Origin: Chloroflexota bacterium
GTDB taxonomy: Bacteria; Chloroflexota; Anaerolineae; Promineifilales; Promineifilaceae
DNA length: 32,745 nt
NCBI GenBank assembly: GCA_020353135.1
Contig: CP070688.1
Span: 3,562,590-3,595,334, forward strand
Direction of reading: 5' to 3'
Positions 1 to 32,745 of this stretch are shown piece after piece. The position numbers and the translations under genes were made by a program. Each line of letters opens with the position of its first letter. The stretch's first letter is position 1. The notes below the pieces were generated by a model, which was not told where the DNA came from, made no database searches, and saw nothing but the letters and a program-made list of their open reading frames with translations.

Positions 1-55
1 CGCCTGAAAATTCATCGTCTCCGGGGCTGAGCAAGTCGGATTTGGCCACGACGAG

Positions 56-391
56 TTGTTCAGAATTGAGTTAGATTGCGACGAGGCTTGCACAAATGTG
101 ATTCAGCACGCCTATGGTGGAGAAGACGTTGGCGCGATCCGGGTTGCCTGGGACTTTTCCGAAGGCGCCTTCATCATCACTATCTACGATGAAGGCCAGT
201 ATTTCGATGCCGATGATGTTCCCAAACCCAATATTCCCAGCTCACCAGATGATATAGAAAAACTTAAGATCGGCGGACTTGGCCTTCATTTCATGCGCAG
301 CATGATGGATGACGTGAAGTTTCACAACGACGCGGCCAGTAGTAACAGACTGGTGATGGTCAAGTATCTTTCCGATATCAGCCGCCAATGA
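56..391 (+). CDS. RsbW/SpoIIAB-like anti-sigma-type ATP-binding kinase, 5' end uncertain
   Basis: This is a cytoplasmic GHKL-fold protein of the anti-sigma factor/serine kinase group, which binds ATP and phosphorylates a STAS partner. The N box is DEACTNVIQHAY (residues 9-20 from the TTG at 56). The G1-like motif is YDEGQYFD, and the G2-like motif is GGLGLHFMRSMMDDV. Family members normally have about 20 to 30 residues before the N box. The frame from base 8 to 55 reads KFIVSGAEQVGFGHDEL, which looks like the family's first helix, but a TGA at 5-7 closes the frame just upstream. The true start is therefore unclear: TTG at 56, or a gene reaching off the window through a frameshift. The stop overlaps the next ATG (ATGA, 388-391), so translation is probably coupled to the STAS gene. 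No sigma factor gene is in the window. Confidence 0.82.
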   Translation: MFRIELDCDEACTNVIQHAYGGEDVGAIRVAWDFSEGAFIITIYDEGQYFDADDVPKPNIPSSPDDIEKLKIGGLGLHFMRSMMDDVKFHNDAASSNRLVMVKYLSDISRQ

Positions 392-744
392 GTATCTGGG
401 ATGAACCGACTGGTGAGGGAAGTTGGCTCGTCGTCGTCTCTGGGCGACTTGATCAAAGTCAAAACCAGTTGCTGGAGGAAGAGCTGAAAAGGCTGCTGGA
501 CGAAGGCCATCACCAGCTCATAGTCGACCTCAGCGACGTCACATACGTCAACAGCGGCGGCTTACGATGCTTGGTCACAATCTGGCGACAGGCGCGAGAG
601 CGCGGCGGAAACGTCGTCTTGTGCGGCCTAGGCGAGCGCCTTGCGCATGTCTTCCGGATCGTAGGGTTCGACAAGGTCTTCGTCATCTATCCCAGTCGAG
701 AAGACGCCCAGCGTGGTATAGCCTCTGAAACCGCCCGCGACTGA
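388..744 (+). CDS. STAS-domain anti-sigma factor antagonist
   Basis: This 118-residue single STAS domain resembles SpoIIAA/RsbV. In partner switching it is phosphorylated by the GHKL kinase encoded upstream and dephosphorylated by a SpoIIE-type phosphatase such as the one downstream. The phosphorylation loop reads DLSDVTYVNSGGLR. Ser56 aligns with SpoIIAA Ser58, while the usual Asp-Ser-Ser-Gly is Asn-Ser-Gly-Gly, so the phosphorylatable Ser is kept but the preceding Asp is not. The ATG overlaps the kinase stop codon by four bases. The length is normal for the family. The C-terminal tail after about residue 105 is polar and probably disordered. Context makes antagonist function likely; the final target is unknown. 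Confidence 0.9.
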   Translation: MSIWDEPTGEGSWLVVVSGRLDQSQNQLLEEELKRLLDEGHHQLIVDLSDVTYVNSGGLRCLVTIWRQARERGGNVVLCGLGERLAHVFRIVGFDKVFVIYPSREDAQRGIASETARD

Positions 745-842
745 CGGCGTGCGGGGCCAGGATTCTATCTGCCGCAGCTGTATAGAGCGCCGGACAGTTC
801 TCTGTAGGCTGTCGTTACCCCCTCCACCTTGACAGATCAATC

Positions 843-3737
843 ATGAATCTTGTTGCTCCACAGCAAGCGAGCGAGCTGCAGTGGCCGGCCGTCTCGCTGC
901 CCATGCTCCTGGTCGTTTTGACCCTCAGCGCCATTATCCTTTGGCGCCGCTATCGTTCGCGCCGCCAACTCGTCGAACGCATCAATGAGTTGGAGATGCT
1001 CAGCGCCGCCGGTCGTGCGATCGTCGCCGCTCAACTAGATCTACTTGCCCTCTGCCAGCTCATCGCCGACGAAGCGGCGAATATCATCGATACGGGCACT
1101 TTTCAGATCGGACTGTTTAACGACCAAACCTATGAGATTCTCTACTGGACCGTAAACGGTCAACTCCAGGAGACGCCGGCCTCCTTCAATCTGACGAACA
1201 AACCTGGACTTATAGGCTGGGTGAGGGACCAAAAGCAAGCTTTATTGATTGCTGACTTTGAGAAGGAAATGGCCGATCTGCCTGCCAAGTCGCGCTACGT
1301 AAGCGAATCGCCGCCACGCTCGGCCGTTTTTGTCCCTTTGGTCAGTGGCCGGCAGGCGATAGGTATTCTGGCCGCCCAGAGCGACCAGCCTGGAGCTTTT
1401 AGTGAGCATGACCTTGGCCGGCTGGCCATCCTGTCCAATCAGGCCGCGGCGGCAATAGCCAACGCCCAGATCTACGAGCGGGAGCGGACCAGGGCAGGCC
1501 ACCTGGAGTTAGTTGGCCAGATAGCCAGGCAGGTGAACGCCATCAACGATCTGGACGAGCTGTTGGGCAGAGTGGTCGACTTGACCAAACAAACCTTTGA
1601 ATTCGGTTCGGTCAATATCTTTGGAGTCGAAAAAGGATCGGACGAAGTGGTCATCCAGGCCAGCACTGTTCCAGGTCTTACTCCTGGATCGTTGCGGCTG
1701 GCCTTTGGCGCCGGATTGGTGGGCACGGCTGTAGCCAATAGGGCAACGGCTCTGTCCAACGACACGCAGGAAGACAGGCGCTTTCTCAGCGATAGATTAT
1801 CGGCCGACACGCGCTCTGAAATATCTATACCATTGATTGTCGATCAGGCAATACTGGGCGTCCTCGACGTCCAGAGTTCGCAGGTTGGCGCCTTCACATC
1901 CCAGGAGCAAACGGTGTTGGAGGCGCTGGCCGACCAGGTTGCAATAGCTATTCACAAAGCTCGACGATTGGCCACCCAGCGCCAACAGAGCTGGCTGGCT
2001 ACCGCCCAATTGCAGGTGGCCGAAGCGATCGGCCGCAGTTCGGATCTCGAAACATTGGCCGAGACTCTAGTAAGACTGACGGCCATGCTCACCGGCGCGG
2101 AGTCCTGCGTCATCTTGCTTTGGGTCGAGGAAATGCAGGCCTATCGTGGTCAGGCCGAGTTCGGTCTTACCGACGATGCAGCTTTCGAAGGCAAACTCCT
2201 TTCCATTGGCCAGTGGCACGCGCTGGACGCCGCCCATGTCGGGCTGGAACCGATCCACAGCGAGCATCCTCCGCCGTGGCTCGAGACGGGCGGTCGCCCT
2301 TATCAAAGCATGCTGTTGCCTCTGGTAACTAAGGGTCGCGCTTTGGGCGTCATGCAACTCAGCAACGGATACGACAAAGCTGACCTTTCTGCCAGCAGGT
2401 CCTGGCCGGCCGAAAGCCAGCAGGAATTGCTGCGCAATATCGCAAACCAGACGGCTATTGCCGTGGATAGCATTCAGCTGCAGATCGCTCAGCAGGAGGA
2501 GGCCTGGGTCAATACGGCGTTGCTACAGGTGGCCGAGGCAGTCAACAAACTCACCGACTTGAACGAGATCCTGTACACGATCGTCCGTATGGTGCCCATG
2601 CTGGTCGGCGTCAGATCTTGTATCGTGCTTATTTGGGACGAGGAGCAGCAGGCATATCGCGCCGGTCCGAGTCACGGGCTCAGCGAAATGGGGTACGGCC
2701 TCCTGGAGAGCTTTGACGTCGACTTCTCGGAATTCCCGCTGCTGGGCCGGCAGGACGTCGAGCGAATCGGGCCCGACGCGGCCTACTATACTTTTAAGCT
2801 CCCTGAGTGGATGGTCACTATCATGGACTCCGAGACTGCTGACGTATTTCCGCTATACGCTCGGGCCCGGCTGGTTGGCGCCCTCGTCGTTGGACCTGCG
2901 GTTAACGGCCGGCCACTAAGCGGCCGCAGACTGAACATCGTCACGGGCATCGCCCAGCAATCCGCGATCGCCGTCGTCAATGATAGGCTCTACAGAGAAT
3001 CGGCCGAGCGTAACCGCATGGACCAAGAACTACAGGTGGCAAGGTCTATCCAGGCCAGCCTTATCCCGGACAAGGCGCCCGAAATGGCCGGTTGCGATGT
3101 CGCAGGTTTTTGGCAGGCTGCCAGGGAAGTAAGCGGCGACTTTTACGATTTTATGCAATTGGCCGACGGTCGCTGGGGCATTGCTATCGCCGATGTGGCC
3201 GACAAAGGCGTTCCGGCCGCGCTGTTCATGGCCCTAAGCCGCACGATCTTGCGCACCGTGGCCTTTAATCGCCACAACCCGGCCGAAGTCCTGGAACGGA
3301 CAAACCGGCTCATCTACAACGACACGACATCGGACTTGTTCGTGACGGTTTTCTACGCCGTTTGGAGCGCAGGAGATCGTCTTTTGACGTTTGCCAGCGG
3401 CGGCCACAATCCCCCAATCCTGGTCCGCCGAAACGGCCAGATTTCATCACTGGGCGCCGACGGCATCGCCCTCGGTGTGATCGCCGATGTCAATCTGGAA
3501 CAGCGCCACGTCAATCTTCGCCGGGGCGACACTGTGATCTTCTACACAGACGGCGTGACCGAGGCCATGAACGAAGATTTCGATGAATTCGGGATAGAAC
3601 GTCTTTGCCTGGTCGCCAACTCGGCACGTCGTGGCCAAGCACGCGAGATTGTCTCGGCCATAACGGCCGCGGTACGCGACCACGCTGGTGAGACGCCTCA
3701 ATTTGACGATATCACCCTGGTCGTCCTCAAATACTAG
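843..3737 (+). CDS. Membrane-anchored four-GAF SpoIIE-type PP2C phosphatase
   Basis: The 964-residue protein has a short N-terminal segment, one membrane span (about 18-34), four GAF-like domains (about 67-210, 235-372, 403-545 and 573-715), a helical linker, and a SpoIIE/RsbU-type PP2C domain (741-964). Catalytic metal-site motifs are present: GDFYD (765-769), ADVADKG (783-789), SGGHNP (852-857), YTDGVTE (901-907) and FDDITLVV (954-961). It should dephosphorylate a phospho-STAS protein, most simply the product at 388-744, in response to ligands or redox state sensed by the GAF domains. GAF3 and GAF4 begin with near-matching stretches (LQVAEAIGRSSDL and LQVAEAVNKLTDL), suggesting internal duplication. 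The start is an ATG without a clear ribosome-binding site. The 98-base gap upstream holds no gene, so it is probably in the same operon. Confidence 0.93.
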   Translation: MNLVAPQQASELQWPAVSLPMLLVVLTLSAIILWRRYRSRRQLVERINELEMLSAAGRAIVAAQLDLLALCQLIADEAANIIDTGTFQIGLFNDQTYEILYWTVNGQLQETPASFNLTNKPGLIGWVRDQKQALLIADFEKEMADLPAKSRYVSESPPRSAVFVPLVSGRQAIGILAAQSDQPGAFSEHDLGRLAILSNQAAAAIANAQIYERERTRAGHLELVGQIARQVNAINDLDELLGRVVDLTKQTFEFGSVNIFGVEKGSDEVVIQASTVPGLTPGSLRLAFGAGLVGTAVANRATALSNDTQEDRRFLSDRLSADTRSEISIPLIVDQAILGVLDVQSSQVGAFTSQEQTVLEALADQVAIAIHKARRLATQRQQSWLATAQLQVAEAIGRSSDLETLAETLVRLTAMLTGAESCVILLWVEEMQAYRGQAEFGLTDDAAFEGKLLSIGQWHALDAAHVGLEPIHSEHPPPWLETGGRPYQSMLLPLVTKGRALGVMQLSNGYDKADLSASRSWPAESQQELLRNIANQTAIAVDSIQLQIAQQEEAWVNTALLQVAEAVNKLTDLNEILYTIVRMVPMLVGVRSCIVLIWDEEQQAYRAGPSHGLSEMGYGLLESFDVDFSEFPLLGRQDVERIGPDAAYYTFKLPEWMVTIMDSETADVFPLYARARLVGALVVGPAVNGRPLSGRRLNIVTGIAQQSAIAVVNDRLYRESAERNRMDQELQVARSIQASLIPDKAPEMAGCDVAGFWQAAREVSGDFYDFMQLADGRWGIAIADVADKGVPAALFMALSRTILRTVAFNRHNPAEVLERTNRLIYNDTTSDLFVTVFYAVWSAGDRLLTFASGGHNPPILVRRNGQISSLGADGIALGVIADVNLEQRHVNLRRGDTVIFYTDGVTEAMNEDFDEFGIERLCLVANSARRGQAREIVSAITAAVRDHAGETPQFDDITLVVLKY

Positions 3738-3746
3738 GCCCGAATC

Positions 3747-5180
3747 GTGAAGCATGAAACGGTAAAATCGGCCCGTTCGGCCCAAGCGACCATCTGGCTG
3801 ATCCTGGGACTGCTATCGTTCATATCTATTGGCTGTGCTGGTAAAGATGTTGACGCTTCCAAAGAAGCAACGGAGAGAGCCATTGAACCGTCCCCGACGC
3901 CCGGCGTAACCGGAACAAGCTCAGCGACCGCAACAGATACGCCGGCTGCCGTTGAAACGTTCACGGCCGATAATGGCCAGCTGACCGAATCGTCCACTTC
4001 GCGACCAACGGCGACCGCTGCCTGGCCGGCCGAGAGCGATCAAGTTCCATGCGGCCGGCTACTGCCTTTGCTCGCGGCCGAGCAGGCGCCGACGGACCGC
4101 CTGGCGGCCGGCGGCCCGGCGCTGGATCTTGCGCCAGAGGCAGCGCGGCCGGCTCTGGAAAGGTTGCTCTCAGCGCCAGAGACCGTTGGGCTGGCGGCAT
4201 TCGAAATTGGCAGTGAGTCTGATGGCGCCTATCTGAATCCAGATGTACCTATGCCTCTAGCTTCAGTGGTAAAGATCATTAATCTGATTGCCTACGCCGA
4301 GGCCGTCGCCGCCGGCAACCTGGATCCGGCCGAATGGATTCCCCTGTCCGAGATTGACCGGACCTATCTTCCCAGAACAGATCTCGGCGCTCACGCTAGA
4401 GCGGTCAAGGAGTTGCAAGAGCAGGGGCTCATAGCCTTGGACTCGCCCTCGACCCCGCTGGAAGAGGTTCCGTCGATGATGATTCGCCATAGTTCCAACG
4501 CAGCGGCCGACTATCTTCACTTGCGCCTTGGCCAGGCAACTATCGAGCAGACCGTGGTCGAGCTTGGCCTCCGTAGTCACACCGCGCCCTGCCCTTGGAT
4601 AGGCCAATTCTTGGTGATGGCCAATCGACAGACGGCAGTCGACAACCGGCGCACCATTCGGCGCTATATAGATGATCCAGAAATGTATGGCCGCGAGGCC
4701 TCGCGCCTGGCTGAAAGCTACGCCAACGACGAGGAATTCCGCCGGGTCGAGTCGAACCCAGGCTGGCGGGCTTCGATTAATACCCAGGTCTTGTTTAGCG
4801 ACAACTTGAATGCCCAGGCCAGCGCCCGAGACTATGCGGACTTGATGGCCCGCATTTTGAGTAATGAGCTCTCTAGTGACTATACGAATATAGTCGTTAG
4901 ACGCGCTCTCGAGTGGCCAATGATATTCCCTGTCAACCAGGAATTATTCACGGCGGTTGGCCTCAAAGACGGATCGTTGCCGGGCGTTCTCACCACCGCC
5001 TATTATGCTCAGCGAGCGGAAGATGGCGCTCAGCTCGTCGTCGTACTATTCTTTCGACAGCTACCCCGTAATACATACAGGCAATGGCGCAGAGACCTGC
5101 CTCACGACGAATTCGCCCGCTGGTTACTCTCCGATCCGGCCGCGATTCCGGCCCTGCGCGAGACCCTATGGAGCGGTTAG
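3747..5180 (+). CDS. Putative lipoprotein beta-lactamase-fold serine hydrolase
   Basis: This 477-residue protein starts at GTG 3747, nine bases after the SpoIIE-phosphatase stop, so it is probably in that operon. A hydrophobic segment (15-29) ends at Cys30 in an imperfect lipobox (SIGC), followed by a Ser/Thr/Pro-rich linker to about residue 100, as in secreted lipoproteins. The catalytic domain carries an SxxK motif (Ser173-Val-Val-Lys176), an SxN motif (Ser249-Ser-Asn251) and a KDG triad (407-409) in place of KTG. This is the arrangement of class A beta-lactamase-like and penicillin-binding proteins (Beta-lactamase2-like). I find no convincing Glu166 equivalent, so a role on peptidoglycan or a related substrate seems likelier than antibiotic hydrolysis. 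Its two distant relatives lie at 8469-11654. Confidence 0.78.
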   Translation: MKHETVKSARSAQATIWLILGLLSFISIGCAGKDVDASKEATERAIEPSPTPGVTGTSSATATDTPAAVETFTADNGQLTESSTSRPTATAAWPAESDQVPCGRLLPLLAAEQAPTDRLAAGGPALDLAPEAARPALERLLSAPETVGLAAFEIGSESDGAYLNPDVPMPLASVVKIINLIAYAEAVAAGNLDPAEWIPLSEIDRTYLPRTDLGAHARAVKELQEQGLIALDSPSTPLEEVPSMMIRHSSNAAADYLHLRLGQATIEQTVVELGLRSHTAPCPWIGQFLVMANRQTAVDNRRTIRRYIDDPEMYGREASRLAESYANDEEFRRVESNPGWRASINTQVLFSDNLNAQASARDYADLMARILSNELSSDYTNIVVRRALEWPMIFPVNQELFTAVGLKDGSLPGVLTTAYYAQRAEDGAQLVVVLFFRQLPRNTYRQWRRDLPHDEFARWLLSDPAAIPALRETLWSG

Positions 5181-5197
5181 AATCATCTGAACCGTTG

Positions 5198-5226
5198 TTG
5201 CAGCTCACTTGATAGAATAGTAGAAT
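5198..5226 (+). promoter_or_regulatory. Candidate promoter for the PP2C phosphatase gene
   Basis: TTGCAG (5198-5203) and TAGAAT (5221-5226) are separated by 17 bases. The -10 matches the consensus in five of six positions and the -35 only in its first three. A second TAGAAT lies at 5213-5218. A start near 5233 would give a leader of about 40 bases carrying GGGAAG before the ATG at 5274. Confidence 0.4.
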
Positions 5227-5273
5227 CGACGTCGCAGTGACGTTGGCGACAACGCCTCGGTTTCGGGAAGAAT

Positions 5274-6110
5274 ATGCCAGTGAAAGCTACTCTCCGCGCG
5301 GCTTGCGGAACCCATCCAGGCCAGCTCCGCGAAATTAACCAGGACAGCGCCCTGTCCCTTATCCGCTCTGAGAGGCTCGGTCAGGCGCTGGGCCTCTTTA
5401 TTGTCGCCGACGGTATGGGCGGTCATAAGGCCGGTGACATCGCCAGCAAACTGGCCGTGGAAACGATCAAAGACAACCTGGCCTGGATGCTCGAACAAGA
5501 CGACGCTCAGGCCACTGTTCTGGCCACCGCGCCAGTCGGTAACCCTGGTCACGCTGACAAGATGCTCGAGCGCAGATTGCGGCGAGCAGTGGAAGAAGCG
5601 AATCAGACTATCCATAACTACTCCATTGCCAATGAGGAGGAGGCGGGCAATCTTGGCTGCACTGTTACTTGTGTGCTCGTTGCCGGTTCCAAGGCGGTGA
5701 TTGGCAATGTTGGCGACAGCAGAACCTACCTTTATCGTGTGGATGAGCTTAGGCAAATTACCGATGACCACTCTTACGTTTGGCAGCTCGTCCGGGAGGG
5801 CTTTCTGCAGGTGGAGGATATTTACGATCACCCACAGCGAAACGTAATCACCAGGGCGCTCGGCAACCAGGATACTGTCGACGTTGATACGTGCACCTAT
5901 TCGCTGGAGGACGGTGACCGCCTGCTGCTCTGTAGTGATGGCGTGTGGGAGATGATTCGTGATCCGGCCGAGATTGCTGCTGCGCTTGACAATGAAGAAC
6001 TTGAGGCGGCCGTGGATCAGTTGATTCTGGCGGCAAATTACTACGGGGGGCTTGATAATATCGGGGTTGTCGTGGCTGAGTTCCAGTCGACAGAAGTCGA
6101 GGCCGACTGA
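5274..6110 (+). CDS. PP2C-family Ser/Thr protein phosphatase (Stp1/PrpC-like)
   Basis: This 278-residue cytoplasmic phosphatase is of the bacterial PPM type, which normally reverses Hanks-type kinase phosphorylation. The conserved motifs occur in order: RExNQD (19-24), VADGMGGHKAG (44-54), GCTVT (128-132), GNVGDSR (144-150), TRALGNQ (193-199), LCSDGVWEMI (219-228) and DNIGVVVAE (261-269). The metal-binding Asp residues 24, 46, 222 and 261 are all present, so it should be active. A GGGAAG lies just before the ATG. No Ser/Thr kinase gene is in the window. The next gene, fabF, begins 61 bases downstream on the same strand and may be co-transcribed. Confidence 0.92.
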   Translation: MPVKATLRAACGTHPGQLREINQDSALSLIRSERLGQALGLFIVADGMGGHKAGDIASKLAVETIKDNLAWMLEQDDAQATVLATAPVGNPGHADKMLERRLRRAVEEANQTIHNYSIANEEEAGNLGCTVTCVLVAGSKAVIGNVGDSRTYLYRVDELRQITDDHSYVWQLVREGFLQVEDIYDHPQRNVITRALGNQDTVDVDTCTYSLEDGDRLLLCSDGVWEMIRDPAEIAAALDNEELEAAVDQLILAANYYGGLDNIGVVVAEFQSTEVEAD

Positions 6111-6171
6111 CTGTTCGTCCCCTCCTGCTCGTCGGCAACCCAATCATATTTCGCTTCAAACGGAGATTACG

Positions 6172-7449
6172 ATGACGCCTCAAAGGAAACGTGTGGTTGT
6201 GACTGGGATAGGAGCCGTTACTGCTGTGGGGGAGACCGCACAAGAAACCTGGAATGGTCTGCTCGAAGGCCGTTCTGGAGTGCGATCAGGCAGTACATTG
6301 TTCGACACGAGCGACTATCCGGTCCAGATCTCGGCCGAGGTTGGATCCTTTGAGCCCAGAAGATTCATGGATTTCAAGGAAGCGCGGCGCATGTCCCGCT
6401 TTAGTCAATTTGCCGTAGTCGCCGCCAGAGAAGCGCTGGTCAACAGCCACTTGCTGCCTGACGAAGCTGAGGCAGGCACTCAGATAGACGGCGTCGAGTC
6501 GTCCCGAGCTGGAACCATAATTGGCACTTGCGTTGGAGGCTTTGTCGAGGTTCGCAATGGGACGCAAGTCTTCTTGGAGAAAGGTTATCGCCGAGTGGGC
6601 CCGATGTTCATACCCCGGATGCTGCACAACGCGGCAGCCGCCAACGTCAGCCATCAATTCGGCTTGCGGGGTCACAACTCGACAACCACCACCGCCTGTG
6701 CGGCCGGTGCCCAGGCCATAGGAGACGCCATCGAGGCTATTCGTCACGGCCGGGCCGACGTTATGGTCGCGGGCGGGACCGAGGCGCCAATTTGCGACGT
6801 TGGCCTGGCAGCCTTTTGGTCCACCGGCGCAATGTCGACGTCTCGCGATGGCAGCCCTGAGACCGCTAGCCGGCCATTTGACCTGAATCGCGACGGACTC
6901 GTCATTGGAGAAGGAGCCGCTTGCCTGGTGCTGGAGAGACTGGAACACGCCCTGGCTCGTTCAGCGCCGATCTTTGCCGAAGTCAGTGGCTTCGGCTCAA
7001 GTGGCGACGCTTATCACTTGACGGCGCCGGAACCTAGTGGCAGTGGTGAAGTTAGGGCCATGAGATGGGCGCTTGAAGACGCCGATCTCACTGTAAATGA
7101 CGTGGACTATATCAGCGCCCATGCTACGTCGACACCCATTGGCGACGCCATTGAAACACTGGCTATTAAGAGCCTTTTTGGCGAAGCAGCTTATGGAATT
7201 CCGGTGAGCGCCGCCAAGTCGATGATTGGCCATACGATTGGTGCGGCCGGGGCCATCGAGGCTGTTTCAAGTATCATGACGATCGTCGACGGCAAGATCC
7301 ATCCGACGACGAACTATGACAGACCCGATCCCGAGTGCGATTTGGATTATGTGCCAAATGAAGCGCGCCAGGCCGATACGTCCGTCGTCCTTTCAAATTC
7401 GCTCGGCATGGGTGGGCAAAATGCATCCCTCGTGTTCAGCCGCTACTGA
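6172..7449 (+). CDS. fabF: 3-oxoacyl-[acyl-carrier-protein] synthase II (KAS II)
   Basis: The 425-residue thiolase-fold condensing enzyme elongates acyl-ACP with malonyl-ACP in type II fatty acid synthesis. The catalytic set is intact: Cys176 in TACAAGAQ, His317 in SAHATSTPIGD, Lys349 in AAKSMIGHT and His354, followed by the glycine-rich GHTIGAAGAIEA and the C-terminal SNSLGMGGQNASLVF. The length matches the family (about 410-420). The ATG at 6172 is chosen because GGAG (6162-6165) sits six bases before it and the protein then starts directly with the family N-terminus, KRVVVTGIG. The frame is open further upstream but with no family similarity. No other fatty acid synthesis genes (acpP, fabD, fabG) are adjacent. 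A KAS-like enzyme in another acyl pathway cannot be excluded. Confidence 0.93.
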   Translation: MTPQRKRVVVTGIGAVTAVGETAQETWNGLLEGRSGVRSGSTLFDTSDYPVQISAEVGSFEPRRFMDFKEARRMSRFSQFAVVAAREALVNSHLLPDEAEAGTQIDGVESSRAGTIIGTCVGGFVEVRNGTQVFLEKGYRRVGPMFIPRMLHNAAAANVSHQFGLRGHNSTTTTACAAGAQAIGDAIEAIRHGRADVMVAGGTEAPICDVGLAAFWSTGAMSTSRDGSPETASRPFDLNRDGLVIGEGAACLVLERLEHALARSAPIFAEVSGFGSSGDAYHLTAPEPSGSGEVRAMRWALEDADLTVNDVDYISAHATSTPIGDAIETLAIKSLFGEAAYGIPVSAAKSMIGHTIGAAGAIEAVSSIMTIVDGKIHPTTNYDRPDPECDLDYVPNEARQADTSVVLSNSLGMGGQNASLVFSRY

Positions 7450-7488
7450 TCTTGTTGGAGGGTCGCGGGATCAATAGATCCGGCTACT

Positions 7489-8454
7489 TCATTTCCAGGC
7501 CGTAACTTCGTCCAACGATTGTTTCTCCTCGGGCGTCAGTGCAACTTCAGCTCCCTTGACGGTTTCTTCAAGTTGCGCAACGCTATTGGCGCCTATGATG
7601 GCGGACGACACGGTTGGATTTGCTAGGACCCAGGCGATGGCCATTTGGGCGATGGTGGCGCCGCGATCTTGGCCGATCTCCTCGAGCTTTTCCACGGCTT
7701 CAAAGCCCCTATCATTCATGTAGCGTTTCTTCACCCCGCCGGCCCTGGCTGAATCGGGCAAGTCGCCATCGCGACGATACTTGCCCGTGAGAAACCCGCC
7801 AGCCAGCGGGCTATAGGGGATCACGCCGATCGCCTGATCCTGGCATAGAGGCTGCAACTCTCGTTCGAACTCCGTCCGGTGAACGTAGCTGTAATGAGGC
7901 TGCAAACTGTCGAACCGAGCGATCCGACGCAGATCGCTGACCCACAGTGATTTGGCCAATAGCCAGGCAGGATAGTTGGAGCAGCCGATGTAGCGCACCT
8001 TTCCGGCCGATACTAGGCTGTCCAAAGCCTCCAGTGTTTCGTCCAGGGGCGTGTCGTCATCGGGGAAATGGACCTGGTACAGATCGATATGATCAGTTTG
8101 AAGCCGCCTAAGGCTTTGTTCCACTGAGCGCATTATATGAACTCGCGATAGCCCTTCCTCATTCGGGCCCAAACCCATCCGGCCGCGCACCTTGGTAGCA
8201 ATAACCAGACTGTCGCGGTCGACGACGCTCCTGGCCAACCAGTTTCCAATAATGGTTTCGCTCTCGCCGCCTGCGTTGCCTGGAGCCCAGCGCGAATAGA
8301 TGTCAGCGGTATCGACGAAGTTGATTCCCAGCTCGACCGCCCTGGACATGACGGCAAATGAAGCAGGTTCGTCGGCCGTCCAGCCGAACTGCATTGTGCC
8401 CAGGCAGATGGTTGAGACACGTATTCCTGTGCGTCCCAATCTTCGGTACTCCAT
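7489..8454 (-). CDS. Aldo/keto reductase
   Basis: This 321-residue (beta/alpha)8 NADPH-dependent oxidoreductase carries the AKR catalytic tetrad: Asp48 and Tyr53 (VDTADIY), Lys88 (IATK) and His129 (YQVHFPD). The cofactor end contains GCSNYPAW and VIPYSPLAGGFLTGKY. The C-terminal SSAIIGANSVAQLEE is the usual phosphate-binding strand and helix. The substrate cannot be told from sequence; these enzymes typically reduce aldehydes or ketones and are often involved in detoxification. A GGAGG (complement of 8462-8466) sits seven bases before the ATG and overlaps the space after the upstream hydrolase stop, 14 bases away. It is therefore the last gene of the NUDIX-hydrolase-hydrolase unit. It converges with fabF. 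Confidence 0.93.
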   Translation of the reverse strand: MEYRRLGRTGIRVSTICLGTMQFGWTADEPASFAVMSRAVELGINFVDTADIYSRWAPGNAGGESETIIGNWLARSVVDRDSLVIATKVRGRMGLGPNEEGLSRVHIMRSVEQSLRRLQTDHIDLYQVHFPDDDTPLDETLEALDSLVSAGKVRYIGCSNYPAWLLAKSLWVSDLRRIARFDSLQPHYSYVHRTEFERELQPLCQDQAIGVIPYSPLAGGFLTGKYRRDGDLPDSARAGGVKKRYMNDRGFEAVEKLEEIGQDRGATIAQMAIAWVLANPTVSSAIIGANSVAQLEETVKGAEVALTPEEKQSLDEVTAWK

Positions 8455-8468
8455 GCTGTTTCCTCCAT

Positions 8469-10082
8469 CTAGCCGCTCTCGGTTGTCGGGGACGGCCCTG
8501 CTCCGCTTTCGTTTTCGTTTGCCGCGCCCGTTCCGCTCTCATCTTCAGCCTGTTCTTCCGCACCTTCGGCTTCCTGCGGTTCTCGTATTTCTGAGAAAGG
8601 GTTATTGGGATCGATTAACTCCGCTTCCGCCAGAGGGTTGCCGAAATACGGTTCATCCATGTTGAAGTAATTGTACGCGGCCCGGGCAATTTCCCGCAAT
8701 ATGGGAAAGCTTACGTCCGCCAGCAGCCAGTCTCCAGGTTGGTCCAGATATTCGACAATCACAAAATCGCCGCCGGGCGAGAATACGATGCCCGCGTCGG
8801 CGTGGGTGGCCCGCGCCCATCCATGCTTGTGAGACACCGCCGTACCCTCGGGCACGCCGTAACGAATCAGGTTTCCCTCTTCATTAAGGACCATCAGATC
8901 AATGATCGCCTGGCACTCGTCAGGCGTCAATTCCTCTGGATAGATGGCCAGAAGCGGGCCGCCACCCTGGGCACAATAATAGATCATCGCCAGCAGACTG
9001 CCAATCTCCTCGGCCGTAGATTGCATCGTGGGATCCGGCTGGGTCAACAACTCGCCGGTCGAATTGGCCGGTGTTACGTAAGTCGTCCGACGATAAGCGG
9101 GCGGCGTCGCATCGTAAGGTACCGCCATGAAAGTATTTACCAGGCCTAGCTTCCGCATCGATTCGGTCAGGATATCGGCGCCTTTGTAGGTATTGCTCTC
9201 ACCAGCCACTTCGTGCAGCAATAAGTTGGCCCCGAAATTGCTTGAGCGGGTAGCCGTATCCAGTAGCAGTTGCTGCTGATATGCATTAGGTGGACCGTCC
9301 ATAGCGCGGAATGCCTCGACGAAGATCGCGATCTTCAGGATGCTGAGCCCCGACACGACGACATCTTCGTTGATGCCGATTTCTTCACCGCTTTCGAGGT
9401 CCATAACAAAGACACTGCCAAGCCCTTCAAAACCCTGAAGCTTGGAATTTATCACTTCGGTCAACAACTCCAGACTCATTTCAGGTGGTTGTTCGTCTAC
9501 CAGAGTGAGCCTGGCGTCCCGGTTATGCGGCCGATACAGTGCCGCCTGGGTATCGACTATACTGGCTTCTATGTCGGTGACGAAACCCTCTTGTCCTTCC
9601 TTCACTTCGTCGTCTCGAGTCAAGATCTGGGGCGCCGTGGCCGGCTGGTCTAGGAATCCGGCGACGCTTTGGAGCATCGCTCGCAACCCTGCTTCATCAT
9701 GTGTAGCCATCAACGGCACTTTCACAGGCTGCACCGGTCTTTCAAGAGCAAATGCGACAAAGCTGACCCAGTCCTCTCGGCTATCCGTTTGTTGTTGCGC
9801 TCGCGACATCATAGCCTCGGCGTCGATGGCAAAACCTACGCTGTGAGGATCTAATTCGACGTGTTCATCACGATGGTAGAGATAAACTGGCGCCTGATAA
9901 GCCTCGGTCACCTTATCGGCCGCTTCGGTAAGGGTCAGGGCTGAAACGTCCAGCCCGGCAATGACGCTGCCTTCGGGCAACTCATCACGCGCCTGCCGCC
10001 ACTGAAATCCCCGATAGAGTAGAAAGCCGACCAATACTAGCAGTAAGGTGATTACGAGCCACTTCCGGATAGTCGCTAGCAT
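8469..10082 (-). CDS. Membrane-anchored SxxK serine hydrolase (beta-lactamase-like), copy 2
   Basis: This 537-residue protein has an N-terminal membrane span (about 7-24) and the rest outside the cytoplasm. Residues 38-100 begin with GSVIAGLDVSALTLTEAADKV. This resembles the putative peptidoglycan-binding repeat found with VanW and YkuD proteins (PF12229-like). The catalytic domain has Ser247-Ile-Leu-Lys250 (SxxK), Ser280-Ser-Asn282 (SxN) and Lys419-His-Gly421 in place of KTG, then the family-typical HADAGIVFSPGGDF. The class A deacylating Glu in an ExxLN setting is not evident. The C-terminal 40 residues are an acidic, Gly/Ala/Ser-rich tail that looks disordered. It is a tandem paralogue of the next gene upstream, sharing order and motifs, and is probably active on cell-wall peptides. 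Confidence 0.82.
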   Translation of the reverse strand: MLATIRKWLVITLLLVLVGFLLYRGFQWRQARDELPEGSVIAGLDVSALTLTEAADKVTEAYQAPVYLYHRDEHVELDPHSVGFAIDAEAMMSRAQQQTDSREDWVSFVAFALERPVQPVKVPLMATHDEAGLRAMLQSVAGFLDQPATAPQILTRDDEVKEGQEGFVTDIEASIVDTQAALYRPHNRDARLTLVDEQPPEMSLELLTEVINSKLQGFEGLGSVFVMDLESGEEIGINEDVVVSGLSILKIAIFVEAFRAMDGPPNAYQQQLLLDTATRSSNFGANLLLHEVAGESNTYKGADILTESMRKLGLVNTFMAVPYDATPPAYRRTTYVTPANSTGELLTQPDPTMQSTAEEIGSLLAMIYYCAQGGGPLLAIYPEELTPDECQAIIDLMVLNEEGNLIRYGVPEGTAVSHKHGWARATHADAGIVFSPGGDFVIVEYLDQPGDWLLADVSFPILREIARAAYNYFNMDEPYFGNPLAEAELIDPNNPFSEIREPQEAEGAEEQAEDESGTGAANENESGAGPSPTTESG

Positions 10083-10175
10083 GTGTTGAGCCGATCGTCT
10101 CGCATGACAGAGGTCAAGATCAACATGTGACCCAAGGCCGCTTGAGCAGCCGAGGTCAGCGCAGGATTGAGAACG

Positions 10176-11654
10176 CTACTGGCCGCTGGTCTGACCGCCG
10201 AGATATGGATCGTCGAAATTGAAGTAGTTATAGGTGGCCCTGGAGATGTCGGCCAGCAAAGGCGAGCTGATCTCCCACTCCAACCATTCAGGTTTGTACA
10301 TATAGGTTACCAGTACGTAATCGCCGCCAGGGCTAAGAATGATACCGGCATCGGCATGGGTATCGCTGATCCAACCGTGCTTGTGCGCGACAGGCGTTTC
10401 TGGCGGTACACCTTCTTCGATCAGGCTGCCGATCCGATTGAGCTTCATGAATTCAAGCAGCTGCCGGCATTCATCTTGCGCCAACTGGCCATCATAGGCT
10501 GCAAGCAACGCTCCGCCGCCATATTCCGCGCACTGGTATAGCATCACCAACAAGGTGCCGATGTCCTCGGCCGTGGTCTGCATTGCCGGGTCTGGATCGG
10601 TCAGGATATCTTCGTTGCTATTGGCAACGGTCTGGTACGTGGCCCTTCCTGGTCTGGGTTGCTCCTCATAGGGAACTGCGATGAACGTGTTCTGCAAGCC
10701 AAGATCATGCATCGATTCAGTAGTGATATCTGCCCCCAGATATGCATCGTCCTCGCCGGCGATAACATCCAATAGCAGATTGGCGCTGAAGTTTCCTGAT
10801 TGAATGACCAATGTCTCGGAAATGAGCTTGCTCTGCTCGACCGTCAACTCGCCATCGACCGCTCGCAAAGTCTCTATGGCGATTGGCAGCTTCAGAATAC
10901 TCATGCCGGACATCGCCTCGTCGGCGTTGATTGCGATTTCCTCGCCGGTTGTCAAGTCGGCAATGAAGATACTTGCTACGCCGTCAAGATCTTCCAGGTG
11001 ATTGACGATCAATCTGGCCAGCAGGTTGATATCAGGTCTCTGAGGCTCAGTGGGTTCAAGGACCAGCTGGGCTTCACGATCCACAGCGCGGTAGAATGCC
11101 GCCTGCACGTCTGGCGTGCTGGAATCGACGTTCGTGGCCACGCCCGGCTCGCCATATTGGAAGCTCAGCGTTGTGGGAACCGGTTGCGGCGGAAGGGCCG
11201 GCTTGTCGAAAGCGGTTGAGATAGTGCCCAGCACGTCGCGGAGTGCGTCAGGGTTGTGAGTTGCTCTGAGCTCGACATGTTCGACCTCAACCGGTCGCCC
11301 CCATAGGAAACCCCAGAATCCGGCCCAGAAGTCCTGTTGCTGACGCTGATAATCAGCCTGGCTCAGCATCGTTTCGGTGTCCAAAACGAATTCGACATCC
11401 AGCGGGCGAACCTCAATAGCCTCTTCGCCATGATGGACGATGACAGGCGCGTCAACGTATCGGTTGTTAAGTTGCTCAGCAGCCTCTTCAGGCGTCAGGC
11501 CGCCGATGGGAACGCCGCCGGCCGTTAGACCGGCTGGGAAATATCGGCGGAAAGAACCATATTGATAGAGCTTAAACAAAAGAAACAGTACCAGGGCAAC
11601 CATGGCGATAACTAGCAACCACTGCCCCAGTCCAGGCGCCGATCTTCTAGACAT
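10176..11654 (-). CDS. Membrane-anchored SxxK serine hydrolase (beta-lactamase-like), copy 1
   Basis: This 492-residue paralogue of the downstream protein has a membrane span at about 11-28. It has the same PF12229-like segment (GGVPIGGLTPEEAAEQL, 46-62) and the same catalytic set: Ser252-Ile-Leu-Lys255, Ser286-Gly-Asn288 and Lys425-His-Gly427, followed by HADAGIILSPGGDY. The two proteins align along nearly their whole length, including ANLLL, the ESMxxLGLxNTFxAVPY stretch and YNYFNxDxPY. Copy 1 lacks the long acidic tail. Its ATG lies within the end of the NUDIX gene (8-base overlap, 11647-11654), so translation is probably coupled. The 93 bases between the two copies show no convincing promoter. 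Penicillin-binding-like wall hydrolysis is likelier than antibiotic resistance. Confidence 0.82.
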   Translation of the reverse strand: MSRRSAPGLGQWLLVIAMVALVLFLLFKLYQYGSFRRYFPAGLTAGGVPIGGLTPEEAAEQLNNRYVDAPVIVHHGEEAIEVRPLDVEFVLDTETMLSQADYQRQQQDFWAGFWGFLWGRPVEVEHVELRATHNPDALRDVLGTISTAFDKPALPPQPVPTTLSFQYGEPGVATNVDSSTPDVQAAFYRAVDREAQLVLEPTEPQRPDINLLARLIVNHLEDLDGVASIFIADLTTGEEIAINADEAMSGMSILKLPIAIETLRAVDGELTVEQSKLISETLVIQSGNFSANLLLDVIAGEDDAYLGADITTESMHDLGLQNTFIAVPYEEQPRPGRATYQTVANSNEDILTDPDPAMQTTAEDIGTLLVMLYQCAEYGGGALLAAYDGQLAQDECRQLLEFMKLNRIGSLIEEGVPPETPVAHKHGWISDTHADAGIILSPGGDYVLVTYMYKPEWLEWEISSPLLADISRATYNYFNFDDPYLGGQTSGQ

Positions 11655-12168
11655 CTGGCGTTTGCTCCGTCGTTAACCAAAATGACAATTGTTGCACCGC
11701 CGCCTCGATTATCGCTCGAGTTATTGGCCTCAACCCGCCTGGTAGCTCGCCCGGCGCGAACCAGGCGGCTTCCAGGATTTCCGAACTCAGTCTCGGTTCC
11801 TTCCCTTCTGAAGACAATCGGGCCAAATACGTGATGCCAATACCTGCCGGAACGGGCTCGCGGGTGACATGTATCACCGGCCCCAGTCTAGCCGTTAGTT
11901 CTGTCTCCTCACTCAGTTCCCGCAGCGCGCAATCGGCCGGCGACTCATGTCTATCCAGCCATCCTCCCGGCAAATCCCAGCGCGAGAATGGATGGAAGAC
12001 ATGTCGCAGCAACAAGATCCGTTCGTCTCGATCGAAACAGACCACTGTGACGCCTACGCGATGCCGCGCCACGACAAGCTTGATGGCCAGGTTCATCAAG
12101 AAACTCACCAATGGAACGCGGACAATCTGGGCCAGTCGTTCTTTTTGTGGGATCGACAATCTACTCAA
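11647..12168 (-). CDS. NUDIX hydrolase
   Basis: This 173-residue NUDIX-fold enzyme hydrolyses a nucleoside diphosphate linked to another group; the substrate is not evident. The Nudix box runs from Gly69 to Leu91: Gly69, Glu75, Arg83-Glu84 and Glu87-Glu88 are in place. The consensus Gly near the end is Glu90. The metal-binding Glu residues are therefore kept. The start is uncertain: TTG at 12168 has no clear ribosome-binding site, and another TTG lies three codons on. The NUDIX domain itself begins near residue 37, after a hydrophobic helix. It is the first gene of a four-gene minus-strand unit and overlaps the next gene by eight bases. Confidence 0.85.
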   Translation of the reverse strand: MSRLSIPQKERLAQIVRVPLVSFLMNLAIKLVVARHRVGVTVVCFDRDERILLLRHVFHPFSRWDLPGGWLDRHESPADCALRELSEETELTARLGPVIHVTREPVPAGIGITYLARLSSEGKEPRLSSEILEAAWFAPGELPGGLRPITRAIIEAAVQQLSFWLTTEQTPDV

Positions 12169-12235
12169 AACTGTACGCTTGATTCCGTGTGGTTTAAGAC
12201 TGCTCTCCGGTCAGGCCTGATTCGTCTATGCTGAG

Positions 12236-12280
12236 TCCAGACCCACGGATGTTCGTATCGATAGCTTAGGTTCCAGACCC
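12236..12280. repeat. 9-base direct repeat in a divergent promoter region
   Basis: TCCAGACCC occurs at 12236-12244 and again at 12272-12280, 36 bases apart, in the 278-base gap between the NUDIX gene (minus) and the PspC gene (plus). The rest of the gap shows no gene and no promoter I can place confidently. A regulator site is possible but not shown. Confidence 0.3.
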
Positions 12281-12446
12281 GTAATCGGCCCGGAACAAAC
12301 GGCAAGTATAGCACATCCTTCTCAGAGTATCGGAACCGTTCAGTCCGTACTCATGTCACTCCTGCAACCGTCTCTTGCTTCAACTCGTATAGACAATTGA
12401 ATTGGTCTGAAACCTACGACCGAACAATATATCTGGAGACTGTGAC

Positions 12447-12878
12447 ATGCCAGAAGCACGACTGATGCGTAGTGAAACCGATAAGATGATCGCCGGCGTT
12501 TGCGGCGGGATTGCCGCCTATCTAGGTATTGATGCGGTGTTTGTCAGGTTGGCCTTTCTGCTGCTATGCTTCGCCAGTGGTATCGGCCTACTGCTTTACC
12601 TCGTACTGATGATTATTATGCCCAGCGAGTCAAATTTCCAGCAGCCTGCGTCCAAGATTGTTCAGGACAACATCGACCGGTTCGGCGATGATCTCACTCA
12701 TGGCATCAAACGTGTCCAAGGTCATCCTCAGGGGCGTACACTGGCCGCGGGTCTTTTGATCGTCTTCGGCCTGTTTCTTCTGTTCGAAAACCTGGGTTGG
12801 CTCAGCAGCGGGATCTTCTGGCCTTTAGCCCTGATTGGGCTGGGACTCTATCTAATCATCCGCCGGAGCAGGGGTTAG
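12447..12878 (+). CDS. PspC-domain envelope stress protein
   Basis: This 143-residue membrane protein has an N-terminal PspC domain. Residues 6-60 read like the family: LMRSETDKMIAGVCGGIAAYLGID, then a membrane span (about 32-58, AFLLLCFASGIGLLLYLVLMIIMP). After a short soluble linker, two hydrophobic segments (about 98-114 and 120-138) resemble the membrane part of LiaF/LiaI-type proteins. PspC proteins sense or transmit membrane stress; partner PspA or LiaF genes are not next to it. GGAG (12435-12438) lies about eight bases before the ATG. The gene is single, running into the convergent histidine kinase gene with only two bases between stop codons. Confidence 0.9.
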   Translation: MPEARLMRSETDKMIAGVCGGIAAYLGIDAVFVRLAFLLLCFASGIGLLLYLVLMIIMPSESNFQQPASKIVQDNIDRFGDDLTHGIKRVQGHPQGRTLAAGLLIVFGLFLLFENLGWLSSGIFWPLALIGLGLYLIIRRSRG

Positions 12879-12880
12879 CG

Positions 12881-14323
12881 CTAGTCGCCAGGCTCAACAA
12901 CCGGACGTGTTGCAAGCTCGGGCAAGGCGGCCGCCTTCTGTTCGCTCGTTGAAAGCACCGGCAGGGTAATTCGAAAAACACTGCCCGCCCCTACCTTGCT
13001 CGTAACCTCAATGTCACCTCGATGGGCAAGCGCGATCCAGTAGGCGATTGAAAGCCCAAGGCCTGATCCGCCCATGTTGCGACTTCGTGCCTTGTCAACG
13101 CGATAGAAACGATCGAAGATGCGTGGTAGGTCGTCATCTGGAATGCCGATTCCCGTGTCCGTTATCACGATTTCTGCCAGCCCGTTGGCTTTCGACAGGC
13201 TCATCGTCACTTTGCCGCCGGCCGGCGTGTACTTGACTGCGTTGTCAACCAAGTTGAGGATAAGCTGTTTCAGACGATCTTGGTCGCCTAGAACACATAC
13301 CTGATCTACTTCAAGCAATTCCACGGCCACCCCCTGATCCAGAGAGCCTACCTGCCGGTACACATCCAGGAATAAACTGTCCAACTCTACCGGCTTCTGC
13401 TGTATCGGCAGACCGCCGGTATCGGCCCGGGCAAGAAGAAGCAAGTCGTCCACGAGGCGAGTCATGCGCAGCAATTCATCTTCGACAACGTCCATTGTCT
13501 CTGGATCAGCCTCGCCCATACGCCGGATTAGATCAACGTTGCCGCGAATCGTCGTCAGCGGCGTTCGCAATTCATGAGAGACATCAGCCAGGAAACGCTG
13601 GCGGGCGTGAAATAGGCGTTCCAGCCGCTCCAATGTCTGGTTGAGCACCATCGTCAAACGCCCGATCTCATCGCGGCGCCCGGAATCAGGTAGGCGCCGG
13701 CTTAGGTCGTCGGTGCGTGTTATCTTGAGCGCCACTGCGGTGATATCGTCCAGAGGTTTCAGTAATTGATGGGTCAATAAGGCGCCAAGAATCAGCGAAA
13801 GCCCAACGGCCGCCAAGCCAGTCAGCAAGAGAATGAATTGCAATTGGTCCAGCACCGCCTCATTTTCGAGCAAACGGGCCACTTGCAGGTAACCAACCAG
13901 CCGTCGCCCATCCTCGCCCTGCACAAATAGGGGTTCGGTCAGCACACGCAGTGACTGGTCGTTGTGCACAACGGTGTTGTAAAGGGCTTTTTCCTGGTGA
14001 CCATCCGGATCCAGCACCGTATCATAATCGCCCAGATTCTGTGATTTGGTTAGGATTTCGCCCCGGGTATCAAGTATGACGAAGAAATTGGTCGCCGTCT
14101 GAAAGACGTCTAGCTCCTCGGCCGGCAGCGACAGAACGGCAACGTTGCCCATGACGAATGCCTCCGTGCGCTCGCGCAACTGAACCGCGGTCTCATTCAG
14201 CCCCCGATCTACCTCATTCAGCAGGGTCGCTTTAGATATCAGATACACAGCCGATCCGAACAGGACGAATACAAAGACCAGGATCAGCGTATATAGGACT
14301 ATCAGGCGGAATTTGATCGACAA
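12881..14323 (-). CDS. Sensor histidine kinase with periplasmic loop, HAMP and HisKA-HATPase
   Basis: This 480-residue membrane kinase has span 1 (about 7-29), an extracytoplasmic domain (about 30-162), span 2 (about 162-184) and HAMP (about 185-238). HisKA carries the H box FLADVSHELRTPL with phosphorylated His250. The HATPase has its N box (Asn357 to Asn361), G1 DTGIGIPDDD (389-398) and G2 GGSGLGLSIA (418-427), all intact. It should phosphorylate the response regulator encoded at 14479-15156. The extracytoplasmic part contains FFVILDTRGEILTKSQ, a PAS-like or sensor-like strand pattern; the signal is unknown. The start at 14323 is TTG with no good ribosome-binding site; nearby in-frame sequence upstream offers no ATG. 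A 155-base gap with a stem-loop separates it from the regulator gene. Confidence 0.93.
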   Translation of the reverse strand: MSIKFRLIVLYTLILVFVFVLFGSAVYLISKATLLNEVDRGLNETAVQLRERTEAFVMGNVAVLSLPAEELDVFQTATNFFVILDTRGEILTKSQNLGDYDTVLDPDGHQEKALYNTVVHNDQSLRVLTEPLFVQGEDGRRLVGYLQVARLLENEAVLDQLQFILLLTGLAAVGLSLILGALLTHQLLKPLDDITAVALKITRTDDLSRRLPDSGRRDEIGRLTMVLNQTLERLERLFHARQRFLADVSHELRTPLTTIRGNVDLIRRMGEADPETMDVVEDELLRMTRLVDDLLLLARADTGGLPIQQKPVELDSLFLDVYRQVGSLDQGVAVELLEVDQVCVLGDQDRLKQLILNLVDNAVKYTPAGGKVTMSLSKANGLAEIVITDTGIGIPDDDLPRIFDRFYRVDKARSRNMGGSGLGLSIAYWIALAHRGDIEVTSKVGAGSVFRITLPVLSTSEQKAAALPELATRPVVEPGD

Positions 14324-14440
14324 GCTAGCAAAACCTTGAATAAGTTGACCGTGGACCCACCGGGCGAAGTCGCCGCTCCAGCGCCGGGCTCCGGGACAGC
14401 AATTATTCTATCCACCTGACATTAAGCCAGGATGAATGAG

Positions 14441-14472
14441 AGCCCAATGCACGTACTTGCAAGCATTGGGCT
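14441..14472 (-). other. Intercistronic stem-loop between regulator and kinase genes
   Basis: AGCCCAATGC (14441-14450) and GCATTGGGCT (14463-14472) form a perfect 10-base-pair stem with a 12-base loop. It lies just after the response regulator stop and before the kinase gene on the transcribed minus strand. No T-run follows, so it looks more like a processing, attenuation or stability element than a strong intrinsic terminator. Confidence 0.55.
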
Positions 14473-14478
14473 TAGGCC

Positions 14479-15156
14479 TTACTCATCTTCTCGAAGGACG
14501 TATCCGACGCCGCGCACAGTATGGATTAGGCGCGACAGATCGTCGAACTCCGTTTTCTGCCGCAGGTAACGCACGTACACTTCGATAATATTGCTCTCGC
14601 CCCCGAAATCGTAGCCCCACACGCGATCGAATATGATATCTCGGGTTAGGACCTGCCGCGGATTGCGCATGAATAGCTCGAGGAGCTCGTACTCCTTGGC
14701 GGTCAAATCGAAAGTCAGTCCGCCGCGCCGCCCTTGCCTCGTTCCCGTGTCCAGTTCCAGATCGGCAAAGCGATAGACTTGTGGTTGGGTCGGCTGAGCC
14801 CGTCGTAGCAACGCCCTGACCCGGGCAAGTAGTTCGTCAAATGAGAACGGCTTTACAAGGTAGTCATCCGCGCCTGCATCCAGGCCGGCCACTCTATCCT
14901 CAATCGATTCCTTGGCGGTTAGCATCAGAATTGGTACGGGGCTTGCGGCGCGAAGCCTCCGGCAAACCTCGAGCCCGTCAATTCCAGGCAGCATCAGGTC
15001 CAGCAGTACCAGATCGGGCGGATTATCACGCGCCTGCTCCAGCCCGTCCTTGCCGTCGACAGCCGTATCCACCGTATAGTTTTCGTAGGTTAGGCCCCGC
15101 TTGAGAAACTGCCGGATCCGTTCTTCATCTTCAATCACCAAGATCCTGGGTGCCAT
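14479..15156 (-). CDS. OmpR/PhoB-family response regulator
   Basis: This 225-residue DNA-binding regulator has a receiver domain (about 4-118) and a winged-helix effector domain (about 127-223). The receiver has the acidic pair Glu9-Asp10, phospho-acceptor Asp53 ([12 protein letters not shown]), Thr80 (MLTAKE) and Lys102 (VKPFSFDEL). The effector shows [31 protein letters not shown] and [13 protein letters not shown] near-ideal AAGGAGG (complement of 15163-15169) lies six bases before the ATG. A promoter is visible upstream (15198-15225). The partner kinase is encoded next in the same direction. Target genes are unknown, but the divergent PAP2 gene shares the upstream region. Confidence 0.95.
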
Positions 15157-15197
15157 CTGAGTCCTCCTTCACCACCTTGGCTGTGGATTGTACTCTG

Positions 15198-15225
15198 ATT
15201 ATAGTCCTCCAGCCCCTTCGAGCAA
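15198..15225 (-). promoter_or_regulatory. Promoter of the regulator-kinase operon (minus strand)
   Basis: On the minus strand TTGCTC (15220-15225) and a perfect TATAAT (15198-15203) are 16 bases apart. Transcription would start near 15190, giving a leader of roughly 35 bases that includes the AAGGAGG ribosome-binding site. This is one of the better housekeeping-type promoters in the window. Confidence 0.6.
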
Positions 15226-15248
15226 GAACGCCCCGTTTTTGTACCTGC

Positions 15249-15266
15249 CGGTTTGCCCTAACCGAT
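15249..15266. promoter_or_regulatory. Candidate regulator site shared with the second two-component locus
   Basis: The stretch contains CCCTAACCGAT (15256-15266), which recurs exactly at 23985-23995 upstream of the PDZ gene. In both places CCGGT lies just before it. Here CGGTT (15249-15253) and AACCG (15260-15264) also form an inverted repeat. The site lies about 24 bases upstream of the -35 of the minus-strand promoter and could also serve the plus-strand PAP2 gene. Confidence 0.4.
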
Positions 15267-15400
15267 GCCGGAGAAGTACAATCAGGCCTGGGAAGGATGA
15301 ACGTGCAGTCATAGCGTGAGGCGGCATACGAGCCTGAAGGCAGTTGCTTTCCAGGACTGTAGTCCGGATCTGCCTACGCGAACAAAGAAGGATACGCATC

Positions 15401-16390
15401 ATGGATATCCTTGGCGATTTCAGTGTCGAGGTCACCCGCTGGCTCCAGGAGAATTACCCGCAGCTTGAGACGCCGCTATTTTACGCAACTGAGGCCGGTC
15501 GCTTTGAATTCTACCTGATCGTGCTCACCCTGACCTACTGGTGTCTGCACAAGCGCCTTGGCCGGGCCATGGGCTATTTGCTCACTATCTCCTATTTCTT
15601 GAATGCCATCTTTAAGCACCTGGTTCGCAACCAGCGGCCGCTCTGGGAAGATCCGGCGCTAGCCCTGGTGGAAGAACTCAGCTTTGGTGTACCGAGCGGC
15701 CATGTTCAGTCAGCAACCGTTTTCTACGGCCTGGTAGCCATGTTCATTGGCCGAGCTTGGGCCTGGATTGTGGCCGGGATACTCATCACCTTGATGGCGG
15801 TGAGCCGCGTTTACCTGGGTGTTCACGACATCGAGGACGTTGTGATCGGCTTTCTCCTGGGCGTCACGGTATTGATTGGTTATGGCCTGTGGAACCGGCA
15901 CTTCGCTGCCCGCTTCAACAACCGAATTCTTGGACAGCGGCTGCTCATAGCCGTCTCGGTACCCATCGTATTGGCAGCGATCTACGTCGTCTTGTTGCTC
16001 TTACTGGAGGCGCCCCAATGGCCGCCGCACCTTGAAGCATTCGCGGAAGCTGCCGAGCGTCAAAGTTGGGAAGACGCTGCGACCGCCTTTGGTCTGCTGC
16101 TCGGGCTAAGTATTGGATTTGTGATGGAAATCAGCCGCGTGCGCTTCATGGTTGAGGGTGCCATTTGGCGACGCGCGGTACGCTATGTGATCGGACTAGT
16201 TGTCGCGTTGGTATTGTGGCGTGGGCTCGGCGCTCTGCTTCCAGAAGACCCGCCGGCCTTAGGTCTTCCTCTGCGGATCATTCGCTATTTTGTCGTTGCA
16301 CTCTGGGTGTCATACTATGCACCGTGGTTCTTTGTTCGCTTCAATCTGGCCAATGCTAGGCCAGAGCCCGAAGTGACGCTGACTCCTTGA
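15401..16390 (+). CDS. PAP2-family membrane phosphatase
   Basis: This 329-residue multi-span protein carries the three-part PAP2 acid phosphatase signature. The parts are Lys72 to Arg79-Pro80 (KHLVRNQRP), PSGH (98-101) and Ser135-Arg136 to His142 and Asp146 (SRVYLGVHDIED). It probably removes phosphate from a lipid phosphate or from undecaprenyl pyrophosphate. The catalytic part is N-terminal (about 1-165). The C-terminal half adds further hydrophobic segments of less clear role, making it longer than minimal PAP2 enzymes. The ATG at 15401 is chosen because AAGGA (15388-15392) lies eight bases before it; an upstream TTG at 15344 in frame has no such site. The divergent regulator operon shares its 244-base upstream region. 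Confidence 0.9.
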   Translation: MDILGDFSVEVTRWLQENYPQLETPLFYATEAGRFEFYLIVLTLTYWCLHKRLGRAMGYLLTISYFLNAIFKHLVRNQRPLWEDPALALVEELSFGVPSGHVQSATVFYGLVAMFIGRAWAWIVAGILITLMAVSRVYLGVHDIEDVVIGFLLGVTVLIGYGLWNRHFAARFNNRILGQRLLIAVSVPIVLAAIYVVLLLLLEAPQWPPHLEAFAEAAERQSWEDAATAFGLLLGLSIGFVMEISRVRFMVEGAIWRRAVRYVIGLVVALVLWRGLGALLPEDPPALGLPLRIIRYFVVALWVSYYAPWFFVRFNLANARPEPEVTLTP

Positions 16391-16471
16391 CCTCCGGCGA
16401 TTGCCCAGTTCGTGGAGATCGTCATCTCCGGCATCCTGAAAATGGCACTTGATATACGTAGGTAGATTCTC

Positions 16472-17080
16472 TTGTTAGCTTACTTAATCCAGGGCATCTT
16501 TCTGGGCTTTCCGGCCGCAGCCACGCCCGGCCCACTCCAAGCATACTTCCTATCCCAAACAATGCGCTCCGGCTGGAGAAAGACGATTCCATCGGCTTTT
16601 GCTCCTCTGCTGAGCGACGGTCCGATCATTCTACTCGTGCTGTTTTTCCTGACCCGTACGCCAGACTGGCTCTTGCGCGGCCTCAGGATAGTCGGAGGCC
16701 TGTTCATTTTGTACCTGGCGCTTAACGCCCTCATCTTGTTCCGAAAGCAGCAAGAGCCAGAAACCCTTGTCACAGAATCGAGTGGGAAAGGACTTTTCAA
16801 GGCGGTCGTCACCAACGTCCTCAATCCCAACCCTTACATCTTCTGGAGCCTCGTGGCCGGCCCAATTTTGATAGCCGCCTGGCGCGAGTCATCCCTGTAT
16901 GGTGCCGGCTTTGTGGTTGGTTTTTATGGAACACTGATAGGCGGTTTCGTCGCGCTAATAATCATCTTCGCCACAGCCGGTCGCCTTTCTCCCCGCCTGG
17001 TGCGCGCCCTTTCCGGTCTCTCCACCCTGGCCCTGATTGCTTTTGGCATTTATCAATTGTGGAGTGGGCTGAGCGGCTAG
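16472..17080 (+). CDS. LysE/RhtB-family exporter
   Basis: This 202-residue integral membrane protein has about six predicted spans. The N-terminal family signature is present: GIFLGFPAAATPGPLQAYFLSQTMRSGWRK (8-37, Pro19-Gly-Pro21), then SDGPIILLVLFF. The middle has GGLFILYLALNALILFRKQ, and span 4 begins after NPNPYIFWS. Family members export amino acids or related small molecules; the substrate is not predictable here. The start is TTG 16472 preceded by a weak AGGT, so a short shift is possible. It follows the PAP2 gene by 81 bases on the same strand and converges with the methyltransferase gene, with 26 bases between stops. Confidence 0.87.
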   Translation: MLAYLIQGIFLGFPAAATPGPLQAYFLSQTMRSGWRKTIPSAFAPLLSDGPIILLVLFFLTRTPDWLLRGLRIVGGLFILYLALNALILFRKQQEPETLVTESSGKGLFKAVVTNVLNPNPYIFWSLVAGPILIAAWRESSLYGAGFVVGFYGTLIGGFVALIIIFATAGRLSPRLVRALSGLSTLALIAFGIYQLWSGLSG

Positions 17081-17106
17081 TGCCGATGCCGCCTGCTCGG
17101 TAGGCG

Positions 17107-17883
17107 CTAGCGGGCCATGGCCAGCATTAGAAGTCGGGGGCTCTGGTCATTATATGGTCGCCGGTCGTAATCACCGTATTGGACAATCAACTCAAGTCCT
17201 GCGGCTGCCACTATCTGTGTAAGTTGGTGGGCGAAATAGTAGTGCAACGTCGCCGAGGCGACGGTTCGCCGCACTGACCCATTATCGGCCGGTGAAGCGT
17301 CGACAATCCAAATTGTATCCCTCGTCTGGCGGTCGCCATCGCCAACGCTTGATACCATCAAGACAATCGTTTCATCCCGCTGGGCATGGTGAGCTGTCCG
17401 CTCTAGAAGCAATAGTCCGTCCTGCGCTGGATCGTGAACCTCGATTGGATTGTCCACGTCTATGAACAGCGTCCCTCCTGGTTTCAGGTGACTCCGGACA
17501 TTGCCCAAACAGAATGCCAGCGCCGGCGGATTGAGGTGCATCAAGGTATTATAGGGTATCGTCACCAGTCCATACCTCCGTCCAAGGTGGAAGTCGGTGA
17601 TATCGCCAAGTTCCAGACTGGCCCGCTTACGCACGGCCGGTCGCTCGGCGGCCACTTTTGTTTTGGCGATAGCCAGCATCTCTGCGGAGCCGTCCAAGCC
17701 GGTAGTTTCGTGTCCGATCCGGGCCAGGGGAATCAGCAGGCGCCCAGTGCCGCAGCCTAGTTCCAATATGGGGCCGCCTGATTCCTCTGCCAGCCTGATC
17801 ACGAATTCGATGTCTTCATTTAGATCGTCGTGGAGCAGGTCGTAATAATGGGCAATCTTATCGTACATATCCCCACCCACCAT
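17107..17883 (-). CDS. Class I SAM-dependent methyltransferase
   Basis: This cytoplasmic Rossmann-fold methyltransferase of up to 258 residues has motif I ILELGCGTGRLLIPLA (39-54), acidic motif II TGLDGS (Asp64) and LELGDITDF before the post-I strand GLVTIPYNTLMHL. The substrate is unknown. Two starts are close: ATG at 17883, and ATG at 17868 preceded by GGTGGGG. The family N-terminus usually begins like MYDKIAHYYD, which favours 17868. It lies 18 bases after the crotonase-fold gene and is probably co-transcribed with it. Confidence 0.87.
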   Translation of the reverse strand: MVGGDMYDKIAHYYDLLHDDLNEDIEFVIRLAEESGGPILELGCGTGRLLIPLARIGHETTGLDGSAEMLAIAKTKVAAERPAVRKRASLELGDITDFHLGRRYGLVTIPYNTLMHLNPPALAFCLGNVRSHLKPGGTLFIDVDNPIEVHDPAQDGLLLLERTAHHAQRDETIVLMVSSVGDGDRQTRDTIWIVDASPADNGSVRRTVASATLHYYFAHQLTQIVAAAGLELIVQYGDYDRRPYNDQSPRLLMLAMAR

Positions 17884-17901
17884 TCGGCTGCAGTTCTACT
17901 T

Positions 17902-18687
17902 TCACCTTCGTTCGCCAAAACCTGGCCGGCGCTTGCCCTTGAATGCTGCCATGGCCTCCAAATGATCGGCGGACGGCCATAGGCCGACAAATGATTCTTT
18001 TTCAAGCTGATATAATGCCGGGAGTGACAAATTGGCCGCCTGCCAGATCTGTCTCTTAAGAGCCGCCAATGCTTCTCTTGGCAGGGCGCGCAGTTCTTCA
18101 GCCCAGCTCAGGGCTTCGGTTTGGACCTCTCCGCGCTTGACCGATCGATGTACCAGCCCCATTTTCAGCGCTTCTTTCGCATCGATTGCCCTGCCAGTCA
18201 ATAACAGCTCCATCGCCTGGCTGGCGCCCAATAGATGAACCAGCCGCGCCGCGCCTCCCCAGCCGGTCGTCAGACCTAAATGCACCTGGGCGAAACGAAA
18301 TCGGACGTGCTCAGCTGCCAATCGCAGATCACAGGCGGTCACTATCTCGCAGCCGCCGCCAATCGCATCTCCGTTTACGGCGCAAATCACCGGCAACGGC
18401 AATTGCGTTAGTTTGTCGAGGGCAGCGCCCATTACCCTGTTGAGCCGCTCGGCATCCGCCTCTGAAGGGTGGTCGGCCAATTCCTTTAAGTCGCCGCCGG
18501 CAACAAAGGCCTTGTCACCGCTAGCTGTAATTATCAATACTCGTAGGGACGGATCGACGGCCGCGTTTTCGACGGCCGCCGAGAACTGTACCTGGGCCGA
18601 CCAGTTCAATGCGTTCATTGACTCGGGTCGATCTATCATGAGTACGGCTACGCCGCGATCGACCTTGTAATCTACCGGATTGCTCAT
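17902..18687 (-). CDS. Enoyl-CoA hydratase/isomerase-family protein, possible ethylmalonyl-CoA decarboxylase-like
   Basis: This 261-residue crotonase-fold acyl-CoA enzyme has the oxyanion-hole segments AFVAGGDLKEL (60-70) and NGDAIGGGCE (105-114). Glu114 matches crotonase Glu144. The second catalytic Glu (Glu164 in rat crotonase) aligns without gaps to Gln134 (FRFAQVHLGL), so ordinary hydratase chemistry is doubtful. The stretch TTGWGGAARLVHLLGASQAMELL (140-162) resembles, from memory, the ECHDC1 ethylmalonyl-CoA decarboxylase group (SWGG.RLVE..G.RQAL), which repairs a side product of acyl-CoA carboxylases. It has its own promoter with a -10 only seven bases before the ATG. Crotonase fold is certain; the reaction is inferred. 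Confidence 0.88.
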   Translation of the reverse strand: MSNPVDYKVDRGVAVLMIDRPESMNALNWSAQVQFSAAVENAAVDPSLRVLIITASGDKAFVAGGDLKELADHPSEADAERLNRVMGAALDKLTQLPLPVICAVNGDAIGGGCEIVTACDLRLAAEHVRFRFAQVHLGLTTGWGGAARLVHLLGASQAMELLLTGRAIDAKEALKMGLVHRSVKRGEVQTEALSWAEELRALPREALAALKRQIWQAANLSLPALYQLEKESFVGLWPSADHLEAMAAFKGKRRPGFGERR

Positions 18688-18694
18688 GGCCCAA

Positions 18695-18723
18695 AGTATC
18701 TTGGCGATCTCCAGTCATGTCAA
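18695..18723 (-). promoter_or_regulatory. Promoter of the crotonase-fold gene, likely leaderless
   Basis: On the minus strand a perfect TTGACA (18718-18723) and GATACT (18695-18700) are exactly 17 bases apart. Only seven bases separate the -10 from the ATG at 18687, so transcription would begin at or within a base or two of the start codon, and no ribosome-binding site is present. Confidence 0.65.
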
Positions 18724-18732
18724 GCCGCTCAT

Positions 18733-18761
18733 TTGTCGACCAGCGCTTGATCCCATAGACT
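18733..18761 (+). promoter_or_regulatory. Promoter of the anchored unknown protein gene, likely leaderless
   Basis: TTGTCG (18733-18738) and TAGACT (18756-18761) are 17 bases apart, each matching the consensus in four of six positions. The -10 ends six bases before the ATG at 18768. It lies back to back with the crotonase promoter inside an 80-base gap. Confidence 0.45.
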
Positions 18762-18767
18762 AATCTG

Positions 18768-19370
18768 ATGGCATCTCCTGAGACACCAAGTTGGCGCTGG
18801 TTGAATTGGACTATCTTGCTTGTATTCTGCACGGCGGTGGTCCTAATCGGCTTGATTTCGGCTGGGGTTTTCGATCCTAAACCTATTGGTATGCTGGTCG
18901 AATCGATGCCGCTGGGTTCGGTCGCGCTTGACGCTGGTCAGAGACAGCTGACCTGGCTAGAGATGGCAGCGCCGGCCGCCGATCATTCACTGCGCTTGGA
19001 GGCCGCGCTGGTCGAAGGAGAAGAGGACAGCGCCTACGGATTGGTTGTCGGCAATGAATCAGAAAACCTAGTGGTGGCCATTTCTCCGGTCGGCTACGTG
19101 GCGATCTTGGCCAATAGCGACCCGGACGAAGGGCCCATTATCCCCTGGCGCACTTGGCCCCACGTCGTCGAAGGAAACGGCGCTAACGAGCTTTGGCTCG
19201 ACATTGAAGGCGACATGCTCATCTCCGTCCGTACCAATCGCGAACTGTTATGGCGAGGCGCACAGTCAGTACCCGGATCTGGCATAGGCCTGTGGGCTGA
19301 AAGCTTCGGCGGACCGGCCAAAGTCGAGTTTAACTCCCTTGAATTCTTCGCCACAGAGCCCTCCAGCTAG
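18768..19370 (+). CDS. Membrane-anchored protein of unknown function, beta-rich LamG/DUF1080-like
   Basis: I do not recognise a named family with confidence. The 200-residue protein has one N-terminal membrane span (about 14-33) and a beta-strand-rich extracytoplasmic domain. The run from about residue 85 (YGLVVGNESENLVVAISPVGYVAILA) through NELWLDIEGDMLISVRTNRELLWRG to IGLWAESFGGPAKVEFNSLEFF resembles the jelly-roll pattern of LamG/concanavalin-like and DUF1080-type domains. In those domains, two strands around the words for area or effect end in a VEFxxLxF pattern. No catalytic residues can be assigned. The gene stands alone, with a leaderless-type promoter, and converges with polA. Confidence 0.75.
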   Translation: MASPETPSWRWLNWTILLVFCTAVVLIGLISAGVFDPKPIGMLVESMPLGSVALDAGQRQLTWLEMAAPAADHSLRLEAALVEGEEDSAYGLVVGNESENLVVAISPVGYVAILANSDPDEGPIIPWRTWPHVVEGNGANELWLDIEGDMLISVRTNRELLWRGAQSVPGSGIGLWAESFGGPAKVEFNSLEFFATEPSS

Positions 19371-19407
19371 TACCTGACATAAGTGAAGCGTAACGAGGTT
19401 GCGGCCA

Positions 19408-22185
19408 CTACCCCTTTAGTTCCAGCCAGTTCGTCCCTTTGCTGGTTTCGACCTTTAAAGGCACGTCCAAAGGAAAGGCGCCCGACATCGTTTCAACTAC
19501 GAGCGGCTCAACCGAGTTGAGTTCTTCATCCGGAACCTCCAGAACGAGTTCGTCGTGTACTTGTAGTATCATTCGGGCGCGATAGCCACCTAGCAATCTG
19601 GCACTTAGACGAATCATGGCGATCTTAATAATATCGGCCGCGGTGCCCTGAATTGGATGGTTAACGGCCTCTCTATCTGCCCGCGCTTCCACCTGGCGAT
19701 TCACTCGCGCCCTGGTCATGAAAATCGGGAAGTAACGCCGTCTACCCAATAAGGTCTCGACATAACCCTGGCTGCGGGCTTGCTGGCGAGTCTCCTCTAG
19801 GTAGCGACTGATACCTGGGAAGCGTTCGAAGTAAGCCTTGATGTAGTTTTCGGCCTCGGCCAGCGTGAGTTCCGAGTCGCGGGCCAGACGGTACGGTCCC
19901 ATGCCGTAAATCAAGCCAAAATTGACCGCCTTGGCAAATCGTCTTTGGTTGTAATTCACTTGCTCGACGTCGATGTCATAGACCGCGGCCGCTGTCGTAT
20001 TGTGAACATCTTGATCCAGCTTGAACGCCCCCAGCAAGGCCTGGTCTTGGCTGATGTGGGCCAGTACTCGCAGCTCCACCTGTGAGTAATCGGCCGCCAG
20101 AAACCGCCAGCCTGTCTGTGAGACAAAACCGCGCCGGATTTGTTGGCCGACCTTGGTCCGAATCGGGATGTTTTGCAGGTTTGGCGAGCTACTGGCCAGC
20201 CGGCCGGTGACAGCGCCAGTCTGTTTGTAGCTCGTGTGAATTCGCCCTGTGTCCGAATTGACCATCTGCGGCAAGGCATCCACATACGTGCTTTTCAGCT
20301 TGCCTAGCTCACGGAACTCGACGATAGCGGCCACGATACCGGTCTCGTCGACGGCCTGAAGGCCTGACAACACATCGGCCGCGGTCGAGTAGTGGCCGCT
20401 TTTCGTCTTGCGGAGCCCCTCGTGCGGCAGCTTGAGGCGCATGAACAGCACGTCGCTGAGTTGCTGTGTAGAGTTGATATTGAATGGTTCGCCGGCAATC
20501 TCATAAATCCTGGCCTCTAGCTCTTTTAACCGCTGCTCAAGCTGGCCAGACATTTCCTTGAAGAAATCCACGTCGACGCCTACGCCGGTCTTCTCCATCG
20601 CTGCCAGCACCGTGATCAATGGCATCTCAAGCTCGTCGAGCAGTTTCGATAGACCTTTTGCCTCGATCTCAGGCTGTAATTCGTGGGCCAGGCGCAGCGT
20701 TAAGTCCGCGTCTGCGGCGCCATAGGGTGCAGCCGATTCGATTGGCACTTCCGCGAATGTGCGCTGATTGCGCCCTTTGCCGATCAGCTCGCTGATTGGC
20801 GTCATCTCGACGCCCAGGCGGTGGAAGGCGAGATCCTTTAGACCCAGGTGCTTGCTGCCAGGATCCGTGAGCCATTCGGCGATCATCGTATCAAAACCCA
20901 GAGGTGCAACAGCCAGCCCGTATCGCTCTAGAATAGCATAATCATACTTGGCGTTGTGGGCGATCTTAGGAACGTCAGGATTCGTCAGGGCCGGCCGCAG
21001 CGCATCAAGGACGTGTTCAAGCCCAAGCTGTCCATCGGCCAGGACCGCCTCTCCGGCGAATAAGGTCAGCTGGCCATCGCTATTCTGCGATTCGCCGCTC
21101 AGGTGTCCGACCGGTATGTAATAACCCGTTCCCGGTTCAACTGCCAGGCAAATACCAACCAACTCCGCCTGACGCTCGTCCAGGCCAGTCGTCTCGACGT
21201 CAAAACTGACTTCCGTCGCCTCGGCCATCTTCTGCGCCAAGTCGTGAAGAGCTTCCGCTGAGCGGACAATCACCGTCTGGGTAGGCGCCTGGTGGCCTAT
21301 GTTCGCCGCATCTTCCATCGTATCGACAAGGCGGCCGCTCAAGCTTCGAAACTCCAGTGCCCGGAAAAGCTCCAGCACCTGGTCGGGATCGAACTCTTTC
21401 GTCAAACAAGCCTCCAGGTCCAGTTCGATCGGCGCGTCGGTGACGATCATAGCCAGCTTGTAGCTTAAGTAGGCATCCTCTTTGCCGGCAGCCAGCTTCT
21501 TACCCATGGCACCCTTGACCTGGTCAACATTTTCGTAAACATCATCCAAGGTGCCATATTCTGCCAGCAAGCGCACGGCCGTTTTATCACCCACGCCTGT
21601 CACGCCTGGGATATTATCGCTCTTGTCCCCCACCAACGCTTTGTAGTCCACGACCTGGTCCGGCCGCACCTGCATCTTGTCGACCACAGCCTTCTCATCG
21701 TAAAGGGACGGCTCGCGCTGGCCTCGGCCGGCCGGCAATTCTACAATCGTATTCCCATCAACCAACTGTAATAAGTCGCGGTCGCCGGTGATGATATGAA
21801 CAGGGACTTCATGATCTTTGGCCTGCCGGGCGATCGTGCCCAAGACATCGTCAGCCTCATAGCCCTCCAATTCCAAAATCGGAATACTAAGGGCCGCAAC
21901 GACCTGCCTTATTCGCTCGATCTGTTGTCTTAGCTCGTCAGGCATTCTGGCGCGAGTGCCCTTGTACGCCGCAAACAGTTCATCCCTAAAGGTAGCGCCG
22001 ACGTCGAAGCTTACCGCAAGGTACTGCGGCGGATCGTCAGACAGCATTAAGTCCAACAGGGTTCGGCTGAAACCGTAGGTTGCATTAGTCGGTTCGCCGT
22101 CCTTGGTAGTAAATGCCTCTAAAGGTAGGGCGTAGAAAGCCCTGTAGGCCAGCGCGTGGCCATCGATAAGTACAAGTTTCTTCAT
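19408..22185 (-). CDS. polA: DNA polymerase I with 5'-3' and active 3'-5' exonuclease domains
   Basis: This 925-residue family A polymerase carries out Okazaki fragment maturation and repair synthesis. The N-terminal 5'-3' nuclease (1-290) has LIDGH, EGYEADD, ITGDRDLLQL and GDKSDNIPGVTGVGDKTA. The proofreading domain (about 320-500) keeps Asp329 and Glu331 (FDVETTG), Asp415 (NAKYD) and Asp492 (YGAAD), so 3'-5' exonuclease should be active. The polymerase motifs are A ADYSQVELR (Asp699), B RRFAKAVNFGLIYG (748-761) and C QVHDELVLEVP (Asp878). The ATG at 22185 is chosen because the protein then begins MKKLVLIDGHALAYRAFYA as the family does. The open frame up to 22290 would overlap the upstream gene and has no family similarity. 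It follows the roadblock/HUH gene by 20 bases. Confidence 0.97.
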   Translation of the reverse strand: MKKLVLIDGHALAYRAFYALPLEAFTTKDGEPTNATYGFSRTLLDLMLSDDPPQYLAVSFDVGATFRDELFAAYKGTRARMPDELRQQIERIRQVVAALSIPILELEGYEADDVLGTIARQAKDHEVPVHIITGDRDLLQLVDGNTIVELPAGRGQREPSLYDEKAVVDKMQVRPDQVVDYKALVGDKSDNIPGVTGVGDKTAVRLLAEYGTLDDVYENVDQVKGAMGKKLAAGKEDAYLSYKLAMIVTDAPIELDLEACLTKEFDPDQVLELFRALEFRSLSGRLVDTMEDAANIGHQAPTQTVIVRSAEALHDLAQKMAEATEVSFDVETTGLDERQAELVGICLAVEPGTGYYIPVGHLSGESQNSDGQLTLFAGEAVLADGQLGLEHVLDALRPALTNPDVPKIAHNAKYDYAILERYGLAVAPLGFDTMIAEWLTDPGSKHLGLKDLAFHRLGVEMTPISELIGKGRNQRTFAEVPIESAAPYGAADADLTLRLAHELQPEIEAKGLSKLLDELEMPLITVLAAMEKTGVGVDVDFFKEMSGQLEQRLKELEARIYEIAGEPFNINSTQQLSDVLFMRLKLPHEGLRKTKSGHYSTAADVLSGLQAVDETGIVAAIVEFRELGKLKSTYVDALPQMVNSDTGRIHTSYKQTGAVTGRLASSSPNLQNIPIRTKVGQQIRRGFVSQTGWRFLAADYSQVELRVLAHISQDQALLGAFKLDQDVHNTTAAAVYDIDVEQVNYNQRRFAKAVNFGLIYGMGPYRLARDSELTLAEAENYIKAYFERFPGISRYLEETRQQARSQGYVETLLGRRRYFPIFMTRARVNRQVEARADREAVNHPIQGTAADIIKIAMIRLSARLLGGYRARMILQVHDELVLEVPDEELNSVEPLVVETMSGAFPLDVPLKVETSKGTNWLELKG

Positions 22186-22205
22186 GGTTGTCTCGAATGT
22201 GCTTG

Positions 22206-22973
22206 CTATAGGGCGTCGCTTAAGTAGGCCAGAAGCTCCTCTCCGGGCAACGGTTCGGTTGACGGGCTTGCCAGAAACCCTTTCCGCCAAAGGTCAATGG
22301 TATCGCCGGTTAGACGCTGGATATCTTCTTGAATGCAGCCCTTGAACGTGTGAGCGGCCCAAGAACTTGTTTTGTGCGGTGGGCAGTGCATGACCAGATG
22401 CACGTGATCGGATGCGACGCCGACAAACGTGAGACGGCAGCCACTCTCCTGAGCCAGATTGCTCAGGCTCATCTTTACCGCCTGGCGCAAAGCCCTTGAC
22501 ATTGGCTCAACCGGCCGCCACGCAATCGCGTAGGCGTCAACTACTCTGGCCGCTTGGCCATTCTTTAGCGCCCTGCCTGCCTCGCGTAGCAGTCGAGCAC
22601 TCAACAGATCGGCATTGCGGCTGAGGACGCTGATGGACGTTTCAATCCGGGCGGCAAGCGTCAAAAGAGAGGCGCTCACCGGTTTCGTGAACAACAAGAG
22701 AGGCTCATCATTTCCATTCAGCCGAACATACTGAATCTGTGCCGTGTGGGTCTCCACATCCCATGTCGACCAAATCTTCTTTGCAAGATCATCGGCCATG
22801 ATTGGATCCACTATTCGGCCGCAACTCAGGATTCCGCCGTCAGTGAGCAGAAGGATTTGCTCCAGGCGAGAAGCCAGGTCCAATTCACGGCATATTCGCC
22901 AAAAATCGTCACCTGAAATAGAAGTAACCGCGCCCGCCGCTATGGGCGCATTTTGGACTGGCTTTGCGGGCAT
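22206..22973 (-). CDS. Fusion of roadblock/LC7-like domain with Y1 HUH (IS200/RAYT-type) nuclease
   Basis: This single uninterrupted 255-residue frame has two parts. Residues about 22-130 show the alternating pattern of a roadblock/LC7 (MglB-like) domain: ILLLTDGGILSCGRI, a helix MADDLAKKIWSTW, then IQYVRLNGNDEPLLLFTKPVSASLLTLAA. Residues about 147-255 match the Y1 transposase fold: AYAIAWRP as first strand, the HUH motif His190-Val-His192 in SDHVHLVMHCPP, HTFKGCIQEDI, LWRKGFLASP and a final helix with Tyr250 in LAYLSDAL as candidate nucleophile. HUH Y1 enzymes cut and rejoin single-stranded DNA at hairpins. No IS ends or accessory tnpB are seen. GGAG lies seven bases before the ATG. PolA is 20 bases downstream, suggesting a resident, co-expressed gene. 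Nuclease assignment is strong, the roadblock part moderate. Confidence 0.8.
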   Translation of the reverse strand: MPAKPVQNAPIAAGAVTSISGDDFWRICRELDLASRLEQILLLTDGGILSCGRIVDPIMADDLAKKIWSTWDVETHTAQIQYVRLNGNDEPLLLFTKPVSASLLTLAARIETSISVLSRNADLLSARLLREAGRALKNGQAARVVDAYAIAWRPVEPMSRALRQAVKMSLSNLAQESGCRLTFVGVASDHVHLVMHCPPHKTSSWAAHTFKGCIQEDIQRLTGDTIDLWRKGFLASPSTEPLPGEELLAYLSDAL

Positions 22974-23030
22974 CTATTCAACTCCGCGGGTTAGTGCATG
23001 GCTCGGGCGCCGCACGGATTCTACTGCCGC

Positions 23031-23044
23031 GACCGCAAGCGGTC
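23031..23044. repeat. Perfect palindrome upstream of the HUH fusion gene
   Basis: GACCGC-AA-GCGGTC is a perfect 6+6 inverted repeat with a two-base centre, 57 bases upstream of the HUH gene start and in the gap shared with the divergent response regulator gene. It could be a regulator operator or a foldback target of the HUH protein. The rest of the 242-base gap holds no gene I can support. Confidence 0.45.
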
Positions 23045-23202
23045 AAATGGCGACTCTGGACGAAGGACGGCCGTTGAATTGCGTGGCCGAGCGTAGAGCC
23101 GCAGCTGAAGAACTACTGGAAACGGGTTCAACTGCTGACAATTTGTCTTGGTCACATGGTACGATTCCTTGCCGGCCGCGTGCCTGTACCGTCAACCTGT
23201 TC

Positions 23203-23208
23203 TAGAAT
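23203..23208 (+). promoter_or_regulatory. Candidate -10 of the second response regulator gene
   Basis: TAGAAT ends seven bases before the ATG at 23216, and no ribosome-binding site lies between them. No good -35 is seen at the usual distance. The placement matches the leaderless pattern at 18687 and 18768. Confidence 0.4.
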
Positions 23209-23215
23209 CGGCGCT

Positions 23216-23911
23216 ATGTCCGGTGAATCGATCCTTCTGGTTGAAGATAATGACGCCGTCGCTCTAGGTTTACAGATAGGCCTGGAACGCGAGCGCTACC
23301 AGGTGACTCGGGCTGCCTCGGTAGCCGAAGCCCGAAGCCTGGCTCGTGAAGTGGACTTCCACCTGTTCGTCCTAGACATCCGATTGCCTGACGGTAGCGG
23401 CTTTGATCTATGCCGAGACTTGCGAGCTTCAGGACTGCGGCAGCCCATCTTGATCCTGACCGCCCGGGACGAGACATCCGACAAGGTTATCGGTCTTGAA
23501 CTTGGCGCCGATGATTACATGACCAAGCCCTTCGAGCTTCATGAACTTATAGCCCGCATTCGCGCCCTGCTTCGCCGCAGCTACGGATCACTGGCCGATG
23601 GCGAACCTTCCCTTGTCGAAGCCGGGGATATCAGCCTGGATTTCGTCAAACAGCGAGTGTTCTGCCGTGGCTTGGAACTTCACGTAACGGCTACCGAATT
23701 CAGGCTCTTGGCGTTCCTCATCCAGCACCCTGGCCGGGCATTTGATCGGGCAACGTTGATCAGGCGTGTCTGGAGCGACGAACAGCTGGCAGGGGATAAC
23801 CGCACTGTCGACGTGCACATTCGTAATCTGCGGACTAAGATCGAGATCGATCCGGCCTGGCCGCGACTCATCGTCACGGTACGCGGCGCCGGCTACATGT
23901 TTGCCGGCTAA
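23216..23911 (+). CDS. OmpR/PhoB-family response regulator
   Basis: This 231-residue regulator has a receiver domain (about 4-120) with acidic Glu10-Asp11, phospho-acceptor Asp54 (FVLDIRLPDGSG), Thr82 (ILTARDE) and Lys104 (MTKPFELHEL). The C-terminal winged helix has VTATEFRLLAFLIQHPGRAFDRATLIRRVW, NRTVDVHIRNLRTKIE and IVTVRGAGYMFAG. The ATG at 23216 is chosen because the protein then starts with the family N-terminus (SGESILLVEDNDAVA); an in-frame ATG at 23156 adds 20 residues of no family similarity. It is the first gene of a regulator, double-PDZ, kinase group and is divergent from the HUH/polA unit. Confidence 0.94.
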   Translation: MSGESILLVEDNDAVALGLQIGLERERYQVTRAASVAEARSLAREVDFHLFVLDIRLPDGSGFDLCRDLRASGLRQPILILTARDETSDKVIGLELGADDYMTKPFELHELIARIRALLRRSYGSLADGEPSLVEAGDISLDFVKQRVFCRGLELHVTATEFRLLAFLIQHPGRAFDRATLIRRVWSDEQLAGDNRTVDVHIRNLRTKIEIDPAWPRLIVTVRGAGYMFAG

Positions 23912-23965
23912 ACCCTTCAGCATAGCCCCAAATCCTTGAAGATGGACGCTCGAAAGGCGCCATTG

Positions 23966-23995
23966 TTAACACTTCTTAACCGGTCCCTAACCGAT
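23966..23995 (+). promoter_or_regulatory. Helically phased direct repeats, candidate response regulator binding site
   Basis: TTAAC at 23966-23970, TTAAC at 23976-23980 and CTAAC at 23987-23991 start 10 and 11 bases apart, about one helical turn. OmpR/PhoB-type regulators bind such tandem repeats. The last repeat lies within CCCTAACCGAT (23985-23995), which recurs at 15256-15266. The array lies about 10 bases upstream of where a -35 for the PDZ gene promoter would fall. Confidence 0.5.
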
Positions 23996-24020
23996 TCCTC
24001 AAGATTCGCGAGCGCCGGCG

Positions 24021-24029
24021 TGCTAAGAT
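24021..24029 (+). promoter_or_regulatory. Candidate extended -10 for the PDZ protein gene
   Basis: TGCTAAGAT fits the extended -10 pattern TGn plus a TATAAT-like hexamer (four of six). There is no good -35, as expected for an activator-dependent promoter, and phased repeats lie just upstream. The leader would be about 130 bases. Confidence 0.35.
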
Positions 24030-24164
24030 CTCAGGTGTATCGCGCCTGCCGAAGCCGTTTCCGGTGTTCCGAATCTTGTGGTCTACCGGACCATATGGGC
24101 TCTGCATTTCCAAGGATGCGGCGTTTATCCAGGTAGCGGTTTTAGCTATCGGAGGTAATTGAGC

Positions 24165-25097
24165 ATGAAGAAGAGAAGTTACAGGCGAGTCTTACTGGTT
24201 ATAATCGGCTTGTTAGCGGTGGTTGGCTTGATAGTGATAAGCGCCGCGGCTTCGGTCCTGGCCTATCGGCAATTCGTGGACCGCGACAATGATCGGATAG
24301 CATTGTCGGTCGACGGGCTGCAAGTTGATGATAGCCAGGATTCATCCGAAGGCGGCGTCGTTATCCTACGGGTTGAGCAGGGCAGCCCGGCTGAGCAGGC
24401 TGGCCTGACCCGTGGCGCAGTGATTGTCAGCGTTAACGGCCGGGTGGTCAATAGTCCCGATGAACTTAAGGAGGCCATCGGCCAGTACGAAGTCGGCGAC
24501 ACGGTGACACTAACGATCCGGGACGGCGCAGAGAAGCAAGATGTAGCCGTTACATTGGCGGAAACGGGACCCTATTTAGGTGTTAACGTCGTCCCAAGCG
24601 GAGGCGTTTATCGCTTCCACGCTGAGGGACACGAGGATTCTCCCCATGACTTTGCGTTTCCTCGAATTCCTGGGCCTCGACACTTTCCGAACGAGCCGGA
24701 AGGCATGCCATTCGAATTCCCTTTCGGAGAATTCGATTTTGACGAATTCGACTTCGAGCACGCTCCGTTCTTTGAGAACTTCGCTTCAAGCGCCTTCGTG
24801 ATGTCGGTTGTGGAGAGCAGCCCGGCCGCGGAGGCCGGCTTGTTGCCTGGCGACGCCATCGTCGAAATGGACGGCCAGGCAATTCAGAGTCGCCAGGATC
24901 TGATAGACGCGGTGGCCGAATCTTCACCAGGGGACAAAGCTTCTCTACAAGTTGAGCGCGGCGAAGAGACGCTGGCGGTCGAGGTGACGTTAGGTAATCA
25001 TCCAGAAGACGATGGTCGCGCCTATCTGGGCTTGTTCCTCGCGCCTGGTTTGATGCATAGACAGCGGGAACTCTTTCAGGATCAAAGCAACAGCTAA
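24165..25097 (+). CDS. Membrane-anchored double-PDZ protein lacking a protease domain
   Basis: This 310-residue protein has one membrane span (about 9-33) and two PDZ domains outside the cytoplasm. PDZ1 (about 62-143) contains GGVVILRVEQGSPAEQAGLTRGAVIVSVNG; PDZ2 (about 208-293) contains FVMSVVESSPAAEAGLLPGDAIVEMDG. They resemble HtrA/DegP PDZ domains, but the trypsin-like domain is absent. Between them lies a Phe/Asp/Glu-rich segment (183-206, with EFDFDEFDFE) that may be flexible or bind metal or peptide. It sits between a response regulator and a histidine kinase, so it could bind misfolded peptide ends and modulate the kinase; this is an inference. GGAGG (24151-24155) lies nine bases before ATG 24165, which is preferred over TTG 24159. 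Confidence 0.88.
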   Translation: MKKRSYRRVLLVIIGLLAVVGLIVISAAASVLAYRQFVDRDNDRIALSVDGLQVDDSQDSSEGGVVILRVEQGSPAEQAGLTRGAVIVSVNGRVVNSPDELKEAIGQYEVGDTVTLTIRDGAEKQDVAVTLAETGPYLGVNVVPSGGVYRFHAEGHEDSPHDFAFPRIPGPRHFPNEPEGMPFEFPFGEFDFDEFDFEHAPFFENFASSAFVMSVVESSPAAEAGLLPGDAIVEMDGQAIQSRQDLIDAVAESSPGDKASLQVERGEETLAVEVTLGNHPEDDGRAYLGLFLAPGLMHRQRELFQDQSNS

Positions 25098-25153
25098 CGG
25101 GCTGGCAAAAAACTTATGAATCTACAGCAACAGATGGCCTAGCCTTAATTGGT

Positions 25154-25191
25154 CGAGCCGGGCGGTGGGAAGAAGATCGCCGACGGGCTCG
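25154..25191 (+). other. Stem-loop before the second histidine kinase gene
   Basis: CGAGCC (25154-25159) pairs with GGCTCG (25186-25191), and GGCG (25161-25164) with CGCC (25178-25181) inside it, giving an imperfect GC-rich hairpin. It ends 22 bases before the kinase ATG. There is no T-run, so it is not a clear terminator; attenuation or control of kinase translation is possible. Confidence 0.4.
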
Positions 25192-25213
25192 CTTCCCTAG
25201 CTGCAGGATATTT

Positions 25214-26782
25214 ATGCGTCGTACGGTAGGCTGGCATTTCTTCATTTATAGCCTGGCCATTATCCTGGTGGCCATTGTGGCCGTCGGTGCCGTTACCCTG
25301 CTCTTGGTCAACGCCAACTTCAGCCGGCAGGAAGAACAATACCTCTTCGAACGCGGCGATCATCTCGTAGAACCATTGCAATCTGTCTTTCAATGGGGCG
25401 CCGATCCGGCCGAACTGCAAGACATCGCTAGTTTCGGTCTCTTTACCGGTCACGTACGCATCAGGATCACCGACCCACAGGGTCATGTTCTGGCCGATTC
25501 TGGTAGCTTCAGCGAACTCCTTGACATTCATGCCGAAGGCCCAGTCGAATCTTCGGCGACGGCATTCCAGCTCCTTTTCGACCAGTCTGGACGTTACCAG
25601 GCCTTCAGAATGCCGGCCTTCCGGCCCGAGAGCTTTGGCCCGCTCATGATGCCGGGCCGTCCGCGTTCCGAATCCGGATCACAGATCATTACTGCCGAGC
25701 CGGCGCCCCAACCCCCCATCGTCGATATCTCAGACGCGGCCGTGAGCCTGCCCCTTCGTGTCGACAGCGAGGTCGTCGGTTATGCGGAGTTGTCTGAAGG
25801 ACCGGCCTTTGGCCAGGCGATTCGCGAGACGCTGCAACAGGCGCTGCTCTTCGGTGGATTGGTTGCTTTGCTTGTGGCCGCCGTCGCGGCCGTCATGGCC
25901 GCCCGCCAGGTGACCCGACCGCTCCAGTCCCTGGGCCAGACGGCCGACGAAATGGCTCGGGGCAACCTGGATGCTCGGGCCGATGGCAGCAAGTTGGCCG
26001 AAATTGACCGTTTGGCGTCCCAATTCAATAGTATGGCCGATCAATTGACCACCACCATTGCTTCTTTGGAGGCGGAACGGGCCTCATTGCGACGTTTCAT
26101 AGCCGACGCTAGCCACGAGTTGCGCACGCCTCTGACCGCATTAAAGACGTTTAACGCCCTGATGGACGTGGATGGTGGCCCGGAAAGCGGTCGCACTGCC
26201 GAATTAGTCCGAGAAAGCGGCCGGCAACTCAACCAGCTGGATCGGCTGACGTCTGATCTGCTAGATTTAAGCCGGCTCGAGTCCCGGATTAACGGAGCGG
26301 ATCTTCACGTCGCCGACATCCGGGTGCCCGTTAGCAAGGCGATCGCGGCGCTCCGGCCCTTGAGCGTGGCAAAGATGCAGATGCTGCAAGAAGATTTGCC
26401 AACGTACCCGGTGCTCGTTGCCCACGAACCGGCTCTTTTGCAGCGCGCGGTTGAGAACCTGGTCTCCAATGCGGTTAAGTACTCGCCAGTCGAGAGCCTC
26501 GTCCTGGTTAGCCTGCTGTCCAACGGCAGATCGGCCGGGATTCACGTGCGCGATGAGGGTCCGGGCATCCTACAGGTCGAGCAGGAGCACATCTTTGGTC
26601 GTTTCTACCGCGGTCGGCAATCAGGCGACGATGGCAGCGGACTTGGTCTGGCAATTGCCCGCGAAATCGCCCTCATACATGATGGTGAGATACTCTTCAC
26701 ATCGGAGCAAGGAAAGGGCAGTCACTTCGTTCTACGGCTCCCCTTGACTGGCCACGAAACAGACCCGGATCTTCTTCGCTAG
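25214..26782 (+). CDS. Sensor histidine kinase with HAMP and HisKA-HATPase
   Basis: This 522-residue membrane kinase has span 1 (about 9-32), an extracytoplasmic region of about 175 residues, span 2 (about 209-230) and HAMP (about 231-283). The H box FIADASHELRTPL carries phosphorylated His301. The HATPase has its N box (Asn415 to Asn419), G1 RDEGPGI (446-452) and G2 DGSGLGLAIAREIA (473-486), all intact. G1 has Asp-Glu-Gly in place of Asp-Thr-Gly, a common variant. The likely partner is the regulator at 23216-23911, with the PDZ protein between them. A weak AGGA lies before the ATG. The extracytoplasmic part has ITDPQGHVLADSG, as in sensor domains, and a Pro-rich stretch near 133-170. Confidence 0.94.
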   Translation: MRRTVGWHFFIYSLAIILVAIVAVGAVTLLLVNANFSRQEEQYLFERGDHLVEPLQSVFQWGADPAELQDIASFGLFTGHVRIRITDPQGHVLADSGSFSELLDIHAEGPVESSATAFQLLFDQSGRYQAFRMPAFRPESFGPLMMPGRPRSESGSQIITAEPAPQPPIVDISDAAVSLPLRVDSEVVGYAELSEGPAFGQAIRETLQQALLFGGLVALLVAAVAAVMAARQVTRPLQSLGQTADEMARGNLDARADGSKLAEIDRLASQFNSMADQLTTTIASLEAERASLRRFIADASHELRTPLTALKTFNALMDVDGGPESGRTAELVRESGRQLNQLDRLTSDLLDLSRLESRINGADLHVADIRVPVSKAIAALRPLSVAKMQMLQEDLPTYPVLVAHEPALLQRAVENLVSNAVKYSPVESLVLVSLLSNGRSAGIHVRDEGPGILQVEQEHIFGRFYRGRQSGDDGSGLGLAIAREIALIHDGEILFTSEQGKGSHFVLRLPLTGHETDPDLLR

Positions 26783-26797
26783 TATGGAGCGCCCCGA

Positions 26798-28186
26798 TTA
26801 AAGCACACTCAGCGGAATGCTTTCAGTTGCCGCTTCAGAGGTCAATGAGAGGCTCGCGTCACTATCGACCAGTGAGCCAGACATGCTCCATGGGCCAGTA
26901 TGCGTGATTTTCACCTCGACAAGATGCCCGCTCAGATCGCGATCGTCGTCAAAGAAAACCAGCTTCCCTTGAGGCGTGCGGCCTTGCCACCGGCCCTTAC
27001 GCCGGTCTTCAACCAACACTTCCTGCACCGTGCCCAACCAGCGCTTCATCTTGCGCTGCGAAATCGCCTTCTGTAGATTCTCAAGCTCGTGGAACCGGCG
27101 CCTTTTCTCTTCGTCGGGTACGTCATCCTCCATTTGTCTGGCGCTCAGAGTGCCCGGTCGCGGACTATAGCGGGCAAGGTGAACCTTGTCGAATTCAAGC
27201 TCGGCCAGCAAATCATAAGTGCGCTGGAATTGATCGACCGTCTCCCCGGGAAAACCGACGATGATATCGTTGTGAATGGCAGCATCGGGCAGGATATCGC
27301 GTATGCGCGCGATCAGATCTCGATACTGGCCGGCCGTGTAGCCTCGTTTCATATTCGCCAACACCTGGTTGTCCCCTGCTTGCATTGGCACCTCGATCTG
27401 GGGCATTACTTTGGGCAGTTCAGCCACGGCACGTATGATTCTATCCGTCATGTAGTTAGGGTGACTGGTCAGGAACCGGATCCGCTCCAAGCCGTCAACG
27501 CGCTGCACGGCGATCAACAGATCAGCCAGATCGGGCCCATCAGGGATGTCCCGACCGTAGCGGTCAACGATCTGGCCCAGTAAGACGACTTCTTTGACGC
27601 CCTGTTCTGCTAACTGGCGCACCTCGGCCACAATCTCGCCCACCGGCCTGGTACGCTCAATACCGCGCCGCTGGGGTATGATGCAAAAGCTACAGGCGTG
27701 AGAACAACCATATACCACAGCCACTGGCGCCGATACCAACTCACCCGCCCTGCGCAACGACAAGGCCAACTCGCCGTCCTGGATGGCGAATCGGCGACGC
27801 GCATGCGCCAGGTCCAGCGCCTTGTCTTCATCCTGCAACAGGTGAGAAACAAGCGGTCCGCCATCGCTGGCTGGCGGCAACCACAAATCGACGTGCGGAA
27901 AACGCGCCTGCAAGGCATCATTGCCCTTTACGCCAACAACACAGCCCATCATGGCCAAGGTCAGATTCGGCCGGGCTTCCTTAAGCGGCCGAAGGCTCAA
28001 CAATCGACCATAGGCCCTATCTTCAGCTTGCTGGCGAACGGTACAGGTTTGCAGGACGATCACGTCGGCGTTGTCGGCCGTCGCCGTCGCTTCATAGCCC
28101 AACGCCTCAAGACGATTGGCGACCTGCCGCGCATCGGCGTAATTCATCTGGCAGCCGCTAATCCAAAAATGGTACTTCTTAGTCAT
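26798..28186 (-). CDS. miaB: tRNA-2-methylthio-N6-dimethylallyladenosine synthase
   Basis: This 462-residue methylthiotransferase adds the 2-methylthio group to i6A37 of tRNA using two iron-sulfur clusters. The N-terminal MTTase domain has the MiaB-type GCQMN (Cys12), QTCTVR (Cys48) and GCVVG (Cys82). The radical SAM cluster site is Cys161-x3-Cys165-x2-Cys168 (YGCSHACSFCIIP). PMQAGDNQVLANMKRGYT and HNDIIVGFPGET follow, then a TRAM-like C-terminus. The usual LLGQNVNSYG is LLGQIVDRYG, a small deviation. GCQMN rather than RimO or MtaB signatures supports MiaB. ATG 28186 is preferred over TTG 28192; neither has a strong ribosome-binding site. It has its own promoter (28225-28253) and converges with the kinase gene, with 15 bases between. 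Confidence 0.93.
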   Translation of the reverse strand: MTKKYHFWISGCQMNYADARQVANRLEALGYEATATADNADVIVLQTCTVRQQAEDRAYGRLLSLRPLKEARPNLTLAMMGCVVGVKGNDALQARFPHVDLWLPPASDGGPLVSHLLQDEDKALDLAHARRRFAIQDGELALSLRRAGELVSAPVAVVYGCSHACSFCIIPQRRGIERTRPVGEIVAEVRQLAEQGVKEVVLLGQIVDRYGRDIPDGPDLADLLIAVQRVDGLERIRFLTSHPNYMTDRIIRAVAELPKVMPQIEVPMQAGDNQVLANMKRGYTAGQYRDLIARIRDILPDAAIHNDIIVGFPGETVDQFQRTYDLLAELEFDKVHLARYSPRPGTLSARQMEDDVPDEEKRRRFHELENLQKAISQRKMKRWLGTVQEVLVEDRRKGRWQGRTPQGKLVFFDDDRDLSGHLVEVKITHTGPWSMSGSLVDSDASLSLTSEAATESIPLSVL

Positions 28187-28224
28187 AATCAATCTTGGTG
28201 CAACGGGTCTATTCTAAGGACCGC

Positions 28225-28253
28225 ATTCTATCCCCCGGCAGGACAAGCGTCAA
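28225..28253 (-). promoter_or_regulatory. Promoter of miaB (minus strand)
   Basis: TTGACG (28248-28253) and TAGAAT (28225-28230) on the minus strand are 17 bases apart, each matching the consensus in five of six positions. The start would be near 28218, giving a leader of about 32 bases. A second TAGAAT lies at 28211-28216. This separates miaB expression from the upstream methyltransferase. Confidence 0.65.
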
Positions 28254-28303
28254 GCGATTTAGCCTCCCAGAGACATCCAAGACTCTTTTCTTCTCCAGAT
28301 CCC

Positions 28304-29098
28304 CTACTCTATTCGACCGATCAGCAACGCCACTTCCAGTCGAAACCTTATCCTCCCCTTGTCGAACTCCGGCCGCAGGAAATCAGTAACCTCGGCCGGC
28401 GCCTGACGCAACATCGCTTCCAGGCGGATTTCATCGGCCGGTTGCACCCGCATGCGCGCCGCCCAATCGTGAAAATCCAGCATCTTGTCGGCAGTTTCTT
28501 GCTTCACAAGCCGAAAGCCAGCTTCATAGAAGTTGCGCTGCCAACCGTCCAAGGTTAAGCACCGGATATGGCTTGGATCGCGGAGGGCCTCGAAGGCATT
28601 GATGTAACGAGCTGCCCCCTGGATCCGCTTGGCCTGTTTGCCGTGACGGTAGCCGCCAGGTACGACGTTGTCGACGATGGCCAGGAACCCACCTGGCCGC
28701 AACGCTCGGGCCGACTCTGCCATGAAATCGGGCACGGCTGGAAAGTGATGCGCGGCTACGCGGCAGGTTATCAGGTCGAAGCTACTATCGTCAAAGGGCA
28801 GATCCTCCGCATCGGCCGCAGCCGTTACGACATTGTTCAAACCCTTGTCGCGCGCCAACGAGGCCGTTAGTTCGAGCATCCTGACGGTGATGTCGCTGGC
28901 CACCACCTGGCGCACGTGAGGCGCGAACTTGACGGCCGTATGGCCGGCGCCAGTCGCCACATCTAGAACCTGCCACTCAGGTTGGGGACGCGTCAATTCC
29001 AGCAGGCGTTCCAGGCTCAGTCCTTTGGCGTGGATTTCGCTTGTCGCATAGGCCTCGGCGCTGGACGTGAATTGCTCACGAACACGTCTTTTGCTCAT
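28304..29098 (-). CDS. Class I SAM-dependent methyltransferase (UbiE/BioC-like fold)
   Basis: This 264-residue methyltransferase has motif I VLDVATGAGHTAVKFA (44-59), Asp69 in motif II (VASDIT), ADAEDLPFDDSSFDLITCR (95-113) and a post-motif region with ALRPGGFLAIVDNVVPG. This order is that of Methyltransf_11 enzymes such as UbiE, BioC and YcgJ. The substrate is unknown. The ATG at 29098 is chosen because the protein then begins in the family manner (VREQFTSSAEAYATS). A GTG at 29131 would overlap the upstream gene by 16 bases. It lies 17 bases after that gene on the same strand, so it may be its last co-transcribed partner. Confidence 0.88.
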   Translation of the reverse strand: MSKRRVREQFTSSAEAYATSEIHAKGLSLERLLELTRPQPEWQVLDVATGAGHTAVKFAPHVRQVVASDITVRMLELTASLARDKGLNNVVTAAADAEDLPFDDSSFDLITCRVAAHHFPAVPDFMAESARALRPGGFLAIVDNVVPGGYRHGKQAKRIQGAARYINAFEALRDPSHIRCLTLDGWQRNFYEAGFRLVKQETADKMLDFHDWAARMRVQPADEIRLEAMLRQAPAEVTDFLRPEFDKGRIRFRLEVALLIGRIE

Positions 29099-29115
29099 TT
29101 CTTGCTTCACCTTGC

Positions 29116-31425
29116 TTACCGATCTGTCCACACGGCGCTATTGCAGCCAGGAAGATCGTGGGCAACCGTCCATTCTTGCCCGGTAGCTGACGATACCAGG
29201 TGCAGCGCTCGACCTCCTACGGAAAGAAGCCAAGCGCCGTCGGCCGACCAATCTATCGGAATGAATGGGTCCAGGCGGCGCATCTCACCGGTGGCCGTGT
29301 CAACAAGCTCGACGCTGGCACCGGTGCCGTCGGCCGCCACGCCCGCCGAGACTGCGTAGCGTCCACCCGGGCTCACCATGGGCGGTTGAAACTGGCGAAA
29401 GCGGTCTAGGTCAGCTGCTATGACGACCTCTCCTCCCCAGGGATCAAGGATGACTAAGAAGTCACGCCCGTCTGCCGGATCCATCGATGCGGTGCTAATT
29501 ATCCATGCCGGCTCCCCCTGAGCAACCGGTCGCGCCCACCAGAGGCCAAGACTCTCTGGCCGGATCGATTCGGGGATACTCTGACGCACAGATTCAGCAT
29601 TGAACAGCGGCGCCGGGTCATACTGTGTCCTGGCGTCGGCAATCATGACTTGCCGGCCGAAGCGCCGACCCAACCAGTCTGCCGCTGCCCCAGGTTCTAG
29701 CGCAACGTAGCTGAAACTCATCTCGTCGTGCCAGATCGCCGACTGTCCAGGGCCAATCAGGACCTGTACCTCACCCGCATCATCGCCCAGGTAGAGATCA
29801 GTCCCTCCATTGCTTTGGGGCACGTATACCAAGGTCTGCCGGCCGTCCGACGACCAGATCGGCAATCCCGCTAACGGCTCTAGCGAACAAGGTTCGCTCT
29901 CGCACATGTTCAAATCGAGCCGTTGGTCGGAAACGGGCCATCCGTTGTTCCCGATCTCCGGGACGTAGAACACGAGATAGCGGTCAATCGGCTGGTTAGC
30001 GTCCTGGAAACTCGGTGGCAAATACAGATAGGGCCTGGTTTCTTCCGCCATAAGACGGAAAGACCCATCCTGCCACACGTAGGTGTACCTGACATTCTCG
30101 GCGTCCAACATGCCCTCGACCTGGATCAGCGCTACACTGTAGTCTGGCAGCCGGCTGAGATAGGTTCCGTGCTGAGGAGTCAGCGGGCCGACTTCACGCC
30201 ATTGGTCTGGGGGGATTTCCTCCTGCCAGCGGCCGCTATCCGCCCGAAAGCGTAGCAGCCGCGTCGAACTTCGTGCCGCGCATAACATTAGCACATCTTG
30301 CTGCGGTGTGGGTGCCCCGGTCGGAAAATTGTCTAGAGATGACCTCGGCAAAGGCTGAAATGGCAACGGCGGCGGCCGCAGGCCGAAGTCAGCCAGCACA
30401 GCGACCGTCGCATCAGAATCGGCCGAATCATCTTGCAGGCCGTAACCGGCCACAATCGCCGCGCCGATCCAGCCTGCGTAGCCGCGCTGCAAGGCGCGGA
30501 AACCGGCCTCGTCTACCGGGATACCAATCAAGCTTGGCGTCGGCAGGGAAAGGCGATCATCGGTCGCGGCAGAACTGGCCCTGAGTGGGTACGGCAATTC
30601 GCCCAAGCGCCGCAGACTGGTCTGGTCGGTCTCAAGCCTGAGGACCAGGTTAAAACTCGGCGGGCAGGCAACAGCATTTTCGGCGCACAGGTCAACCAGG
30701 AAGCGGTCAAGCTCGCCGGCAAGCCTGATAGCGGTCTCTTCATCTCGCCTGGGGAAGGTCAGGGTCAAGTATTCACGCTCATCGTGTTCCCAGTTGCCCC
30801 AATAGGTCCGATCGTCGGCCGGTGGGGACAGCAACCACTGGTTGTCGATCTGCTGGTAGAGAAAGCTTCGTTCAAGAACCACCGTCTCCGTCGTTCCATC
30901 ACTGTTCCGCACAATGTACGGCCGGCGGTCACGCACCTCCGCTTTCGTCAGGTCCGGTGACACGTGATCCATGCTAATCTCGGCCACATGCCGCCCGGCA
31001 TCAGCGATTGGATCGATAGCCAGCGGTCGCCGGCCGAAGAATAGCCGTTTGCTCAGTAGTTCTGTCTGAAGGGCATGCCATGAAGATGGCCGACTAGCCG
31101 TCAGTGACTCGACGACATCCGTATCGCCCCGGAGGGCGGCGTTAGCTAACAGCTCATGGGTTTCAAGGACATCGGAATGAGCGCTCTCCGTTGCAACCCT
31201 TACCCTGCTGTTCAGGGAGATGTAGATCCATGTCGCAGCCCCGATTAGCGCGCAAGCGAACAGCGTCACTGACAGCACTTTGAGGCGGCGGCTAATCTTC
31301 CTGGCCGGCCGTGCCAGCACTGGCTCGTCCTCAACCCAGACGTCCTCAACATCGGTTTGCCATTCAAATTCGTCGGGCACGGTCCTAAGGTGTAGTTGAG
31401 CTAAGGCGCAGTTCTCCCAATTCAC
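29116..31425 (-). CDS. Large membrane-anchored protein with C-terminal propeller-like region, function unknown
   Basis: The family is not recognised. The 769-residue protein has a short cytoplasmic N-terminus (about 1-48), one membrane span (about 49-70) and a large extracytoplasmic part. Residues about 75-200 look like a helical, then beta-rich domain of the kind in which Ser/Thr scaffold proteins end a polar stretch (YQQIDNQWLLSPP). The middle (about 205-345) has EYLTLTFPRRDEETAIRLAGELDRFL and GIPVDEAGFRALQRGYAGWIGAAIV, a pattern seen around degenerate peptidase-like domains, but no HExxH. From about 375 on, repeated short strands (SDGRQTLVYVP, SPGGRYAVSA, SADGAWLLSV) suggest a TolB/WD-type beta-propeller. 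It starts at GTG, overlapping the upstream stop by four bases (GTGA, 31422-31425), so the two are coupled. Confidence 0.75.
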   Translation of the reverse strand: MNWENCALAQLHLRTVPDEFEWQTDVEDVWVEDEPVLARPARKISRRLKVLSVTLFACALIGAATWIYISLNSRVRVATESAHSDVLETHELLANAALRGDTDVVESLTASRPSSWHALQTELLSKRLFFGRRPLAIDPIADAGRHVAEISMDHVSPDLTKAEVRDRRPYIVRNSDGTTETVVLERSFLYQQIDNQWLLSPPADDRTYWGNWEHDEREYLTLTFPRRDEETAIRLAGELDRFLVDLCAENAVACPPSFNLVLRLETDQTSLRRLGELPYPLRASSAATDDRLSLPTPSLIGIPVDEAGFRALQRGYAGWIGAAIVAGYGLQDDSADSDATVAVLADFGLRPPPLPFQPLPRSSLDNFPTGAPTPQQDVLMLCAARSSTRLLRFRADSGRWQEEIPPDQWREVGPLTPQHGTYLSRLPDYSVALIQVEGMLDAENVRYTYVWQDGSFRLMAEETRPYLYLPPSFQDANQPIDRYLVFYVPEIGNNGWPVSDQRLDLNMCESEPCSLEPLAGLPIWSSDGRQTLVYVPQSNGGTDLYLGDDAGEVQVLIGPGQSAIWHDEMSFSYVALEPGAAADWLGRRFGRQVMIADARTQYDPAPLFNAESVRQSIPESIRPESLGLWWARPVAQGEPAWIISTASMDPADGRDFLVILDPWGGEVVIAADLDRFRQFQPPMVSPGGRYAVSAGVAADGTGASVELVDTATGEMRRLDPFIPIDWSADGAWLLSVGGRALHLVSSATGQEWTVAHDLPGCNSAVWTDR

Positions 31426-32745
31426 TCGTCGCCAACGTCCGGCTGAGCAGTTCCATACCAGGCAGCTTGAACGCAGCCCGGTGCCGGAGGCACGACGCGC
31501 CGGAAGGAATCTGTTTCCGGATTAAATAATGTAAGCAGACCTTGTTCCAGAATCAGCAGCCATGCTTCGTCGGCCGACCAGGAATATGACGGCACGGCCG
31601 CCGCCGAACCGCCCGATTCCAGCCGGTGCTCGACGGTCGTCGCCAGGCGCATATCGGTTACGGAGATTAACCACCGACCCTCATCCTCGTCGTAGCCAGC
31701 GGCCGCCATCCACTGACCATTAGGCGACTTATTGAAACTCATGAGCCGGCCGCTATGAGGCGTCAGCGTGACCTGGTTCGTTTCCGGCGCGTAGGCTACA
31801 AGATGCGCCTGGCCCAGGCCGCTGCTCCGATCGACGTCAAAGACTAGGATATGCCATGGCAACGTTTCATCTGGACTGACCAGTATCCGGCCGATCAGCA
31901 ACCGCGCCGGACGCTCGTCTCTGTCGAATGCCCTTAACAACTCCTCGGTAGTCAGGACAACCTGCTCGCCTACGCTCTCATCGACACTGGTCACCACGAC
32001 CGACTGCTGCCGGCCAACTGACCTGGCGTAGCCAAAGGTCTGCTCGTCCAGCCAAAAGGCGGCCGTACCGTCGGCGACTGGAACCAAACTGGTGCCTTGG
32101 CGGCGCCATAAGAGGCCGAACTCACGAACAAGCGAACGTTCACCTTCGGGCGACCAAACCGGCCGGTTGGCCATCCGATGTACCGGCTGCTGGCAATCGC
32201 CCTGCAAGCATTGCCCGAGGTCGATTGTTATGTAGCGGCTGTAGCCCCTGATTGCGTCTGGAAAGCTAATAACCAGGCGTCCCGGACGTTCCTGAATTTC
32301 CCAACTCGTTCCGTCAGCCTCGTCCTGCCCGATTATCTCGTCGTGCACGAGCCTCTCACCGTTCGGAGTGACGGTCCATACTTGGCTGCGGATACGATTA
32401 TCCTCTGTCGCCTGGCCTAGTACAAGGACGCCTTCGCCATCAGGTATTCCCTTGATGGATTGCGCTTCGAGGACAATGGGCGCTTGCTGCCATTGGCCGC
32501 GTTCCAAATCCAACAAGAACATACGCTGTGACCGATCGAAGCCATCACTGCACAAAAGAGCCACTTGATTCTCGGCCGGGCGTTCCTCCAACGTATTGGC
32601 TGTCTCAATCATGGCCGCTGGCCAGCGTTGTAGACCAAGATCGTCCAACAGGACCTGTAATGCGGCACGGTAGCGGGCTTCAGTGCCGCAGCACTCGACG
32701 TCAATCAACCTGTTGCTCAAACCGGTTGCCAGGTACGTTGCATAA
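31422..32745 (-). CDS. Partial propeller-like protein, 5' end beyond the window
   Basis: The frame stays open to the window edge; a TTG at 32720 is in frame, but the residues upstream (YATYLATG) read on naturally, so the true start is probably outside. At least 440 residues are visible. The N-terminal part (DVECCGTEARYRAALQVLLDDLGLQRWP) is followed by propeller-like strands: FLLDLERGQWQQ, VWSPEGERSLV, SPDETLPWHILVFDVD, SPNGQWMAAAG and SWSADEAWLLILEQGLLTLFNPETDSF. It ends in APGCVQAAWYG, which parallels the LPGCNSAVWTDR end of the next gene. The pair thus look like tandem relatives at their C-terminal halves. No catalytic residues or signal sequence can be judged. Function unknown. Confidence 0.75.
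   Translation of the reverse strand, partial: YATYLATGLSNRLIDVECCGTEARYRAALQVLLDDLGLQRWPAAMIETANTLEERPAENQVALLCSDGFDRSQRMFLLDLERGQWQQAPIVLEAQSIKGIPDGEGVLVLGQATEDNRIRSQVWTVTPNGERLVHDEIIGQDEADGTSWEIQERPGRLVISFPDAIRGYSRYITIDLGQCLQGDCQQPVHRMANRPVWSPEGERSLVREFGLLWRRQGTSLVPVADGTAAFWLDEQTFGYARSVGRQQSVVVTSVDESVGEQVVLTTEELLRAFDRDERPARLLIGRILVSPDETLPWHILVFDVDRSSGLGQAHLVAYAPETNQVTLTPHSGRLMSFNKSPNGQWMAAAGYDEDEGRWLISVTDMRLATTVEHRLESGGSAAAVPSYSWSADEAWLLILEQGLLTLFNPETDSFRRVVPPAPGCVQAAWYGTAQPDVGDE

Follow-up and report, generated by a model that had tools for sequence, protein, structure and literature searches.

Roadblock domains dimerise, and most of what is known of domesticated Y1 transposases concerns the RAYTs, which are linked to REP hairpins. 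The TnpA-Y1 family, which includes the IS200/IS605 TnpA and the TnpA-REP (RAYT) proteins, has members that are untied to insertion sequences (PMC6006769). IS200 transposases are dimers that act on secondary structures of single-stranded DNA (ssDNA), and the TnpA protein of IS608 shows affinity for DNA that resembles a fork, with DnaN as a presumed interaction partner (PMC6006769). These enzymes use as their third metal ligand a Q/N located about four residues after the tyrosine, in a pattern that is specific to each class (Y---Q, Y---NP, or Y----Q), and variants with core extensions, insertions, and C-terminal domains have been described, roadblock and receiver domains being unmentioned in the main text of that article (PMC6006769). 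As for the roadblock domain, it is found in MglB, a regulator of the GTPase MglA, and Response_reg–Robl_LC7 fusions have also been noted, some of them unmatched by the Pfam model (PMC4316618).

The gene analysed here lies in a 32,745-nucleotide stretch of DNA (hereafter, the window) from a Chloroflexota bacterium. Its product shares the Y1 fold, the HUH motif, and the C-terminal Tyr with the TnpA-Y1 proteins; in contrast, it has an N-terminal roadblock domain (joined by a receiver domain in longer relatives), lies beside polA, and shows neither a Q/N third ligand nor IS ends. The family to which it belongs also resembles the Response_reg–Robl_LC7 fusions in its N-terminal receiver followed by a roadblock domain, although here a Y1 domain follows in most members, often beside polA, and the clade of the window protein has no receiver. 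No account of the fusion, or of a linkage to polA, was found in the open-licence full texts searched. Domesticated Y1 proteins and receiver–roadblock fusions are known separately; what the literature searched did not show is their combination, the linkage to polA, and the series of decayed active sites presented below. The biological significance lies in a Y1 domain that has been built into a signalling-type protein (receiver plus roadblock) and retained next to polA in far-apart branches of a single phylum, and in a locus at which the decay of an active site can be followed as a natural series. If these proteins bind Pol I substrates, lagging-strand or gap processing would gain a new partner that is subject to regulation. 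In addition, proteins labelled at source as "response regulator" or "hypothetical protein" become, among the matches listed, one testable family.

The fusion gene and its surroundings

The roadblock and Y1 halves are encoded by a single, uninterrupted frame that starts with ATG (Table 1), and the join is as first described from the letters alone: the Y1 half is recognised by a Y1_Tnp match and the roadblock half by its predicted fold and a profile. A GGAG lies upstream of the ATG, and an in-frame TAG lies immediately 5' of it, so the window protein has no further in-frame N-terminal domain. The polA ATG is found at position 22185, 20 nt past the stop codon of the fusion gene, which agrees with the spacing originally given. 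In the window, the gene is directly flanked by polA and by a response-regulator gene, neither neighbour being a GTPase gene. The interval that separates the fusion gene from the MiaB-type gene (23156-26782) contains a response regulator, a PDZ protein, and an ORF that is histidine-kinase-like by eye.

Table 1. Features of the fusion gene and its neighbours, in window positions
Feature	Coordinates	Strand	Remarks
Fusion ORF, 255 aa, roadblock + IS200-type Y1 (HUH/Tyr) domain	22206..22973	-	Chloroflexota bacterium
Roadblock/LC7-fold domain, residues 17-135, order a-b-b-a-b-b-b-a	22569..22925	-	Predicted fold
Y1 transposase-fold domain, residues 143-255	22209..22547	-	
HUH motif, H190-V191-H192	22398..22406	-	Invariant in 18/18 clade members
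Tyr250, Y1 nucleophile position	22224..22226	-	Invariant in 18/18; chain end five residues on, no Q/N at +4
polA (DNA polymerase I)	19408..22185	-	Same strand, 20 nt downstream of fusion ORF
Sigma-70-like promoter match upstream of fusion ORF	23018..23046	-	Weak: 1 found vs 0.5 expected by chance
Presumed MiaB/RimO-type methylthiotransferase gene (named from its Pfam domains)	26798..28192	-	Also found 5' of the family gene at seven other polA loci
Methyltransferase gene	28304..29131	-	Relatives upstream in L162-L165 too

With regard to mobility, a search for inverted repeats in 21800-23700 returned none that closely flank the gene, the only arms being at least 360 nt apart, in line with the claim that no IS features surround it. 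No other copy of the fusion was found within the window, and the relatives inspected have one fusion per genome (sequence inspection covered 33 of the 38 matching genomes, all but G047 and G053-G056). Plasmids gave no match, viral contigs no confirmed match, and phages a sole match to the IS200 of an archaeal virus. The gene thus appears to be domesticated rather than mobile, given the lack of IS features, the absence of another copy in the window, and the single fusion in each of the related genomes inspected.

The Y1 half: an HUH motif without the usual third ligand

The Y1 half matches Y1_Tnp (PF01797) at residues 161-237 with 28.5 bits against a cut-off of 23; it also matches the NCBIfam IS200 model with an E value of 1.7e-7, yet at 31.5 bits, under the strict cut-off of 55. 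A search of 5.8 billion proteins (E 1e-3 or better) gave 18 close-clade proteins including that of the window, the 17 relatives being 39-71% identical to it. DHVH and Y250 are invariant in all 18 despite this divergence, and for this reason the match is not attributed to chance. On the other hand, a Q/N four residues past the Tyr is found in none of the 18, which have other residues or the chain end at that position; the chains stop 3-5 residues beyond the Tyr. Ordinary IS200 proteins of the phylum have Q at Tyr+4 in six of six cases (YIEAQ and the like). The original prediction of a "complete-looking" nuclease therefore holds for HVH and Tyr and fails for the third metal ligand of the Y1 active site, and with this ligand absent from every member a complete nuclease is not established in the clade. 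As read from the sequences, the HUH motif and the Tyr are retained within a metal site that is non-canonical.

Conservation within the clade was compared over 15 untruncated rows (P0011 and P0016 lack their first residues, and the 144-aa fragment P0018 is outside the 17-row count used below). Mean pairwise identity is 63% in the Y1 domain vs 42% in the roadblock domain, and invariant columns amount to 36/113 and 10/119, respectively. The probability that HVH and Tyr all land among the invariant Y1 columns by chance is about 0.03, and selection seems to act on these residues.

The roadblock half

The predicted fold of residues 17-135 is that of a roadblock/LC7 domain, and when the family profile A4 was run against PDB sequences, LAMTOR2 (p14) and MglB accounted for all of the 20 best matches (E 1.3e-5 to 0.041). 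Both lines bear out the roadblock identity proposed for the N-terminal half, which Pfam misses. In fact, Pfam and NCBIfam gave no match on this half of the window protein, Robl_LC7 (PF03259) had no match in the window protein or in seven relatives, and across 20 genomes none of the Robl_LC7 matches falls at the family gene. Of the two models by which the halves were to be recognised, only Y1_Tnp thus scores over its cut-off. A sub-threshold Robl_LC7 match (13.8 bits vs a cut-off of 23) is located in the right place in L013. The comparison of the roadblock alignment with a local MglB-like set by hhalign gave no match (probability 0.2%).

A wider family of receiver–roadblock–Y1 proteins

The fusion is present in relatives, both in the 17 close-clade proteins and in a larger Chloroflexota family around the window gene. 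The latter mostly has a receiver–roadblock–Y1 architecture, as seen in relatives by Pfam, AF2, and profile comparison. A total of 21 fusions were found in 301 genomes of the phylum, and the Y1 domain has been retained in lineages that are far apart. The receiver domain is absent from the window's clade. For the window's order, the receiver-like N-terminus matches a receiver set by hhalign with 99.3% probability (E 1.6e-20), three proteins of the set being recognised by Pfam over the cut-off, and it has a weak PDB match (best E 6e-4); a Pfam receiver search of L089, L097, L108, L029, and L041 gave no match. In a second model, made for a relative, the VIA list contains receiver and Y1 chains and no roadblock chain, and the roadblock part of this model is assigned by homology (profiles A3 and A4) and secondary structure.

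Protein searches scored about 8000 candidates sharing most words, and one of these searches is represented by the best 120 of 164. The A1 pattern scan of genome contigs matched 51 stretches, none of which encodes a relative; since conservation of the two patterns used is limited to the clade of the window protein, this result indicates that the scan met no clade member in these contigs, and the degenerate relatives came from other searches. Among additional observations, stand-alone frames of 182-194 aa near the family's Y1 were found in L143, L144, and L145, with a degenerate HUH (EYLQ, DYFQ) and no polA within 3 kb. Another example is that of L166 and L167 (genome G051), in which family-like roadblock modules are located away from polA, after a stretch that is receiver-like by eye and has no Pfam receiver match; the module of L167 runs on into ABC permease domains (BPD_transp_1, OppC_N).

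Decay of the active site

The HUH motif is spanned by 196 rows, 17 from the window's clade and 179 others, some genes being counted twice among the 179 (e.g., L016/L088/L113). DHVH and Tyr are present in 17/17 clade rows, and both His in 0/179 of the others; the HUH is likewise found in 0/21 further proteins, one of which is L097 again. The remnants differ between groups. In the window's order they are mostly LVH or LIH, with Phe replacing Tyr, and in L097 and L108 the remnant is HVQ. An Anaerolineales-type group has YLQ and often retains the Tyr, and a 640-residue group has FIY with Phe. DNA cutting is therefore not supported as a function of the family, given these counts and the missing third metal ligand of the clade itself; of the domesticated ssDNA-cutting enzyme originally proposed, the domestication is supported and the cutting, as a family function, is not.

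In a quick 101-row tree from which the HUH and Tyr columns were left out, the window's clade forms one group (SH-aLRT 100), sister to L097/L098 (95) and nested in receiver-bearing relatives. An alternative topology in which the 30 receiver-type rows of the order all group together passes the AU test (p-AU 0.317), so the place of the clade beside L097/L098 is insecure and the data do not fix how many times the HUH was independently lost. The simplest account of the sequences would be an active ancestor followed by several later losses of the HUH; one loss followed by the regain of three residues appears less likely.

Linkage to polA

The association with polA extends beyond the genome of the window. 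Within a 1.5 kb flank, polA is present at 17 of the 21 fusions from the 301 genomes. From the side of polA, 80 loci were collected, and the 66 with at least 1.5 kb upstream were used for the count: in 20 of them a family gene lies less than 600 nt upstream on the same strand (Y1 being absent in two of the 20), with a gap of 50-250 nt in 17 cases. The computed gap is slightly negative in L097, L022, L134, and L148, as in coupled genes. Such short or slightly negative gaps suggest that the family gene is co-expressed with Pol I. The linkage is not obligatory, since 46 of the 66 polA loci have no family gene within 600 nt. These include the closest by polA (L001-L006 and L055), and in six of these seven genomes the gene is located away from polA. 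In the window's order, polA is in the flank at 6 of 30 inspected loci, and within the clade the linkage is seen in the window only. The position of the window's gene looks ancestral because the genes upstream of it recur in other loci, the MiaB-type gene in seven and the methyltransferase gene in four.

The domains kept at polA vary. L013, L022, L134, and L148 lack the Y1 at polA and have the roadblock, along with a receiver recognised by Pfam, and L147, L168, and L169 (genomes G042, G039, and G043) have short roadblock-only genes immediately upstream of polA, in which Pfam recognises neither a receiver nor a Y1. In fact, the roadblock is the sole part always retained among the polA-side genes examined. 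A fusion with polA itself in L098 was rejected, as the single frame into polA arises only from two N in the record. As for other neighbours, the MiaB-type gene is nearer to the family gene in L161-L165 than in the window, and a TPR-repeat protein of about 770-800 aa is encoded downstream of polA in 11 family-gene loci (e.g., L016 13472-15790). The MiaB-type, methyltransferase, and TPR genes point to no mechanism.

Possible roles of the fusion protein

The reading that we prefer, at roughly even odds (about 0.5), is that the window protein represents a receiver-less, HUH-retaining branch of a domesticated, polA-linked roadblock–Y1 family, whose members would be dimeric binders of structured ssDNA co-expressed with Pol I, cutting being optional or lost. 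The roadblock domain would form the protein dimer and dock a regulatory partner, that is, a small GTPase and, in the longer relatives, also a receiver or pseudo-receiver domain. By analogy with IS200 transposases, the paired Y1 folds may bind hairpin or fork-type ssDNA, and co-expression with Pol I would give them a role in lagging-strand gap or flap processing. Most lineages would act by binding alone, and proteins of the window's clade may in addition nick DNA or attach to it covalently, with another residue perhaps standing in for the third metal ligand. We favour regulated binding of ssDNA structures during Pol I-linked DNA processing because of the properties of the MglB and IS200 families and the short gaps to polA.

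Since the roadblock is always kept among the polA-side genes examined, with or without a receiver, a serious rival is that it is the working part, as a regulator of the Pol I operon or a GTPase-signalling adaptor, and that the Y1 is a structural transposase remnant whose HUH has been kept in the clade for folding or metal binding. The lack of both His in all rows outside the clade fits this possible role, as does the joining of a related roadblock to permease domains in L167, which implies that the module serves other outputs too. However, the Y1 is the better conserved half within the clade and persists in far-apart lineages, and the invariance of HVH and Tyr is hardly expected by chance, so that we find this explanation doubtful rather than improbable. 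The idea that the protein is an active domesticated enzyme, switched by a roadblock-binding GTPase and nicking ssDNA so that Pol I fills the nicks, is unlikely. It draws on the invariant HVH and Tyr250, the PF01797 score above cut-off, the adjacent polA, the MglB-like roadblock proteins of 19 of 20 related genomes, and the Arf-family matches, likewise in 19 of 20. Nevertheless, the Arf-family search is unspecific and also matches the E. coli and B. subtilis controls, so a dedicated GTPase is not shown, and GTPase control of the window protein is possible; moreover, the Q at Tyr+4 of ordinary IS200 proteins is missing in the clade, and the rest of the family has lost the HUH yet kept the gene and often its polA linkage. 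Finally, the Y1 domain with HUH and Tyr could belong to a mobile element, or to a RAYT/REP system still moving itself or REP sequences; copy number in the relatives inspected, flanking repeats, plasmids, phages, and viral contigs led to the rejection of this very improbable reading, and the same site beside polA in distant lineages also speaks against it.

A bolder form of the preferred structured-ssDNA binder can be put forward as a speculation that is somewhat unlikely in its full detail. The family would be an accessory factor of Pol I in Chloroflexota, built from a transposase-derived reader of structured ssDNA under the control of a receiver/roadblock switch. The enzyme would have been domesticated together with its active site, which would then have decayed repeatedly to binding only; in the window's clade the receiver would have been lost, and an HUH nuclease with an altered metal site would still act at hairpins of the lagging strand.

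Elsewhere in the window

The window also contains, at 56-3737, a partner-switching set in one gene run, with HATPase_c_2, STAS, and triple-GAF SpoIIE phosphatase proteins, of which we take the first to be RsbW-like and the second RsbV-like. A Beta-lactamase2-type serine hydrolase domain is found in three separate proteins of this 32-kb stretch (3747-5180, 8469-10082, and 10176-11654).
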